A stretch of 64,000 nucleotides of DNA from Rathayibacter tritici (GTDB lineage Bacteria; Actinomycetota; Actinomycetes; Actinomycetales; Microbacteriaceae): NCBI RefSeq assembly GCF_002932875.1, contig NZ_PSWS01000058.1, positions 124,001 through 188,000 of the forward strand, given 5' to 3'. Under the pieces are notes generated by a model. That model did not search any database. It was not told the origin of the DNA and was given only the letters and a program-made list of their open reading frames with translations. This document shows, piece by piece, positions 1 to 64,000 of the stretch. Both the position numbers and the translations under genes were made by a program. How positions within the stretch are numbered: the stretch's first letter is position 1; every line of letters begins with the position of its first letter.

Positions 1-18
1 ACCGCTCGGGAGCGAGGC

Positions 19-525
19 TCAGGCGCGCGGCCTCAGGGGGGTTACTGGCGCCGAGCGGGCCGACGGCGACTCGGCAGAGGCGGTGCGGCTCGACGTCCGG
101 GGTCGCGGGGCAGCCCGAAACCAGGCGGCGAGGGCGGAGTAGCGGCGGTGCCGGCGATGGTCGCGGTCGAGCTCGGCTGTGCCGCGGTAGCCGGAGCCGC
201 GGGCTATCCGATCGAGGCCACCGAGCGTGACCGGGATGCTCGCCATCAAGACGTCCGCCAGCTCCAGGCGACTCTGGGCGAGATGCTCGTCGAGGCCGAG
301 ACCGTAGAAGCGCCGGAAGCGCAGCCGCAGCAGAATCACCGGAATGCGCAGCTCGGTGGCCAGCGCGGGGACGGTGAAGCGTCGATCGACGAAGCGCTCG
401 TTGACGAGGGCGGCCGCCGCGATGGCGAGGACGTCCAGACGTCTGCGGGTGCCCGCGGGGCGGATGGTCGGGGGTGCGCAGTGGAGCAGAGGCATGTAGG
501 GGAGACTCGCTCGGACGCCGGTCAT
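19..525 (-). CDS. AraC-family transcriptional regulator (HTH domain only)
   Basis: The 168-residue product matches an AraC/XylS DNA-binding domain from about residue 45 to 130. It has a first helix-turn-helix (FTVPALATELRIPVILLRLRF), the linker Arg-Leu-x-x-Ala (SRLELADVL) and a degenerate second helix-turn-helix ending near DRDHRRHRRY. No sensor domain precedes it; the N-terminal 40 residues are short and unstructured-looking, and the C-terminus is Arg/Ser/Pro-rich. It is divergent from the exported hydrolase gene at 946, about 420 bases away, and could regulate it (inference). The second HTH is poorly conserved (the usual Gly-Phe is Gly-Tyr and the following Phe positions are lost), so the gene may be decaying. 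Confidence 0.6.
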   Translation of the reverse strand: MTGVRASLPYMPLLHCAPPTIRPAGTRRRLDVLAIAAAALVNERFVDRRFTVPALATELRIPVILLRLRFRRFYGLGLDEHLAQSRLELADVLMASIPVTLGGLDRIARGSGYRGTAELDRDHRRHRRYSALAAWFRAAPRPRTSSRTASAESPSARSAPVTPLRPRA

Positions 526-945
526 GACGCTGTGGCGCGAGATCCGTCCGAGGTGGCGGGCTGGGCTGGCCGGCGCGCTGCGATACCCGGTCCCTCCTGC
601 TCGACCTGTCGCTCCGGGTATGCCAGTCCTGGGCCGAGGGCTCTCCCTGGGTCTGAAAAGGCGGGATCGACGCGTCGAGCGGGTGATGAGCCGACCGGAC
701 AGGACCGCACTATCGCCGCATAAGCCGAGTCAGTCAATCCTCTTCTCCGTTCAGGACCAGGCGGAAAAAATAATGGAGCCGATTCTGACTAACTGTTCTA
801 TGCTGACACGGCTTCCCTGTTTCCGCTGAGGCGAAGGCAATCGGAATCAGTACTGTGAGCACTGCCGCTCTCTCACTGAACGCCTTCTCCTCCTCCTTCG
901 ATCGGTGTACCCAGAACGGACACGATCGGAAAGGTAGTTTCTTTC
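526..945. other. Divergent intergenic region between the AraC-type gene and the exported hydrolase gene
   Basis: No convincing gene is seen in these 420 bases. The part from about 740 to 945 is clearly less GC-rich than the surroundings, with A- and T-runs around 764-772 and 925-945, which suits a promoter region. I could not pick a convincing -35/-10 pair. No riboswitch or strong hairpin was recognised. Confidence 0.4.
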
Positions 946-3114
946 GTGACCCCTCGCGACATCGTCGTCGGCGACTCCGGCGACTCTTCCCGCACTGATT
1001 CCCGATCCGCCACCCGACCTCTCTCCTCTCTCTCGCGCCGCACAATTCTCGCCGGATCCGTCGCCGGCGCGGGCGCCCTCGCGTTCGCGACGCCCGCCCT
1101 CGCGGCCGGCGACCTCACCGCTGTGCCGCGTCTGCCGGGGGAGGTCTCGCGCCAGGCGACCGCGACCTCGAGGACCGGACGGAACCGCTACGAGATCATC
1201 GATGTCGTCGTTGCGGGAGACAGAGCCCGCCTGTTCGTGCCGCACGCGACACCCCCGTCGCAGAGCGTCGGCGCCTCGATGCTCTGGTACTACCACGCCC
1301 GCAACGGCACCCACACAGCACTGTCGAGCGCCTTCGCCTACTCGGCCGACCTCGCCGTGGATCGCGGAATCGTGAGCATCTGCCCGACCTTCGGCGGCAG
1401 CATCTGGACGAGCCCGAGGGCGATCGAGATCCAGACCGCCGTCGCCGCCTGGGCCACGGCGCTGTGGCGGATCGACGCGAGCCTGTTGCGCTCCGACTCC
1501 GGGGGCGGACCGCTGCTCGCCTGGGCGTACGGCAACCGGATGCTGCCGAACATCCGCGGCGCGTATCTCGTCAACAGCTCCTACGACATGGAGGAGAGGG
1601 CCGCGAGCGAGCCGGACAAGATCGGCCCCGAGTACGTCGATGCCGTGGCCGTCGTGGCCACGAACCCGGCGCGTCTCCCGGCGTCGGTGTGGCGCGGCGC
1701 GCGGCTGCGGATCACGGGGTCACCGGAGGACGTGGTCGTGCCGTTCGCCCTCCACGGCGCGGCTCTGCACGCCGCGGCGCTGCCGCTGGCGAAGGAGGCG
1801 ACCCTGCGCTCGCACGCGGGAGAAGGCACCGGCGGCCACGCGGTACCGAGCTTCACGAATAAGGAGATGCTCGAGACCTTCCAGCGGTGGCTCGCCGAGG
1901 GGCCGGTGCCGCAGACGGAGCCGGAACCTGAGACGCCGCCCGTGTCCGCGCTGCCCGGGGCGGGTACCTACGAGAACGGCGCCGCGCAGATCGTCACGAC
2001 CGGCACCTGGTCGACGTTGAAGGCCGCCGGGGACAGCGGAGGCAGCATCGCCTACTCCACCACGGCGGGCGCTTCTGCCACGCTCGCCTTCTCGGGCACC
2101 AGCGTGAGCTGGATCAGCCGGCTCACCGCATCCTCCGGCATCAACGAGGTGGAGGTGGACGGGGTGCCCGTCGCCACGGTCGACCGCTACAGCGCCACCA
2201 CCCGCTCGAAGCAGACGGTATGGAGCAGCGGGCAGCTCGCCGCAGGAGCACACACACTAACGATTCGGCGCGGAAGCAGCCGCAACCCCGCCGCGAGCGG
2301 CACCACGCTGATCCTCGACGCGTTCGTCGTCGGCGACTCCGCACCCGCCCCCGTGACGAGCGTGCCCTCCCCGGTCGCCGACTGGTCCTTTGCCGAGAGC
2401 ACTGCCCCCTTTACCTCGGCGGTCGCGGGGGCACCGGCGTTGCAGCAGGGCGTGGGATCCACGGCCCAGGTGGTCGCCACGCCGTTCGGGCCCGGAATTG
2501 CGATGAACGGGAAAACGGATCACCTCCTCGTGCCCAAGGGAGAGCTGGGTCCGCTCAATCTCGGCGCCTCGACGGGCCAGGTGACGATCGCGGTCTGGGT
2601 GCTCAACTCCGACCCGGACGGCGCCTGCCTCGCGGGTGTCTGGGAGGAATCGACGGTCGGCCCGCTGCGCTCTTACGCGCTGTTCAACAATCTGTCCGCG
2701 TACGGCGGCTGGGAGCGAGTGTGCATGCACGTCTCGAAGCTCGGCGGGCCCACCCCCGGCTACCCCCACTCACGCGACTATTCGGCGGAGCCCCGCCGTC
2801 TGACCCGTGGCATCTGGCAGCTGCACGTCGGCACCTACGACGGCAGCGTCGCGATCTCGTACCTCGACGGCACGGCGACCGCCTCTCCGAGCTACACCGA
2901 CTCCCTCGGAGCGACCTACGCCAAGAATCCCTACGTCTACCCCGACGGATTGAACGCGACTCCGGGTGACTTCGTGGTCGGAGCGGTCGGCCGTGACGGC
3001 ACGATGATCAATCGGTTCACCGGCACTCTCGCCCGGCTGAGAGTGTGGGACAGGGCATTGACTGCGGAGCAAGTGAAGCAGATCTATTCGGCCGAGAAAT
3101 CCACTCTCGCCTGA
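946..3114 (+). CDS. Tat-exported alpha/beta-hydrolase-like protein with carbohydrate-binding and LamG-like domains
   Basis: A 722-residue protein starting at GTG. Residues 30-54 form a twin-arginine signal (SRRTILAG, hydrophobic stretch, ATPALAA cleavage site). Residues 60-315 look like an alpha/beta hydrolase. The likely nucleophile is Ser185 in SDSGG, with a later Asp (SPEDVVVPF) and His (near GGHAVPSF) in positions that could complete a triad. Residues 330-465 resemble a beta-sandwich binding domain, and 475-720 a LamG/concanavalin-like domain (SFAESTAPFTSAV, FTGTLARLRVWDRAL). It is probably secreted and acts on a polymer. The first domain is homologous to the product of 5991-7028 on the other strand. 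Substrate unknown; the Ser-Asp-Ser-Gly-Gly elbow departs from Gly-x-Ser-x-Gly. Confidence 0.75.
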   Translation: MTPRDIVVGDSGDSSRTDSRSATRPLSSLSRRTILAGSVAGAGALAFATPALAAGDLTAVPRLPGEVSRQATATSRTGRNRYEIIDVVVAGDRARLFVPHATPPSQSVGASMLWYYHARNGTHTALSSAFAYSADLAVDRGIVSICPTFGGSIWTSPRAIEIQTAVAAWATALWRIDASLLRSDSGGGPLLAWAYGNRMLPNIRGAYLVNSSYDMEERAASEPDKIGPEYVDAVAVVATNPARLPASVWRGARLRITGSPEDVVVPFALHGAALHAAALPLAKEATLRSHAGEGTGGHAVPSFTNKEMLETFQRWLAEGPVPQTEPEPETPPVSALPGAGTYENGAAQIVTTGTWSTLKAAGDSGGSIAYSTTAGASATLAFSGTSVSWISRLTASSGINEVEVDGVPVATVDRYSATTRSKQTVWSSGQLAAGAHTLTIRRGSSRNPAASGTTLILDAFVVGDSAPAPVTSVPSPVADWSFAESTAPFTSAVAGAPALQQGVGSTAQVVATPFGPGIAMNGKTDHLLVPKGELGPLNLGASTGQVTIAVWVLNSDPDGACLAGVWEESTVGPLRSYALFNNLSAYGGWERVCMHVSKLGGPTPGYPHSRDYSAEPRRLTRGIWQLHVGTYDGSVAISYLDGTATASPSYTDSLGATYAKNPYVYPDGLNATPGDFVVGAVGRDGTMINRFTGTLARLRVWDRALTAEQVKQIYSAEKSTLA

Positions 3115-3311
3115 TGTCCCGGGGAGCGTGACACGGGCCTGATAAGAGCGAGAGTGCTCATCGGGCGATGGAAGAAAACACTTGGCGCTGTCCTCTCGGC
3201 GGTGACTCGACGCGGTCGGGAAAGGGGGTCGTCCCAGGCGGAGAGACGCCCGCGTCCACGACCGTCACCCCGAGAGACGGAGGCGACTCCAATACCTACG
3301 CGAGAAGGCGA

Positions 3312-3342
3312 CCCGCGCAGCACCGCCCGAGTGCTGCGCGGG
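3312..3342. terminator. Perfect 12-bp hairpin downstream of the exported hydrolase gene
   Basis: CCCGCGCAGCAC at 3312-3323 and GTGCTGCGCGGG at 3331-3342 are exact reverse complements with a 7-base loop. The hairpin lies about 200 bases after the stop at 3114 and about 40 bases before the next start. No T-run follows, as is common in high-GC actinobacteria. It may be a terminator or a 5' leader structure of the next gene. Confidence 0.45.
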
Positions 3343-3383
3343 CCCGCCGCCGCGATCGGAGACCGCGACGCTCATACACTCGG

Positions 3384-4262
3384 ATGATGCGACACGGCAT
3401 CGTCATCCTTCCGCAGGACCCGTGGGCTCTGGCCCGCAGGAAGTGGCAGTCAGCCGAGGGATTGGGCTTTGATCACGCCTGGACCTACGACCACCTCTCC
3501 TGGCGCTCCCTCGCCGACGAACCGTGGGGCGCGAGCATCCTCACCCTCACCGCCGCCGCGCTCGTGACCGAGACCGTGCGCTTGGGCACCTTCGTCGCTT
3601 CGCCGAATTTCCGGCACCCGGTGCCCTTCGCCAAGGACATCGCCACCCTCGACGAGATCTCGGGCGGTCGGGCGATCCTCGGCGTCGGTTCGGGTGGCAC
3701 CGGCTTCGACGCGCGCGTGCTCGGGCAACCGGAGTACTCGCCGCGACAGCGGCACGAGCGCTTCGCGGAATTCGTGACGGCCCTCGACACGCTGCTGCGC
3801 TTCGAGGAGCCTGGCTCGGGGGGCGTGAGTGTTGAGGGGGAATGGTTCACTGCCCGCTCGGCTCGGATGGTCGGCGAGCCCGCGCAGAGCCCGCGCGTCC
3901 CGTTCGTCCTGGCCGCGAACGGACCGAAGGGGCTGGCTCTCGTCGCCGAGCGTGGGCAGGGGTGGGTCACGACCGGACCCGGCGGCGTGTCGAGCGAGGA
4001 GTGGTGGCGGGGCGTCGCAGAACTCGGCCGCCGGCTCGACCAGGCGCTGGAGACCGTCGGACGCGACCCGCGCACCCTCGAGCGCCACCTCTCGCTCGAC
4101 TCCGGAGGCGACTACTCCCTCGAGAGCGTGGCTCGCTTCGAGGACATGGCGGGTAGAGCCGCAGAGCTCGGCTTCACCGACGTGATCTCGCACTGGCCGC
4201 GGCCAGAGGGGATCTACGCCGGCGACGACGACGTCCTCTACGACGTCGCCTCGCGCTTCTGA
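3384..4262 (+). CDS. LLM-class flavin-dependent oxidoreductase (luciferase-like monooxygenase)
   Basis: The 292-residue product has the bacterial luciferase-like TIM-barrel pattern: an N-terminal strand (GIVILPQDP), AEGLGFDHAWTYDHL, VRLGTFVASPNFRHPVPFAKDIATLDEIS and the Gly-rich ILGVGSGGTGFDARVLG typical of F420- or FMN-dependent members. The cofactor cannot be settled from sequence. Two adjacent ATG codons (3384, 3387) fit this family's N-terminus; frame extension further upstream gives Arg-rich sequence without similarity. No clear Shine-Dalgarno sequence precedes it. It is followed after 120 bases by a serine hydrolase on the same strand. Confidence 0.82.
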   Translation: MMRHGIVILPQDPWALARRKWQSAEGLGFDHAWTYDHLSWRSLADEPWGASILTLTAAALVTETVRLGTFVASPNFRHPVPFAKDIATLDEISGGRAILGVGSGGTGFDARVLGQPEYSPRQRHERFAEFVTALDTLLRFEEPGSGGVSVEGEWFTARSARMVGEPAQSPRVPFVLAANGPKGLALVAERGQGWVTTGPGGVSSEEWWRGVAELGRRLDQALETVGRDPRTLERHLSLDSGGDYSLESVARFEDMAGRAAELGFTDVISHWPRPEGIYAGDDDVLYDVASRF

Positions 4263-4382
4263 GCAGGCCGTCATCCGAGTGTTCGATGCGCGACGAGCAC
4301 CGTGCACCGGAGTGCGCGCCGGTCGAGGCGTGCTCCCGCAGCACGCGGCGGATGGCCGCACCGGGTGCGAAAGGATGAGGGC

Positions 4383-5927
4383 ATGACGCTCCCGAACTCC
4401 CGGCAGACGACTCTCTCCCCTCAGCTGCTCGACCGCCTGACGCGGTGGTTCGACGGTGCAGCGCCCGTGGCGCCCTCCCTCAGCTGGGCCCTGTTCGACC
4501 GCGGTGGCCTCCTCGTTCAGCACGGGATCGGCGAGCACCGGCGGGACGGTGCTGCCCCGGGCCCCGACACCGTGCACCGGATCGCCTCGATGTCGAAGAG
4601 CTTCGAGGCGGCGGCCGTACTGATCCTGCGCGATCGGGGGCTGCTCGACCTCGACGATCGGGTCGGCGCTCACGTGCCGGAGTTCGCCGACCCGGTCAAT
4701 GCCGCGGGCCGGACGATGCCCGTGACGATCCGGATGCTGCTCAGCAACTGCTCCGGTCTCCCGGAGGACAACGGCTGGGCCGATCACGTCATGGCGATGC
4801 CGCGCGCGGAGTTCCTCGAGCTCATCAGCCGTGGACTGACCTTTACGGAGCGGCCGGGCGAGGTGTACCAGTATTCGAACATCGGCTTCTGGCTGCTCGG
4901 CGTCGTCGTCGAAAACGTTACGGGGGAGGACTTCGTCGCGTTCGCGACGCGGACGATCCTCGAGCCCCTCGGGCTCGGGCAGACTCGTTACGACGCCGAC
5001 TCCTACCCGAACGGAACGGATGTCGCGCAAGGGTTCAGCAGCTTCGACGACGGCGTGACCTGGACAGTGCGCCCCGTCACCGGCACCGGAGTCGGAGCCT
5101 GCGCGGCGAGCATGTTCAGCACGGTCGGCTACATCGCCCGGTGGAGCGCCTGGCTGTCCTCGGCCTTCGACGGCGATGACGGGCCCGCGGACGAGGACGC
5201 GGTGCTCAGCCGCGCCTCCCGCCGCGAGATGCAGCGCGGGCTGACCCCGGTGCCCGCGCTCAGCCCGCGCGCCGTGGACGGCACGCTCGACGGTTCGGCC
5301 TACGGCTTCGGGCTCGTGATCGAGCACGACGTCCGCTTCGGCAGCATCGCCCACCATTCCGGCGGGCTGCCGGGCTGGTCCTCGAACATGCGCTGGCACC
5401 TCGACTCGGGCCTCGGCGCCGTGGTGTTCGCGACCGCGAACGGCGCAAAACTCGCCTCCGCCGCGACCGGCCTGCTCCGGGCAGTCCTGGAGGATACGGC
5501 CCCGCCGGCCCGGACGATCACCCTGCACCCGTCGACGCTCGCCGCGGCCGGCGCCGTCGAGGCCGCGATCATCGACTCCGGAGACCTCACCCGCGCGCAG
5601 GCGGCGGGCAGCGGTGTCCTGTTCAGCCCCAATCTCCTGAGCGACGTGCCGGCCGAGGTGCGCGCGCGTCGCCTCGCCGCTGCGATCGCCCAGATCGGCG
5701 GGCTCGCGCAGAACCCGACCGCGCGGCCCCTGCGCGAGCGGCTGCTGTGGAGCGCCTCCGCGGCGCAGCTCGCCTTCAGCCTGCCGGGGCGCGAGGGGGA
5801 GCTCGAGTGCAGGATCGAGACGACACCGACGATTCCCGCTCTGCTCCAGCGCGTGGAGATCGTGGTGCGCGCGGACCAGGCGGCGCGGGCCCCGGTGGTG
5901 CGCTCCTACCGCCCGCGGCTCGACTGA
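4383..5927 (+). CDS. Serine hydrolase, class C beta-lactamase / penicillin-binding-protein-like
   Basis: A 514-residue protein with the serine beta-lactamase fold: catalytic Ser69-Met-Ser-Lys72 (IASMSKSFEAAA), Tyr164-Ser-Asn166 (YQYSNIGFWLLG) and a His-Ser-Gly-Gly motif (HHSGGLPGWSS) in place of Lys-Thr-Gly. The start is chosen at an ATG preceded by AAAGGA. No signal peptide is visible, so it is probably a cytoplasmic esterase or peptidase rather than a resistance enzyme. About 120 C-terminal residues form an additional domain after the catalytic part. The gene is convergent with the exported hydrolase at 5991. Confidence 0.85.
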   Translation: MTLPNSRQTTLSPQLLDRLTRWFDGAAPVAPSLSWALFDRGGLLVQHGIGEHRRDGAAPGPDTVHRIASMSKSFEAAAVLILRDRGLLDLDDRVGAHVPEFADPVNAAGRTMPVTIRMLLSNCSGLPEDNGWADHVMAMPRAEFLELISRGLTFTERPGEVYQYSNIGFWLLGVVVENVTGEDFVAFATRTILEPLGLGQTRYDADSYPNGTDVAQGFSSFDDGVTWTVRPVTGTGVGACAASMFSTVGYIARWSAWLSSAFDGDDGPADEDAVLSRASRREMQRGLTPVPALSPRAVDGTLDGSAYGFGLVIEHDVRFGSIAHHSGGLPGWSSNMRWHLDSGLGAVVFATANGAKLASAATGLLRAVLEDTAPPARTITLHPSTLAAAGAVEAAIIDSGDLTRAQAAGSGVLFSPNLLSDVPAEVRARRLAAAIAQIGGLAQNPTARPLRERLLWSASAAQLAFSLPGREGELECRIETTPTIPALLQRVEIVVRADQAARAPVVRSYRPRLD

Positions 5928-5990
5928 GCGGACGACGGCTCTCGCCGCCCAGGCGTGGCTCCTGCTGGACCGAGGACTGGTCGAACCTTC

Positions 5991-7028
5991 TCAGCCCGAT
6001 CCGGAGGGAGCCGCCGGCCCCCGCGTGTACGGCGCTCCGGCCTGATCAACGTCCCAGCGGCCCGCGGGGGAGGGCCGGACCACTGCGGGCGGCGCAGGTG
6101 TCGAGCCCAGCGCGGAGTGCCAGCGGAAGATCGCGTCGATGCCGTCCTGATTCGCCCAGGACGGCGGGTTGTGGCCGAGGCTGTGCGTGCGGACGCTCGC
6201 CTCCTTCGCGGTCGATGTCGCCTTGTCGACGAGAGCACGACCGTGCAGGGCAGGCGGGACGCTCGTATCGGGGTGCGCCGTGTCCGAGACGACGACGCGG
6301 ATGTTGGCTCCGGCCCAGGCGGAGGCGGGCAACCGCTTCGGATTGTGCGCGTCGACCTGGGCGGTGCTGCCGCCGAAGGCGCCGCCGATCGAGAAGCGGC
6401 CCCGGACCGTGCGGTCGTAGATGTCGCGCAGGTCGTAGACACCGTTGATCAGGTACATGCCGTTGATGCCGGGGAAGACCTGGGAACCGTAGTTCTCGCA
6501 GGCCAGCGCTCCACCGGCCGACATCGCCCAGAGGTAGCTCGCGGCGATCGGGAACTGGTCTGAGAGGTAGGCGTAGCCGTCGCGCTGATGCTGCTGCGCA
6601 GTGTCGTTGGTCCACAGCGTGCCGCCGAGGCTCTGGCAGATCGCAAGGGCGCCCCGCTCGACGGCGAGCTCAGCCGGGTAGGCGAAGACGGTGGACAGCG
6701 AAGTGTGGTCGGCCTGAGCGGAGTGGAGGAACCAGATCACCGGGGTCGGGGTCGCCTGCCTGGGCTCTACCGTCTGCGGGATACAGATGCGCGCGAGGTC
6801 GCCGTTGATCGAGACCGTGACGACGTCGTAGAGCACACCTCGATTCTTCGTCCTCAGGGACGTCGTGCGGCTCGTCTCCCCGGGCAGGCCGGGGACGGGG
6901 GAAGCAGCGGCAGCCGGGAGCGATGCCGCGCCCAGCGCGACAGCACCCGAGAGGGCTCCGCCGACGACGGTGCGCCGACGGAGGCCGAGAGCTCGGGAAG
7001 AAATGCCTGCTGAATCGTCGGGGGACAT
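5991..7028 (-). CDS. Tat-exported alpha/beta-hydrolase-like protein (paralogue of the 946-3114 product)
   Basis: A 345-residue protein with a twin-arginine signal (LRRRTVVGGALSG, cleavage near SLPAAAA). It aligns along its length with residues 60-315 of the product at 946: both have LPGE[VT]SR, HT[AS]LS[ST][AV]FAY, the serine region (here AMSAGG, Ser170), LPAS[VA]W and VPFALHG/VPPALHG. The His loop is RTHSLGHNPPSW. Unlike the paralogue it has no binding or LamG domains and ends in a short Pro/Gly/Ser-rich tail. It is probably secreted; activity is unknown. The pair flanks a monooxygenase and a serine hydrolase in a tail-to-tail arrangement. Confidence 0.75.
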   Translation of the reverse strand: MSPDDSAGISSRALGLRRRTVVGGALSGAVALGAASLPAAAASPVPGLPGETSRTTSLRTKNRGVLYDVVTVSINGDLARICIPQTVEPRQATPTPVIWFLHSAQADHTSLSTVFAYPAELAVERGALAICQSLGGTLWTNDTAQQHQRDGYAYLSDQFPIAASYLWAMSAGGALACENYGSQVFPGINGMYLINGVYDLRDIYDRTVRGRFSIGGAFGGSTAQVDAHNPKRLPASAWAGANIRVVVSDTAHPDTSVPPALHGRALVDKATSTAKEASVRTHSLGHNPPSWANQDGIDAIFRWHSALGSTPAPPAVVRPSPAGRWDVDQAGAPYTRGPAAPSGSG

Positions 7029-7154
7029 GAAATCTCCTCCTGCGGAGGCCGCTCGCCGACGGGATCGGCAGTACGGCCCGGATCGGCGGGGTCTGACTCC
7101 TTCACGCTAGCGGGAGATGCGGGCCCGCTGCCCCCTCGAATCGCGACACCCGCG

Positions 7155-7196
7155 CGACGGCGGGATCGGACGACCACGGCTCCCGCCGTCGTCCGA
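7155..7196 (-). terminator. Stem-loop terminator of the PepSY gene
   Basis: CGACGGCGGGA (7155-7165) and TCCCGCCGTCG (7181-7191) form a perfect 11-bp stem. An overlapping alternative stem pairs TCGGACGAC (7166-7174) with GTCGTCCGA (7188-7196). The structure lies 12 bases past the stop of the leftward gene at 7208. The two mutually exclusive stems are unusual for a simple terminator. Confidence 0.55.
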
Positions 7197-7207
7197 CCCC
7201 GCCTGGG

Positions 7208-8686
7208 TCACCCTGCGCTGGCGCCTGCGCGCTTTCGACGGCGCCGGACGAGGCCGGTGATCACATCGATGACGACGAACGCGGCGAGACTAGCCCCCGC
7301 CAGCGGTAGGAACAGTCCGACCGCGAGGGCGACAGCGAGGACCGCAGCGACACCCCACCAGGGGGCACGCTGGAGGGCGCCACGCGCAGGAGCACTGCCC
7401 ACCGGTCGCCGTGGGTCGCCGGTGGGACGGCGCTTCCACCACATCAGGTAGCCGAGCACGACCATTGTGGCGATTCCCGCTGCGGTCACGAAGAGCAGCA
7501 GCTGATTGGGCAGGCCGAACATCGAGCCCATGTGCGTATCGATGCCCCAGCGGGAAAGCTTGGCGACCAGACCGAAGTCGGCGAAGTCGACGCGGTCGAC
7601 AACCTGCATCGTCTTCGCGTCGATGGCGACTGCGTCGACCTCGGTCGGGAAGCTGCGCTGGATCTCCTGCACCACCCACGCCGACCCTTCGCCCGCGGGC
7701 GGTCGGATCTCGACCATTCCGGTGTTCACGTTGACCTCGCGAGCGAGCGAGAGGACGTCGTCGTAGGAGCCCCGCGGGTCGTCGACCGCGGCGGCCGCGT
7801 GTCCGACGTCTCCGCCGTGGCCCGCGTGTCCGGAATGGCCTGCATGCTCGTCTCCGACGTCTCCCGTTCGCTCTCCGAGCGTGGTCTTCAGCGAGGGGGT
7901 CGTCCAGCCGAGCGCAGCGCGCAGGCTCTCGACGTTACCCCCGCCGTACAGGGACCAGGTGATCCCCGTCGCCGAGAGGAACAGCGCGCCGACAAGGAGC
8001 CAGATCCCGGTGGAGGCGTGCCAGGAGAACAGTCGCCGGTAGCCGGTTGTCCTCGGCGCGGGCCGGAACAGGTCCCTTCTCACCCGGGCCCGGCGGACGC
8101 GATTGATCCACAGGCCCAGGCCGGCGAGCGCCACAACACCCAGCCAGGAGGCGGCGAGCTCGCTGTAGGAGCGGCCGACGTCTCCCAGGTGGAGCGTGCG
8201 GTGCAGGTCGCTGACCCAGGTGCGCAGTGGCAGGGCGCCGCTGGTGCCGTAGGCGGTGAGATCCCCGCGGACATCGGCGGTCGCTGGGTCGATGAAGACC
8301 GCTCGAGTCTCGCCCGCTCCGAGTGACGGGTCCGCGAACATGACCCGGGTGGTGTCGCCCGGATCAGGGGCTGGGCGGACGGCGACAATGCGCTGCCCGC
8401 CCCCGGTGTACTCCTCGGCCGCGTCGATCTGGTCGGCCAGGGGCAGGGAGCGGTCAGCTTCGGGGACATGCAGCTCCTGGGCGTACACGAGCTGCTCGAG
8501 CTGCGGTGTGAGCGCGTAGAGCCCACCGCTGCCTGCGGCGACCAGGATGAACGGTCCGACGAACAGGGCGGCTAAGAAGTGCAGGCGCAGCAGCAGCTGC
8601 CCGAACCAGCCTGCACTGCTCCGGCGGGGCGAGCGCGGGGGAGGGGTGTCGGCGGATTCGCGGGGCTCACGGGCGGTGGTGGTCAT
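7208..8686 (-). CDS. PepSY-associated transmembrane protein (PepSY-TM family)
   Basis: A 492-residue integral membrane protein. It has an N-terminal helix (LLRLHFLAALFVGPFILVAAGSGGLYAL), a large extracytoplasmic PepSY region, a second helix near SWLGVVALAGLGLWI, FSWHASTGIWLLVGALFLSATG, and C-terminal helices around LLLFVTAAGIATMVVLGYLMWWKRR. A His-rich loop (EHAGHSGHAGHGGDVGH) sits between helices. Members of this family are found in iron, haem or copper handling loci. The start is an ATG preceded by GAAGGA. The His cluster and the His/Met-rich neighbour at 8929 suggest metal handling, probably copper (inference). Confidence 0.85.
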   Translation of the reverse strand: MTTTAREPRESADTPPPRSPRRSSAGWFGQLLLRLHFLAALFVGPFILVAAGSGGLYALTPQLEQLVYAQELHVPEADRSLPLADQIDAAEEYTGGGQRIVAVRPAPDPGDTTRVMFADPSLGAGETRAVFIDPATADVRGDLTAYGTSGALPLRTWVSDLHRTLHLGDVGRSYSELAASWLGVVALAGLGLWINRVRRARVRRDLFRPAPRTTGYRRLFSWHASTGIWLLVGALFLSATGITWSLYGGGNVESLRAALGWTTPSLKTTLGERTGDVGDEHAGHSGHAGHGGDVGHAAAAVDDPRGSYDDVLSLAREVNVNTGMVEIRPPAGEGSAWVVQEIQRSFPTEVDAVAIDAKTMQVVDRVDFADFGLVAKLSRWGIDTHMGSMFGLPNQLLLFVTAAGIATMVVLGYLMWWKRRPTGDPRRPVGSAPARGALQRAPWWGVAAVLAVALAVGLFLPLAGASLAAFVVIDVITGLVRRRRKRAGASAG

Positions 8687-8928
8687 CAGTGTGGTCCTTC
8701 GGTGCTGGCGTGCGGAGAAGTGAGGGTCGCCGACGGAGCCGCTCTCGGCGGTGCACGGCGGGATCGCGAGGGCTCCGGGATCACCGGGGAACCCGATGGC
8801 CGTCATCGCTGCAAAGGCGGACGGCGAAGCCCTGACGTCCGGCCGCGCTGGAGCGGGCGCGGAGGCATCACGACAGCGGCTCACCCGGACCCTCGGCAGA
8901 GTTCACGGCCGGGCCGGCGTCGGTCTCG

Positions 8929-9582
8929 TCAAGAAACTCGCTGGACGGGAGGGCCGCGGCGCGGGGCGGCCTGAGGGAAGACTCCTACCGCGAGCGGGAG
9001 GACGTCGCGGAGTTCGAACGAGGATCGCAGCGCAGGACGAGGCGCGGCAGCGGGCAACGGCGGCAGGCGCACCAGCCGGGTGACGAGGTGACCGGTCGTT
9101 GCCGCGATCCGGATCAGCATCGCCTCGCCGCGGTGCAGGAGGGCGATCGTCACGACCGCGGCGACCATGTGCGCGATCGACATCGATGACCCGGCCATCC
9201 CGGAGTGCGCCATCGCACCGCTGACCTCGATGACGGTGCCGTGATGTGCGTGCGTCGGCGCCGGGCCCGGGCCCTCGCTCGAACCGAGAACGAAGAGCGT
9301 GTGAAACAGCACCTGGCTCACCGCGACCGAGATCGTGACCCGGATCAACGACAAGCCCCGCCCCGCCAGCCCCACGCACACGAGTACCGACAGCACCAGC
9401 GGCACGGCGATGCCGAGCAGCCCCGGAATCGGCCCGCCCCCGACGACGTGCGAGAACAGAGCGATCAGCGTCGAAACGGTCGCTGCCACGACACCCCGGA
9501 GGGTGCGGAGCGCACGAGTCGACGACACGCGACCAGTGTTGCAGACGCGAGGAGCGCGGCGAGGCGGCGCCGGCTCCGTCAC
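8929..9582 (-). CDS. His/Met-rich integral membrane protein of unknown function
   Basis: A product of up to 217 residues with about four hydrophobic segments (GVVAATVSTLIALFSHVV, LGIAVPLVLSVLVCVGLAG, IRVTISVAVSQVLFHTLFVLG, IAHMVAAVVTIALLH). Between the third and fourth lies HAHHGTVIEVSGAMAHSGMAGSSMSIAHM, rich in His and Met, as in copper-binding loops. The GTG start at 9582 falls inside a tandem repeat; a second GTG 18 codons downstream (VSSTRALRTLRG) is also plausible. It is transcribed in the same direction as the PepSY-TM gene, about 240 bases upstream. No named family was recognised. Confidence 0.65.
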   Translation of the reverse strand: MTEPAPPRRAPRVCNTGRVSSTRALRTLRGVVAATVSTLIALFSHVVGGGPIPGLLGIAVPLVLSVLVCVGLAGRGLSLIRVTISVAVSQVLFHTLFVLGSSEGPGPAPTHAHHGTVIEVSGAMAHSGMAGSSMSIAHMVAAVVTIALLHRGEAMLIRIAATTGHLVTRLVRLPPLPAAAPRPALRSSFELRDVLPLAVGVFPQAAPRRGPPVQRVS

Positions 9583-9620
9583 TCCCTCCCGGCCCGAATC
9601 ACTCCCTCCCGGCCCGAATC
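9581..9620. repeat. Two exact tandem copies of a 20-bp unit at a gene junction
   Basis: The 20-base unit ACTCCCTCCCGGCCCGAATC occurs twice in a row at 9581-9600 and 9601-9620, followed by the partial copy ACTCC. The repeat supplies the stop region of the DapA-like gene and the first annotated codon of the membrane protein, so its copy number sets the spacing between the two genes. Confidence 0.95.
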
Positions 9621-10518
9621 ACTCCGCCGTCAAGCCGAGCGCCGCCAGCACCTCCGCGACCCGGTTCCGCGCCCGAAGGTCGAGCCCGCGGACCGGCCTC
9701 GGCAGGCAGTCCACCGCAACGAGCCCGAGCTGCTCCGCCATCGCCGCGACCACGCGGTAGCTGCCGCCGTACTCGGCGAAGAGATCCCAGAGCGGTTGCA
9801 GCCGCGCCGATTCCGCCGTCACCGCCGCCGAGTCGCCGGCGCGCACCGCCCGGACCATCCTCAGCGCCGTCTGCGGGAAGAGACCGCCCAGCACCGAATA
9901 CCAGGCGTCGCAACCGGCGAGCAGTCCGCGCGCCGCCGCGTCGTCTCTGGAGACCCCGATGCCCACCTCCTTCGGGAGCAGATGCCGGATCGCCTGCACG
10001 CGCAGGGTCGCGGCTTCCTGCTCCGCAGGCACTCCGGGGATCTTGATCGACGCGACGTGCGGGAGCGCGGCGACGGCGGCGTAGAGATCATCGGTGAAGG
10101 TGACGTGCGTCGTCCCAGGGTTGTCGTAGACGACCAGCGGAACCGAGAGCTGCGCGGTGACGTCCTCGTAGAGTCCGAACACCTCCTCGTCTGTCAGGGG
10201 CTGGTAGCTGAGCGGAGCCAGCAGCACCGCGCTCGCTCCGGCGTTCTGCGCGTCCTCGGCGAGCGCCAGCACCTGCGAGGTGCGCAGCGCTCCGATCCCG
10301 ACGACGACGGGCACCGGGCCGGCGCTGCGTACGGCGATCTGCGCGGCCCGGCGGCGCTCGCCGCGGTCGAGGTACGGCGCCGAGCCGGTCGAGCCCAGCG
10401 CGCCGATTGAGTCGACCCCCGCACGGGCCAGCCGCTCGACGAGAGCCGCGAACGACGGCTCGTCGACACTGTCGTCGGTCAGGGGAGTGAGGGGGAAGGC
10501 ACTGAGTCCGGTGAGCAC
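9619..10518 (-). CDS. DapA/NanA-family lyase or aldolase (dihydrodipicolinate synthase-like)
   Basis: A 299-residue class I TIM-barrel aldolase. The Schiff-base lysine is Lys159 (VASIKIPGVP) and the catalytic tyrosine Tyr131 (VVYDNPGTTHV). The substrate-binding Gly-Thr-Thr-Gly-Glu of DapA is replaced by Gly-Ser-Thr-Gly-Ser (residues 42-46), arguing against lysine biosynthesis and for a 2-keto acid aldolase or dehydratase. It is the last gene of the leftward sugar-transport unit, beginning at GTG at the end of the PfkB kinase gene. A kinase plus 2-keto-acid aldolase suggests a branch for oxidised sugars, but substrate is not deducible. Confidence 0.85.
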   Translation of the reverse strand: MLTGLSAFPLTPLTDDSVDEPSFAALVERLARAGVDSIGALGSTGSAPYLDRGERRRAAQIAVRSAGPVPVVVGIGALRTSQVLALAEDAQNAGASAVLLAPLSYQPLTDEEVFGLYEDVTAQLSVPLVVYDNPGTTHVTFTDDLYAAVAALPHVASIKIPGVPAEQEAATLRVQAIRHLLPKEVGIGVSRDDAAARGLLAGCDAWYSVLGGLFPQTALRMVRAVRAGDSAAVTAESARLQPLWDLFAEYGGSYRVVAAMAEQLGLVAVDCLPRPVRGLDLRARNRVAEVLAALGLTAE

Positions 10519-11392
10519 GTCGATCCATTCGCTGGCAGTGTGGGAGGAGTCCGCCGGGGGAGCGGATGGTCGCGGCAGCGACGTCCATCGCTCGCGTCAG
10601 CGCCGGGACGGGATCGAGGACGCCGGCGGCCAGAGCTGCGACGACGGTGGCGAAGACGGCGTCGCCCGCGCCCATCGTGTCGACGATCTCTCCGTCGGCG
10701 CGCGCGATCGGCACGGCGACGCGCTCGCCGCGCCGTACGAAGGCTGCTCCGTCGGGCCCTGTCGTCTCGAGCACCGCCTGCGCTCCTGCGTCGAGGACGC
10801 GAGCGGTTGCCGCAGCGAGCCCGGTCGCGAAGATCAGTTCGGCGTCGTCGGCGCCCAGCTTCACGAGCGCGGCGCCGGCCGAGAGGTCGAGGAGCCCCGC
10901 GGCGAAAGCGGCCCGGTCGCGCAGGAGGCCGGGTCGAGGGTTGGCGTCGATGGCCAATCGAGCGCCGTCGACGACCAGGGCCCGCAGCATCGCGACCTCG
11001 ACCGAGACGTCGAACGGGAATCCGCTGACGACGACGAGATCGGCTCGCGCGGCTGCCTGCCGAAGCTCCCCGGTCGGCACGAGAGTACGGGAGCGCGAGG
11101 CCTCGGAGAAGGAGTACTGCGGCTCCCCGGCCGTCCGGTCGGAGATCGCCCTCCCCGTTCCCAGCGGAGCGGTGGTGGCCAGCAGGGTCACCCCGTGGTC
11201 GGCCGCGTGCCGCCGGAGCATCCCGCCTGACTCGTCCTCGCCCACCATCCCGGCCAGGACGGCGGGGACTTCCAGCACGGCGAGTCCGACGGCGACATTG
11301 AGTGCGGACCCTCCTGCGACGTCGACCGACCCTGCAGGAGTGCGGAGTTCGTCGACGAGGATGTCGCCGAGCACGAGCACGGAGGCGGTCAT
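10088..11392 (-). CDS. PfkB/ribokinase-family sugar kinase with aberrant C-terminus
   Basis: Residues 1-280 are a clear PfkB kinase: the first signature around GGSALNVAVGLAVL and the second as DTMGAGDAVFAT with catalytic base Asp244. After PGG281 the frame continues 153 more residues of Arg-rich, family-unlike sequence through the first 430 bases of the DapA-like gene in another frame. Real kinases of this class end near residue 290-310, so the true end is probably around 10500-10540. A run of five C (10556-10560 on the plus strand as G) sits exactly at the point of divergence and could hold a frameshift. The start overlaps the upstream permease stop by ATGA. Fructokinase or a keto-acid kinase are both possible. 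Confidence 0.75.
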   Translation of the reverse strand: MTASVLVLGDILVDELRTPAGSVDVAGGSALNVAVGLAVLEVPAVLAGMVGEDESGGMLRRHAADHGVTLLATTAPLGTGRAISDRTAGEPQYSFSEASRSRTLVPTGELRQAAARADLVVVSGFPFDVSVEVAMLRALVVDGARLAIDANPRPGLLRDRAAFAAGLLDLSAGAALVKLGADDAELIFATGLAAATARVLDAGAQAVLETTGPDGAAFVRRGERVAVPIARADGEIVDTMGAGDAVFATVVAALAAGVLDPVPALTRAMDVAAATIRSPGGLLPHCQRMDRRAHRTQCLPPHSPDRRQCRRAVVRGSRRAAGPCGGRLNRRAGLDRLGAVPRPRRAPPGRADRRTQRRPGARRRRDRSAAHLAGAGARRGRAERRSERGAAGSAQLPAPDRRGGVRTLRGRHRAALGSAGRLRQPWDDARHLHR

Positions 11393-12303
11393 CCTTTGAC
11401 CGCGCCGGCGGTGAGGCCCGCGATGACCTGCTTCTGGAAAAGCGCGTAGATCACGAGCTGGGGGAGGAGTACCAGGGTCGCGGCGGCCATCATCGCTCCG
11501 TAGTCGACGGTGTACTGCCCCTGGAAGCGGGAGACTGCGAGCGAGACGGTCGCCATATCCGGATTGTTGAGGAGGATCGACACGAACGGGAACTCATTGA
11601 AAACGTAGACGATGTTGAAGATCAGGACGGTGGCGATGACCGGTCGCATGACGGGCAGCACGACGGATCGGCAGATGCGGAACAGTCCCGCGCCGTCGAT
11701 GATCGCCGCCTCTTCGAGCTCGGTCGGGAACTCGCGCAGGAAACCGGTGAGCAGGAGAGTGTTGAAAGGAATCGAGACGGCGATGTAGGGGAGGATCACG
11801 GCGGCGAAGGTGCCGAAGATGCCCAGCGCGAGGTCGAGTCGGTAGATCGGGAACAGCAGCACATAGACCGGAACGGCGAGACCCGCGAGGAGGTAGAAGC
11901 GCAGCGCGGACTGTGCTCGCGGCCGCCGGAAGATCATCCGGGTGAGCGCGTAGCTGGCCATAAACGAGACGACTGTTCCGACGAGGACCGAGATCACCGC
12001 GATGAGGAGCGTGTTCGCGTACATCTGCAGCAGCGGGAGCGAGCCGATGACGTTTGCGTAGTTGTCCAGGGTGAGGGAGAGCAGCGAGAAGGGGTCGGAG
12101 AGGATCTTGTCGCTGGGCTGCAGCGAGAGCAGGGCGATCCAGAGGATCGGCAGGATGATCAGGAACGTGACCAGGTAGGCGGCGATTCCCGTGATGATCG
12201 AGGCTCGGCGGGCTCGGGCGCGCCAGGGACCACGGTCTGCTCCTCTCTGCTCCGTCTCCGCGGTGGCCAGGACGGTGTCGTGCTGCGGGGTGAGGGTGCT
12301 CAT
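11389..12303 (-). CDS. Carbohydrate ABC transporter permease (MalG type)
   Basis: A 304-residue inner membrane protein with six predicted helices. It has the MalG-type EAA loop (TELEEAAIIDGAGLFRICRSVVLPVMRPVIA) that contacts the ATPase. Its start overlaps the upstream permease stop (ATGA at 12300-12303) and its stop overlaps the kinase start in the same way, showing one operon. It should form the membrane channel with the MalF-type permease. No ATPase gene is present in the unit; an MsmX/UgpC-type ATPase encoded elsewhere is probably shared. Confidence 0.92.
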   Translation of the reverse strand: MSTLTPQHDTVLATAETEQRGADRGPWRARARRASIITGIAAYLVTFLIILPILWIALLSLQPSDKILSDPFSLLSLTLDNYANVIGSLPLLQMYANTLLIAVISVLVGTVVSFMASYALTRMIFRRPRAQSALRFYLLAGLAVPVYVLLFPIYRLDLALGIFGTFAAVILPYIAVSIPFNTLLLTGFLREFPTELEEAAIIDGAGLFRICRSVVLPVMRPVIATVLIFNIVYVFNEFPFVSILLNNPDMATVSLAVSRFQGQYTVDYGAMMAAATLVLLPQLVIYALFQKQVIAGLTAGAVKG

Positions 12304-13169
12304 GCGATGCTCCGTCGTCGTGCGAGTGCGAGGTAGACGCCGGAGACCAGGGCGCCGAGGACGAACACGATCACGGCAATGGCCATGCCGGATCCGTAGT
12401 TCTGGTTCGTGAAGGTGACGAAGTACATGTAGCTCACCAGGGTCTCGGAGCGATGGACCGGGCCGCCGCCGGTGAGCATGTAGACGAGCTCGAAAATCTT
12501 GAAGACATTCGTGATGAGGAGGAGGGTGACGATCCCGAAGGTCTCGTTCATCATCGGGACGGTGATGTAGCGCAGTCGCTGCCAGCCGGAGGCGCCGTCG
12601 ATGTCGCCAGCTTCCATGATCGATTCCGGGAGCTGCTGAAGCCCGGCGTAGAAAATCGTCATGGCAAAGCCGATGCTGCTCCAGATAAAGACGAGCGAGA
12701 CCGCGTAGGGCGTGAGGGTGTCTCCGCCGATCCACTGGATCTCGGGGACGCCGAGTGGAGCGAGGAGGCGGTTGAGGAGTCCGATCTTCGGGTCGAGGAT
12801 GAACACCCAGATGAGTCCCACGAGGATCGGCGCGATGATCGCGGGTCCGAAGACGAGGGCTCGAAGCAGTCCTCCGCCGCGTTTGTGCCGCTGGAGCAGG
12901 AGTGCCAGGGCGAACGAGGAAGGGATCAGGACGGCGAGGCTGACGATCAGGATAATGACGGTGTTGGACAGGGCCTGCCAGAAGAAAGGGTCCGAGCCCA
13001 GCGCGACGTAGTTGGCGAGCCCGTTGAAGGTCGCGGCGCCGAAGCCGGCGAAGCTGGTGAAGCTGTAGCCGAGGGAGTAGAGGACGGGGTAGACGACGAA
13101 AGCGGTGAAGAAGACGAGCGCCGGGAGAGGCATCAGCGTGATCTTCCAGCGAGAGCTGACCCAGGTCAT
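12300..13169 (-). CDS. Carbohydrate ABC transporter permease (MalF type)
   Basis: A 289-residue membrane protein with a MalF-like pattern: N-terminal helix (MPLPALVFFTAFVVYPVLYSLGYSF), the loop ESIMEAGDIDGASGWQRLRYITVPMMNETF as EAA motif, and C-terminal helix with YGSGMAIAVIVFVLGALVSGVYLAL. It follows the solute-binding protein gene by about 70 bases and overlaps the MalG-type gene. It belongs to the CUT1 family of oligosaccharide importers (known for this architecture). Confidence 0.92.
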   Translation of the reverse strand: MTWVSSRWKITLMPLPALVFFTAFVVYPVLYSLGYSFTSFAGFGAATFNGLANYVALGSDPFFWQALSNTVIILIVSLAVLIPSSFALALLLQRHKRGGGLLRALVFGPAIIAPILVGLIWVFILDPKIGLLNRLLAPLGVPEIQWIGGDTLTPYAVSLVFIWSSIGFAMTIFYAGLQQLPESIMEAGDIDGASGWQRLRYITVPMMNETFGIVTLLLITNVFKIFELVYMLTGGGPVHRSETLVSYMYFVTFTNQNYGSGMAIAVIVFVLGALVSGVYLALARRRSIA

Positions 13170-13239
13170 AGTGATCTCGATTCGAGAGGGGTGATCGGGG
13201 GAGGGGCGGAGTCGCGGTTGCGACTCCGCCCGGGGCAGG

Positions 13240-14562
13240 TCACTGGCCTGCGTCGATGGCCTTCTGAACGAGATCGACGGCCTGCTGCGGGCTGAGCTGG
13301 TCCTGGATCACGCCGTAGATGCTGTCGTACATGGCGCTCGAGACGGCGGTCGAGACGAGCAGATCGGGCTGGGTCTGCGGGCTGGACACTCCGTCGGCGG
13401 TCGTGGCGTCGAGGGCGCTCTTCAGGGCGCTCTGCTTCGTTGCGTCGAGCTGGGGTGCGTAGTCGGTAACGGGTGGCTGGCCGTTGTCGACCAGCAGCTG
13501 CTGCGCCTGGTCGCTGTAGTAGAAGGCGAGGAACTTCTCGACGGCGGCGAGCTTGTTCTCGTCGTCTCCGACCTTGTGGTCGACGACGAGCGGGGCGGAG
13601 GCGACGTTCATGATGATGTTCTGTTCGCCGACGCCGTCGCTGAACTGCGGTCCGGCCCAGAAGCCGGTGTCGGCGGCGACGGCCGAGTCCTGGATGGAGC
13701 TGGACGCCCAGACGCCGGCGTCGAGCATGGCAGCCTTGCCCTGCAGGAACTGGTCGACGGCCTGCTGATAGGTCTGCGTCGACACGTTCGAGGCGAAGGC
13801 ACCCGCGTCGCGGAGCTCGGCGATGTGCTCGTACATGCGCAGGAAGTCGGGGTTCGAGTAGCTGTCGGAGCCGTCGAGGATGCCGTCGATCTTGTCCTGG
13901 TAGCCGAAGCGGTCGAGCCACACGAGGAAGGACCACACGCTGAACGAGGACTGGTTCGCGCCGTTGGAGATCGTGACGATCCCCTTCTTGCTGAGGGTGT
14001 CGGCGACCTCGACGAGATCGTCGAACGTCGTGGGAACCGCAAGTCCGTTGTCCGAGAGAATCTTCTCGTTGTACCAGAGGCCAGTGAGCAGCCCCTGGTA
14101 CGGGACGCCGTACATCACGTCGTCCTTCGTGAAGTTGGTGACCGTGCTCTCCGGGAAGCGGTCGGTGACGTTCAGCTCGTCGAGCACGGGGGCGAGGTCG
14201 AGGAGTCGCCCCGCGTCAAGCATGTCCTCAGCGGTGGCCTTGTAGACCCAGAAGACGTCGGGAAGGGTGTCGCTCTGCGCAGCGATGGTCAGGCTCTGCA
14301 GGTGCTCGGCGACCGCCTGACCGGTCACATCGACGGTGATGTCGGGGTTGGCGGCCTCGAAAGCCTGGACGATCGCCCAGGTTGCCGGGTCAGCGGTCTC
14401 GACATCGGGGTTCTGCATCGAGAGGGTGATCGTCGTGGTGCCGTCAGCGGAGTCCCCGCCGGTGGCGGTGGAGCAGCCCGCGAGGACGACGGTGCTGACG
14501 AGGGCGAGGGCGACGGCCGCGGTGAGCCTCGGCTTCTGCGGGTGAATCCGATGTCCGAGCAT
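13240..14562 (-). CDS. Extracellular sugar-binding lipoprotein of an ABC importer
   Basis: A 440-residue family 1 solute-binding protein. The signal peptide ends in a lipobox (VVLAGC, Cys30). The mature part has the family 1 layout (TITLSMQNPDVETADPATWAIVQAFEAANPDI, GVPYQGLLTGLWYNEKIL, FLQGKAAMLDAGVWASSSI). The start is set at the ATG 6 bases after AAAGGAG; an ATG two codons upstream lies directly on that ribosome binding site. First gene of the unit after the operator cluster at 14607-14654. By context it should bind a fructan-derived oligosaccharide (inference). Confidence 0.93.
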   Translation of the reverse strand: MLGHRIHPQKPRLTAAVALALVSTVVLAGCSTATGGDSADGTTTITLSMQNPDVETADPATWAIVQAFEAANPDITVDVTGQAVAEHLQSLTIAAQSDTLPDVFWVYKATAEDMLDAGRLLDLAPVLDELNVTDRFPESTVTNFTKDDVMYGVPYQGLLTGLWYNEKILSDNGLAVPTTFDDLVEVADTLSKKGIVTISNGANQSSFSVWSFLVWLDRFGYQDKIDGILDGSDSYSNPDFLRMYEHIAELRDAGAFASNVSTQTYQQAVDQFLQGKAAMLDAGVWASSSIQDSAVAADTGFWAGPQFSDGVGEQNIIMNVASAPLVVDHKVGDDENKLAAVEKFLAFYYSDQAQQLLVDNGQPPVTDYAPQLDATKQSALKSALDATTADGVSSPQTQPDLLVSTAVSSAMYDSIYGVIQDQLSPQQAVDLVQKAIDAGQ

Positions 14563-14606
14563 GGGCATCTCCTTTGATGAGGGGGGCGTCAGGAAGACTC
14601 GCACAT

Positions 14607-14618
14607 CGAAACGTTTGC
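14607..14618. promoter_or_regulatory. LacI-family operator, copy 1 (solute-binding protein promoter)
   Basis: The palindrome CGAAACGTTTGC has the central C-G step typical of LacI/GalR operators. With flanks, the 18 bases CATCGAAACGTTTGCGCG (14604-14621) are the exact reverse complement of 15777-15794 in front of the GH172 gene. It lies just downstream of the predicted transcription start, a position that would block transcription. Confidence 0.85.
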
Positions 14619-14619
14619 G

Positions 14620-14631
14620 CGAACCGTTTGC
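14620..14631. promoter_or_regulatory. LacI-family operator, copy 2 (tandem, one mismatch)
   Basis: CGAACCGTTTGC differs from copy 1 at a single base and is centred 13 bp upstream of it. The two would put repressor dimers close together but rotated by slightly more than one helical turn. It covers the predicted transcription start at about 14630. Confidence 0.65.
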
Positions 14632-14636
14632 CCGAG

Positions 14637-14664
14637 AGTAGAAGCGGCTTCTACCCGCTGTCAA
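14637..14664 (-). promoter_or_regulatory. Predicted promoter of the sugar ABC transporter operon
   Basis: On the minus strand TTGACA (14664-14659) is a perfect -35 box, followed after 16 bases by TCTACT (14642-14637), a 4/6 match to the -10 consensus. The predicted start near 14630 lies inside operator copy 2. The spacer contains a perfect palindrome (14638-14654). Confidence 0.6.
14638..14654. promoter_or_regulatory. Perfect palindrome in the promoter spacer
   Basis: GTAGAAGC-G-GCTTCTAC is an exact 8-bp inverted repeat around one base. It overlaps the -10 box and fills the spacer, and is unrelated in sequence to the CGAAACGTTTGC operators. It may be a site for a second regulator, or a hairpin downstream of the lacI stop at 14672. 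Confidence 0.55.
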
Positions 14665-14671
14665 GTAATGC

Positions 14672-15676
14672 TTACAGGGAGAACTCGAACGCTTCTGTCG
14701 ACGTCCGAAGCTCGAGGGTCTGCTGCAGCCGCACGGTGCGGGGGCTGCTGGCCGGCCGCTCGATTCTCTCGAGCAGCAGCCTCACTGCCGCCGTTCCCAT
14801 GTCGAATCCGGGCTGCCTGATCGTCGTGAGCGCGGGCTCGAAGAGATCGGCGTGGTCGAAGCCGTCGAAGGTCGCGAAGGCGATGTCACGGGGAATCGCG
14901 AGGCCTTCTGCGCGGAGGCGCTCGAGGGCTTGAACGGCGAGCGGCGTGCTCGAGGCGATGATCACCGAGGGACGAAGCGGTCGACGGATCGCCGCCATCA
15001 CCGCGGCATCGACGGCTTCACGCTCGCTGTCGTCGATCACTGCCTGGTCGTCTCGGTCGGACGCGGGGACCGCGTCCCGGAATCCTGCCGCCCTCTCCCG
15101 CAGGGTGGGCACGCGCTGGTCGCCTGCGATGAGGATGAACCGCCGGTGGCCCGCTGCGCGCAGGTGCTCGACGAGACGGCGCATGCTCTCGCGATTGTCC
15201 GCCCCGACCTGATCGACGGGCGCAGCGTCGAAGACGCGGTCGAGCAGGACGACCGGGGGAGATCCGCCTTGCAGCTCGCCCAGCCCGGAGTCGCCGGAGT
15301 CTGCGGAGAGCGCGAGGATCAGGCCGTCGACGCGTCGGCCCAGCAGGGTCTGGACGGCCCGCGCCTCACGCACCTGATCCTCGGAGGAGTTGGCGAGGAG
15401 AAGGGTCATGCCCTCGGCCGCGGCGGCATCCTCCACGCCATGCACCATGGCTGCGAAGGCGGGCTCGCCGGCGTCCGAGACGACGAGTCCGATGCTGTCG
15501 GTGCGGGAGCGCCGGAGGGACCGGGCCAGGGTGTCCTGGCGGTAGGACGTCTTCTTGATGGCGTCCATCACGCGGCGACGCGTGGCGGGGTCGACCGGCC
15601 GAGTGTTGTTGAGGACGTGCGAAACGGTCGACGTCGAAACCCCCGCCATGCGTGCGACCTGAACCATGGTGGCCAT
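14672..15676 (-). CDS. LacI-family transcriptional repressor of the sugar locus
   Basis: A 334-residue LacI/GalR regulator. The N-terminal HTH is MVQVARMAGVSTSTVSHVLNN, followed by the hinge helix DTLARSLRRSRTDSIGLVV and a periplasmic-binding-protein-like effector domain (VVLLDRVFDAAPVDQVGADN, PSVIIASSTPLAVQALERL, IAFATFDGF). ATG start preceded by GGAG. It lies between the two units it presumably controls: the importer operon downstream on the same strand and GH172-GH32 divergently. The identical palindromes at both promoters are the expected targets (inference). Confidence 0.93.
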   Translation of the reverse strand: MATMVQVARMAGVSTSTVSHVLNNTRPVDPATRRRVMDAIKKTSYRQDTLARSLRRSRTDSIGLVVSDAGEPAFAAMVHGVEDAAAAEGMTLLLANSSEDQVREARAVQTLLGRRVDGLILALSADSGDSGLGELQGGSPPVVLLDRVFDAAPVDQVGADNRESMRRLVEHLRAAGHRRFILIAGDQRVPTLRERAAGFRDAVPASDRDDQAVIDDSEREAVDAAVMAAIRRPLRPSVIIASSTPLAVQALERLRAEGLAIPRDIAFATFDGFDHADLFEPALTTIRQPGFDMGTAAVRLLLERIERPASSPRTVRLQQTLELRTSTEAFEFSL

Positions 15677-15737
15677 TTTTCTCCGATCAATCCTTTGCGC
15701 GTGGCCCCACCGTAGTCAGGTTCCCGCTCCAGAGCCA

Positions 15738-15767
15738 TTGCGGCCCACGGGGCGTCCTGTCTAGGAT
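15738..15767 (+). promoter_or_regulatory. Tentative promoter of the GH172-GH32 unit
   Basis: TTGCGG (15738-15743) and TAGGAT (15762-15767) are separated by 18 bases. Both boxes are weak, but the position places the transcription start just before the operator at 15780-15791, matching the layout at the importer promoter. Confidence 0.35.
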
Positions 15768-15779
15768 CACACTCACCGC

Positions 15780-15791
15780 GCAAACGTTTCG
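15780..15791. promoter_or_regulatory. LacI-family operator, copy 3 (GH172 promoter)
   Basis: GCAAACGTTTCG is the exact reverse complement of operator copy 1. Identity extends to the 18 bases 15777-15794. It lies in the 167-base region between the divergent lacI and GH172 genes, about 50 bases before the GH172 start codon. Confidence 0.85.
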
Positions 15792-15843
15792 ATGCGGCGG
15801 TACGACAAGCGAATCGAAGCTCTGCCGCTTCGCAGGAAGGACG

Positions 15844-17202
15844 ATGATGACCGATCCGATCACTCCCGGAGGCCTCCTGGGCGATCTCACGAGGACTCGA
15901 CCGGGGCGCTCCGCCAGGGCGTCGAGCTTCGATCAGACCGGCCGCAACCGGGACAACTGGATCGTGATGCCGGGGGAGGAGCGCACCCTCGCCGATCTCG
16001 AGGGTCCCGGTGCGATCACCCACATCTGGATGACGCAGTCCTGCCGCGTCCAGCCCGGTCCGGGGCAGATCGACCCGGCGGTCGTCGGCGTGCCGATGCT
16101 CGAGATCCACAATGCGCTCGGCGTGAGCTGGGAGGTCGTGGACCCCGACTACTACCGGAAGATCCTGCTCAAGATCTACTGGGATGACCAGGAGACCCCG
16201 AGCGTCGTCGCGCCCCTGGGCGACTTCTTCGGCCTGATGAACTCCCTCTCCGGCAGCTATGATTCCCTCCCGCTCTCGGTCTCCGCGAAGGAGCCGGAGC
16301 TGCACTCCTTCGGCGGGAGCGCCGCCTTCAACAGCTACTTCCGGATGCCGTTCGGCTCTCGCGCGCGCGTGGTCGTCGAGAACCAGAACGACATCCCCTA
16401 CCTCCAGTACTTCTACATCGACTACGAACTCTCGCCCGAGCCCCTGCCGGAGGACACCGTCTACTTCCACGCACACTGGCGGCGAGCGCTCCCCAACGTT
16501 GGCTGGGGTCCTGATCTGCAAGCGAACAGCATCGAGACGACGGTCGCGAACCTGACCGGCGAGGACAACTACGTCGCCCTCGAGACCGAAGGTCGCGGCC
16601 ACTACGTCGGCTGCACCCTCGCGGTCCGTCACTTCCAGGGCTCCTGGTGGGGTGAGGGCGACGACATGATCTTCATCGATGACGACACCTGGCCGCCGAG
16701 CCTGCACGGCACCGGGATGGAGGACTACTTCGGTCATGCCTGGGGAATGCAGCGCAACGCGTATCAGTTCAACGGCACGATCGTGCACGAAGAGGACGTC
16801 CCCGGGTTCCACCACAGTTACCGGTTCCACCTGGTCGACCCGATCCGCTTCGAGAAGCGCATCAAGGTCACCTTCGAGCACGGGCACGGCAACCATCTCT
16901 CGGACGACTGGTCCTCGACCGCGTACTGGTACCAGACACTGCCCTCGCCGATCCTCGAGGTTCCGCCTGTCGAGGAGCGGCTCCCACTGCGACCCGTCGA
17001 CCGGGTGATCACGAGCGAGCTCCCGGCCCTCAACGACGAGCAGCGGGCAGCGCGGGAGGCGGCCTCGGAACGGATGAAGCACTTCACCTCCGCCCGCGAC
17101 GCCCTCCGTGAGGAGCGCCGTGCGCAGATCGACGACTGGGAACGCGGGAACCGCGAGCAGGCCGCGCAGATCCGCCGGCGCTACGACGGAGGACGCGCGT
17201 GA
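15844..17202 (+). CDS. Glycoside hydrolase family 172 (DUF2961) protein
   Basis: A 452-residue protein without signal peptide, so cytoplasmic. It matches GH172/DUF2961: GPGAITHIWMT, APLGDFFG, MPFGSRARVVVENQ and the hallmark LHGTGMEDYFGHAWG. Two Glu residues about 22 apart (271 in WWGEGDD, 293 in GMEDYF) fit the catalytic pair described for this family. Known members act on alpha-D-fructofuranosides, difructose dianhydride I/inulobiose, or D-arabinofuranosides. Two adjacent ATGs (15844, 15847) follow AGGAAGGA; the second has the better spacing. The stop overlaps the GH32 start. The GH32 neighbour argues for a fructoside substrate (inference). Confidence 0.9.
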   Translation: MMTDPITPGGLLGDLTRTRPGRSARASSFDQTGRNRDNWIVMPGEERTLADLEGPGAITHIWMTQSCRVQPGPGQIDPAVVGVPMLEIHNALGVSWEVVDPDYYRKILLKIYWDDQETPSVVAPLGDFFGLMNSLSGSYDSLPLSVSAKEPELHSFGGSAAFNSYFRMPFGSRARVVVENQNDIPYLQYFYIDYELSPEPLPEDTVYFHAHWRRALPNVGWGPDLQANSIETTVANLTGEDNYVALETEGRGHYVGCTLAVRHFQGSWWGEGDDMIFIDDDTWPPSLHGTGMEDYFGHAWGMQRNAYQFNGTIVHEEDVPGFHHSYRFHLVDPIRFEKRIKVTFEHGHGNHLSDDWSSTAYWYQTLPSPILEVPPVEERLPLRPVDRVITSELPALNDEQRAAREAASERMKHFTSARDALREERRAQIDDWERGNREQAAQIRRRYDGGRA

Positions 17203-18437
17203 CCCGCCCGCGGATCCACTTCACTGCCGAGACCGGGTGGATCAATGACCCGCACGGGATCACCTTCCACGACGGCGAGTACCACCTCTTCCACCAGTAC
17301 GTCCCGGACAGCACGGTGTGGGCCCCGAACTGCCACTGGGGACACGCGGTCGGACCGGACTTGCTGCACTGGGACCGCCGACCCGTCGCCCTCGCGCCCG
17401 GCGATGGGGACGACGGAATCTGGACCGGCAGTCTCGTCGATCAACCCGACGGAGCGGTCATCCTTTACACCTCGACCGTCCAGCCCGACCTCGGCCGGGG
17501 CCGCATCCGCATCGCCCGTGCGACGGACGGATCCTGGGATCACTGGGAGAAGGGCGCTGTCCTGCTCGAAACCCCCGACGACCTCGACCTGATCGCCTTC
17601 CGCGACCCGTTCATCATCCGAGAGGGCAAGAGCTGGCGCATGGTCGTCGGCGCCGGTACCGCGGACGGGGATGCCCTCGCCGTCACCTACACCTCGACAG
17701 ACCTGCAGGACTGGACCTTCGACGGCGTCGCCGCACGACGCAACACAGCGGAACGGGAACCCGTCTGGGTCGGTGCACTCTGGGAGTGCCCGCAGATCAT
17801 CGAGGTCGACGGGCGCCACGTCCTGGTCAGCTCGGTCTGGGATGACGACGTGCTCTACTACGCGGGCTACGGCGTCGGCAGTTACGCGAACGGCCGCTTC
17901 GACGCGGATACCTGGGGGAGGCTGAGCTTCGGCGAGTCCTACTACGCCCCGTCCTTCTTCCGCGATGCCGACGGCCGGCCGTGCTTGATGTTCTGGATGC
18001 GTGGCGTCGAGGACGGGGACGTCGGCTGGAGCAGCGCACTCAGCGTCCCGCACGTCCTGGAGATCCGCGACGGCAGCCTCGTCACCACCGCCCACCCGTC
18101 GCTCGAGGCAGCTCGAGCCGGTCGGGCGGATCTGAGTCGGATCGCAGGGCAGGTCGTCGACCTGGAATGGACGCCGGGCGGGATCGGCGAGCGGATCGAC
18201 CTCCTCAACGCCGGTGAACGAGTCGCCGCTCTGATTCGGACCGAAGACTCCATCGTGCTCGAACGAACGGGCGAGGAGACCTGGAGCGCACCGCATGCCG
18301 GTGGCACGGTCAGGATCATCCTCGACGGCCCCGTCCTCGAGGCGATCACGTCTGCTGGAGTACTCGGCGGCGCCGTGTCACCGGTGACAGCAGCGACCGT
18401 CAACGAGGAGACGGTGTCTGCTTACTTCTTGGAGTAA
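17199..18437 (+). CDS. Glycoside hydrolase family 32 (intracellular beta-fructofuranosidase-like)
   Basis: A 412-residue protein with all three GH32 motifs: nucleophile Asp17 in WINDPHG, transition-state stabiliser Asp136 in FRDP, and acid/base Glu196 in WECP. No signal peptide, so it acts in the cytoplasm on imported sucrose, inulo- or levan-oligosaccharides. The start is a GTG overlapping the GH172 stop (GTGA) and preceded by GGAGGA. It is somewhat short at the C-terminal beta-sandwich relative to typical GH32 enzymes. With GH172 it could degrade mixed alpha/beta fructofuranosides to fructose. Confidence 0.93.
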   Translation: MTRPRIHFTAETGWINDPHGITFHDGEYHLFHQYVPDSTVWAPNCHWGHAVGPDLLHWDRRPVALAPGDGDDGIWTGSLVDQPDGAVILYTSTVQPDLGRGRIRIARATDGSWDHWEKGAVLLETPDDLDLIAFRDPFIIREGKSWRMVVGAGTADGDALAVTYTSTDLQDWTFDGVAARRNTAEREPVWVGALWECPQIIEVDGRHVLVSSVWDDDVLYYAGYGVGSYANGRFDADTWGRLSFGESYYAPSFFRDADGRPCLMFWMRGVEDGDVGWSSALSVPHVLEIRDGSLVTTAHPSLEAARAGRADLSRIAGQVVDLEWTPGGIGERIDLLNAGERVAALIRTEDSIVLERTGEETWSAPHAGGTVRIILDGPVLEAITSAGVLGGAVSPVTAATVNEETVSAYFLE

Positions 18438-18443
18438 CCGAGC

Positions 18444-18483
18444 TCGGGCCGGGAGCACTGCGACAGCAGGACTCCCGGCCCGA
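18444..18483 (+). terminator. Stem-loop terminator after GH32
   Basis: TCGGGCCGGGAG (18444-18455) and CTCCCGGCCCGA (18472-18483) form a perfect 12-bp stem with a 16-base loop, starting 7 bases after the GH32 stop. No T-run follows. It closes the GH172-GH32 unit. Confidence 0.7.
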
Positions 18484-18647
18484 TCGTGCGGCACATTCTT
18501 GCGCACCAGCGCTGACCCTCCACGGTGAACTGGTCAGCACGAACTGACATAATGTGCATTATCGGAGTATGAGGAGCGACCGGATCAGAGCACTGGTCGA
18601 CGGCACGTGTCCGAGACGCCACGGGCGCCCATCACCCGCGGATCTGA

Positions 18648-19406
18648 TCAGCTAAAGTCCGAGATGTCGCCGACCAAGCGCGTGTTGTCCGCCGGGATCG
18701 GCTCGACCGCCGCCAGCGCGACCTCGGCCGCGAACTCCTGCACGTTGTAGAGCTTGCCCGCCGACTCGCGCCGCGAGCTGATCGCACCCGGGTTCGAGCG
18801 CTCCAGCAGCGTCGCTGTGATGGTTCCCTCGATCATGTCGCCGGACACGACGACAAAGCCGATTCCGCGCTCCGCGAGCTCGCCGATCCGCTCGCGCAGG
18901 GCGTCCTCGCCGGCCCGCTTCGACAGGGCGACAGGCTCGTACTCCGGCATCGTCGGAGTCGTGTGGATGAAGTGCGCCTGGTGGCTCGTCACGAACACGA
19001 CCCGTGAGCCCTCGCCGAGCAGCGGAAGAGCCGCGTCGAGCACGGCGAGCTGCGAGTCGCGATTGAGGACCATCGCGTAGTCCTCTCCTCTGTTGCTCTC
19101 CATGCCGCCGGAGGCGTTGAGCACCAGGATGTCGAGTCCGCCGTACTCCTGCTCGATGCGCGAGAAGAGCTGGGCGCGCGAGTCGGCGTCGGTGAGGTCG
19201 GCGCCGACCGCGATGGCGCTGCCGCCGGCCTCGACGATCTGCGCGACGAGCTTGTCGGCCCGGGGCGCCTTCGAGCGGTAGTTGACGACGACGCGGGCTC
19301 CTGCCTCGGCGAAGTAGCGGACCGTGTCGGCGCCGATGCCACGGGACGATCCGGTGACGAGGGCGCGCGTGCCGTCGAGGGAACCGGGTGCGAGGGGATT
19401 GGACAC
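18648..19406 (-). CDS. Short-chain dehydrogenase/reductase (SDR) family protein
   Basis: A 252-residue Rossmann protein with the cofactor motif TGSSRGIG and NASGG in place of NNAG. The Arg in NYRSKAP suggests NADP(H). The active-site region is unusual: Tyr in EYEPVALSK lies seven residues before Lys rather than four, and Val occupies the usual Tyr position. Either a small insertion shifts the tyrosine or the enzyme is catalytically altered. The gene stands alone between the fructan locus and the NfeD gene. Substrate unknown. Confidence 0.85.
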   Translation of the reverse strand: MSNPLAPGSLDGTRALVTGSSRGIGADTVRYFAEAGARVVVNYRSKAPRADKLVAQIVEAGGSAIAVGADLTDADSRAQLFSRIEQEYGGLDILVLNASGGMESNRGEDYAMVLNRDSQLAVLDAALPLLGEGSRVVFVTSHQAHFIHTTPTMPEYEPVALSKRAGEDALRERIGELAERGIGFVVVSGDMIEGTITATLLERSNPGAISSRRESAGKLYNVQEFAAEVALAAVEPIPADNTRLVGDISDFS

Positions 19407-19580
19407 GAGGTATTCCTCCAGGACGCCGACTCGGGGCCGGATCGGGCACGATAACGGGCCGCGGCCCGACCCCGAAGCCTACCAACCGCCCCGAGGCCAC
19501 GGAGCACACTCCGCTCTCAGGCCCTGTCCGGGGGGTGTTGCTAGCCTGCAACTGCTCGTCGAGGGGAAGGAGCACACAGC

Positions 19581-20048
19581 ATGGACGCTGTCACCCAGTA
19601 CGCGTGGATCCTCTGGCTCGCGCTGATCCTCATCTTCGTGATCATCGAGATGATCACCCTCGAGTTCACCTTCCTGATGCTGGCCGTCGGCAGCATCGGC
19701 GGCTTGCTCGTCGGCCTGGTCGGAGTTCCCTTCTGGATCCAGGTCCCCGTTGCTGCAATCCTCGCCGCGCTGCTGTTATTCACCGTGCGCCCTCCCCTTC
19801 TGCGCCTCCTCAAACGCGGAGGAGATCCCACCCCCAGCGGTGCGGACGCCCTCCTCGGCTTGGCCGGCAGCGTCGTCATCGCCGGCCCCGGCGCCGGCCA
19901 GGTCAAGCTCGCCAACGGCGAGACGTGGACCGTCCGTCTGTCCCCGCTCGTCCAGGACCGCACACTCGGAGTCGGCGAGAGAGTCGTCGTCACCGCCATC
20001 GAGGGCGCGACCGCGGTCGTCGTCCCCGCCGAAAGGAGCACTTCGTGA
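19581..20048 (+). CDS. NfeD-family membrane protein
   Basis: A 155-residue short NfeD protein. Two to three N-terminal helices (ILWLALILIFVIIEMITL, FLMLAVGSIGGLLVGLVG, VAAILAALLLFTV) precede a C-terminal OB-fold domain (ALLGLAGSVVIAGPGAGQVKLANGETWTVRL, GVGERVVVTAIEGATAVVVP). It overlaps the following SPFH gene by GTGA. Short NfeD proteins are known partners of stomatin-like proteins in membrane microdomains. AAGGAG lies upstream of the ATG. Confidence 0.9.
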   Translation: MDAVTQYAWILWLALILIFVIIEMITLEFTFLMLAVGSIGGLLVGLVGVPFWIQVPVAAILAALLLFTVRPPLLRLLKRGGDPTPSGADALLGLAGSVVIAGPGAGQVKLANGETWTVRLSPLVQDRTLGVGERVVVTAIEGATAVVVPAERSTS

Positions 20049-21004
20049 CACCCTCCTCCGTGGTGACGCTCGTCATCGTCGCTGCCGTCGTCCTCTTCGC
20101 GCTGGTCGTCCTGTTCCGGGCGGTCCGCATCATCCCTCAGGCCACCGCCGGTGTGGTTGAGCGGCTGGGCAAGTACCACAAGACTCTGCTGCCCGGCCTG
20201 AACCTCGTGGTGCCGTTCGTCGACCGGGTCCGCCCCCTGATCGACCTCCGCGAGCAGGTTGTCTCGTTCCCGCCGCAGCCCGTGATTACCGAGGACAATC
20301 TGGTGGTCTCGATCGACACGGTCGTCTACTTCCAGGTGACGGACGCGCGGGCCGCGACCTACGAGATCGCGAACTACCTCGGCGCGGTCGAGCAATTGAC
20401 CACCACCACCCTCCGCAACGTTGTCGGCGGCCTGAACCTCGAGGAGGCACTGACCTCCCGCGACAACATCAACGGCCAGCTGCGCATCGTCCTCGACGAG
20501 GCCACTGGTAAGTGGGGCATCCGGGTCGGACGCGTCGAGCTCAAGGCCATCGATCCGCCCCTCTCCATTCAGGACTCGATGGAGAAGCAGATGCGCGCCG
20601 AGCGCGACCGTCGCGCCGTGATCCTCACCGCTGAGGGCACGAAGCAGTCCCAGATCCTCAACGCGGAGGGACAGCGCCAGGCCGCCATCCTCGCAGCGGA
20701 GGGGCAGGCGAAAGCCGCGGTGCTGCGAGCCGAGGGTGAGGCGAAGGCGATCACGACGGTGTTTCACGCGATTCACGAGGGTCGCCCGGACAGCGAGCTC
20801 CTCGCCTACCAGTACCTTCAGACGCTGCCCAAGATTGCCGAGGGCAGTGCGAACAAGCTCTGGGTCATTCCGAGCGAGCTCACGGAGGCGCTCAAGGGCA
20901 TCGGAGGCGCGCTGGGCCAGCGTGGCCAGGCCGCCCCCGCGGTCCGGCCCCAGGACTCGCCGCAGGCGGGATCCGCGCCCACTCCCCCGCCGCCCGCCGT
21001 CTGA
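20045..21004 (+). CDS. SPFH/band 7 (stomatin, paraslipin-like) membrane protein
   Basis: A 319-residue protein with an N-terminal membrane helix (SVVTLVIVAAVVLFALVVLFRAV) and a band 7 domain (IIPQATAGVVERLGKYHKTLLPGLNLVVPFVD, DNLVVSIDTVVYFQVTD). A coiled-coil of AEGQRQAAILAAEGQAKAAVLRAEGEAKA follows, then a Pro-rich tail. The GTG start overlaps the NfeD stop. It presumably forms a membrane-scaffolding oligomer with NfeD. Confidence 0.93.
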   Translation: MTPSSVVTLVIVAAVVLFALVVLFRAVRIIPQATAGVVERLGKYHKTLLPGLNLVVPFVDRVRPLIDLREQVVSFPPQPVITEDNLVVSIDTVVYFQVTDARAATYEIANYLGAVEQLTTTTLRNVVGGLNLEEALTSRDNINGQLRIVLDEATGKWGIRVGRVELKAIDPPLSIQDSMEKQMRAERDRRAVILTAEGTKQSQILNAEGQRQAAILAAEGQAKAAVLRAEGEAKAITTVFHAIHEGRPDSELLAYQYLQTLPKIAEGSANKLWVIPSELTEALKGIGGALGQRGQAAPAVRPQDSPQAGSAPTPPPPAV

Positions 21005-21023
21005 TCCGCGCGAAGAGCCCGCA

Positions 21024-21537
21024 ATGCGCGCACCCGTGCGTCCCCTCGTCCTCAGCGGACCGACGCCCCGGGTGCTCGCGCATCGCGGATGTGGTCCGCC
21101 CGCCGAGGGCAACACGATTGCCGCCTTCGAGCGGGCTCTCGCCGCCGGCGCCGATCTGCTGGAGACCGACGCACGCGCCTCTCTCGAGCAGGCCCTCGCC
21201 TCCCTCCCCCATGCGCGCTTCAGCATCGACGTGAAGGCGGGCGACGCGGTCGTGCCGGTCGTCGCTGCAATCATGGGCGCCTCCGCCGCACGCCCTCCGT
21301 GGCATCGACGCGCTCCACGTGCCCGAGACCGCGGTCGGTTTGCGGGTCGCCCGACCGCGGATTCTCTCCCGGCTGCGGGCGACCGGCTGCGACATCCACC
21401 TTTGGACGATCAACGATCCAGAGCGGATGAGAGAACTCCTCGCACTCGGAGTCGACGCCCTCGTGACCGACCGCACCGACCTCGCCCGAGCGGCCGTCGA
21501 CACGCTCTCCGAAGCCACCCGCTCGCGGGCCGCCTGA
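21024..21537 (+). pseudogene. Glycerophosphodiester phosphodiesterase pseudogene (internal deletion plus frameshift)
   Basis: The ATG at 21024 opens a GDPD-family start (RVLAHRGCGPPAEGNTIAAFERALAAGADLLETDARAS). The frame then jumps directly to LEQALASLPHARFSIDVKAGDAVVPVVAAI; the stretch carrying the HDxxLxR catalytic region is missing. After about 21275 homology continues in another frame (ALRGIDALHVPETAVGLRVARPRILSRLRATG, IHLWTINDPERMRELLALGVDALVTDRTDLA) to a TGA at 21537. The gene thus has both an internal deletion of roughly 60 to 100 codons and a frameshift and cannot make an active enzyme. Confidence 0.85.
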
Positions 21538-21648
21538 GCCGTCGATTATGCCTCCGACCTGAGGATTCTCTGGCAAAGGCAGGGACGGGAAGACCACCTC
21601 CAGCTACGACGTTGACACTGGGGAATCACAGCGAGAGGAGACCACACA

Positions 21649-22014
21649 ATGGCAGATCGAAGCTTGCGAGGAATGCGGCTCGGATCCCAGAGCCTGCAGA
21701 GCGAAGAAGGCGTCGTCTTCTCCGCGCGATCGACCTACGAATACCACTGCGCGAACTGCGGCCACGACACCGACATGGTGTTCTCGGCCGACGCGGAAGC
21801 GCCAGAGACCTGGGAGTGCCGTTCCTGCGGCCACGAGGCCACTCTGATGGTGGACTCGAAGCCGGTCGTCGTGGACAAGGGCGAGCAAAAAGTTCCGCGC
21901 ACCCACTGGGACATGCTGCTCGAGCGGCGCACCCGTGCAGAGCTGGAGGAGCTGCTCGAGGAGCGGCTCGCCTACCTGCGGGCCCGGCGCGGCGAGCACA
22001 AGATCGGCGCCTAG
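21649..22014 (+). CDS. rbpA: RNA polymerase-binding protein RbpA
   Basis: A 121-residue protein matching actinobacterial RbpA. It has the N-terminal tail and core (MRLGSQSLQSEEGVVFSARSTYEYHCANCGH), a zinc-binding pair of CxxC knuckles (CANC, CRSC), and the C-terminal sigma-interaction domain (PRTHWDMLLERRTRAELEELLEERL). It stabilises sigma70-class holoenzyme and open complexes. GAGAGGAG precedes the ATG. It is convergent with lnt, 6 bases away. Confidence 0.97.
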   Translation: MADRSLRGMRLGSQSLQSEEGVVFSARSTYEYHCANCGHDTDMVFSADAEAPETWECRSCGHEATLMVDSKPVVVDKGEQKVPRTHWDMLLERRTRAELEELLEERLAYLRARRGEHKIGA

Positions 22015-22020
22015 CGCCGC

Positions 22021-23565
22021 TCAGCGGGAACGGCGGAGCGTCTCGCGAGTCCTGAGGACGAACGAGACCATGCCGACGAGACCAGCGGCCAGGAAGTACC
22101 AGCCCAGGTTTCGAGCCCACACCAGAGCCGGGGTCGTGGTGGAGGCGAGGGGAACCTCGTCCACCATGACACCCGGCTCGAACCATGTCAGAGAGTCGAT
22201 CGTTGTGCCGTCCGGACCGATGATCGCGCTCGTCCCGACGGTCGAGATGTTGACCACGCTCCGCCCGGTCTCGATGGCGCGCAGGCGTGCGATCGCCAGC
22301 TGCTGGACGCTCTCGTCGGTCCGGCCGAAGTCGGCGTTGTTGGTCTGTCCGAGGATGACCTGCGCACCCCCGTCGACCATCGCGTTCGTCAGCGCGTCGT
22401 CCGAAATGTCGAAGCAGATCGCGATACCGGCGAGCACGCCGTTCACATCGAAGACGTTGGGCCGGGTGCCGATCGAGTAGTCGCGGCTCACCAGGTCGAC
22501 CAGGTCGGGTGCGAACATCCGCCAGAACGCTCGGTCCGGCATGTACTCGGCGAAGGGGACCGGGTGCACCTTGTCGTACACCTGGGTGGCACCCTCCCCC
22601 GCCTTCCAGAGCAGCGAGCTGTTGTAGAAGACGTTGTCGGAGGGAGTGGTGATGGTGCCGATGATGAACGGCGCGTCCATCGTCCGGCTGAGGTAGTCGA
22701 GCACGGCGGCGGACTGGCGGTTGCGAGTCGGGTCGATGTCGACTCCGTTCTCGGGCCACACCACCATGTCGACGTCCTGGTCGAGGATCGGCAACGTCGC
22801 GGAAGTGTGATCCTCGAGGATCTGACCGCGATAGCTCTGCGAGAACAGCCCCGCGTCGGAGTCTCCCTGGACGGCGGCAATTCGCGTGGTGCCCTCGGTC
22901 GGCGCGGGCCAGGCGGGGAACACCAGAGCGACGATCGCGAAGCCCGCGACCGCACTCACCCGTGCGGGAGCCGGGACGGAGACCTCCCGGACCGCCTGCG
23001 CGAGCACGGCGGCGAGGAACGCCACCACGAAGCCCAGGCCGGCGAAGCCGATCCACGCCGCGAGACCAGCGAGCGGGCCGAGGGACTGCGAGATCGCCAG
23101 CCGTCCCCAGGAGAACCCTCCGTACGGCCAGACGTTCGTGGTCGTCTCCCGCCCGATCCAGAGCGCGGCGAGCAGGGCGGGGAGGCCGACCATGCGGCCG
23201 AGCGGACCCGTCCAGACGCGGTGGCCGCGCGTCGAGACGACCGCCATGAGCCCCGCAGCGAGAGCGAAGAAGATCGCCTGCAGGCCGGCGAGAGCCGCCC
23301 ACGGAACAGGTCCGAGGTAGAGGGTCAGCCATTCGATGTGGACACCCCAGAAGACGGCGCCGCCGACGAGGCCGACGAGGGCGCCGCTCCAGAAGCCGCG
23401 TCCCGCCAGGGCGAAGAGGATAGCCGCCGTACCCGCGATGGCGAGCGGCCAGATATCCGAGTCGGGGAAGCCGCGATCGAGCACGGCGCCGCCGAGGGCC
23501 GCGAGGGGCAACGCCACCCACAGGGGAACGGTCCGCCCGTCGGGCGGAGGGCCGACCGGCTTCAT
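22021..23565 (-). CDS. lnt: Apolipoprotein N-acyltransferase
   Basis: A 514-residue membrane enzyme with about seven helices and a C-terminal nitrilase-like domain. The catalytic triad is visible as Glu in WPENGVD, Lys in YDKVHPVPFAEY and Cys in AICFDISDD. It N-acylates lipoproteins, of which this window encodes several (for example at 13240 and 29443). The ATG overlaps the helY stop by four bases. The final 30 residues are helical and basic. Confidence 0.92.
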   Translation of the reverse strand: MKPVGPPPDGRTVPLWVALPLAALGGAVLDRGFPDSDIWPLAIAGTAAILFALAGRGFWSGALVGLVGGAVFWGVHIEWLTLYLGPVPWAALAGLQAIFFALAAGLMAVVSTRGHRVWTGPLGRMVGLPALLAALWIGRETTTNVWPYGGFSWGRLAISQSLGPLAGLAAWIGFAGLGFVVAFLAAVLAQAVREVSVPAPARVSAVAGFAIVALVFPAWPAPTEGTTRIAAVQGDSDAGLFSQSYRGQILEDHTSATLPILDQDVDMVVWPENGVDIDPTRNRQSAAVLDYLSRTMDAPFIIGTITTPSDNVFYNSSLLWKAGEGATQVYDKVHPVPFAEYMPDRAFWRMFAPDLVDLVSRDYSIGTRPNVFDVNGVLAGIAICFDISDDALTNAMVDGGAQVILGQTNNADFGRTDESVQQLAIARLRAIETGRSVVNISTVGTSAIIGPDGTTIDSLTWFEPGVMVDEVPLASTTTPALVWARNLGWYFLAAGLVGMVSFVLRTRETLRRSR

Positions 23566-26000
23566 GCGACGGTCGAGTAGGCGACGATGCCGCGGCGCAC
23601 GAGGTCGAGGGCGGTGCGCGCGGCGCGGCCGACTTTCCCCTCGGCGACGACCGACAGCTGGTCGAGCAGGTCGATGGTCTGCTTGGCCCAGCGGACGAAG
23701 TCGCCGGCCGCCATGTCGGATTCGCGCAGCACCATGTCGAGCGGCATCCCCTTGGCCCACATGTTCATCGAGAGCGCGAGACTCGTCGACATCGGGTTGC
23801 TGCCGGGCAGCCGGTGCTCGCGCTCGACATCGTCGAGGCGGGCCCAGAGCAGCTGCGTCTTCTCGAGTGCCTCCGGGAACGCGCCACGAGGCAGGAAGCG
23901 CTCACCGAGCGTCCCCTCCTCGCGCCGCGGCTCGAAGACGAGGCAGCACGCCATCGCCGCGAGGCCGGCGGGGTCGAGCTCGATCCACGCCTGCTTGCGA
24001 AGGCACTCCGCGACGAGCAGATCGCGCTCACCGTAGATCCGGCGCAGTGTCCGTCCGTTGGGAGTCAGGGAGAGTTCGCCGACCTCGTCGCGGCGGAAGT
24101 ACCCGAGCTCGAGCAGGACCTCGGTGATGTGATCGAAGATGCGGGCGACGGCTCCGGTGCGCGAGCGGATCTGACGCTCGATCTCGTCTGTCTCGCGGCG
24201 CAGCTTCCACCAGCGCTCGGCCCAGCGGGCGTGCTGCTCGCGGTCGGAGCAGGCATGGCACGGGTGTGCCTTCATCCGCCGCCGTAGACTCGTCAGCTGT
24301 CCCTGCCGCTTCTCGCGCTCGGCGTGCGAGGCCGACTCGCCGCGCACCGCTCCCCTGCGCTCGAGGTCCCCGATCTCTCGGCGGATCGCCGCGTACTGCT
24401 CGAAGTCGCCCAGGTGACACTGCATCGCCGCGACGTAGCCCGCCATCGACTCCTCCTGCTGGCGGACCCGACGGGCGAGGTCGACCACGGAGCGATCGGC
24501 CTGGAACTGCGCGAACGACGACTCGAGGATCTCGCGCGTGCGCACTCGGCCGAACTGCTCGATCAAATTCGCGGCCATGTTGTAGCTGGGGCGAAAGCTG
24601 GAATTGAGCGGATAGGTCCGCCGCGAGGCGAGGGAGGCGACCGCCTGGGGGTCCATCCCGCCTCGCCACTGAATGACGGAGTGGCCCTCCACATCGATCC
24701 CGCGCCGCCCCGCGCGACCCGTGAGCTGGGTGTACTCCCCCGGAGTGATCGGCACGCGCGCCTCGCCGTTGAACTTCTCGAGCTTCTCGAGGACCACGGT
24801 GCGGGCCGGCATGTTGATGCCGAGAGCGAGCGTCTCGGTCGCGAAGACCACGCGCACGAGTCGGCGCAGGAAGAGTTCCTCGACGACCTCCTTGAAGGCA
24901 GGGAGCATGCCGGCGTGGTGCGCCGCGACTCCGCGCTGCAGACCGTCGAGCCACTCCCAGTAGCCCAAGACGGCGAGGTCCTCGTCGTGGATGGTCCGGC
25001 AGCGTTCCTCGACGATGGCGCGGATCTCGTCGCGCTCGTGCCGCTCAGTGAGGCGCACGCCCGAGCGCAGCACCTGGCGGACGGCCTGGTCGCAGCCGGC
25101 CCGGCTGAAGACGAAGAAGATCGCCGGGAGGAGATTCTTGCCACGGAGGATGTCGACGACCTCCGAACGCAGCACCAGCTCCTCGCTGCGTTGCTCCGGG
25201 ACGCGGCCACGACCGCCCCGCCCACCGCGGCCGCTGCGCCCACCGCGCTCGACGCGCGAGCCGCCCTGAGCCATCCGAGCGAGCTCCGGGTTCACCCGGT
25301 TGGTCGCCGCCCGGCCCGAGGAGTCGAAGAGGTCGACGAGCTTGCCGCCCACGAGGACGTGCTGGTCGAGCGGCACGGGCCGCTCCTCCGAGACGATCAC
25401 CTCGGTCTCACCGCGGACGGTCTGCAGCCAGTCGCCGAACTCCTCGGCGTTCGACACGGTCGCGCTGAGCGAGACCAGCCGCACGCGCTGCGGGAGGTGA
25501 ATGATCACCTCCTCCCAGACGGCGCCGCGGAAGCGGTCGGCGAGATAGTGCACCTCGTCCATCACCACGTAGGCGAGATCGCGCAGGAGGTCGGAGTCGG
25601 CGTAGAGCATGTTCCGCAGAACTTCGGTCGTCATGACGACGATCCGAGCGCGCGAGTTGACGTTGGAGTCACCGGTGAGCAGGCCCACTTCGGACGCCCC
25701 GTAGTCCTCGACGAACTCCTGGAACTTTTGGTTGCTCAGCGCCTTCATCGGCGTCGTATAGAAGACCTTGGCCGTCGGATCCTGCATGGCGAGGTGGATC
25801 GCGAATTCGGCCACGGCCGTCTTGCCGGCACCGGTGGGTGCCGCGACGAGGACACTGTGGCCGTCGTCGAGAGCGCTGCACGCCTCGTACTGGAAGGGGT
25901 CGAGGTCGAACGCGAGGGTCGAGCGGAACGCTTCGACCCTCGCGTGACCCTGGCGCGTGCGGAACGCGGCGAACCGCTCGGCGGGAGACGGTTCGGTCAC
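23562..26000 (-). CDS. helY: DEAD/DEAH-box RNA helicase, HelY (Ski2-like)
   Basis: An 812-residue superfamily 2 helicase. Motif I is AAPTGAGKTA, motif II DEVH, motif VI QLTGRAGRRGID, and a C-terminal DSHCT-type domain begins near LEKTQLLWARLDDVE. An Arg/Gly-rich loop (SRVERGGRSGRGGRGGRGR) interrupts the region between the RecA-like domains. GTG start overlapping the tatC stop; gene order tatA-tatC-helY is the mycobacterial one. Likely RNA processing or decay (family inference). Confidence 0.93.
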   Translation of the reverse strand: MTEPSPAERFAAFRTRQGHARVEAFRSTLAFDLDPFQYEACSALDDGHSVLVAAPTGAGKTAVAEFAIHLAMQDPTAKVFYTTPMKALSNQKFQEFVEDYGASEVGLLTGDSNVNSRARIVVMTTEVLRNMLYADSDLLRDLAYVVMDEVHYLADRFRGAVWEEVIIHLPQRVRLVSLSATVSNAEEFGDWLQTVRGETEVIVSEERPVPLDQHVLVGGKLVDLFDSSGRAATNRVNPELARMAQGGSRVERGGRSGRGGRGGRGRVPEQRSEELVLRSEVVDILRGKNLLPAIFFVFSRAGCDQAVRQVLRSGVRLTERHERDEIRAIVEERCRTIHDEDLAVLGYWEWLDGLQRGVAAHHAGMLPAFKEVVEELFLRRLVRVVFATETLALGINMPARTVVLEKLEKFNGEARVPITPGEYTQLTGRAGRRGIDVEGHSVIQWRGGMDPQAVASLASRRTYPLNSSFRPSYNMAANLIEQFGRVRTREILESSFAQFQADRSVVDLARRVRQQEESMAGYVAAMQCHLGDFEQYAAIRREIGDLERRGAVRGESASHAEREKRQGQLTSLRRRMKAHPCHACSDREQHARWAERWWKLRRETDEIERQIRSRTGAVARIFDHITEVLLELGYFRRDEVGELSLTPNGRTLRRIYGERDLLVAECLRKQAWIELDPAGLAAMACCLVFEPRREEGTLGERFLPRGAFPEALEKTQLLWARLDDVEREHRLPGSNPMSTSLALSMNMWAKGMPLDMVLRESDMAAGDFVRWAKQTIDLLDQLSVVAEGKVGRAARTALDLVRRGIVAYSTVA

Positions 26001-26818
26001 GCGGGCAGGTCGGAGGGACTACCGTCGAACACCAGCTGGCGCTTGGCGGCGCGCCGGTCGTGCAGGATCGCGATCCCGCACGCGAGGAAAAACAGGACAA
26101 TGATCGGGATGGCCAGGAGGAACATCGAGATCGGGTCGGCGGCCGGCGTCGCGATCGCCGTGAAGAGCACGATCGCCATGATCGCCAAGCGCCACGACTT
26201 CAGGATCAGCATGCCGGGGAGCACGCCGAGGAAGTTGAGCAGCACGAGGAATACCGGCAGCACGAAAGCGATGCCGACGACGAGGACCAGCTTGAGCACG
26301 AACTCGTAGTAGATCTTCGCGTCGAGGAAGCTAGCGGCGTCGGTACCGGTAAAGCTGGTCAGCAGCTCGACGATGTGCGGGAACACGAACCAGCCTGCCG
26401 CGCACCCCGCGAAGAACAGCGGGATGGCGGTCAGGATGAATCCCAGCCCGTACCGCATCTCTTTGCGGGTGAGGCCGGGCACGAGGAACGCCCAGATCTG
26501 GTAGAGCCAGACCGGGCTCGCCAGAACAATGCCCACCGTGAGGGCGATCTGGAGCCGAAGGTCGAAAGCGCCGGCGATGGTCGGGAAGTTGAGGATCGCC
26601 TCTTTGCCCTGGGTCGCGGCCACCTCGGAGATCGGAGCCTTGAGGGCCTCGAAGACCCACTCCGAGACGAACCATCCGACGACGCACGCGATGACGATGG
26701 CGATCGCCGACTTGAAGAGCCGATTGCGAAGCTCGACGAGATGTGCCCCGAGCGACATGCGCCCGTCGGTGTTCTTCGTCCGCTTCGTCCGTGGCTTCTT
26801 CGCTGCCACGGACGTCAT
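25997..26818 (-). CDS. tatC: Sec-independent protein translocase TatC
   Basis: A 273-residue protein with six membrane helices. TatC signatures include MSLGAHLVELRNRLFKSAIAI, PVWLYQIWAFLVPGLTRKEMRYG and the Phe/Pro-rich loops. It binds twin-arginine signal peptides such as those of the hydrolases at 946 and 5991. Its ATG shares one base with the tatA stop and its stop overlaps the helY start. Confidence 0.97.
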   Translation of the reverse strand: MTSVAAKKPRTKRTKNTDGRMSLGAHLVELRNRLFKSAIAIVIACVVGWFVSEWVFEALKAPISEVAATQGKEAILNFPTIAGAFDLRLQIALTVGIVLASPVWLYQIWAFLVPGLTRKEMRYGLGFILTAIPLFFAGCAAGWFVFPHIVELLTSFTGTDAASFLDAKIYYEFVLKLVLVVGIAFVLPVFLVLLNFLGVLPGMLILKSWRLAIMAIVLFTAIATPAADPISMFLLAIPIIVLFFLACGIAILHDRRAAKRQLVFDGSPSDLPA

Positions 26819-27081
26819 TACTTGAGCGGGGACTCAGGCGGCGTGGTGGTGCCGGTTCCGGTGGTCGTCCCGGTGGACCCGGCGACAGTGCCGCTGGTTC
26901 CGTCGGTCGACTCACGGCGCTCGGTGCCGTCTTCGTCCTTCATGGTTTTGACCTCGCTCTTGAAGATCCGCATCGACTGCCCGACACTGCGGGCCAGCTG
27001 CGGGAGCTTGGGCGCACCGAACAGGAGGAGGATCACGGCGAGGATGATGAGGAGGTGCCACCCCTGGAGGCCAGCGAACAT
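26818..27081 (-). CDS. tatA: Sec-independent protein translocase TatA
   Basis: An 87-residue protein: a single N-terminal helix ([31 protein letters not shown]) with the FGxxKLP hinge, an amphipathic helix and a Thr/Ser/Gly-rich acidic tail. It oligomerises to form the Tat pathway. Followed directly by tatC. Confidence 0.95.
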
Positions 27082-27088
27082 TGCAGAC

Positions 27089-27418
27089 TCACTTCACTTG
27101 TCGGTTGCGGTGTACCAGGAGCTTACCCCGTTCGACCCTTTCCGACCGTCTGAGATCGATCCTGTCGCGCCGGGCGTCGCGGCGGCCCTCGCGAGCACGC
27201 CGCACGTCGTCCCGATCGGCGAACAGTGACGAGGGCGGCCGCGGCGGCAGATCGTCCGTCGCACCCGGGCTGAGGGTCTCGAGCTTCGCGGTCACCTCCG
27301 ACAGCTGCCCGAGCAGGAGCTTTCCCTTGCGCCAGTAGGCCAGCGCGACGAGCACGAGCATCGCGAGAGCACCCAGAACGAGCCCGACCCAGATCAGGAT
27401 CCACGACCACCAGGTCAC
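27089..27418 (-). CDS. Small single-helix membrane protein between pafC and tatA
   Basis: A 109-residue protein starting at GTG ([33 protein letters not shown]). One N-terminal membrane helix is followed by a charged, helical cytoplasmic tail rich in Arg and Asp. The GTG overlaps the pafC stop (GTGA), and tatA begins 7 bases after its end, so it is embedded in the pafBC-tat operon. No named family recognised. Confidence 0.8.
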
Positions 27419-28413
27419 GACGACTCCTCCTCGTTCGCGGCGAGTGCGGCGGCCGCCCACTGCCTGACGGCGACGCGCGCCTCAGGGGGTGCCACCACGG
27501 TGACGAGTCCCGCCAACGACGCAACCAGCCGGGTCAGACCCTGCAAGTGGGCAACGCGCAGGCGCACCAGGACGCCCCGGTCCTCCTCCCCCGGCACCGG
27601 CTCGGGGAACTCGGCGTCGGCCGCGTAGTCACCCAGCAGCACGACAGCGCTCGGCGCGACCCGCACATCCACGACCAGGTCCGATGCGGAGGCCTCGAAC
27701 AGCCGCTCCGAGAGGGTGACCTCGTTGCGGCGGCGGACGATCGGCGTCGCTGTGTCGCGGAGCGAGCGCATCCGGTCGACGCGGAAGGTGCGGACGCCCT
27801 CGCGCAGGTGGTCCCACCCCCGCAGATACCAGTCCCGGTCGACGGACTCGAGGACGAAGGGGTCGACGAGCCGCGACTCCGTCTCACCGCGCGCGCTGCG
27901 GTAGTCGAAGGCGACCTGAGTCGCTGACGCCATCGCGGTGCGCAGAAGCGCCACCGCACTGTCGGCGCCGGTGCCGCGTGAAACAGCCACCGCGCTCGGG
28001 GCCGACGAGGCGCCGCGCGCGAGCTTGCCCATCAGCGAGGCGATCCGATCGTTCCCCTGGTTCTCCGGCAGCGCCGCGAGGTACTGCATCCCTGCGATGA
28101 GCGCGGCGGCTTCGCGCGCCGAGAACCGCGGCGAGTCGTCGATCGCGACCTGCTGGGTGAGGACGACGTGATCGTTCTCCTCGAAGTCGTCCCAGCTGAT
28201 GTCGAAGAGGTCGTTCGCCTGGTACTGCGCTGTCTCGCCCGGGATCCCCGAGACGGCGATGAGGCGCACGGCGCGCCGCACCTCCTCCTGGGCGATCTCG
28301 AAGTGGGCGGCGACCTCGGCGACCGAGACCCGGCCGCGGTCGAGCAGGTAGGGCACGAGCGAGAGCAGGACGGCCAAGCGGTCACGGGCCTGCAGGGAGC
28401 GGGGTCTAGCCAC
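27415..28413 (-). CDS. pafC: WYL-domain transcriptional regulator PafC
   Basis: A 332-residue WYL regulator: winged HTH (ARDRLAVLLSLVPYLLDRGRVSVAEVAAHF), WYL core (ATQVAFDYRSARGETESRLVDPFVLESVDRDWYLRGWDHLREGVRTFRVDRM) and a WCX C-terminal extension. It pairs with PafB to activate DNA-damage-responsive genes in actinobacteria (established for the family). GTG start overlapping the pafB stop by 8 bases. The pafB-pafC-tatA-tatC-helY order supports the name. Confidence 0.92.
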   Translation of the reverse strand: MARPRSLQARDRLAVLLSLVPYLLDRGRVSVAEVAAHFEIAQEEVRRAVRLIAVSGIPGETAQYQANDLFDISWDDFEENDHVVLTQQVAIDDSPRFSAREAAALIAGMQYLAALPENQGNDRIASLMGKLARGASSAPSAVAVSRGTGADSAVALLRTAMASATQVAFDYRSARGETESRLVDPFVLESVDRDWYLRGWDHLREGVRTFRVDRMRSLRDTATPIVRRRNEVTLSERLFEASASDLVVDVRVAPSAVVLLGDYAADAEFPEPVPGEEDRGVLVRLRVAHLQGLTRLVASLAGLVTVVAPPEARVAVRQWAAAALAANEEESS

Positions 28414-29416
28414 GGGGGTCGCCTTCGTGATCGTCCAGGGTGCGTCGGAGGCGCTCGAGGACGCGCCGACGCAACTCTTCCGGCTCGAGAACGCGGACCT
28501 CGGGGCCGTGGCTGGCGAGCTCGTCGGCGAGCACGTCGGGGTCGGTGTAGTGCAGTCGCAGCAGGTCCTGCCCCTCGTCGGCGGCTTCGGCGCGTCCGCC
28601 CAGGCGAAGGGCAGCGTCGGAGTCGGGGGCAACCCGCAGGAGCGCGCTGTTGCGCAGGAGGATCTCGTCGAGCTGGGCGAGCGCCGTCGCCGCGTGAGCG
28701 CCGTCCGCCGGCGGAGAGAGGCGGCCGGTCGAAGCGACCGGTCCGACGATCCGGGAGAGGAGGAAGGTCCTGGTGCCCTCGGCGCCCTCATCCCAGCCGT
28801 GCAAGTGCCAGCGGCCCTGGTGATGGACCAGCGCGCGGGGCTGCACGGTGCGCACTCGCGGCTTGTCGCCTCCCGGCTTGAGGTAGGGGAAGCGGACGAC
28901 CTGGCCGCGGTCCAGCGCGGCGTTCAGCGGCTCGAACGAGGCCTCGCGGACTCGGATCGAGGGGCTGATGCCGATGACGGGGTCAACCGACTCCACGCCG
29001 AGTGAGCGCAGCTTGATCAGCGCGCGCCGCGACTCCGCCGAGAGGGTACCCTCCCGCCACACGGCGCCGGCCAGACGCAGGAGGGCGAGTTCCTCCGGGT
29101 CGAAAGCGAGGTCGGCGGGGAGATCGTAGCTGCGCTTCGCGATGCGGTACCGGACGGTCTGCGTGTTGCCGGGATCGCCCGGAGCGTCGACCGTCTCGAT
29201 CGGGATGCCCAGCTCGCGCAGGTCGTCCTTATCCCGCTCGAACTGACGCTCGAGCGACGTACGGTCACCTCGTCCCGAGCGCTGGCGGTAGCCCTGCACA
29301 GTGGAAAGCACATCGGCCTTCGTCAATCCGTTCTCGGCCGCGACGAGCGCGAGCACGAGGTTGAACAGACGCTCCTCGGCCGGAACGCGGCTCGATGGCG
29401 GGGCGTCGGCAGGCAC
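28406..29416 (-). CDS. pafB: WYL-domain transcriptional regulator PafB
   Basis: A 336-residue WYL regulator: N-terminal HTH (EERLFNLVLALVAAENGLTKADVLSTVQGYRQR), a WYL core (GQVVRFPYLKPGGDKPRVRTVQPRALVHHQGRWHLHGWDEGAEGTRTFLLSRI) and WCX domain. GTG start chosen where similarity begins (VPADAPPSSRVPAEERLFNLV). First gene of the pafB-pafC pair; the FKBP gene lies 26 bases upstream on the same strand. Confidence 0.92.
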   Translation of the reverse strand: MPADAPPSSRVPAEERLFNLVLALVAAENGLTKADVLSTVQGYRQRSGRGDRTSLERQFERDKDDLRELGIPIETVDAPGDPGNTQTVRYRIAKRSYDLPADLAFDPEELALLRLAGAVWREGTLSAESRRALIKLRSLGVESVDPVIGISPSIRVREASFEPLNAALDRGQVVRFPYLKPGGDKPRVRTVQPRALVHHQGRWHLHGWDEGAEGTRTFLLSRIVGPVASTGRLSPPADGAHAATALAQLDEILLRNSALLRVAPDSDAALRLGGRAEAADEGQDLLRLHYTDPDVLADELASHGPEVRVLEPEELRRRVLERLRRTLDDHEGDPRG

Positions 29417-29442
29417 GCTCTCCAGTCTAGGGGCGGGTCCGG

Positions 29443-30405
29443 TCAGACCTTTCCGAGGATGTCGGCGACGAAGATCAGCGTGGCGCCGCCGGGGATACCG
29501 CCCTGGGGCGAGCCCTGGTCGCCGTAGCCCTGTTCCGGCGGGATCACCGCGATGACCTGCGAGCCGACGGGCTGGCCGATGAGTGCCTTCGCGAATCCGG
29601 CGATCACTCCGCCCTGGGTCGTCGATCCGTCGGCCGCGGTGAACACCGTGGGCGCGCCCTTCTCCCAACTGGAGTCGAACACCTTCCCGTCGCTCCACTG
29701 CCAGCCGGTGTAGGCCACCACGACCTGGTCGCCCTCTGCGACTACGTCGCCGTCGCCCTTCTTGAGCTGCGCGATGCGCAGGTCGGTCGGAGCGCTACCG
29801 GAGGGTTTCGCCAGGCCGGGGCGTCCGTCGTTGCCGAGGGTCACGATGGGGAAGCCGTCGGGGACGGGCTGGGCGGAGCCGTTCGCGCGGGCGAGCGACG
29901 CCTCGCGGACGTCAGCGACGAGCACGAGGGTGTCATCGGCAGAAATGCCCAGCTGGGAGGCCGCCTGACCGAAGCCGTCCTCGGGGGCGATCGCGATGGC
30001 CACCCTTGAGCCGACCCGGGTGCAAAGCAGACCCTCGTTGAGGCCGGCGAGTCCGGCCCCGCCGACACCGAAGCGCGCGGTGCTCGACCCGTCGTAGGGC
30101 GAGGTCTCGAGGACGGTGCCGTCCGCTCCGTTGACCAGGGTGTAGTCGATGGTGACCAGCTGGCCCTTCTCGAGGGGAGCACCGGAGCCCTTGATCAGCG
30201 TGCTGACCTGGGTGCCGTCGGCCTTCAGCGGCGACGGCACGCTGACGTCCGGCTTCACGCCGAAGTCGCCCGTGGCCCTGACCGCGGCCGACGAGTCGCC
30301 GGAGGAGAACGGAGCGTCGCAGTCCGCTGTCGAGGAGGACGCGGTGCATCCGGTGAGAGCGGCGACGATTCCGATGCCTGCGATGAGCGCGGTGGTCCTG
30401 CGCAC
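29443..30405 (-). CDS. FKBP-type peptidyl-prolyl isomerase lipoprotein (two FKBP domains)
   Basis: A 320-residue lipoprotein: signal with lipobox ALTGC (Cys20), then two FKBP-like domains. The second (DQVVVAYTGWQWSDGKVFDSSWEKGAPTVF, VIAGFAKALIGQPVGSQVIAVIPPEQGYGDQG) is canonical. The first (QLVTIDYTLVNGADGTVLETS, GLNEGLLCTRVGSRVAIAIAPEDGFG) is more divergent. It folds exported proteins outside the membrane. GTG start. Confidence 0.9.
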   Translation of the reverse strand: MRRTTALIAGIGIVAALTGCTASSSTADCDAPFSSGDSSAAVRATGDFGVKPDVSVPSPLKADGTQVSTLIKGSGAPLEKGQLVTIDYTLVNGADGTVLETSPYDGSSTARFGVGGAGLAGLNEGLLCTRVGSRVAIAIAPEDGFGQAASQLGISADDTLVLVADVREASLARANGSAQPVPDGFPIVTLGNDGRPGLAKPSGSAPTDLRIAQLKKGDGDVVAEGDQVVVAYTGWQWSDGKVFDSSWEKGAPTVFTAADGSTTQGGVIAGFAKALIGQPVGSQVIAVIPPEQGYGDQGSPQGGIPGGATLIFVADILGKV

Positions 30406-30489
30406 GAGTCCTCGATTCGAGAGAAGGGGAGCGGTGACATCCCGAGTAGTGACGCTCCGAGTGGAGTCGGCCCGGAGGCCGGGAACAGC

Positions 30490-31518
30490 TTAGAGGATGC
30501 CCTCGTCGTCGGGCTCCGCAGGGTCCTCGCCGAAGCCGCGGGCGCGGGAGAGCTCAGCGCTGGTGGCTGCCTCCCGGACCCGCTTGCGCAGGCTCTTCTG
30601 GCTGACGGCCCGTTCGCCGAGCGCGCCGGGGGTCCAGGCCTCCACGTCCTCGTCGCTGAAGTCCGTCTTCGACGGGCGCCGCTTGAGCTCGGGCAACACG
30701 GTATCCGGAGCGAGGCGGCGGGCCGTGATGAGGAAACCGGTGTGGCCGATCATCCGGTGGTCGGGGCGGACGGCCAGACCCTCGACGTGCCAGCCGCGGA
30801 CCATCGTCTCGTTCGACGCCGGATTGGTGAACAGTCCCGAGGCGCGGATCGCCTCGGCCGTCCGCGACAGCTGAGTGACGGTGGCCACGTAGCACAGGAG
30901 CACTCCCCCGGGCGTGAGGGCCTCGGCGGCAACGTCCAGGCACTCCCACGGGGCGAGCATGTCCAGCACGACACGGTCGGCCTCACCGGCGGGAACAGTC
31001 TCGGGCAGCGCCTCGACAAGGTCGCCGACCGTGACGCTCCAGTTGTCGGGCGCGTAGCCGAGGAAGGTCTCGATGTTCGCGCGGGCGACATCGGCGAACT
31101 CCTCGCGCCGTTCGAACGAGGCGAGCCGACCTGTCGGTCCGACCGCCCGGAGCAGCCACAGGGAGAGCGCGCCGGAGCCAACGCCCGCCTCGACCACGCG
31201 GGCGCCGGGGAAGACGTCGGCGAGCGCGAGGATTTGCGCGGCGTCCTTCGGGTAGACGATCGCCGCTCCCCGGGGCATCGACATCACGAAGTCGGCGAGG
31301 AGCGGGCGAAGCGCGAGGTGCTCCACTCCGACCGTGTTGGTCACGACGGAGCCATCGGGCAGCCCGATGACGGTGTCGTGCTCGATGCCGCCGCGGTGGG
31401 TGTGGAACACCGCGCCCGGGACGAGCGTGATGGTGTTCATCCGCCCCTTCGGCCCGGTCAGCTGGACTCGGTCACCTGCGCGGAAGGGGCCGGAATGCTG
31501 AAGTGCTTCACCGGTCAT
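30490..31518 (-). CDS. trmI: tRNA (adenine-58-N1)-methyltransferase TrmI
   Basis: A 342-residue methyltransferase. The N-terminal domain has FRAGDRVQLTGPKGR and HTHRGGIEHD, followed by the SAM motif VVEAGVGSGALSLWLLRAVGPTG and the catalytic-site segment LDMLAPWECLD. It matches the actinobacterial TrmI (Rv2118c type), whose tetramer makes m1A58 in tRNA. The C-terminal 60 residues form a charged extension. ATG overlapping the HAD gene stop. Confidence 0.93.
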   Translation of the reverse strand: MTGEALQHSGPFRAGDRVQLTGPKGRMNTITLVPGAVFHTHRGGIEHDTVIGLPDGSVVTNTVGVEHLALRPLLADFVMSMPRGAAIVYPKDAAQILALADVFPGARVVEAGVGSGALSLWLLRAVGPTGRLASFERREEFADVARANIETFLGYAPDNWSVTVGDLVEALPETVPAGEADRVVLDMLAPWECLDVAAEALTPGGVLLCYVATVTQLSRTAEAIRASGLFTNPASNETMVRGWHVEGLAVRPDHRMIGHTGFLITARRLAPDTVLPELKRRPSKTDFSDEDVEAWTPGALGERAVSQKSLRKRVREAATSAELSRARGFGEDPAEPDDEGIL

Positions 31519-32261
31519 CGGCGGGACCCCGTCTCGGTCGGAGCCGGGCCGGCACCGCGGTGCTCGGAGGACACCCTCGTGAGATCCGCGACGGTGCGGC
31601 CCGCGAGGGTGGGCCAGAGGGCGTAGGGGGCGGTGGGGTCCAGTTCGAGCTGGTGCGGGACGCCGACGACGGCGGCTCCGGAGGCGACGGCGGCGCTGAG
31701 GCCGGTGAGCGAGTCCTCGATCGCGACGCACGCGGTGATGTCGACTCCGAGCGTGCTCGCGGCGAGGAGGTAGGCCTCCGGGTCGGGCTTGCTGCGTTCG
31801 ACCATGTCGCCGCTGACGACGGCCGCGAAGGCGACGAACGGGATCCGGTCGACAACGGCGGCGGCCATCCGCGAGATCGACATCGTGACCAGGGCCTGCG
31901 GGACACCCGCGTCCGCGACGGCGCGGAGGAGTTCCAGGGCTCCCGGCCGCCACGGAATACTCACGGCGAGCTGCGCGATCACCTCGTCGGTCATCCGGTC
32001 GATGATCGCGTCGACGGAGAGGTCGACGCCCTTGCTCTGCAGGATTCGAGCGGCGTCCGGCAGACCGGAGCCGACGAGGCCCATCGCGTCCTCGTGCGTC
32101 CACACTCCGCCGAACGACGAGACCAGAGCGTGCTCGGACGCCATCCAGTAGGGCTCAGTGTCGACGAGTGTGCCGTCCATGTCCCACAGGACGGCGGCGA
32201 GAGCGCCGACCTCCTCGAGCGGCTCGAAGGGTAGCGGCCGGGCAGAGGTCTCGGGAGTCAC
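31515..32261 (-). CDS. HAD-superfamily hydrolase (phosphoglucomutase/phosphatase-like)
   Basis: A 248-residue HAD protein: motif I LWDMDGTLVDTEP, motif II Thr/Ser in ALVTMS, Lys in RSKPDPEAYL, and motif IV Asp in CVAIEDSLTGLSAA. The alpha-helical cap makes it a subfamily IA enzyme. Translationally coupled to trmI. Substrate unknown; small phosphorylated metabolites are typical. Confidence 0.9.
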   Translation of the reverse strand: MTPETSARPLPFEPLEEVGALAAVLWDMDGTLVDTEPYWMASEHALVSSFGGVWTHEDAMGLVGSGLPDAARILQSKGVDLSVDAIIDRMTDEVIAQLAVSIPWRPGALELLRAVADAGVPQALVTMSISRMAAAVVDRIPFVAFAAVVSGDMVERSKPDPEAYLLAASTLGVDITACVAIEDSLTGLSAAVASGAAVVGVPHQLELDPTAPYALWPTLAGRTVADLTRVSSEHRGAGPAPTETGSRR

Positions 32262-32512
32262 GAGCGTCTATGGTACCGGCAGCGCGTTCGCCTCCCCGGG
32301 CCGAGAACTCAGGAGCGGGCCGAGAGCCCCGAAGCGACTCTCGCCCGCGGACCGACTCTCGCCCGCGGAGTGATGTGCGAGCCGAGAGCGAACAGCGCGG
32401 CCGATCCCAGCGGCCGGGACAGGCGAGGGTGAAGGCGGGTCCTATCCTGGACCGACGGGGCAGGCGCGATGTGCGCTTCCCGGACATCGAGCCGAACGCG
32501 GAGATCCTGCCT

Positions 32513-33373
32513 ATGAACGTGATCACGGGGAACGTCCTGGTCGTGGCCTTCGAGGGCTGGAACGACGCCGGCGACGCTGCGAGTGGCGCGCTGAGGCTCG
32601 TCAAGGACGCCGGGGAGTACGTGCCCCTCTTCGCCGTCGACGCCGAGCAGTACTACGACTTCCAGTACACCCGCCCCCTGCTCTCCATCGGGGAGGACGG
32701 ACGTCGCAGTCTTTCCTGGCCCGGCACGCAGATCTTCGGCCCCGCCGAGACCTCTGTCGACGCCGAGAGCGCCCTCTATTTGATGATCGGCACCGAGCCC
32801 TCGCGCAGCTGGAAGAGTTTCGCCGCAGAGGTGGTCGACGCGATGCTCGCGATCGACATCTCGGCGGTGGTCTTCCTCGGCGCGATGCTCGCGGATGTCC
32901 CGCACACCCGCCCGATCTCGATCTTCGCGTCGAGCGAAAACGGCGAACTGCGCAACTCGTTCGAACTCGAACGCTCCAGCTACGAAGGTCCGGTCGGCAT
33001 TCTCAGCGTGATCGGCGAGGCCGCGCAGAAGGTGGGGATTCCGGCCGTGTCGATCTGGGCGTCCGTCCCGCACTACGTGCACAACGCTCCTTCGCCCAAG
33101 GCCATGCTGGCGCTGCTCGAGAAGCTCGAGGAGGTCGTCGGCCTGGCGATTCCCCGCGGGGACCTGGTCGAAGAGGCGGAGGAGTGGGAACGCGGCATCG
33201 ACGCTCTCGCCGCCGACGACGAGGAGATGGCCGCCTACATCGCCCAGCTGGAGCAGGCACGCGATACGGTCGACTCCCCCGAGGCCAGCGGCGAGGCGAT
33301 CGCGCAGGAGTTCGAGCGCTACCTCCGTCGCCGCGGCGACGGCCGGTCCGGCGAGGAGCCCTGGCGTCCCTAG
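32513..33373 (+). CDS. PAC2-family protein (proteasome-assembly-chaperone-like)
   Basis: A 286-residue protein with PAC2 signatures: [21 protein letters not shown], the WPGTQIFGP segment, [49 protein letters not shown] at 32471 ([16 protein letters not shown]) is an alternative start; neither has a strong ribosome binding site. The gene sits near the pafBC region as in mycobacteria, though the proteasome itself is not encoded here. The molecular function in bacteria is not established. Confidence 0.88.
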
Positions 33374-33415
33374 TCTGCGCTGGTCCACCGGAGTAGCCGA
33401 GGGCTTTTCGCGCGC

Positions 33416-34663
33416 TCAGGCCGGGCGGACGCCGAGGAGGGCGTCGAGGGCGTCGCGCAGGAGCGACGGATCGTCCACTCCGTCCGCCAGCGCGGCGTCG
33501 ACGACGGACAGCGCTCCCGGAGTGTCCAGATCCTCGGCCAGCACCTCGCGCAGACGCGCGAGCACCTCCAGGGCTGAGCGCGGGCCCTCGCCGGAGAGCG
33601 CCGCCTCCCACTGGGCCAGGCGAGCCTCGGCCGTCGGCAGGTCCTCGGGTAGCCACTCCCAGTCGGAGCGGTAGTGGTGCGCGAGCAGTGCGAGGCGGAT
33701 CGCGCGCGGGTCCACTCCTTCGCTGCGCAGGCGAGAGACCAGCACCAGGTTGCCCAGCGACTTGCTCATCTTCTCGCCCTGGTAGGACACCATCCCGGCG
33801 TGCGCGTAGGCGCGGGCCAGCGGGCGACCGGACAGCGAGGCCGCATGGCCGGCGCTGAATTCGTGGTGCGGGAAGATGAGGTCGCTTCCGCCGCCCTGCA
33901 GGGTGAAGTCGGGACCGAGGCGGTCCAGCGCGATCACCGAGCACTCGATGTGCCAGCCCGGGCGCCCCCGGCCGACCTCGGCGTCCCAGGCGGGCTCGCC
34001 GGCACGTTCGGCGCGCCAGAGCAGCGGATCCAGGGGATCGCGCTTGCCGACGCGCTCCGGGTCGCCGCCGCGCTGGGCCGAGAACCGAGCCATCGACTCC
34101 GCGTCGAGGCCGCTCTCGCTGCCCAGGTGCCAGACGGCGCTCTCGGCTGCGGCGATGTCGTAGTAGAGGTCGCTCGCACCGTCCGCGGCCGCATCCCCAG
34201 CCGGGACGCGGTAGGCGACGCCGTCGCGCTCCAGTCGAGCGACCGCCTCCGCGATCGGAGCCACTGTCTCGGTGACGCCCACGTAGTGCTGGGGAGGCAG
34301 CACGCGCAGCGCCGCCATGTCGCCGCGGAACAGCTCGACCTGCTCCTCGGCCAGCTCGCGCCAGTTCACACCCGTGGCATTCGCCCGCTCGAGCAGCGGG
34401 TCGTCGACGTCAGTGACGTTCTGCGCGTACTCGACGGTGTACCCGGCGTCGAGCCAGACGCGCTGCACCGTGTCGAAGGCGAGGTAGGTGGCGGCGTGGC
34501 CGAGATGGGTCGCGTCGTAGGGGGTGATGCCGCAGACGTACAGGCCCGCCACTCCGGTCGGCGCAGCGAGCTCGACGGGGCCCGCGGTGGCGGTGTCGTA
34601 CAGGCGCGGGGCGCTGCCCCGGCCGGGCAGGGCGGGGACGTCGGTGGCAGTCCAGGCGCGCAT
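33416..34663 (-). CDS. mshC: L-cysteine:1D-myo-inositol 2-amino-2-deoxy-alpha-D-glucopyranoside ligase MshC
   Basis: A 415-residue class I cysteinyl-tRNA-synthetase-like enzyme. It carries the zinc-binding start ([21 protein letters not shown]-type motif THLGHA) and the KMSKS loop ([11 protein letters not shown]). MshC ligates cysteine to GlcN-Ins in mycothiol synthesis. The start abuts the uppP stop (no intergenic base), so the genes are coupled. Length and lack of a C-terminal tRNA-binding region distinguish it from CysS. Confidence 0.95.
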
Positions 34664-35512
34664 CTACGCGGCGATGAGGCCGGTGCCGAGCGCGACCATC
34701 AGGACGACTCCGAGCACGATGCGGTAGATGACGAACGGGAGGAAGCTGCGGCGCGAGATGTAGCTCATGAAGAACGCGATGACAACGAAGCCGACCACGA
34801 ACGCGACGATGGTCGCGACCAGGGTCTCGAGCCCGCCGACCTGGACTTGGTTCGGCAGCACCTCCGGGTCGCTGATGCTCTTGTACAGCTGGTAGAGCCC
34901 GCTGCCGAACACCGCCGGGATCGCGAGAAGGAAGGAGTATCGAGCCGCCGCTTTGCGCTCGTAGCCGAGGAAGAGGCCGGCGGTGATGGTGCCACCCGAG
35001 CGCGAAACACCCGGAATCAGGGCGAGCGCCTGCGCGCCTCCGAAGATCAGACCGTCGCGGACGCCGAGGTCGCGCAGGCGGCGCTTCTTCGCACCGACCG
35101 CGTCGGCGACGCCGAGCAGAATGCCGAAGAGGATCAGAGTGGTGGCGACGACCCAGAGCGAGCGGAGTGTCGTCTCGATCGCGTCCTGGAAGACGAGCCC
35201 GAGCACGATGATCGGGAGGCTGCCGAGGATGATGAGCCAGCCCATCCGCGCCTCGGGGTCGGTACGCGGGACCCGGCCGATGAGCGAACGCGCCCAGCCC
35301 GACACGATTCGCACGATATCGCGCCAGAAGTAGATGATGACCGCGGTCTCGGTGCCCAACTGCGTGATCGCGGTGAATGCGGCGCCGGTATCGCGCCCGC
35401 CGAGACCGGGCAGCAGCTCGCTGACGATCCGGAGGTGGGCGCTGGAGGAGATGGGGAGGAATTCGGTCAGACCCTGGACGAGTCCCAGGATCAGCGCGTC
35501 GAGCAGGCCCAT
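34664..35512 (-). CDS. uppP: Undecaprenyl-diphosphatase (BacA type)
   Basis: A 282-residue polytopic protein with both family motifs: [17 protein letters not shown] near the N-terminus and [10 protein letters not shown] in the middle. It recycles undecaprenyl pyrophosphate for cell-wall synthesis. It lies between the M20 peptidase gene and mshC in one apparent operon. Confidence 0.97.
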
Positions 35513-35591
35513 GCGTCACTTTCGAAGAGGGCTGGGGCGTCGTCGGCCAGCAGGCGGTCGGAGTCGGTGGGTGCTGACCCTCGGAGCACCG

Positions 35592-36911
35592 TCAGGAACT
35601 CAGCAGGAGATCGGTCAGGACCTTCCTGCCAAACACTAGTGCGTCCAGTGGGACGCGCTCGTCGACCCCGTGGAACATCGCCGGGAAGTCCAGCGATGAC
35701 GGGAGCTGGAGTGGCGCGAACCCGTATCCGGTGATCCCGAGTGTCGAGAGAGCCTTGTTGTCGGTGCCGCCCGAGAGCAGGTACGGGAGCACTTCGGCGC
35801 CCGGATCAAACCGCCGCAACGAGGCGGCCATGCTCTCGACGAGGGGGCCGGCGAAGGGGACCTCGAGCCCGATGTCGCGGTGCTGCACCAGGATCTCGAC
35901 GTGCTCGCCCGCAAGGACCGTGAGGCGTTCGAGCACTGCGTCCTCCTCGCCCGGGAGGACGCGCACGTCGATCGTCGCCTCCGCCGTGTCCGGAATGACG
36001 TTGGCCTTGTAGCCGGCCGAGAGCATCGAGGGATTCGCGGTGGTGCGCAGCGTTGCCGCGATGAAGCGCGAGGCGGTGCCAGTGGCGAGCGCGAGCTCCT
36101 CCGGAGTGCTGCGCTGGGGGTCGTGGCCGAGGAGGCGCGCGACCTCGTCGAGCAGCTCGCGCGTGGTATCGGTCAGGCGGGTGGGCCACTCCTCACTGCC
36201 GATGCGGGCGATCGCCTGCGCCAGACGGGTGACGGCGTTCGTGGCGTTGATCTGCGAGCCGTGCCCGGCCGTGCCGTGCGCACGGAGCGTCAGCCACATC
36301 AGCGCCTTCTCCCCCGTCTGGACGAGGTAGGCGCGCTTGCCCGCGAGTTCGATCGAATAGCCGCCGACCTCGCTGATCGCCTCGGTCGCTCCGGCGAACA
36401 GCTCCGGCCGCTCACGCGCCAGGTAGCCCGAGCCCCGCACGCCGCCGGCCTCCTCGTCGGCGAAGAACGCGATGACGAGGTCGCGGGAGGGACGCCGGCC
36501 CTCGCGGAGGATGTCGCCGAGCGAGGCGAGAATCATCGCGTCCATGTTCTTCATGTCGACGGCGCCGCGGCCCCAGAGCATCCCGTCCTTGATCTCGCCG
36601 CCGAACGGATCGACGCTCCAGTTGTCCGCGATGGCCGGCACCACGTCGAGGTGCCCGTGGACGACGAGGGCTCCGCGCTCGCGGTCCTCCCCCGTAACCC
36701 GCGCGACGACACTGGTGCGTCCCGGGTCGGAGTCGATCAACTCCGGCTCGAGGCCCAGGTCGCGCAGCTTCGCCGCGACGTACTCGGCGGCAGGGCGCTC
36801 GGGCTCGGCCTTCCCGTCGCCGTAGTTGCTGGTGTCGAAGCGGATGAGGTCGCGCGCGAGAAGCGCGGTCTCATCGAGGGTGGCGCCGGTCACGTCTGCA
36901 CTGTCAGGCAT
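35592..36911 (-). CDS. M20-family metallopeptidase (dipeptidase/deacylase-like)
   Basis: A 439-residue zinc peptidase: metal ligands in VVHGHLDVVP, WGRGAVDMKNMDA (bridging Asp), catalytic FADEEAGG (Glu-Glu), the dimerisation domain near AHGTAGHGSQINATNAV, and a final His in AMFHGVDERVP. No signal peptide. The start is the ATG where similarity begins (MPDSADVTGATLDETALLARDLIRFDT). It is upstream of uppP-mshC on the same strand. Confidence 0.93.
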   Translation of the reverse strand: MPDSADVTGATLDETALLARDLIRFDTSNYGDGKAEPERPAAEYVAAKLRDLGLEPELIDSDPGRTSVVARVTGEDRERGALVVHGHLDVVPAIADNWSVDPFGGEIKDGMLWGRGAVDMKNMDAMILASLGDILREGRRPSRDLVIAFFADEEAGGVRGSGYLARERPELFAGATEAISEVGGYSIELAGKRAYLVQTGEKALMWLTLRAHGTAGHGSQINATNAVTRLAQAIARIGSEEWPTRLTDTTRELLDEVARLLGHDPQRSTPEELALATGTASRFIAATLRTTANPSMLSAGYKANVIPDTAEATIDVRVLPGEEDAVLERLTVLAGEHVEILVQHRDIGLEVPFAGPLVESMAASLRRFDPGAEVLPYLLSGGTDNKALSTLGITGYGFAPLQLPSSLDFPAMFHGVDERVPLDALVFGRKVLTDLLLSS

Positions 36912-37037
36912 GCCGGCAACGCTACCGGCGTGTGCCCGGCGGCGCTCGGACGATGGCGGCCGCGGCTGGCCTTCGAGGCCCCGGAACCGTGCTAATGTCG
37001 TCTTCGGCCGCGGAAACACAGGTCGGCAGCAACACTC

Positions 37038-37122
37038 GTCCGGGTGGCGGAAATGGCAGACGCGCTAGCTTGAGGTGCTAGTGCCCGTATAGGGCGTGGG
37101 GGTTCAAGTCCCCCCTCGGACA
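37038..37122 (+). tRNA. tRNA-Leu (anticodon GAG)
   Basis: The 85-base sequence folds as a class II tRNA. Acceptor GTCCGGG (37038-37044) pairs with CTCGGAC (37115-37121) with one G-T pair, discriminator A at 37122. The D-arm holds TGGCGGAAATGGCAGACGC; the anticodon stem CTAGC/GCTAG has loop TTGAGGT (anticodon GAG). A long variable arm (GTGCCCGTATAGGGC) and T-arm GGGGGTTCAAGTCCCCC complete it. CCA is not encoded. Confidence 0.96.
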
Positions 37123-37150
37123 CAGTGATCGGGCGACATACCGATCGGAT

Positions 37151-37180
37151 CCCCTCGTCTCTCCTCGGAGAGGCGGGGGG
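37151..37180 (+). terminator. Stem-loop terminator after tRNA-Leu
   Basis: CCCCTCGTCTCT (37151-37162) pairs with AGAGGCGGGGGG (37169-37180) over 12 positions including two G-T pairs, with a 6-base loop, followed by ATTCGTCGTTT. It begins 28 bases past the tRNA. Confidence 0.65.
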
Positions 37181-37274
37181 ATTCGTCGTTTCGGCGTCGC
37201 CCGCGCGCCCTCCTCCATGATCGGGGCAGCGTTCCCGAGCTAGGATTGACTCATTCGTCAACCGGGAGGCCGCG

Positions 37275-37850
37275 ATGACGGCAGCACGACTTCTGCGCTC
37301 CGCCCGCTGGGGAGCGCGCTTGTCCCAGCGCGAGCTCTCCGAGACGTCGGACGTGGCCGAGGCCACACTCTCGCGCATCGAGAACGCTCGGCGGCAGCCT
37401 TCGGTGGACCTGCTGGAGCGGCTGCTCTCCCACACTCAGCACTCGATCGTGCTCGTGCCGACGATCCGAAAAGACGCGGCGACAATCGGGGCGGTCATCT
37501 CGGACGCGTTGAACCGTGACGATGTCAGGACCGCCTACCGGCAGCTCATCCAACTCGCCGACAATCTGGCCGACGTGCACTCCGCTCTCCGGGTCGGTCT
37601 CACGCTCGCCGAGCCCCCTCCCTTCGCCGACCCGGGCTGGGGTGCGGCACTCGCGGCCGTCGCCGCGTACCGGCTCGACGAGGAAGGCCTCCCTCGCGCC
37701 GAGTGGATCGACGATGCATCGCGCTTTCTCCCGGCGCCGTGGCAGCCGCCGACGGGCGGAGTCCGCACCCGGGTGGATGCGACGCGGGTCCCGGCTGAGT
37801 TCGCCAGGCGCAACGTCCTCATCGAGGCGGAAACGCTGGTGAGCGCGTAA
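37275..37850 (+). CDS. XRE-family HTH regulator, probable antitoxin of the pair with 37895
   Basis: A 191-residue protein with an N-terminal Cro/CI-type HTH (ARWGARLSQRELSETSDVAEATLSRIENARRQPSVDLLERLL). A C-terminal alpha-rich region of unknown fold follows (SDALNRDDVRTAYRQLIQLADNLADVHSALRVGLTL). ATG start preceded by GGGAGG. Its end is 44 bases before a nucleotidyltransferase gene on the same strand, an arrangement seen in XRE/nucleotidyltransferase toxin-antitoxin or abortive-infection modules. It would bind the operon promoter and neutralise the partner (inference). Confidence 0.75.
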   Translation: MTAARLLRSARWGARLSQRELSETSDVAEATLSRIENARRQPSVDLLERLLSHTQHSIVLVPTIRKDAATIGAVISDALNRDDVRTAYRQLIQLADNLADVHSALRVGLTLAEPPPFADPGWGAALAAVAAYRLDEEGLPRAEWIDDASRFLPAPWQPPTGGVRTRVDATRVPAEFARRNVLIEAETLVSA

Positions 37851-37894
37851 GGGATCAGCTCAGCCGCGAGGACATTGTCGAGGGGCTGTCCGAC

Positions 37895-38443
37895 GTGGTC
37901 GGGATCCTGGCGCGATCCCACCGGCCAGCCGGGATCCGAATCGTGGGCGGTGCAGCGATCGCGTTCTGGTTCGGCGACCGCCGACTCACCGACGACGTCG
38001 ACGCGCGCCTGACCCCGGCCGAGGACATCAGAAGAGCTGCCGCTGTCGTCGCCAGAAAGCGGGGCTGGCCCCTTCTCTGGCTGAACCCGGACGCCTCGAT
38101 CTTCTCCCCCGACTACGGCGAGACCGTGGAATGGACGACGATCCACTCGGCGAACGACATCGTCGTGGAGATCGCGTCGACTCGCGCGCTCCTGGCGATG
38201 AAGCTCCGGGCCAGTCGCCCGGGACGTGATGACGATGACATCGCTCGGCTCCTCGCACTTCACCGCATCGCCTCCGTCGAGGAAGCGGCGGAGGTGCACC
38301 GCTCCTTCTATCCAGGCGATGAACTGACCGATCGAGCGCTTCTCCTTCTCGAGGACATCCTCAGCGCAGGGGTCCCGGCGCTGCACGTGCTGACGCTGCC
38401 CACCATGGATCGCGTGGGGAACACCGCCGACGAGAATCAGTGA
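37895..38443 (+). CDS. Nucleotidyltransferase-like protein (AbiEii/DUF6036-like), probable toxin
   Basis: A 182-residue product with a minimal nucleotidyltransferase signature: Gly-Gly at 18-19 in IVGGAAIAFWFG and the metal-binding pattern TDDVD (residues 32-36), then VEIASTRALLAMKLRASRPGRDDDDIARLLAL, as in AbiEii-type and DUF6036 proteins. The GTG start at 37895 has no good ribosome binding site. The frame is open further upstream (VRDQLSREDIVEGLSDVVG) but without a start codon, so the N-terminus may be trimmed or coupled to the XRE gene. The pairing suggests a type II or IV toxin-antitoxin system; activity is unproven. Confidence 0.7.
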   Translation: MVGILARSHRPAGIRIVGGAAIAFWFGDRRLTDDVDARLTPAEDIRRAAAVVARKRGWPLLWLNPDASIFSPDYGETVEWTTIHSANDIVVEIASTRALLAMKLRASRPGRDDDDIARLLALHRIASVEEAAEVHRSFYPGDELTDRALLLLEDILSAGVPALHVLTLPTMDRVGNTADENQ

Positions 38444-39410
38444 CGGCCCTTCGCCCTGCTAATGCGGGATCGTGCGGCCGGTCGTGAGGACCCCCGGGCA
38501 GCCGGGCGAGGGGGACTGCCGCGACGCGCTGCGCAGCGGGCGCGCGGCGCTGAAGAGCCCGGCCACCTCGCCGGTACTGTCCCGACGCAGCTGGGCCGCG
38601 GCCAGTCGAACGCCCTGGAAGACGCCGCCTGAACACCTGCGCTGTGCCTGACGGCGCACCCTCGGCACTCAGTCCTCCGCGGGACGTGAGCCCGGAGAGG
38701 CGACGGACCGTCCCTGTTCGATGGTGTTCATGGCGCCGGCGAGCGTCTCCCGCAGGATCTGCACCTTCTGCCGGGCGAGATCGGCGTCGGTCATTCCTTC
38801 CGGCGGGACGAAGCCGAACGCCTCAGAGCGGCGCAGAGCCGTCTCGGGTGATCCCGAGTTACGCCGAACTCGAGCCTGCCGCCCAAGATGAATCAGTGGC
38901 GGCCGCCTCCTCCGCGATGTACAGCGGATACTCATACCGTACGTCGATGACACCGGTACCGATCTCGCTGCAGCAGCTGCGCGGTGATCGCCGCCAGGAC
39001 CAGGACCAGGAACGGGACGCGAGCTGCGGCGCGAAATGGTACACGCGGACGTCGGCGCCGTCAGTGCCTGTCCTCTGCCACGTCGACGAACTCGATCGTC
39101 TAAGCAGAACGTCCCACGCGGTGTGGGTCACCGACCCCGGGACCGACTGATAGTGGCCGCACGAGAGGATGCTGATGCGCCGAACCATGCCCTCAGCATC
39201 CGCCGGTCTGCTGCTCTTCCCGCCGCTGGCGCAGGACAACCGATGATCCGCGACAGCTCCGCCGAGGAGTGCTCAATACTTGTATGGTGATCGCATCAGG
39301 TAGGCAGACAGAGAGGAGTGACGTGGGTCAGGTGATTGCGCCCCGCAGGGTGCTGCACGAGGGCGGCTCCCGTGATCGGCGGGAGCACGCTCGACAAGGC
39401 AGGCTGAGTC
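38444..39410. other. About 970 bases of degenerate DNA without a confident gene
   Basis: No reading frame here has convincing coding character. Minus-strand pieces look like eroded protein: around 38675-38850 a helical segment (MTDADLARQKVQILRETLAGAMNTIEQG); near 38980-39030 a hydrophobic segment (VPFLVLVLAAITAQLLQRD) in a different frame; around 39100-39190 MVRRISILSCGHYQSVPG in another. Switching of frames and less regular third-position GC suggest one or more gene remnants. It directly follows the XRE/nucleotidyltransferase pair. Confidence 0.55.
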
Positions 39411-40061
39411 TCAGCAGGCGTCGAAATCAGCCGAGACGGAGGCCGAGACCTCGATGTCCTCGGGCTTGAGGGTGAGCGCCTCCTCCGCCGACGAGAACGC
39501 CGCGGCGCGGCTCATCAGGGCCGATCCGCCCTCGATGCGCGTGTGCGGGCGCAGCCCGGGCTCGAACAGCGTCAGCACCCGCACCTCGGAGAGCCCCAGG
39601 GCGGCTGCGTAAGCCTCCGCCCTCTCGCGGGCGTCGCGCACGGCCGCGGTGCGGACCTCGCGCTCGATGTCCGCCCGCCGTGCCGCCGTGACGGTCCAGT
39701 CGACCCCCGAGACCTCGACCCCCGGCACCTCGGATATCGAGCCGACCCAGCGTCCGAGCGCCGCGAAATCGCGGTATTTCACTCGGACGCCGGCGGCCGC
39801 CACCTGGAAGAGCTGGGTGACATCGGAGTCCTTCAAGTACCTGCGGATCGACGAGACCGAGATCTGATCGGAGGACCACCAGGTGGCGGCACCGGACGCC
39901 TGCTCGGCCGCGGCCTCCTCGCGGACCCGCGCGTGCAGGGCGGTGACCTCGGCGAGCGCCTGAGCACGCGAGCGCGACTCCCGGCAGATCTGGAGGCGAA
40001 CCGTGCCCCGCTCCGCGGGATGGAAGTGCTGGGCGAGACCGGCAACGGTGATGGTGACCAT
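39411..40061 (-). CDS. SIMPL-domain (DUF541) protein
   Basis: A 216-residue protein with the SIMPL/DUF541 pattern: N-terminal TITVAGLAQHFHPAERGTVRLQICRES, a middle SSDQISVSSIRRYLKDSDVTQLFQVAAAGVRVKYRDFAALGRWVGSI and the conserved end DARERAEAYAAALGLSEVRVLTLFEPG. No signal peptide is visible, unlike many DUF541 proteins. A GTG one codon upstream (40064) is an alternative start. Function of the family is poorly known. Confidence 0.85.
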   Translation of the reverse strand: MVTITVAGLAQHFHPAERGTVRLQICRESRSRAQALAEVTALHARVREEAAAEQASGAATWWSSDQISVSSIRRYLKDSDVTQLFQVAAAGVRVKYRDFAALGRWVGSISEVPGVEVSGVDWTVTAARRADIEREVRTAAVRDARERAEAYAAALGLSEVRVLTLFEPGLRPHTRIEGGSALMSRAAAFSSAEEALTLKPEDIEVSASVSADFDAC

Positions 40062-40087
40062 CACTCCATGCTGCCGTACGCACTGCG

Positions 40088-40357
40088 TCAGTTCCGAGCT
40101 GCGATCATCGCCCGGATGTGCTCAGCCAGGACCCGCTCCGTGGCCAGATTGCTGATCAGCTGCGCGCAGTGTCCTTTGCACGCTCCAGGCAGAGGCTCTC
40201 CGCTGCGCGGATCGGTTTTGTCCCGCAAAGCTCGCTCGCTCTCAGCGATCGAGGTCTCGAGCAGCGCGAGCCGGCGTGCGAGACGCTCGGACTGGAAGCT
40301 CTCGTGCGAGATGCTGAACTCAGAAGCGTGGTCGGCAGTAGAAATGGGGACGCTCAT
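40088..40357 (-). CDS. Small hypothetical protein, alpha-helical
   Basis: An 89-residue product, predicted mostly helical (SERLARRLALLETSIAESERALRDKTD, HCAQLISNLATERVLAEHIRAMIAARN) with a two-Cys centre (GACKGHCAQL). It lies between the SIMPL gene and the glutamate-5-kinase-like gene, all on the minus strand, with short gaps. No family recognised; coding status rests on context and codon use. Confidence 0.5.
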   Translation of the reverse strand: MSVPISTADHASEFSISHESFQSERLARRLALLETSIAESERALRDKTDPRSGEPLPGACKGHCAQLISNLATERVLAEHIRAMIAARN

Positions 40358-40473
40358 TGGTCATCCGTTCCGTCGGGCGCCCAGGAGTGGCACCATCACC
40401 AGGAAGACGCCCGGGAATGGCGATCATGACGCGGAGGCGCGAAACGCACCGAAGGATGGCGCGCCTCCTACCG

Positions 40474-41817
40474 TCAGGGGCGGAAGACGGCGAGATTCTC
40501 GTTCTCGACGATGGCGAGGGTGCGCACGAGACGCGTGTAGCGCTCGACCAGCTCGCGCTCTCCTGCACCCTGACCCAGTAGCGCCGAAATGCTCTCGGCG
40601 GGGAAGAGCGAGACGATCTCCATCGCTACTGCCCGCGCATGCTCGGAGGAGAGGGTGCGCGCGTACTCGAGCGCACGGGTCAGCTGCGGCCGCTCCTCCG
40701 CCTCGGGGACCGTGGACGGTGACAGTGAAGCCGCATGACCGAGGACCGCCACGAAGACCCGGGCGATCTCGTCGACCCGGAGCGCGCGGACCAGTGTCAG
40801 CAGGCGCGAGGAGACCCGCGAGACACCGCGCGCGAGAAGCTCGCCGCCCAGGGCGCGCACCTCGATCACGTCACCGCCGCCAAAGTCGCCCGAGACGCGC
40901 TTAATACCCGAGGCGAACAGGCTCGAGCCGGCGGCGATGCTCCGCTCGGCCTCAAGGTTGATCTCGACGCGGCCACGGCCGGTGGCCACGCCGGAGATCC
41001 AACGCTGCTCCACAGGCGGATGCGCATGCACGGCACGGACAAGGGTGCCGGGGCCGGAGCCTCCCAGCGCACCGAGGATGACCTCGGGGGTGCGGGCGCC
41101 GGCAATCCGAGTCGAGACGCCGTTGTGCGCGGCGAGTTCGGCGGCCCGCAGCTTCGAGCGGATGCCTCCGCGGCCAGTGCCGCCCTTCTGCACGCCGATC
41201 CGGCGCAGTTCCGAGATGCCCAGCTCCTCCAGGTGCACGCCCTCGGCGATGCTGCCGGCGAAGACGCCGGGGACGTCGGTGAGCAGCAGCAGCAAGTCGG
41301 CGCCGAGAAGCATCGCCAGCCCTCCCGCGACGCCGTCGTTGTCCGAGCCGGCAGAGTCGATCGTGTCGTTGCCGTTGACCACCGGTACGACTCCGGCGTC
41401 GAGTGCGTGGCGGATCGCCTCCGCAACGTGGGACATCTGCCGGGGCGAGGCGAGGTCGGACTCGCCGATCAGGATCTGCGCGACCAGCGCGCCGGAGAGC
41501 TCGGCCACCGAGCGGTAGAAGCCCATCAGGACGGTCTGACCCACAGCCGCCGCCAGCCGTGCACTGATCGGCTCCTCCTGCGCACGGGCGAAGAGCGCGC
41601 GGCCGGAGGAGACGGCGCCGGAAGAGACGAGCACGACGTCCCAGCCGAGGGCGCGGGCGGCGAAAGCGCTCTCGAGCGCACTGGCGAGCAGGACCGGGTC
41701 GGGGCCGGACTGCTTGGTCACCGAACTGGAGCCCATCTTGACCACGAGAGTCCGCCGGCGAGGTGCGGCCGGGGCGGTGACGTCGAAGTCGGCGGGGTCG
41801 GGTAGGGCGTCGGACAT
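40474..41817 (-). CDS. Glutamate-5-kinase-like amino acid kinase with PUA and extra C-terminal domain
   Basis: A 447-residue protein: amino acid kinase domain with VVKMGSSSVT (Lys27), LVSSGAVSSGR, LLLTDVPGVF and GTGRGGIRSKLRAAELA, then a PUA-like domain (GIKRVSGDFGGGDVIEVRALGGELLARGVSR). It resembles ProB, but the glutamate-binding motif NENDxV reads NGNDTID, and about 90 extra helical residues follow the PUA domain. It has no proA or obg neighbour as true proB genes usually do. It may be a paralogue with a changed substrate. An ATG three codons upstream (41826) is an alternative start. Confidence 0.8.
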   Translation of the reverse strand: MSDALPDPADFDVTAPAAPRRRTLVVKMGSSSVTKQSGPDPVLLASALESAFAARALGWDVVLVSSGAVSSGRALFARAQEEPISARLAAAVGQTVLMGFYRSVAELSGALVAQILIGESDLASPRQMSHVAEAIRHALDAGVVPVVNGNDTIDSAGSDNDGVAGGLAMLLGADLLLLLTDVPGVFAGSIAEGVHLEELGISELRRIGVQKGGTGRGGIRSKLRAAELAAHNGVSTRIAGARTPEVILGALGGSGPGTLVRAVHAHPPVEQRWISGVATGRGRVEINLEAERSIAAGSSLFASGIKRVSGDFGGGDVIEVRALGGELLARGVSRVSSRLLTLVRALRVDEIARVFVAVLGHAASLSPSTVPEAEERPQLTRALEYARTLSSEHARAVAMEIVSLFPAESISALLGQGAGERELVERYTRLVRTLAIVENENLAVFRP

Positions 41818-42001
41818 GGCTCCCATGCTAGAGGCGCGGGAGGAGGCGGTTCCGCGCGGCGACGCGGCACAGGGGGCGGTGCGGGGATGTCGGAGGCGGG
41901 TGCGAGACTGCCGGGGCGGGCCGTGGTTCACTCCTCCACAGGGCGCTTTCCCGCCCGCTTCTGCACTGTTCCGAAACCGCCGCGGCGGATGTCGGTGGCG
42001 A

Positions 42002-42030
42002 TTGACATACTCGAACACATGTTCGAACAT
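42002..42030 (+). promoter_or_regulatory. Predicted SOS promoter of imuA-imuB-dnaE2
   Basis: TTGACA (42002-42007) is a perfect -35 box. With a 17-base spacer the -10 hexamer would be GAACAT (42025-42030), a weak match. The predicted start then falls at about the imuA ATG (42037), so the message would be leaderless or nearly so. The LexA box fills the spacer. Confidence 0.55.
42011..42026. promoter_or_regulatory. LexA-binding SOS box
   Basis: TCGAACACATGTTCGA is a perfect match to the actinobacterial/Bacillus-type SOS consensus (TCGAAC-N4-GTTCGA). It lies between the predicted -35 and -10 boxes of the mutasome operon, 11 bases before the imuA ATG. LexA binding here would block the promoter. 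Confidence 0.92.
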
Positions 42031-42036
42031 GGGCAG

Positions 42037-42756
42037 ATGAGCCCCCCTTCCCCCCTCGTCTCCGCGGAGACGGCCGAGGCCGCAGAGCCCCTTCTGCGAC
42101 AGCTCGCGTCGGTGAAGGAGCTGCAGTCCCGGATCCGCGAGATGCAGGCGGCCACGCTCGAGACCTCGAGCCTCGCCACCCTGCCCGCTTTCTCCTCCGT
42201 GCTCCCCGGCGGCTCGCTCAAGCAGGGCGCGGCCTACTCGGTCGAGGGTTCGATGAGCCTGGCAATGGGGCTGCTCGCCGGCCCGTCGGCCGAGGGCTCA
42301 TGGTGCGGCGTCGTGGGGGTTCCCGAGTTCGGGGCCGAAGCGGCGGCGGGCATGGGGATCGACCTCGAGCGGCTCGTGCTCGTGCCCTCGCCGGCCGAGC
42401 ACTGGCTCACCGTCACCGCCGCTCTCATCGACGTCTTGACCGTCGTGCTCACCCGTCCGCCAGCCTCCGTCTCCTCGGCCGACGTCTCACGGCTCGGAGC
42501 ACGGCTGCGGCAGCGGGGAGCAGCGCTCGTGGTCCTCGGCGAGTGGCCGCAGGCCGAAGCCCGGCTCAGCATCCGCAGCAGCCGCTGGGAGGGCCTCGGC
42601 GCCGGTCACGGCTACCTCCGCTCGCGCGAGGCGATGGTCGACGTGGTCGGCCGCGCGGGCACACGCGTCCGCACAGTGCGGATGAGCATGCCGGGCCTCG
42701 AGCACGCCTTCGGCTCCCAGAGCGAGCACGGCCGCCTGCGCGAACGGGCGGTCTGA
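42037..42756 (+). CDS. imuA: ImuA-like SOS mutagenesis protein (RecA-related)
   Basis: A 239-residue RecA-fold relative: LRQLASVKELQSRIREMQ at the N-terminus, LPAFSSVLPGGSLKQGAAYSVEGSMSLAMGLLAG in the Walker A region (without a proper P-loop), and WCGVVGVPEFGAEAAAGMGIDLERLVLVP. First gene of the mutasome; ImuA supports ImuB/DnaE2 translesion synthesis. The start ATG is placed after the LexA box; upstream Met codons would overlap the operator. imuB starts one base after its stop. Confidence 0.85.
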   Translation: MSPPSPLVSAETAEAAEPLLRQLASVKELQSRIREMQAATLETSSLATLPAFSSVLPGGSLKQGAAYSVEGSMSLAMGLLAGPSAEGSWCGVVGVPEFGAEAAAGMGIDLERLVLVPSPAEHWLTVTAALIDVLTVVLTRPPASVSSADVSRLGARLRQRGAALVVLGEWPQAEARLSIRSSRWEGLGAGHGYLRSREAMVDVVGRAGTRVRTVRMSMPGLEHAFGSQSEHGRLRERAV

Positions 42757-42757
42757 G

Positions 42758-44356
42758 ATGGAGAGCGCACCCGAGCTGCGGCGGACGATCCTCGTCTGGT
42801 GCCCCGACTGGCCCCTCCTCGCGGCCGCCGCCGAAGCCGGTCTCGGCGCCGAACGCCCCCTGGCCCTCACCGAAAAGAGCCTCGTCTTCGCCTCCTCCCC
42901 CGCCGCCCGAGCCGAGGGAGTGCGCCGGGGTATGCGCGTGCGCGAGGCGCAGTCCCGCTGCACGGATCTCGCAGTCCTGCCGTACGACCCGGTGCTCGAT
43001 CACCGGGCTTTCGAGCCGCTGATGCAGGCGCTCGAGGAGATCACCCCGGGCGTCCAATTGATCCGGCCGGGCCTCTGCGCCATCCGCGCCCGCGGGCCGC
43101 GCCGCTACTACGGGAGCGAGCAGAGCGCAGCCGAGGCGATCCTGCGGCGGCTGGCCGAGCTGGGGCTGCCCGGCGCGCGCATCGGGATCGCCGACGGGCT
43201 CTTCGCCTCCGAGCTCGCCGCCAAGCACTCCGGCCACCCCGTCGCGATCGTCCCGGCCGAAGCGGCGGCCGAGTTCCTCGCCCCGCTCCCGCTCGACGCC
43301 CTCGAGACCGAGGCCGTCGCTGCTCCCGCCCGAGTCCCCCACCGCGGAGACGACCTGGTCGCGCTGCTGCGCAAGCTCGGGGTCCGCACCCTCGGCGCCT
43401 TCGCTGCACTCCCCCGCGAGGATGTCGCGGCCCGGTTCGGACCCGACGGGGCCCGGGCGCACCTGCTTGCAGCCGGAGCCGAGTCGGCGACGGTGGTGCC
43501 GCGGCTGCCGCCCGAGCGGCTCGACCGGGCGATGGACTTCGAGCCGCCGCTGGACCGCATCGACCAGGCCGCCTTCGCCTTCCGGGTTCCCGCCGAGGAG
43601 TTCGTCGCCGGGCTCACCCGCGCACAACTGGTCGCGACCGCCATCCGCATCGAGGTCGTCAGCGAACGGGGCGAGGTCTCTTCCCGGAGCTGGCTGCATC
43701 CGCGCTGGTTCACCCCGGGCGACGTGCTCGACCGGGTGCGCTGGCAGCTCCAGGGCAGCGGGGCCATCGACACGGGGCTCGGAGCGCCGATCTCGCGCCT
43801 GTGCGTCGAGCCCGAGGCCGTCGACGCGATCGGGAACCACGAGCAGGGCCTCTGGGGCACCGCTCCCGAGGAGCGCGTGCACCACGGACTGAGCCGCGTG
43901 CAGAGCATGCTCGGGCACGAGGCCGTCATGACCGCGTCGATCGGAGGAGGGCGTGCGCTGCGCGACCGTCAGCACCTGATCCCGTGGGGCGACCGCGAGC
44001 CCGGGGACGCGCGACCACGCGGCCTGCCCTGGCCCGGCTCGCTGCCACCTCCGCTGCCGCCGACAGTCTTCGCCGAGCCGGCCACGGTGCTCGTGCGGGG
44101 GCCACGAGGCGAGCCCGTCTCGGTCGACGAGCGGGGCGCCCTCAGCTCCGTACCCGCCTACTTCACTCCCGGCACCTCCCAGGCACGCCTGGAGCCCCTA
44201 GCGGGATGGGCCGGGCCGTGGCCCATCGACGAGCGCTGGTGGGACCCGGGCACGGCCGTCCGCTACGACCGCTTCCAGGTGGTCGACGCCGCCGGGGTCG
44301 CCTGGCTGCTGCTCTGCCTCGACGGAGTCTGGGCCGCCGAGGCCCGATACGACTGA
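42758..44356 (+). CDS. imuB: Y-family DNA polymerase-like protein ImuB
   Basis: A 532-residue Y-family protein beginning ILVWCPDWPLLAAA instead of the catalytic D-x-D pattern, as expected for the inactive hub ImuB. The palm/finger region includes RGMRVREAQSRCTDLAVLPYDP and RARGPRRYYGSEQSAAEAILRRLAELG. A probable beta-clamp-binding peptide is QHLIPWG (residues 405-411), comparable to the clamp motif of mycobacterial ImuB. It would bring ImuA and DnaE2 to the clamp. One base after imuA. Confidence 0.92.
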   Translation: MESAPELRRTILVWCPDWPLLAAAAEAGLGAERPLALTEKSLVFASSPAARAEGVRRGMRVREAQSRCTDLAVLPYDPVLDHRAFEPLMQALEEITPGVQLIRPGLCAIRARGPRRYYGSEQSAAEAILRRLAELGLPGARIGIADGLFASELAAKHSGHPVAIVPAEAAAEFLAPLPLDALETEAVAAPARVPHRGDDLVALLRKLGVRTLGAFAALPREDVAARFGPDGARAHLLAAGAESATVVPRLPPERLDRAMDFEPPLDRIDQAAFAFRVPAEEFVAGLTRAQLVATAIRIEVVSERGEVSSRSWLHPRWFTPGDVLDRVRWQLQGSGAIDTGLGAPISRLCVEPEAVDAIGNHEQGLWGTAPEERVHHGLSRVQSMLGHEAVMTASIGGGRALRDRQHLIPWGDREPGDARPRGLPWPGSLPPPLPPTVFAEPATVLVRGPRGEPVSVDERGALSSVPAYFTPGTSQARLEPLAGWAGPWPIDERWWDPGTAVRYDRFQVVDAAGVAWLLLCLDGVWAAEARYD

Positions 44357-44406
44357 CGCGCAGTCACTTCCCCCCTCCATCCGCGAACGAGTACGAAGGA
44401 GCCCCG

Positions 44407-47400
44407 ATGGGCTGGAACAACCCGCCGATCCCGTGGTCGGAGTTCGAGCGCCGCCTCTCCAGCGGCAGACGTGCCGACGGCACGGTCGTCCGCGGCGACG
44501 GCGGCGACAGCCCGGCTTGGTCGCACAAGCGGCCCGCTTACATGCCGGGCGACGACGTCCGCCCGCCGGCGCACACCGTGCCCTACGCCGAACTGCACGC
44601 CCACTCCCACTTCAGCTTCCTCGACGGGGCAAGCAAGCCGGAGCAGCTGGTCGAGGAGGCCGTCCGGCTCGGCATCGATACCCTCGCGCTCACCGACCAC
44701 GACGGCCTCTACGGCATCGTCAGAATGGCCGAGGCCGCCCAGGGCCACGACGTCCGCACGGCGTTCGGGGCTGAGCTCTCGATCGGACTCACCTCGCCGC
44801 AGAACGGCGTCGCCGACCCGGAGGGATCCCACCTGCTCGTCCTCGCCCGTCGCGAGGAGGGGTACCACCGCCTCGCCCGCGCGATCACCACCGCCCAGCT
44901 CTCCGGAGCCGAGAAGGGTAAACCGAGCTACGAGCTCGAGGAGCTCGCCCGCGCGGCGGACGGGCACTGGATCGTGCTCACGGGCTGCCGCAAGGGAGCG
45001 GTCCGCCAGGCGCTCGCCGCCTCGGGCGAAGCCGCAGCCGAGCGGGAGGTCCGCGAGCTCGTCCGGCTCTTCGGGCCCGCCAACGTCCTCGTCGAGCTCT
45101 ACGACCACGGTGATCCGCTCGCCTCGCGCTCCAACGACCAACTGGCGGGCATCGCCGAGCGCCTGCGGCTGCGGGTGGTCGCCACCGGCAACGTGCACTA
45201 CGCCCGGCCGGAGGAACGCCCCCTCCAGACAGCGCTCGCGGCGGTCAGAGCGCGGCGGAGCCTCGACGAAATGGACGGCTGGCTGCCGGCGGCCGGCGGC
45301 GCCCACCTACGCTCCGGTGCAGAGATGACCGAGCGCTTCGCCCGCTACCCGGGCTCCGTCGAGAACACGGTGCGCATCGCCGACGAGATCGCTTTCGAAC
45401 TCGGTCGTGTCCGTCCCCGACTCCCCCGCCAGCAGGTCCCCGCGGGACACACCTCGATGACCTGGCTGCGCGAACTTGTCCGGGAGGCGACGCCGACCAA
45501 ATACCCGCACGCCGACGCCGACGTCCTCGCCCGGCTCGAAAAGGAGCTTGCGGTGATCGAGCAGAAGGACTTCCCCGGCTACTTCCTGATCGTCCACGAC
45601 ATCGTTCACTACGCCAAGCGCCACGGGATCCTCTGCCAGGGCCGCGGCTCAGCAGCGAACTCGGCGGTCTGCTATGTCCTGGGGATCACCGCGGTCGACT
45701 CGATCTTCTACGACCTGCCGTTCGAGCGATTCCTCTCCAGCATCCGCGACGAGGAGCCCGATATCGACGTCGACTTCGACTCGGAGCGACGGGAGGAAGT
45801 GATTCAGTACGTCTACCGGAAGTACGGGCGGCTGAACGCGGCCCAGGTCGCCAACGTCATCACCTACCGGCCCAAATTCGCCGTCCGAGACATGGCCAAA
45901 GCTCTCGGTTACAGCGCCGGGCAGCAGGACGGCTGGTCGAAGCAGGTCGAGCGATGGGGCTCGATCACTGAGAGCACCGATCACGACATCCCCGAGGACG
46001 TCGTTGCGCTGACCACCCGGGTACTCGGCACGCCCCGGCACCTGGGCATCCACTCCGGCGGCATGGTCCTGACCGACCGCCCGGTGGGCGAGGTCTGCCC
46101 GATCGAGCCCGCGCGGATGGAGGACCGCACCGTCCTGCAGTGGGACAAGGACGACTGCGCCTGGATGGGCCTGGTCAAGTTCGACCTGCTCGGGTTGGGA
46201 ATGCTGGCCGCGCTGCAGTACACCTTCGACCTCGTCGCCGAGCACGTCGGCGAGAAGTGGGACCTCTCGACCATCCCGCGCGAGGAAAAGGGCGTTTACG
46301 ACCAGCTCTGCCGCGCCGACTCGATCGGAGTGTTCCAGGTCGAGAGCCGCGCGCAGATGGGCACCCTCCCCCGGCTGCAGCCGCGACGCTTCTACGACCT
46401 GGTGATCGAGGTGGCGCTCATCCGGCCCGGGCCCATCCAGGGCGGTGCCGTCCACCCCTACATCCGCCGCAAACTCGGCGAGGAGCCGGTGACCTATCAG
46501 CACCCCCTCCTCGTCACCCCGCTCAAGCGCACTCTGGGTGTGCCGCTCTTCCAGGAACAGCTGATGCAGGTGGCGGTGGCGGTCGGCGACTGCAACGCGG
46601 AGGACGCCGACCTGCTGCGCCGGGCGATGGGCTCCAAACGCGGAACCGAGAAGATCGAGACGCTACGCGAGCGGCTCTACCAGGGGATGGCCCGCAACGG
46701 GATCACCGGCGAGGTCGCCGACGACATCTACCGTCGGATCCAGGCCTTCGCGAACTTCGGTTTCGCCGAAAGCCACGCGATCAGCTTCGCCCTGCTGGTC
46801 TACGCCAGCGCCTGGCTCCGCCTGCACTACCCCGCCGCCTTCACCGCCGCGCTGCTGAGGGCTCAACCGATGGGCTTCTACGCGCCGCACACCCTGGTCG
46901 CCGATGCGCGCCGGCACGGGGTCGAGGTCGCCTCGCCCGACATCAACCGCTCGCTGGCCCCGCCCGGACTCGAGGCACAGGAGGGCGCCTGCGTACGCCG
47001 ACGGGGCGGCGCCGCCTACGGGAGCGACGACTGCCTCCGCGCCGACCAGCCCCCGACCGGGCTCTTCGAGCGCTCCGAGCACTTCCACACGGACAACCAC
47101 CGGCGCGACAGCGGCTTCGTGATCCGACTCGGACTCGCCGGAGTGAAGGGCATCGGCACAGCGCTCGCCGCGCACATCGTCGCCGAGCGCGAGCGCGGCG
47201 GCCCCTACACGAGCATGGCCGACCTCTCGCGCCGGGTCGGCACGACCGCCGCCCAGCTCGAGGCGCTGGGCGCTGCCGGCGCCTTCGACTCGCTCGGGCT
47301 GCAGCGCAGGCAGGCGCTCTGGGAGGCGGGAACCGCTGCGGGCGACCGCGAGGAGTTCCTCGCCGGCTCGACGGTCGTCGTGCAGCCCCCGCTGCTGCCG

Positions 47401-47820
47401 ATGCTGTCTGCGCAGGAGCGGGTCGTCTTCGATTTCTGGGCCACCGGGATCTCACCGGATGACCATCCACTGCGGCACCTGCGCGAGGGACTCGTCCGGC
47501 GCGGAGCCCGCTCCTCAGCCGACCTCCCCAGCACCCCGTCGGGCACCCGAATCGAGGTCGGCGGGGTCGTGATCCACCGTCAACGTCCCTCCACAGCCGG
47601 CGGAGTGACCTTTCTCAACCTCGAAGACGAACACGGGATCCTCAATGTGATCTGCTCCGTCGGAGTATGGAACCGCTACCGACGCGTGGCACGCGAGGCA
47701 CCCGCCCTGCTGGTCAGGGGGATCCTCGAGCGCTCCGACGAGGGAGTGACCAACCTGCTCGCCGACCGGTTCGAAACCCTCACTGTCGGCGCGCGCACCA
47801 CCTCACGCAACTTCCGATGA
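44407..47820 (+). CDS. dnaE2: Error-prone DNA polymerase III alpha subunit DnaE2
   Basis: A 1137-residue C-family polymerase. An N-terminal PHP domain (AELHAHSHFSFLDGASKPEQLV, ALTDHDGLYGIVR) precedes the catalytic core with GRGSAANSAVCYVLGIT and the aspartates of PDIDVDF (Asp452, 454, 456). A helix-hairpin-helix (GLAGVKGIGTALAAHIV) and an OB-fold (RIEVGGVVIHRQRPSTAGGVTFLNLED) lie near the C-terminus. AAGGAG precedes the ATG. It is the mutagenic polymerase of the SOS mutasome; length fits DnaE2 rather than DnaE1. Confidence 0.96.
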   Translation: MGWNNPPIPWSEFERRLSSGRRADGTVVRGDGGDSPAWSHKRPAYMPGDDVRPPAHTVPYAELHAHSHFSFLDGASKPEQLVEEAVRLGIDTLALTDHDGLYGIVRMAEAAQGHDVRTAFGAELSIGLTSPQNGVADPEGSHLLVLARREEGYHRLARAITTAQLSGAEKGKPSYELEELARAADGHWIVLTGCRKGAVRQALAASGEAAAEREVRELVRLFGPANVLVELYDHGDPLASRSNDQLAGIAERLRLRVVATGNVHYARPEERPLQTALAAVRARRSLDEMDGWLPAAGGAHLRSGAEMTERFARYPGSVENTVRIADEIAFELGRVRPRLPRQQVPAGHTSMTWLRELVREATPTKYPHADADVLARLEKELAVIEQKDFPGYFLIVHDIVHYAKRHGILCQGRGSAANSAVCYVLGITAVDSIFYDLPFERFLSSIRDEEPDIDVDFDSERREEVIQYVYRKYGRLNAAQVANVITYRPKFAVRDMAKALGYSAGQQDGWSKQVERWGSITESTDHDIPEDVVALTTRVLGTPRHLGIHSGGMVLTDRPVGEVCPIEPARMEDRTVLQWDKDDCAWMGLVKFDLLGLGMLAALQYTFDLVAEHVGEKWDLSTIPREEKGVYDQLCRADSIGVFQVESRAQMGTLPRLQPRRFYDLVIEVALIRPGPIQGGAVHPYIRRKLGEEPVTYQHPLLVTPLKRTLGVPLFQEQLMQVAVAVGDCNAEDADLLRRAMGSKRGTEKIETLRERLYQGMARNGITGEVADDIYRRIQAFANFGFAESHAISFALLVYASAWLRLHYPAAFTAALLRAQPMGFYAPHTLVADARRHGVEVASPDINRSLAPPGLEAQEGACVRRRGGAAYGSDDCLRADQPPTGLFERSEHFHTDNHRRDSGFVIRLGLAGVKGIGTALAAHIVAERERGGPYTSMADLSRRVGTTAAQLEALGAAGAFDSLGLQRRQALWEAGTAAGDREEFLAGSTVVVQPPLLPMLSAQERVVFDFWATGISPDDHPLRHLREGLVRRGARSSADLPSTPSGTRIEVGGVVIHRQRPSTAGGVTFLNLEDEHGILNVICSVGVWNRYRRVAREAPALLVRGILERSDEGVTNLLADRFETLTVGARTTSRNFR

Positions 47821-47864
47821 CCACTGAGCGGCACCACCCGCTCGACCCACCAGAAAGCGACACC

Positions 47865-48320
47865 ATGACGACCCTCGACCACGCCGCTCCCGCGCCGCAC
47901 CTGGATACACCGCTCCTGAACGCACCGCTCCTGAACGACCGCGAGCTGCGCGAGCGCGTCTCCTCACTGATCGGGCCCGCCTACCGCCGCGCACTCTGGC
48001 CGATCTTCCTCGATCGAGACGGCGTGCAGCTGCCGATCCTCTACCCGGTCGACGGGCTGCCCGTGCACCCCGACGAAGAAAAGACCGAGCGGATCGTCGC
48101 CATACTCGCGAAGGCCGTCGCCCACCAGGACGTAGGCTCGATCGCCTTCGCCCTCGAGCGTCCCGGGCGGGCATTCCTCGGCGCGACCGACCGAGTCCTC
48201 GCCCGACACCTCGCAGCCGCCTGCCACCGGAGGGCGATCCCGTTGCGCGCGCTCCTGCTCGTCCACGACGAGGGCGTGCGCGTCGTGGCCGCGACGGAGT
48301 ACGCCGCGGCCACGACATGA
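47865..48320 (+). CDS. Small hypothetical protein downstream of dnaE2
   Basis: A 151-residue product, no recognised family. After a low-complexity start (PHLDTPLLNAPLLNDREL) come an alpha/beta-looking centre (RRALWPIFLDRDGVQLPILYPVDGLP, VHPDEEKTERIVAILAKAVAHQDVGSIAFALERPG) and a final segment with IPLRALLLVHDEGVRVVAATEY. It begins 44 bases after dnaE2 on the same strand with no intervening terminator seen, so it is likely part of the SOS operon. It is convergent with treZ, 5 bases from its stop. An N-terminal 15-bp tandem duplication is visible at 47908-47937. Confidence 0.75.
   Translation: MTTLDHAAPAPHLDTPLLNAPLLNDRELRERVSSLIGPAYRRALWPIFLDRDGVQLPILYPVDGLPVHPDEEKTERIVAILAKAVAHQDVGSIAFALERPGRAFLGATDRVLARHLAAACHRRAIPLRALLLVHDEGVRVVAATEYAAATT
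47908..47937. repeat. In-frame tandem duplication of 15 bp
   Basis: CACCGCTCCTGAACG occurs twice in succession (47908-47922, 47923-47937). It adds five residues (PLLNA then PLLND) near the N-terminus of the post-dnaE2 gene and keeps the frame. Confidence 0.95.
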
Positions 48321-48325
48321 GATGC

Positions 48326-50119
48326 TCAGGCGCCGAGCGTCACCAGCAGCGACGAGGCCCCGAGGTCCACCGCCGTGTCGCCGGCCTGCACCGCGTACTC
48401 ACCGACGGCAAGCAGGGTCTCCGCCACCTCGGGCAGGCGGACGCGCGCGGCGGCCTCCCCCACGTTGATCGCGACAGTCACCCGTCCACGACCAAGGGTC
48501 AGCCAGCGGGCCTGCTCGTCGAACTCCACCCGGAACGACCCGAAGCGCGGGTCTGTCAGCTCGGGGAAGCGACGGCGGATCGCCGCCAGCTCGCGGTAAA
48601 CGGCCAGGATGCGGGCATGACGCCCCTCCTGGGCCTCCGACCAGTTCAGGCGCGAGCGGAGGAACGTCTCCGGATCCTGCGGGTCGGGCACGACCTCCGG
48701 GTCCCAGCCCATCTTCGCAAACTCCTCGATGCGGCCCTTCGCCGTCGCCTCGCCCAGATCCTTCTCCGGGTGCGAGGTGAAGAACTGCCACGGGGTCGAC
48801 GCCGCCCACTCCTCACCCATGAAGAGCATCGGCGTGAACGGGCCGAGCAGCGTCAGTGCGGCGGCGATCGCGAGACGGCCCTCGTCGAGCGTCGCGGTCA
48901 GGCGGTCGCCGATCGCCCGGTTACCGATCTGGTCATGGTTCTGGCTACACACCACGAGACGCCAGGTCGGCATGCGCTCGGTGTCGATCGGGCGGCCGTG
49001 GTGACGGCCGCGGAAGGTCGAAAGGGTGCCGTCGTGGAAGAAGCCCCGGGTCAGGACCTTCGCGAGGGCGCCCAACGGAGCGAAGTCCTCGTAGTAGCCC
49101 GTGGTCTCCCCCGTCAGAGCAACGTGCACAGCATGGTGGAAGTCGTCGCTCCACTGCGCATCGAGTCCGTAACCGTGTGCCTCCCGCGGCGTGATCAGCT
49201 TCGGGTCGTTCAGATCCGACTCAGCGATCAGCGTCAACGGGCGTCCGACGTGCGCCGAGAGCACGGCCACCTCGGCGGCCATCTCCTCGAGCACGTGCAC
49301 GGCCCGTTCGTCCGAGAGCGCGTGCACCGCGTCCAGGCGCAGAGCGTCGACGTGGTAGTCGCGCAGCCACATCAGCGCGTTGTCGATGATGTAGCCGCGA
49401 ACCGTATCCGAGCCCTCACCGTCCAGGTTGATCGAGCTGCCCCAGGTGTTCGCCTTCTCGTTCTTGAGGTAGGGGCCGAACTCGGGGAGGTAGTTGCCGC
49501 TTGGACCGAGGTGGTTGTAGACGACGTCCTGGACCACGCCGAGTCCCGCGCGGTGAGCGGCGTCGACGAAGCGCTGGTACGCCTCGGGTCCGCCGTACGG
49601 CTCGTGCACGGCGTACCAGAGAACGCCGTCATAACCCCAGTTGTGCGTGCCGTTCACCGCGTTGACCGGCAGCAACTCGATGAAGTCGACGCCGATCGAG
49701 CGCAGGTGCTCGAAACGCTCAGCCGCCGCATCCAGCGTGCCCTCGGGCGTGAACGTGCCCAGGTGCAGCTCGTAGACGACGGCACCGGCCAGCTCGCGAC
49801 CCGTCCAGGCGGAGTCGCCCCACTCGTGCACCGAGGGGTCGAACGTGCGCGAGAGTTCGTGCACGCCCTGCGGCTGGCGGCGCGAACGGGGATCCGGCAG
49901 TGGTCCACTGCCGTCCACGCGGTAGCCGTAGTCGACCTCGCCGGTAGCGGGGGCCGACGCGGGGGCTCGCCACCAACCCTGGTCACCGAGGCGGGTCATG
50001 GTCAGCGACGAATCCCCGCCGAGCAGGAGCTCGACGGTAGAGGCCTCGGGTGCCCAGACGTCGAAGCGCTCCGGTCCGGTCGTCGGCAGGGCGTAGCGGT
50101 AGGGAGTCGTGCGGGTCAC
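48326..50119 (-). CDS. treZ: Malto-oligosyltrehalose trehalohydrolase TreZ
   Basis: A 597-residue GH13 enzyme. An N-terminal beta-sandwich ([16 protein letters not shown]) precedes the barrel with [13 protein letters not shown] (nucleophile Asp), [13 protein letters not shown] (acid Glu) and [11 protein letters not shown] (third carboxylate). It releases trehalose from maltooligosyltrehalose. GTG start. Last gene of treX-treY-treZ, 51 bases after treY. Confidence 0.95.
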
Positions 50120-50170
50120 TGCGGTCTCCAGAAGGTGTCGAGGCGGTCGGAGGTGTGGCGGTGGAACAGA

Positions 50171-52483
50171 TCAGGAGATCGGTACCAGCAGGGCCACGGG
50201 GTACACCCCGAGAAGCTCCGCCACGGGAGTCACGCCTCCCGCGAAGGTGCGGCCCGTAAGGACGTCCTCCATCGGGTGGCCGGGGAGCACGACGACGGTT
50301 CCGCCCCAACCACCGGCGGAGGCGAGCCCCGCGGGGAGGCGGGTCGCGATGGTCAGGGCACCGCCGCGGTCGAAGGCGATCGCATGCTCGGCCGCGGGGC
50401 CGATCGCGGGAACGGCTGCGTAGCGGGTGAACAGCTCCGGGCGGTCGCGGCGGAGTCGGAGGGCACGGGAGGTGACGAGGAGCTTCGCAGCTCCCACGGC
50501 GTCGATCGGCGGCTGCCAGCCCCCGTCGATCTGCTCGAGCAGCGCACGGCGGTGTCCAAAGTCGACCTCACGGCGGTTATCCGGATCGACGAGGGAAGTC
50601 TCCCAGAGCTCGCTGCCCTGGTAGACGTCCGGGATGCCGGGCGCCGTGATCTGCACGAGCTTCGCAGCAAGCCCGTTCGACCAGCCGGCGGCCGAGACCC
50701 GCTCGACGCTCTGCTCGACGAGCCGGTGCACGGCGGGCTCGTCGAACGCGGCATCGATAGCGGCGTGCATCCGCTTCTCGAACGCCTCGTCCGGCGCGGT
50801 CCAGTGCGTCGAGTCGTCGGCCTCCCGGGACGCCTTCTCAGCGTAGGCGTGCAGACGCTCACGGGTCGCGGGCCAGGTGCCGACGACGGCCTCCCAGAGC
50901 AGGTGCTCGATCGGACCATCGCCGAAGCCGACCAGGGAGTGCAGCTCGCGCAGCGTCGACGCCCAGGCCTCAGGGTCCTCCGCCAACGCCGTGATGCGGG
51001 CCCGGGTGTCCTCGCCGCGCTTGGTGTCATGCGTCGAGAGAGTGGTCAGCGAGGCCGGGAACGAGGCTTGGCGCACGGCCTGGCGACGATGGAACTCGAC
51101 CAGGTCGATCGCGAACTCGTCCGGGTCCGCTCCGACCTCGTTGAGCGAGGTGAGGCGGCTGAAACGGTAGAAGGCGGTGTCCTCCACGCCCTTGGCCATC
51201 ACCATGCCGGACGTCTGCTGGAAGCGGACGGAGACGGGAGTGCCGGTCTCGCCCAGCGCGACGGCGACCTCGTCGATGGTCGACGCGATCTCGGGTCGGC
51301 GGCGCACAGCGTCGACCCGGGCGTGCTCGAGGTGCTCGGCTCCGTAGGGCAGGTAGCTGCGGTACACGGGGTAGGTCGCGAGGAGCTCGGCCAGTGCATC
51401 ATCGGCTCCATCGATCTGCGGCAGAAGTCGGGCGAGCCGCAGCACCTCCGAGCGGAGGATGCCGTCGGCGATGCCCCGCTTGGTGTCGTGGATGAGGTCG
51501 GCCCATTTCAGGGGCGCGCCTCCCCCGCCGAGTTCGGCATCGAGGCCCTCGAGCACCGGGCGTGCATCGGGGTCGACCAGGATGCGGTCGACGTCGGCCA
51601 GGGCGTCGTAGCCGGTGGTGCCCACCGTCGCCCAGTGCGGAGGAAGTTCCTCGTCGCCCTCGAGGATCTTCTCGACCCAGACGGGAGCGCCACCGATTGC
51701 ACGGGCGAGATCGTCGAGGTATCCGCCCGGGTCGGCCAGGCCGTCCGGGTGGTCCACGCGCAGACCGTCGGCGAGCCCCTCGGTAAACCAGCGGACGATC
51801 TCGCGGTGGGAGGCGTCGAACACCTCCGGACGCTCGACCGCGAGAGCGGCGAGGGTGTTCACCGCGAAGAAGCGGCGGTAGTTCAGCTCGGCGTCGGCGC
51901 GGCGCCAATTCACCAGCTCATAGCTCTGCCGTTCGTGCACTGTGCGGCCGGAGTCGCCGGGCTCGGCGGTCCCCGGCGCGATCGGCAGGCGGTTCTCGTA
52001 GTAGTGCAGCTCGTCGCCGACGACCTCGAGCGCGTCGAGCTCGCTGTCACTGTCACCCTCGCTCGCGCCGTCGCCCAGGATCGGCACGCGCAGCTTCCCT
52101 CCGCCCGCCTCCCAATCGATGTCGAACGCGCTGGAGTAGCGGGAGGACATGCCGTTCTTCAGGAGGTCCCACCACCACGAATTCTCGCTCGGAGTCGCGA
52201 CGCCCATGTGGTTCGGCACGATGTCGATGAGGACCCCGAGGCCCTCGGCCCTTGCCGCTCGCGAAGCATTCGACAGGCCCGCCGCACCACCGCGGTCCGG
52301 GTCGACCTCGCTGTGGTCCACCACGTCGTAGCCGTGGTCCGAGCCGGGCTCGGCCTTCAGCAGCGGCGAGAAGTACAGCCAGTCCGCTCCGAGCGAGCGC
52401 ACGTAGTCGGCGACGCGCGCGGCGTCGTCGAGGTCGAACGCCGACCGGATCTGGAGGCGGTAGGTGGAGGCGGGCAGACGCAC
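50171..52483 (-). CDS. treY: Malto-oligosyltrehalose synthase TreY
   Basis: A 770-residue GH13 enzyme beginning [61 protein letters not shown]. Catalytic segments are [24 protein letters not shown] and [12 protein letters not shown], all typical of TreY. It isomerises the reducing end of malto-oligosaccharides. GTG start with AGGAG eight bases upstream; it starts one base after the treX stop. Confidence 0.95.
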
Positions 52484-52484
52484 G

Positions 52485-54896
52485 TCAGGCTCCTGTCGAG
52501 GGGGCGGTCGCGGAGTCGGTCGACTCGGCATGGGGGCTGGTGGGTCCCGTCGAGGAGACGATCGGGATGGCCGACGTCGCGGCGAGGGATGCGAGTGAGG
52601 CGGCGACCGAGTGATCGACCTCGGGCTCGGGGGTACTGTGCTCCTGCAGAATGACCAGCGACTTCGCCTGGACGGTGAGCGTCGCCCCCGCCGGGCGCGG
52701 GATCGAGTCGGCCTCAGCACCGGCTGTGTCCACGAGGACACGCCACTCCAGCGCGTACTCGTCGCTCGGGATCGAGAACTCGACGTCCACGTCATCCGCG
52801 TTGAAGTACAGCAGGAAACTGTCGTCGGTGACGGGGCGCCCGCGCTGGTCGCGCTCACGGATGCCGTTGCCGTTGAGGTAGATGCCGACCGAGCGTCCGA
52901 GCCCCGAGTCCCAGTCCGACGGCGACATCTCGGTGCCCGCCGCCGTGAACCAGACGATGTCGGGCAGGGGCTCGCCGTCACCGCGCAGCACGGGCCGGCC
53001 GTCGAAGAAGCGCATGCGCCGGAACGTGGGGTGCTCGGCCCGCAGGCGGATGAGAGCCGCGGTGAACTCCAGCAGCGGCCGGTCAGCGTGAGCCCAGTCG
53101 ATCCAGGTCAGCTCGCCGTCCTGCGCGTAGGTGTTGTTGTTGCCGTTCTGCGTGCGGCCCAGCTCGTCGCCGTGCAGGATCATCGGCACACCCTGCGAGA
53201 TCAGCATCGTCGCGAGGAAGTTGCGCTGCTGGCGCGCGCGGAGCGCGAGCACCCGCGGATCATCGGTCGGCCCCTCCACTCCGTGATTCCACGAGCGATT
53301 GTGCGACTCGCCGTCGTTGCCGTCCTCACCGTTCGCGTCGTTGTGCTTCTCGTTGTACGAGACCAGATCGCGGAGCGTGAAGCCGTCGTGCGCGGTGACG
53401 AAGTTGATCGAGGCCACCGGATAACGACCCGAGTGCGCGTAGAGGTCGGCCGAGCCGGTGAGGCGCGACGCGAACTCCCCCAGCGTCGACGGCTCGCCGC
53501 GCCAGAAGTCGCGGACGGTATCGCGGTACTTCCCGTTCCACTCCGTCCACTGGGGCGGGAAGTTGCCCACCTGGTAGCCGCCGGGCCCGACGTCCCACGG
53601 CTCTGCGATGAGCTTCACCTGCGAAACCACCGGGTCCTGCTGGACAAGCTCGAAGAAGGTCGAAAGCCGGTCGACGTCGTAGAACTCCCGGGCCAGCGCC
53701 GAGGCGAGGTCGAAGCGGAAGCCGTCGACGCGCATCTCGGTCACCCAGTACCGCAGCGAGTCCATGATCAGCTGCAGCGAGTGCGGGTGGCGGACGTTCA
53801 GCGTGTTGCCGGTGCCGGTGTAGTCCATGTAGTACCGCTTGTCGTCATCGACCAGCCGGTAGTACGCCTCGTTGTCGATCCCGCGGAAGGACAGAGTCGG
53901 GCCGAGGTGGTTCCCCTCCGCCGTGTGGTTGTAGACAACGTCGAGGATCACCTCGATACCGGCCGCGTGCAGCGCCTTCACCATGCTCTTGAACTCCTGG
54001 ACCTGCTGGCCCTGGTCGCCCGTGGAGGAGTAGGTATTCTGCGGAGCAAAGAACCCGATCGTGTTGTAGCCCCAATAGTTCGAGAGGCCCTTCTCCATCA
54101 GGGTGGAGTCGTTCACGAACTGGTGCACGGGCATGAGCTCGATCGCCGAGACACCGAGGTGCTTGAGGTGGTCGATCACCGCGGGGTGCGCGACGCCGGC
54201 GTAGGTGCCGCGGAGCTCCTCCGGCACGTCGGGATGCGTCTTGGTGAGGCCCTTCACGTGAGCCTCGTAGATCACGGTGCTGTCGTACGAGGTGCGCGGG
54301 CGGCGATCCCCCGCCCAGTCGAAGAACGGATTGATGACGACGCCCATCATCATGTGCGGCGCCGAGTCCTCGTCATTCGTCGAGTCGGGATCGCCGAAAG
54401 TGTACGAGAAGAGGGACTGGTCCCAGTCGATCTCTCCCGAGATCGCTTTCGCGTAGGGGTCCAGCAACAGCTTGTTCGGGTTGCAGCGGTGGCCGGAGTC
54501 GGGATCGTACGACCCGTGAATCCGGAAGCCATAGCGCTGACCCGGCTGCACCTGAGGCAGGTAGCAGTGCCAGACGTAGGCGTCCGACTCCTGGACGTCG
54601 ACCCGCGTCTCGGTCCCGTCCTCGTCGAAGAGGCAGAGCTCGACGCGCTCGGCGATCTCACTGAACAGGGCGAAGTTCGTGCCGCTTCCATCGAATGTCG
54701 CGCCCAGCGGGTAGGCGGTTCCAGGCCAGGTCTCCACGAGACTCCTCAAGGGATCATTCTCGGGCACTCCGGAAGACGCCGATGTGCGGTCTTCGGATGC
54801 CCGACGTCGGGGGTGATGGTCCGTCACTTCCGCGGCGGACCGACTGCCCACCTTAGCGAGCGCGTCTCGAGCTTTCCCCTGACGATCAGCGCTCAT
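52485..54896 (-). CDS. treX: Glycogen debranching enzyme TreX/GlgX
   Basis: An 803-residue GH13 isoamylase-type enzyme: N-terminal CBM48 ([39 protein letters not shown]) and barrel motifs [30 protein letters not shown] and [22 protein letters not shown]. The first 50 residues are a charged extension beyond the usual start; the ATG has GGAGGA seven bases upstream and is kept. A Ser/Thr/Pro-rich tail of about 50 residues follows the beta domain. It debranches glycogen to feed TreY/TreZ. Confidence 0.95.
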
Positions 54897-55142
54897 CGCG
54901 CAGTCCTCCTCCGGTGGTCACGACCAGCGGCCGGGACCGCCGTGCGAATCGTCCTGCGCACGCGCGCGCGAGCAGGTCGTTCCGGTGGGTCACGCTCGAA
55001 CAGTACGGTCGCGCCGCGTCCGTCCGGGAGGGCTGGCGCTGCGCCGGGTGCATCGGCTAAACGGCCGAGACGGGCCCCGGTGGCTCACGCGAGCACGCTC
55101 TCCACGCCACGTACGACAGCCACCCGCGCCGCGCTCCACCGC

Positions 55143-56945
55143 TCAGTGCGAGCCGAGACGGCGCCGGAGGAGGTCGATCCGCGCCTGCAACTGCGTCACG
55201 CTGGCCTGCGCCACTGCCGGGCCGCCGCAGAGCCGCCGAAGCTCGGTATGGACCTGGCCGTGCGACTCGCCTGTCCCGCGCGCCCAGAGCCCGACCAGCG
55301 AGTTGAGCAGACTGCGCTGCTCCTTGAGCGTGCGGTACAGCGGCGCCGGGATCTCGTTCTTCGGCTCGGCGGGAGCTGCGGCTCCCGCGTGCGCGCCGGC
55401 CCGCTTGGCCTGGCGCTGCTGCCGGTGCTGCAGCAGTTCGCGCACCTGGTCCGGCTCCAACAGCCCCGGCAGGCCGATGAAGTCGAGCTCCTCCTCGCTC
55501 TCGACCTCGACCTCCATCCCGAATTCGGCACCCTCATAGACGACACGGTCGAAGGTGGCGGCGGAGCCGATCGACTCGAACCGCCCTTCCTCGAGCAGAT
55601 CCGAGGACGCCTTGTCGCTGCGCTCGGCGTCGGCCATCAGGTCGGCCTCGGGGTACTCCTCGTCGTCCGACCTCCTACGGTCGAGCGCGTGGTCGCGCTG
55701 CAGCTCCATCGAGCCCGCCAGAGCGAGCAGACCGGGCACGTTCGGGAGAAACACGGAGGCGGTCTCGCCGCGGCGCCGCGCGCGCACGAAGCGGCCGATC
55801 GCCTGGGCGAAGAACAGCGGAGTCGACGCCGAGGTCGCGTAGACGCCCACCGCGAGCCGCGGCACGTCGACGCCCTCGGACACCATCCGCACCGCGACCA
55901 TCCAGCGACTGGTGTCCTTCGCGAACTCCTCGATCCGCTCGCTCGCCTCCTTCTCGTCGGAGAGGACGACAGTGACGCTCTCGCCGCTGATCTCGCGGAG
56001 CATCGCGGCGTAGGCGCGCGCGCTGTAGTGGTCGGTCGCGATAACCAGGCCGCCGGCGTCGGGTACCGCGCGCCGCACCTCCGTCAGCCGCGTGTTGGCG
56101 GCACGGAGCACCGAGGGGATCCAGTCCCCCCGGGGATCCAGCGCGGTCCGCCAGGCCTGCGAGGTGATGTCCTTCGTATTGCCCTCGCCGAGCCGCGCCT
56201 CCATCTCATCGCCGGCCTTGGACTTCCAGCGCATCTGCCCCGCATAGACCATGAAGAGCACCGGCCGGACGACGCCGTCGGCCAGCGCGCGGCCGTAGCC
56301 GTAGGCGTAGTCGGTGAGCGAGGTGCGGATGCCCTCCTCGTCCGGCAGGTAGCTCACGAACGGGATCGGCGCCGTGTCCGAGCGGAAGGGCGTCCCGGTC
56401 AGCGAGAGTCGGCGGACGGCGGGCTCGAAGGCCTCGCGCACCGCGTCGCCCCAACTCAGAGCATCGCCCGCGTGGTGGACCTCGTCGAGGATGACGAGCG
56501 TGCGGCCCGAGACCGTGAGCTCACGGTGCAGCTCGGCACGCACCGCGACCTGCGCGTAGGTGACGGCGACGCCGTGGTAGTGCCGTGCGTGGCGGCCCAT
56601 GCGGTTCGTGAAGGTCGGGTCCAGGCGGATCCCGACGCGGTGCGCCGCCTCGGCCCACTGGCGCTTGAGGTGCTCGGTCGGCGCGACCACGGTGATCCGA
56701 TCGACCGTGCGATTGTGCAGGAGTTCGGCGGCCAGGCGCAGCGCGAAGGTGGTCTTGCCCGCGCCCGGGGTCGCCGCGGCGAGGAAGTCGCGCGGCTCGT
56801 GCTGGAAGTAGGCCTCCAGGGCCTCGGCCTGCCAGGCCCTCAGCTTGTTCGCGGTTCCCCACGGGGCCCTGCCGGGGAACGACGGGGACAGGTGCTCAGC
56901 GGCGGAGGTACCGACCTGATGACCGAAGCTCGAGGGAGGATTCAC
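55143..56945 (-). CDS. Superfamily 2 DEAD/DEAH helicase (DEXD/H ATPase, ResIII-like)
   Basis: A 600-residue helicase: Q-like LRAWQAEALEAYF, motif I ATPGAGKTTFALRLAAELL, motif II DEVHHAGDAL, motif III LTGTPFRSD, motif VI AIGRFVRARRRGE. A C-terminal coiled-coil/helical part (QLQARIDLLRRRLGSH) follows a basic linker. GTG start. The close match to helicases found alone in actinobacteria suggests DNA repair or RNA metabolism, but no partner gene is adjacent. Confidence 0.9.
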   Translation of the reverse strand: MNPPSSFGHQVGTSAAEHLSPSFPGRAPWGTANKLRAWQAEALEAYFQHEPRDFLAAATPGAGKTTFALRLAAELLHNRTVDRITVVAPTEHLKRQWAEAAHRVGIRLDPTFTNRMGRHARHYHGVAVTYAQVAVRAELHRELTVSGRTLVILDEVHHAGDALSWGDAVREAFEPAVRRLSLTGTPFRSDTAPIPFVSYLPDEEGIRTSLTDYAYGYGRALADGVVRPVLFMVYAGQMRWKSKAGDEMEARLGEGNTKDITSQAWRTALDPRGDWIPSVLRAANTRLTEVRRAVPDAGGLVIATDHYSARAYAAMLREISGESVTVVLSDEKEASERIEEFAKDTSRWMVAVRMVSEGVDVPRLAVGVYATSASTPLFFAQAIGRFVRARRRGETASVFLPNVPGLLALAGSMELQRDHALDRRRSDDEEYPEADLMADAERSDKASSDLLEEGRFESIGSAATFDRVVYEGAEFGMEVEVESEEELDFIGLPGLLEPDQVRELLQHRQQRQAKRAGAHAGAAAPAEPKNEIPAPLYRTLKEQRSLLNSLVGLWARGTGESHGQVHTELRRLCGGPAVAQASVTQLQARIDLLRRRLGSH

Positions 56946-57061
56946 GTGGATCGAATCTAGCCGACGGCTCCGACAGCAGGCCCGTGCCCGCGGCCCGTCG
57001 GGAGGACCCCGGCGTGTCGCAGTGCGCCGCCTGCTCTTCGGGGGCGGAGCACAATGGACGG

Positions 57062-57955
57062 ATGGTCGAGCAGCGTCATCCGTGGTCCCGCTATGTCGCC
57101 TTGGGCGACTCGTTCACCGAGGGGATCGGTGATCCCGAGCCCGGCAGTCCCGGTGGGCACCGCGGCTGGGCGGACCGGGTGGCGGAGGTCCTCGGCAGCC
57201 AGAACGAGGACTTCGCGTACGCCAATCTCGCGGTTCGCGGGCGGCTCCTGCAGCAGATCGTCGACGAGCAGATCGAGCCGGCCCTGGAGCTGCGGCCCGA
57301 CCTGATCACGATCTCCGCGGGAGGGAACGACGTCATCCGGCCCGGCACCGACCCCGACGACATCGCCGCGCGCTTCGAGTCTGGCCTCGAGCGCCTCCGC
57401 GCGGACGGAGCCACGGTGGTCCTCTTCACGGGCGTCGATGTGGGCTTCTCCCCCGTCTTCGGTCGCATCCGCGGCAAGGTTGCGATCTACAACGAGAACC
57501 TGCGGGCGCTGGCCAAGCGCTACGACTGCATCGTCGCCGACCAGTGGTCGCTGCAGGAGATCCAGGACGTGCGGATGTGGGCACCGGACCGCCTGCACCT
57601 CAACCCGCACGGCCACCACGAGGTGGCGCGGATGGTGCTCGAGGCGCTGAACGTCGAGAACGACCTGCGTCCCCTCGCTCCGCAGCCGCTGCCTGCCCGA
57701 ACGTGGCGCGCCGCGCGCACGGAGGACATCCAGTGGGCGCGCGAGTACCTCGTGCCGTGGGTGCTGCGCCGGGTGCGCCACCAGTCCTCCGGCGATTTCA
57801 TCACCGCCAAGCGGCCCTCGGCGGAGCGCTGGATCGCCGACCCCGCAGAGTCCCAGCCCGGCTCGCTGGTTCCGGGCAACGCCACTCCGGAGCAGGTCGC
57901 GGCGGACATCGCGACGGCCGGGGTGCGGATCATCGGCGAGCAGCCCGCGGGCTGA
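57062..57955 (+). CDS. SGNH/GDSL-family hydrolase
   Basis: A 297-residue SGNH hydrolase: block I ALGDSFTEGIGDPE, block II Gly in NLAVRGR, block III SAGGND, and block V DRLHLNPHGHHEVA with the catalytic His. No signal peptide, so cytoplasmic esterase or lipase. A C-terminal extension of 60 residues follows. Divergent from the helicase gene. Confidence 0.93.
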   Translation: MVEQRHPWSRYVALGDSFTEGIGDPEPGSPGGHRGWADRVAEVLGSQNEDFAYANLAVRGRLLQQIVDEQIEPALELRPDLITISAGGNDVIRPGTDPDDIAARFESGLERLRADGATVVLFTGVDVGFSPVFGRIRGKVAIYNENLRALAKRYDCIVADQWSLQEIQDVRMWAPDRLHLNPHGHHEVARMVLEALNVENDLRPLAPQPLPARTWRAARTEDIQWAREYLVPWVLRRVRHQSSGDFITAKRPSAERWIADPAESQPGSLVPGNATPEQVAADIATAGVRIIGEQPAG

Positions 57956-58006
57956 GAACGACCGGCCAGTCGGCAACGCCCGATCGCAATGACCGGCACC
58001 AGCGGC

Positions 58007-59308
58007 TCAGCCGAACAGCTCCGCCGGGTGAGCGAGGCGCCAGGCGAACCCCGGATCCTCGATTGCGCCGTCCGCTACGAGGGGCAGCTCGTACGGGGTG
58101 CCGTTGACTGACACGGTCGCGGTGCCCACTCGCCCTCCGTCGGTGACGGTCTCGACCGGATCCAGGGCGACGGAGGTGCTGGTCGACACCGCACCCCACA
58201 CCAGCACGGACTGCGCCTGAGCAGTCTCGGCGGCCACCATCTCGCCCCAGGCGCTCGTGAGGCTGCCGTAGTCCTGGCCCTCAGCGGTCAGGGGGACGCT
58301 GTGGAATCCCGCTTCGACACTCGGGATCAGCGCCAGCACATCGGCGGCGAGCTGCGGATGGGTGCGGGCTCCGACCACCACGCCGACGAGGGTGACCGGT
58401 TGCCCCTCGACGGTCGCGTCCAGCGAGAAGAGCAGGCACGAGCCCGCCTCGTCGGTCGTTCCGGTCTTGATCCCGTCGACTCCGGAGCGGCCGAGCAGCG
58501 AGTTCGTGTTCTCGAGCTCACCGACCCCCGGGATGTCCGCGGTCGGCAGGGCGACGATCGGAGCGAGCACCGGATCCACGATCAGCAGCTCGCCCAGCCG
58601 CACCATCTCTGCCGTCGTACTGACCGTGGCCGGCGAGAGCCCGCTGGCATCGGCGAGAGAGGTCCGCGCGAGCCCCTGCCCGTCGAGCCAGCTGCGCGCG
58701 GCGGCCAGGAAGGCCTCCTCGGAGCCGTAGGCCCAGATCGCGAGTGACTTCGCGTAGTTGTTGGCGGACGGGAGCATCATCGCCGTCAACGCCTGCCGCT
58801 CGGTCAGTTGCAGACCCGCAGTGACGGGAGCGTTCGAGCCGTCCTCGGCGAGGGTCTCGGCGTAGTACTGGACGTCTGCGCTGGTGAAGGTGATCGTCTC
58901 CCCGTCGGTCCCCACGGCGATCGGCTTCGCGGCGAGCACGACCAGAGCGGTGACCACCTTGGCGATGCTCCCCGTCGGCAGCGTGTCGGTGGAGCCGTAG
59001 CGCGCAAGCAGCCCGTCCTCCTCCGCACCGTCGACACCGACGGCAGCCACTGCGCCGGAGCCGTACGCCGGCCAGGCCAGTGCGGGGGCAGCGAGAGTGC
59101 GGGACACCGGCTCGAGGGTGACGGCGCTCGCGGCGGGCAGCTCGGCCGTCGCCGCGTTCGTGGCGTAGGCGCCGCCCGCACCGAACAGAACCGTCGCGGC
59201 GACAGCACCCGCGATGACCGCCCCGCGCCGCCGGCGCGGCCGGGACTTCTGCGCGGCGGGCTCCCCGAACAGGTCGAGCGCGTCGTCGGATCGGGTCGGG
59301 GAGGCCAT
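58007..59308 (-). CDS. D-alanyl-D-alanine carboxypeptidase (PBP5-like, family S11)
   Basis: A 433-residue membrane-anchored enzyme: N-terminal helix (RGAVIAGAVAATVLFGAGGAYATN) and catalytic motifs SIAK (Ser-x-x-Lys), SANNYAKS (Ser-x-Asn) and GIKTGTTDEAGSC (Lys-Thr-Gly). It trims peptidoglycan stem peptides outside the membrane. The C-terminal domain differs from classical PBP5. Confidence 0.9.
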   Translation of the reverse strand: MASPTRSDDALDLFGEPAAQKSRPRRRRGAVIAGAVAATVLFGAGGAYATNAATAELPAASAVTLEPVSRTLAAPALAWPAYGSGAVAAVGVDGAEEDGLLARYGSTDTLPTGSIAKVVTALVVLAAKPIAVGTDGETITFTSADVQYYAETLAEDGSNAPVTAGLQLTERQALTAMMLPSANNYAKSLAIWAYGSEEAFLAAARSWLDGQGLARTSLADASGLSPATVSTTAEMVRLGELLIVDPVLAPIVALPTADIPGVGELENTNSLLGRSGVDGIKTGTTDEAGSCLLFSLDATVEGQPVTLVGVVVGARTHPQLAADVLALIPSVEAGFHSVPLTAEGQDYGSLTSAWGEMVAAETAQAQSVLVWGAVSTSTSVALDPVETVTDGGRVGTATVSVNGTPYELPLVADGAIEDPGFAWRLAHPAELFG

Positions 59309-59336
59309 CCGGACATCGTACGGGCGGCCCCTCGCC

Positions 59337-60146
59337 TCAGCGCCCCCGCGTCAGCGCCCAGAGTGCGACGGCGCTCGCCGAGGCCACGTTGAGCGAGTCA
59401 ACGCCATGCAGCATCGGGATCGTGACCACGGCGTCCGAGGCGTCCAGAGCCGCACGGCTGAGCCCGTCCCCCTCCGCTCCCAGCACGATCGCAACCCGCT
59501 CGGGCCGGGCGGCCGCGAACTCGTCCAGCGGCACCGCGTCCGGCGCGAGGGCCAGCGCCGCCACCGAGAACCCCGCCGCGAGCAGCGCCTCCCGGGTCGG
59601 CGCCCAGTCGGGCGTCCGCGTCCACGGCACCTGGAGCACGGTGCCCATGCTCACGCGCACGCTGCGCCGGTAGAGCGGATCCGCGCATCGGGGCGTCACC
59701 AGGACCGCGTCCGCGCCCAGGCCGGCGGCCGCTCGGAAGACGGCTCCGACGTTGGTGTGGTCGACCAGATTCTCCAGGATGACGACCAGGCGCGCGTCCG
59801 CCAGCAGCTCGGCCATCGGGCGCAGCGGAGGACGGTGCATCGACGCGAGCGCCCCGCGGTGGAGGTGGAACCCGGTCAGCTCCTCGATCAGCAGATCGGG
59901 CGCGACGAACACCGGCACCTCGGGGAAGCGCTCGAGGACCTCGGCCGCGTCCGGCAGCCGCTTCTGCTGCACGAGCACGGAGCGCGGTCGGTGCCCCGCG
60001 TCGAGGGCCCGCTCGATCACCGTGGCCGACTCCGCAATGTACAGCCCGCCCTCCGGCTCCAGCACCCGTCGCAGCGCAACGTCGGTGAGGCGGTGGTAGT
60101 CCGCGAGGAGCGGGTGGTCGAGGGCCGTGATGTGCACGATCGGCAT
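59337..60146 (-). CDS. TrmH-family (SpoU) RNA 2'-O-methyltransferase
   Basis: A 269-residue SPOUT methyltransferase. The SAM-binding trefoil knot is seen as VILENLVDHTNVGAVFRAAAGLGADAVLV, then VSMGTVLQVPWTR and IVLGAEGDGLSRAALDASDAVVTIPM. The N-terminal part binds the RNA substrate. tRNA or rRNA target not known. Its stop lies about 28 bases from the dacA-like start. Confidence 0.9.
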   Translation of the reverse strand: MPIVHITALDHPLLADYHRLTDVALRRVLEPEGGLYIAESATVIERALDAGHRPRSVLVQQKRLPDAAEVLERFPEVPVFVAPDLLIEELTGFHLHRGALASMHRPPLRPMAELLADARLVVILENLVDHTNVGAVFRAAAGLGADAVLVTPRCADPLYRRSVRVSMGTVLQVPWTRTPDWAPTREALLAAGFSVAALALAPDAVPLDEFAAARPERVAIVLGAEGDGLSRAALDASDAVVTIPMLHGVDSLNVASASAVALWALTRGR

Positions 60147-60218
60147 CCCGGCAATCTAGGGCACGGCGCGGTCTAAACTCGTCCAGGGTCGCTCGAACGG
60201 CCCTCGAAGGAGGCGCGG

Positions 60219-61088
60219 ATGGAGTCGAGTCCGACACCGGTCGCCGAGGGCCCCGACGCTCTCGCGATCGAGCAGGCCGTCGACCTCCTCACTGGCCGCA
60301 GCATCGCTGCTGTCACCGGTGCTGGCATGAGCACCGACTCGGGCATCCCCGACTACCGCGGCGCCGGCGCACCGGTGCGCAGCCCGATGACGTATTCGCA
60401 GTTCGTCGCCGATCCGGACTACCGCCGGCGCTACTGGGCCGGCAGCCAGCTCGGCTGGCGCCGCTTCACCAGCACGGTGCCCAACGACGGACACCGCGCT
60501 CTGGCACGACTCGAGGAGCGCGGGCTGCTCACCGGAGTCGTCACGCAGAACGTCGACGGCCTGCACGTGCGAGCGGGCTCCCGCCGTGTGGTCGACTTGC
60601 ACGGGTCAGCCGACCGGGTCCGCTGCATGACCTGCGGCCAGTTCTTCGCGCGCGACGCGGTCGCCGAGCGGATCGAGGAGCTCAATCCCTGGCTCGACGA
60701 CCCCGACGTCTCCTCCCTCAACCCCGACGGCGACGCGGAGGTGCACGACGTCTCCGCAATGGCCGTCCCCGAGTGCACCGTCTGCGGCGGGATCCTCAAG
60801 CCTGACATCGTCTTTTTCGGCGAGTTCATCCCCACGGAGCGGTTCGAGGAGGCGCGCGCCCTTGTCGCGGGCGCCGACGCCCTGCTCGTGGCCGGCTCAT
60901 CCCTCGTGGTGAACTCAGGCATCCGCTTCCTCGAGATCGCCCGGCGCGCCCGGATGCCGATCGTGATCGTGAATCGTGGCGCCACCAAGGGCGACTCGCG
61001 CGCGAGCATCAAGATCGACGGGGGCACCAGCGAGGTGCTGCGCGAGCTCGCCGAGCGCCTTCCCGCCCGGCGCTCCGTCGCTCTCTGA
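60219..61088 (+). CDS. cobB: NAD-dependent protein deacylase (Sir2/CobB-type sirtuin)
   Basis: A 289-residue sirtuin: NAD motif TGAGMSTDSGIPDYRG, TQNVDGLHVRAG, catalytic His in LHGSAD, four zinc Cys in CMTC and CTVC, and PDIVFFGE and AGSSLVVNSGIRFLEIA. AAGGAGG lies six bases before the ATG. It deacylates lysines, e.g. acetyl-CoA synthetase in bacteria. Followed 38 bases later by a phosphatase gene. Confidence 0.93.
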   Translation: MESSPTPVAEGPDALAIEQAVDLLTGRSIAAVTGAGMSTDSGIPDYRGAGAPVRSPMTYSQFVADPDYRRRYWAGSQLGWRRFTSTVPNDGHRALARLEERGLLTGVVTQNVDGLHVRAGSRRVVDLHGSADRVRCMTCGQFFARDAVAERIEELNPWLDDPDVSSLNPDGDAEVHDVSAMAVPECTVCGGILKPDIVFFGEFIPTERFEEARALVAGADALLVAGSSLVVNSGIRFLEIARRARMPIVIVNRGATKGDSRASIKIDGGTSEVLRELAERLPARRSVAL

Positions 61089-61126
61089 TCCTGCGACTTT
61101 CGCACCCGACCGCCTGAGAGGCCCCC

Positions 61127-61759
61127 GTGACCCAGTTCACCCTTGTCCGCCACGGCCAGACCGACTGGAACGCCGCCCGACGCATCCAGGGCAGGAGCGA
61201 CATTCCGCTCAACGCTGTCGGCCGCGCGCAGGCCCGGGCCGCCGCGCGGCTGCTGAGCGAGCGGCATGTCGATGCGGTCGTCGCCAGCCCGTTGCAGCGC
61301 GCGTTCGACACCGGAGCGATCATCGCGCGAGGCCTGGGGCTCGTTGAGCCGCTGGCCGTCCCGGGGCTCGCCGAGCGCGCCTATGGCGAGGCCGAGGGCA
61401 TGACGGGGCCTGAACTCGCCGAGCGGTTTCCCGGCGGTATCGAGCATGCTCCGATCCCCGGTTGCGAGTCGCGCGCCGACGTCGTCGAGCGGGCGACCGT
61501 CGCGCTGCTCGATGTCGCCGAGCGCTTCCCCGACGCCTCAGTCGTCGTCGCGACGCACGGCGCCGTGATCGGCAGTCTGATCCGCGCGCTGAGTAGCGAG
61601 GATCTCCCGGTGCACGGGATCTCGGTCGGCAACGGCTCCCGGCACGATTTCGCGATCGTCGACGGTGCCCTGCGGATCGTCGGCGTCGACGACTCCGGCG
61701 ATGTCGTGGTCGCCGACGTCGACCTCGATGACGTGCTCAGCCCGTCCGTCGGAGCCTGA
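61127..61759 (+). CDS. Histidine phosphatase family protein (phosphoglycerate mutase-like)
   Basis: A 210-residue histidine phosphatase: catalytic LVRHGQTDWNAARRIQGRSDIPLN, second phosphate pocket ASPLQRAFDTGAI, and VVVATHGAVIGSLI. GTG start. Lies just after the sirtuin gene on the same strand. Substrate unknown; alpha-ribazole phosphatase, mutase or other sugar phosphatase roles are all possible. Confidence 0.92.
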   Translation: MTQFTLVRHGQTDWNAARRIQGRSDIPLNAVGRAQARAAARLLSERHVDAVVASPLQRAFDTGAIIARGLGLVEPLAVPGLAERAYGEAEGMTGPELAERFPGGIEHAPIPGCESRADVVERATVALLDVAERFPDASVVVATHGAVIGSLIRALSSEDLPVHGISVGNGSRHDFAIVDGALRIVGVDDSGDVVVADVDLDDVLSPSVGA

Positions 61760-61780
61760 GCCGGCGCAGATCGGGTCCGC

Positions 61781-62863
61781 TCAGCGCCGACCGAGGTCCT
61801 CGAGGACCCCGAAGAGCACCCTGGCGGAGTCTCGCCACGAGAAGGCGGCCGCGCGCTGCTTCGCCCGCGCCGACTGCCCCTGCCAGGTCTGCCCGTCCTC
61901 CAGGGACCGCACACCGTCCGCGATTCCCTTCGCGCTCGACGGATCGACGTAGACTGCCGCGTCCTGCGCGATCTCCCGGAAGATCGGGATGTCGCTGACC
62001 ACCACCGGCGTCCCGAGCGCCATCGCCTCGACGAGCGGGATCCCGAAGCCCTCGTCCCTGCTCGCGGTGACGAGCGCCGTCGCCCGGGCCAGCACGCCGC
62101 GGTACTCCGCATCCGGAGCCCCCTGATGGAAGACGAGCTTGGCGGTGGGCGCCAGTGCGCGCAGCGTCTCGATCGTCTCCTCGCTCGCCCGGCTCATGAG
62201 GTGCAGCTCGTAGTCGGGGAGGAGCCGCATCGCCCGCGCCAGCGTTTCGACGTTCTTGTACGGCATGAACGAGCCCATGTAGACGAGCGAGCGCGCAGCG
62301 GAGCGGTCGGGCAGCGACGAGGCCAGCGCGACACTCGCTTCGTCGGGCTCGGTCGCCGCGTTCGGCACCACGACGACCGGCCGGGTGGTCAAGCGGTACA
62401 GGCGGATCAGATCGCGGGTCGTCTCCGAGACGGTGACGACCGCGTCAGCGTGCTGGAGGAGCCTGCGCTGCGGCCACCATGCCAGGTGATAGAGCCGCCA
62501 GAGCGCTCGCAAGGGCACCGGGAGATCCCGCGGCGGAGTGCGGTGGCGGTAGTAGATGAGGTCGTGCACCGTCAGCACGAGCCGGTAGCGGCGGCCGAGG
62601 GAGCCCATCGTCTGCATGGGCGAGAACACCACGTCCGGCCGCAGCCGGTTCACCAGCAGGGCGACGAACGGCTCGAAAACGCTGGATGGTCCTGTCACCC
62701 GCTCCCACGGGAGCGCGGGCAGCATCGCGAGCTGACGGCGGTCGCTGATCAGCATCGTGACGTCGTGCAGGCGGGCGAGCTCACGCACGATCTCCGCGGT
62801 GTAGCGGCTGATCCCGTCATGCCGCTCGAGCCGGGTGTATCGGCAGTCGACGACGATCCTCAT
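61781..62863 (-). CDS. Glycosyltransferase family 4-like protein
   Basis: A 360-residue GT-B glycosyltransferase. The N-terminal domain begins MRIVVDCRYTRLERHDGISRYTAEIVREL. Sugar-nucleotide-binding region: VVPNAATEPD, LVYMGSFMPYKNVETLARAM, ALVTASRDEGFGIPLVEAMALGTPVVVSDIPIFREIAQDAAVYVDP, with the EGFGIPLVEA motif of the family. Its ATG overlaps the hydrolase stop (ATGA). Donor and acceptor unknown; cell-surface glycan synthesis is likely. Confidence 0.92.
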   Translation of the reverse strand: MRIVVDCRYTRLERHDGISRYTAEIVRELARLHDVTMLISDRRQLAMLPALPWERVTGPSSVFEPFVALLVNRLRPDVVFSPMQTMGSLGRRYRLVLTVHDLIYYRHRTPPRDLPVPLRALWRLYHLAWWPQRRLLQHADAVVTVSETTRDLIRLYRLTTRPVVVVPNAATEPDEASVALASSLPDRSAARSLVYMGSFMPYKNVETLARAMRLLPDYELHLMSRASEETIETLRALAPTAKLVFHQGAPDAEYRGVLARATALVTASRDEGFGIPLVEAMALGTPVVVSDIPIFREIAQDAAVYVDPSSAKGIADGVRSLEDGQTWQGQSARAKQRAAAFSWRDSARVLFGVLEDLGRR

Positions 62864-63771
62864 CGGTCGATCCCCTCCTCCAGGGCCGCCCGCAGTACTG
62901 CGGCGGCCTCGCCAGGAGTCTCGTAGTGGATGAGATGGCCGACCCCGTCGATGACGTGCAGGCGGGCGTGCGGGAGTCGCTCGAGCAGGCGGTACTGCGC
63001 CGAGAGCGGGGTGATGTCGTCCTGCGCCGCCGCGATCAACAGCGTCGGGACGGCGATTCGGGGGGCGTACTCGCCGACGTCGTGCGAAACGGAGGCGCGG
63101 AACGCCTCGAGCACCGTCTCGCGGGAGGCGAAGGCGCTGAAGTACCGGTCGTGCTGGTCGTGCACGAAGCGGCGCAGTACCGGCTCCTTCGTCTTCACCA
63201 TCGCCAGGCTCATCAACCGAACAATCATCGGGTTGCTCAGCAGGCGGTGTCCCAGCGGTCCGGGCAGCACCGCGCCGAGCCGGTAATAAAGGACCGCGAG
63301 ACGGGTCAGGACACCCCGCGGGCCCTGCAGCGCGGGCGCCCCGATCGGATTGACCAACACCAGGAGCGGAGTCGGCAGCCCGCCGGCGACGGCCGCCGCG
63401 GCGACGATCGAGCCGAAGGAGTGGCCGAGCACCACCGCGTCGCCGCGCAGCCCCAGCGCATCCAGGAACATCCCGAGCCAGGCGGCGTAGCCCTCGACAT
63501 CGTGCGGGAAGCGCGTCATCGGCGCGGAGGCGCCGAAGCCGGGCAGGTCCGGAGCGATGACCCGGACATCCGCTCCGCCGGCGAGGAGGCGCGCGATCAC
63601 CGGCTCGAGCCCGTGATGCTCGCCGCGGAACCCGTGCACCAGCACGAGGACCCTCGAGGCCGACGGCGAACCGTAGCTCCAGTAGGAGGTGCGGGATCCG
63701 GCGACGTCCACGGCGCCCTCCCGGATGGGGACACGGCCAAGATCGGAGGCGTAAGGGGAGGGAGTGGTCAT
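62860..63771 (-). CDS. Alpha/beta-fold hydrolase
   Basis: A 303-residue alpha/beta hydrolase: VLVLVHGFRGEHHGLEPV (oxyanion region), VVLGHSFGSIVAAA (Gly-His-Ser-Phe-Gly nucleophile elbow), the Asp in AAAQDDITPLSAQY and the His in VIDGVGHLIHYETP. Start at the ATG with AAGGAG four bases upstream. Translationally coupled to the glycosyltransferase at 61781. Substrate unknown. Confidence 0.92.
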   Translation of the reverse strand: MTTPSPYASDLGRVPIREGAVDVAGSRTSYWSYGSPSASRVLVLVHGFRGEHHGLEPVIARLLAGGADVRVIAPDLPGFGASAPMTRFPHDVEGYAAWLGMFLDALGLRGDAVVLGHSFGSIVAAAAVAGGLPTPLLVLVNPIGAPALQGPRGVLTRLAVLYYRLGAVLPGPLGHRLLSNPMIVRLMSLAMVKTKEPVLRRFVHDQHDRYFSAFASRETVLEAFRASVSHDVGEYAPRIAVPTLLIAAAQDDITPLSAQYRLLERLPHARLHVIDGVGHLIHYETPGEAAAVLRAALEEGIDR

Positions 63772-63935
63772 CGCGCTCCTTATCGTAGGGAACAGCCGTC
63801 GAAGATCTGGCCGCAACGCCTTGCGTGGCCTCGATCGGAGCCGAGAGCATGATCACGCGCTCGCTTCGCGGCGCATCGCCCCCCGTCCGTCCTCCCCCGA
63901 CGGCCATCCGCTCAGGCAGCAGCAGAAGGAGCACC

Positions 63936-64000
63936 GTGAGCTTCACGTCGCCGATCCAACTCCCCGGACTCGCCCTCGACCCTCAGTGGTACCGCCGAGC
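63936..64000 (+). CDS. Partial gene, probably trehalose synthase TreS (maltose alpha-D-glucosyltransferase)
   Basis: Only the first 21 codons lie in the window, from a GTG preceded by AGAAGGAG: SFTSPIQLPGLALDPQWYRR. The ending DPQWYRR resembles the start of TreS enzymes (DPxWF/Y followed by AVFYEV), which would fit the other trehalose genes in the window. With so few residues this is a guess. Confidence 0.45.
   Translation, partial: MSFTSPIQLPGLALDPQWYRR

Follow-up and report, generated by a model that had tools for sequence, protein, structure and literature searches.

The window, a 64,000-nucleotide stretch of Rathayibacter tritici DNA, carries a sugar locus with a GH172 and a GH32 enzyme. 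Judged by comparison with characterised proteins and with relatives, it probably (at roughly 0.8) serves to break down difructose dianhydride I (DFA I) and/or inulobiose; the sugar would be imported and then split inside the cell. Difructose-anhydride use with intact import and intracellular splitting had been proposed in an earlier note on this DNA, and the comparisons support it well. The proposed DFA I pathway, for which the case has so far come from a single Bifidobacterium and a single Streptomyces, would thereby be tied to a locus common to many actinobacteria. The operator motif described below gives a handle for testing regulation, and the +1 lysine of GH172, taken with the GH32 partner, offers a candidate one-residue rule separating difructose-type from other GH172s.

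Gene content of the locus

A Pfam profile search confirmed eight genes near their expected positions, each matching its family (Table 1), and bears out the families that the earlier note had read from motifs: the enzymes, a CUT1 importer, a PfkB kinase, a DapA-like lyase and a LacI regulator. As the earlier note reported, GH172 and GH32 overlap by GTGA and, again in line with it, the N termini of both enzymes, read directly, do not look like signal peptides. The importer is represented by a binding protein and both permeases, with no ATPase gene among the eight; such importers, we assume, use a shared MsiK-type ATPase. GH32 carries WINDPHG, FRDP and ECP at residues 14, 134 and 196, and we take NDP, RDP and EC motifs to be marks of the GH32 N-terminal domain. 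Its nearest solved chain is the beta-fructosidase 1uyp; the C-terminal beta-sandwich profile PF08244 gave no match in GH32 at E 0.001, and residues 297-412 are without a family match.

Table 1. Features of the locus and their positions in the window
Feature	Position	Strand	Details
GH172 (DUF2961), alphaFFase1-type DFA I synthase/hydrolase by homology	15844..17202	+	452 aa; PF11175 E=9.4e-83
GH32 beta-fructofuranosidase-type enzyme	17199..18437	+	412 aa; PF00251 E=1.8e-63
LacI-family regulator, divergent from GH172	14672..15676	-	PF00356 + PF13377
ABC sugar substrate-binding protein, lipoprotein-like	13240..14562	-	PF01547 E=8.9e-28; lipobox-like LAGC by direct reading
CUT1-type permease (F-type)	12300..13169	-	PF00528; top NCBIfam matches sugar permeases, all below cut-off
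CUT1-type permease (G-type)	11389..12303	-	PF00528; top NCBIfam matches sugar permeases, all below cut-off
PfkB-superfamily sugar kinase	10088..11392	-	PF00294 on residues 24-281 of 434 aa
DapA-like aldolase/lyase (DapA/DHDPS), judged a resident neighbour outside the system	9619..10518	-	Pfam match; 89% identical copy in G233
Predicted LacI operator GCAAACGTTTCGATGC upstream of GH172	15780..15795	+	exact match to 16-mer
Predicted LacI operator GCAAACGTTTCGATGT upstream of binding-protein gene	14603..14618	-	16-mer with 1 mismatch; 12-base core exact
Block missing in closest relative found	10553..18646	.	blastn vs L117; limits good to some tens of bases

GH172 active site

GH172 is 53% identical to alphaFFase1 (7v1v), a DFA I synthase/hydrolase from Bifidobacterium dentium whose structure is solved, in an alignment spanning residues 10-450 of 452, and scored 535 bits against this chain, compared with 200, 179 and 102 bits against 4kq7, 8ah3 and the exo-alpha-D-arabinofuranosidase 8ic8. 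The available text of PMC8605356 delimits the alphaFFase1 homologue set at >47.45% identity and >79% coverage, and GH172 falls within both limits. All catalytic and -1 residues tested are kept: E271, E293, D294, Y189, W268 and W300, against the acid/base E270, the nucleophile E291, and D292, Y187, W267 and W298 of the reference. The +1 residues E87 and K149 (E85 and K147 in alphaFFase1) are kept as well. As the same source describes, +1 mutants of alphaFFase1 at these positions have less than 5% of the inulobiose activity, with 94-100% of the pNP-alpha-D-Araf activity left.

The +1 lysine went together with the GH32 partner across 83 loci: GH32 was nearby in 75 of the 77 loci in which the lysine was present and in none of the 6 in which it was absent (Fisher P=7e-8, the rows not being independent). 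Two loci, L038 and L046, have the lysine and yet are without GH32. GH172s that carry R or H in place of the lysine have no GH32 nearby, and one example, on a plasmid, adjoins genes for L-fucose isomerase and an FGGY kinase.

Layout in relatives

Eighty relatives were kept. The same divergent order, with a LacI homologue adjacent and divergent, was found in 18 of them, which answers the earlier note's proposal to look for this gene order in related genomes. GH32 lies directly downstream of GH172 on the same strand in 68/80, and CUT1-type permeases lie within 6 kb in 74/80. A GH91 homologue is present in 20 of these 80 loci; a solved fructotransferase was the best match for each of the two tested. 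A search of the window's 64 kb found no GH91. The literature search returned no paper naming PDB 8hsn, nor any naming inulin lyase together with Streptomyces peucetius.

Predicted operator sites and proposed mechanism

A predicted 12-base operator core, CAAACGTTTCGA, stands at each of the two divergent promoters and is found again in the corresponding intergenic region of relatives. Elsewhere in the window the core was not found, even with one mismatch allowed; a search for the 16-mer that tolerated up to 3 mismatches gave 4 matches against 0.30 expected. An automatic scan of 10400-18700 detected neither a sigma-70-type promoter nor a terminator, and the divergent promoters are putative ones, read by eye.

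We infer that the LacI repressor would shut both divergent promoters, each through its own copy of the conserved AAACGTTT-centred operator. In the presence of the sugar, the CUT1-type importer, whose specificity we likewise infer, would bring the intact disaccharide in; its ATPase, being outside the eight genes, is presumably shared. Cytoplasmic GH172 would open DFA I to inulobiose and, because the DFA I:inulobiose equilibrium is about 9:1 toward DFA I in the characterised alphaFFase1, the translationally coupled GH32 would pull the reaction as it cleaves inulobiose to two fructoses. The PfkB-type kinase may then phosphorylate the released fructoses. This last step is unsure, owing to the altered C terminus of the kinase and a fructokinase score far below the NCBIfam cut-off (52 vs 450 bits), which places the protein at PfkB superfamily level only. 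Its best homologue, at 71% identity, belongs to a locus of fructan type in a genus mate. Around five moderate homologues (L148-L152) there was no match to GH172 or GH32; the surroundings of L149 include a LacI-type match.

A further, quite unlikely idea is that GH172 runs its reaction both ways and thereby produces the inducer, much as beta-galactosidase produces allolactose in the lac operon. Imported inulobiose would be cyclised to DFA I, the direction favoured by the same 9:1 ratio, and DFA I would free LacI from both operators, while GH32 would set the inducer level by using up inulobiose. In relatives, a GH91 that leaves no room for a signal peptide could feed this same DFA I pool in the cytoplasm, using fructo-oligosaccharides that have been imported.

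Alternative readings

Since alphaFFase1 itself also cleaves alpha-D-arabinofuranosides in vitro (in the available text of PMC8605356) and GH172 includes D-arabinofuranosidases (PMC10115798), the locus might instead degrade such glycosides, for example mycobacterial or corynebacterial arabinan fragments, with GH172 as an exo-alpha-D-arabinofuranosidase. We consider this very unlikely. A DFA I enzyme is by far the closest solved relative and the +1 difructose residues are kept; the partner GH32 is of a fructan family, and the eight genes include no arabinose isomerase or FGGY-type kinase. Furthermore, no GH32 is nearby where the +1 lysine is replaced by R or H, as in the plasmid case described above. 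D-arabinan as the main substrate was rejected on the closeness to 7v1v, the +1 residues and the +1 lysine/GH32 pattern. A general importer for inulin or levan fructo-oligosaccharides, in which GH32 is the main enzyme and GH172 only deals with an occasional alpha linkage or recovers DFA I that side reactions have formed, is unlikely too. GH32 is a broad family, and the genus mate's locus with the PfkB homologue is larger, with three GH32N-matching genes; however, GH172 is first in the operon with an operator-like site upstream, and the same-strand GH32 that follows it in most relatives also speaks against a minor role.

Kinase junction, DapA-like neighbour and origin of the block

The PfkB frame, which overlaps the permease gene by 4 nt (ATGA), has no stop of its own and runs for 434 codons to 10088. 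Kinase homology stops near residue 284 (about 10540), and the remaining ~150 codons lie mostly out of frame over DapA. The stop was lost at the block junction and the kinase end altered where the cluster meets its DapA neighbour. The kinase that the earlier note placed beside the enzymes is present, but with an altered end. Adjacency on one strand, overlapping frames and membership of both proteins in sugar-metabolism superfamilies would suit a kinase-aldolase branch of the sugar pathway formed by PfkB and the DapA-like lyase. This is highly improbable, given not only the missing PfkB stop codon but also the distribution of the two genes. The closest relative found, G233, has the DapA gene but, over the stretch compared, neither PfkB nor the other genes, the 83 other loci have no close PfkB or DapA homologue (best 73.5 and 71.5 bits; window's own 593 and 626), and in three genomes with close DapA and GH172 homologues the two are not neighbours in any.

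DapA was matched in 52/299 family genomes (E<=1e-40). Its contexts were viewed in stretches from 13 family genomes besides G233, where a home-made gene caller showed DapA in 9/13, L121, L123, L128 and L129 being those in which it was missed. Inspection by eye, with no family search, revealed no partner common to those stretches and G006 and G012. The DapA-like gene, listed with the system in the earlier note, was rejected as a pathway member, being in G233 without the block and not next to GH172 in the three genomes above, and we judge it to be an older resident outside the sugar system. These data also serve as a warning that a neighbouring DapA and a stop-less kinase can resemble pathway parts when rearrangement placed them there.

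We lean towards gain of the block in this lineage rather than its loss in G233: there was no match in 15/15 genus genomes (an empty result to be taken with caution, though the same query matched 5/299 family genomes), the kinase end is cut and, in part, the tree points the same way. Against gain, the DNA upstream of DapA in G233 is itself changed, and the next larger supported tree group takes in two Microbacteriaceae genomes. No tRNA gene lies near the block (the window's only one is at 37038), and no repeats were found at its ends, the longest word common to both junction zones being 10 bases.

Comparison with known systems

The locus is of a known kind. The earlier note knew of no described actinobacterial locus of this layout, but the available text of PMC8605356 already describes an operon with these kinds of genes in the actinobacterium B. 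dentium, as well as a pairing of GH172 with GH32 in Streptomyces davawensis. The D-arabinan-active GH172s 8ah3 and 8ic8 share the DUF2961 family with the window's enzyme, but match it far more weakly than alphaFFase1 does, the +1 glutamate stretch lying outside the printed alignments. By the paper's description, B. dentium BBDE_2039-2043 is a LacI-GH32-GH172-ABC operon that includes alphaFFase1. The window likewise has LacI, ABC importer genes, and a GH32 and a GH172 that lack a secretion signal, and its GH172 has the same active site; unlike that operon, its regulator and importer are divergent from GH172-GH32, it adds a PfkB kinase, and its GH172 sits in a different tree clade from alphaFFase1. 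S. davawensis BN159_0187-0194, for which the same text gives a proposed three-stage pathway from inulin to DFA I, shares the GH172-GH32 pair but also has, under a nearby locus tag, an inulin fructotransferase of GH91 that forms DFA I; none was found in the window's 64 kb. The core locus of Aeromicrobium, Isoptericola and Nocardioides (L001-L005) has the same divergent order, a GH172 88-90% identical, and the same operator core at each promoter; in L002 and L004 the copy by the binding-protein gene has one mismatch. In L002-L005 a GH91 follows the G-type permease, where the window has PfkB, whereas in L001 it comes after a kinase that follows GH32.

Gene content and conservation of the locus

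All eight genes named in the earlier note are present and correctly assigned, and the GTGA overlap that it described between GH172 and GH32 was confirmed in the window. A second overlap, ATGA, joins the G-type permease and PfkB.

Genes of the putative DFA I/inulobiose locus and the neighbouring DapA-like gene, in window positions
Feature	Position	Strand
GH172	15844-17202	+
GH32	17199-18437	+
LacI, substrate-binding protein, two CUT1-type permeases, PfkB, DapA-like gene		opposite to GH172-GH32

Elsewhere in the window, two predicted proteins (946-3114 and 5991-7028) appear alike by eye in a leader-like start and the sequence after it, and are perhaps paralogous secreted hydrolases.

Among the best 80 of 122 relatives found in one scan, 68 had a same-strand GH32 match no more than 600 bases from the GH172 stop, and 74 had CUT1-type permeases within 6 kb. 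The search for the same gene order proposed in the earlier note found the window's divergent order in 18 of these 80, after three loci with LacI at the far end (L031-L033) were removed from the 21 identified by script. Measured from homology starts, not mapped start codons, GH32 begins at -3 to +6 nt relative to the GH172 stop in the homologous loci L001-L016, L021, L022 and L064, and 33-80 nt from it in 14 Arthrobacter loci (L017-L020, L023-L030, L034 and L035). An Arthrobacter plasmid typed as mobilisable has the order LacI-LacI-importer-GH172-GH32-kinase. In Naasia aerilata (L048, about 10001-12700), GH172 and GH32 are each broken by a frameshift or a sequencing error, giving two matches in different frames.

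Predicted substrate residues of GH172

Four distinct solved sequences, and no others, matched the window's GH172: alphaFFase1 (7v1v), the Bifidobacterium dentium DFA I synthase/hydrolase, at 535 bits (E=1.2e-159; 53% identity), and the remaining three at 200, 179 and 102 bits. In alphaFFase1 numbering, N31, D33, E85, K147, Y187, W267, E270, T288, E291, D292 and W298 are retained, and N272 is replaced by D; the residue roles, including that of N272 as Ca ligand, come from passages of PMC8605356. According to the same passages, the alphaFFase1 mutants E85A, E85Q and K147A kept 94-100% of pNP-alpha-D-Araf activity and less than 5% of inulobiose activity. These two +1 residues are the best available sequence marker of a predicted difructose substrate, and both are present in the window's GH172.

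The relatives offer a natural control. In an alignment of 87 GH172 rows (L001-L083, L130, L147, the window and alphaFFase1), 80 rows have K at the +1 lysine, 5 have R, 1 has H and L147 has a gap; L065 and L147 are without the +1 glutamate. Scoring GH32 as present when the fetched stretch gave a match above 40 bits, none of the six loci with R or H in L001-L083 has GH32, against 75 of the other 77 (exceptions L038 and L046). The resulting P=7e-8 overstates the strength of the association because the rows are related (3 of the 6 are Chimaeribacter) and the flank lengths unequal; its direction is clear.

Three loci, L062, L063 and L083 (Chimaeribacter arupi plasmid, 7983-15472), have R at the +1 lysine and no GH32 was found in them. 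The L083 GH172 adjoins a GPH symporter, a LacI regulator, an FGGY kinase and an L-fucose isomerase, a neighbourhood that looks like a putative route from D-arabinofuranoside to D-arabinose in an enterobacterium.

GH91 in related loci

A GH91 query, identified through a 639-bit match to the DFA-IIIase 5zks, matched 20 of the 80 genome loci (best 80 of 122) as well as one plasmid locus, and had no match in the 64-kb window. The copies in L005 and L009 scored 480 and 515 bits against 8hsn ('Fructotransferase'), which we take to be a DFA I-forming enzyme, and 295-338 bits, far lower, against the inulin fructotransferases 2inu and 9j4i. In L001, L004, L005, L007 and L010, fewer than 20 residues of open frame precede the GH91 homology, too few to accommodate a signal peptide. 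This is unexpected for an enzyme that degrades inulin; these copies may therefore act in the cytoplasm. The L028 copy has a Tat-like leader. A Rhizobium phaseoli plasmid locus (L082, 7060-17545) has GH172, a GH32-type gene, a CUT1-type importer with its own ATPase and LacI, and also carries a DFA-IIIase-type GH91 annotated as NosD; both DFA I and DFA III may be substrates of this locus.

Candidate operator

The 12-mer CAAACGTTTCGA occurs in all 21 extracted divergent LacI/GH172 intergenic regions (window, 19 genome loci and L130), and the bases 3' of it vary. With up to one mismatch allowed, it occurs in the window only at 15781, 63 bases 5' of GH172, and at 14606, 41 bases 5' of the binding-protein homology. 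A 16-mer with up to three mismatches gave 4 matches in the window against 0.30 expected, the other two (9468 and 48717) having three mismatches each. By our reading, each predicted operator site lies directly 3' of a -35/-10 pair (TTGCGG-18-TAGGAT; TTGACA-18-TACTCT); an automatic scan of the locus reported no promoters. In L001, L010 and L064, further copies (exact or with one mismatch) lie about 250-460 bases 5' of the GH91 homology. A second palindrome-like word, TTTGCGCAAA or a near variant, was seen closer to LacI in several relatives (L007-L012, L048, L130), and the window has only a partial resemblance to it.

The DapA-like gene and the edge of the block

The DapA-like lyase, counted in the earlier note as a member of the locus, is judged to be a resident neighbour: G233, the closest relative found (main blocks about 88-92% identical in nucleotide sequence), has DapA (89% protein identity) and none of the other genes of the set within the 16 kb compared. 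Its alignment with the window breaks off at two junctions, 18646 and 10553; the interval between them is filled by 1.5 kb of different DNA in G233, against 8.1 kb in the window. In 299 genomes drawn from the family, DapA homologues (E<=1e-40) occur in 52 and GH172 (E<=1e-100) in 5. Of an initial 12 genomes carrying GH172 that were searched with DapA, 2 had a close homologue (59-62% identity) and the rest gave weak matches only, and the three genomes found with both genes have them on different contigs (G006, G012) or 2.7 Mb apart on one contig (G040).

The SDR gene bordering the block is present in 15/15 genomes of the genus, and GH172 (E<=1e-50) in 0/15. In the 10 of these 15 genomes, besides G233, whose flanks were compared, the DNA past the SDR gene is unlike the window's and only partly shared among genomes; in G128, DapA lies some 8 kb further along. 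Upstream of the G233 DapA (L117, about 7100-7430), the sequence resembles, on our reading, the last part of an ABC-F type ATPase, and therefore the site was probably rearranged in G233 too.

PfkB is joined at its end. Kinase homology stops at residue 281-284 in the best matches (293 in some weaker ones), about window position 10540 and near the G233 junction, and the frame runs about 150 codons further to 10088, in an arginine-rich stretch that lies mostly over DapA. GC content is 73% in PfkB, 63% in the permeases, 66% in the binding protein, 66.7% in the whole block and 69-70% in the flanks. The closest PfkB homologues in the 299 family genomes have 71% identity (G312, listed in G233's genus) and then 54%. 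The G312 homologue (L147, G312:C2:305000-323000) lies among a two-domain GH32, two more GH32N-matching genes, a DUF2961 gene, CUT1-type importer genes, LacI and, by our reading, a peptide-type importer; this is a large fructan-type locus whose GH172 differs from the window's. The Arthrobacter plasmid kinase, queried against 89 loci, gave 23 same-strand matches downstream of GH172 (eight below 70 bits, one the query itself, G006 counted twice), and the window's PfkB is distant from this type (60 bits). A putative fructokinase role is likely for PfkB, which falls far short of the NCBIfam fructokinase model.

Origin and comparison with known systems

A GH172 tree of 85 rows places the window with Aeromicrobium, two Isoptericola and two Nocardioides in a supported six-member group (100/97). 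Two Microbacteriaceae genomes, Rhodoglobus and Schumannella, join at the next supported level, and the Microbacterium, Leifsonia, Agreia and Agromyces sequences are further off. Microbacteriaceae was taken as the host's family since G233 was sampled from the family to which G006, the genome with the Microbacterium mangrovi locus, belongs. The simplest interpretation is a putative transfer of the locus from one actinobacterial family to another.

A literature search, with most subscription journals outside its scope, recognised no further studies of such a locus beyond PMC8605356; it also brought up a commentary (PMC8718956) and a paper on DFA III in Blautia (PMC11538131). Passages of that paper describe a B. 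dentium operon of LacI, GH32, GH172 and ABC genes, argue that its GH32 and GH172 are intracellular, mention growth on DFA I as unpublished and propose a three-stage route for S. davawensis. The earlier note's remark that it knew of no described actinobacterial locus with exactly this layout is not supported, and the window's locus thus belongs to an already described kind. The three-stage model has an extracellular GH91 step, unlike the GH91 of L001, L004, L005, L007 and L010, which is maybe cytoplasmic. To what is known of such systems, the present analysis adds the predicted operator motif, the candidate +1 residue rule and the rearranged edge.
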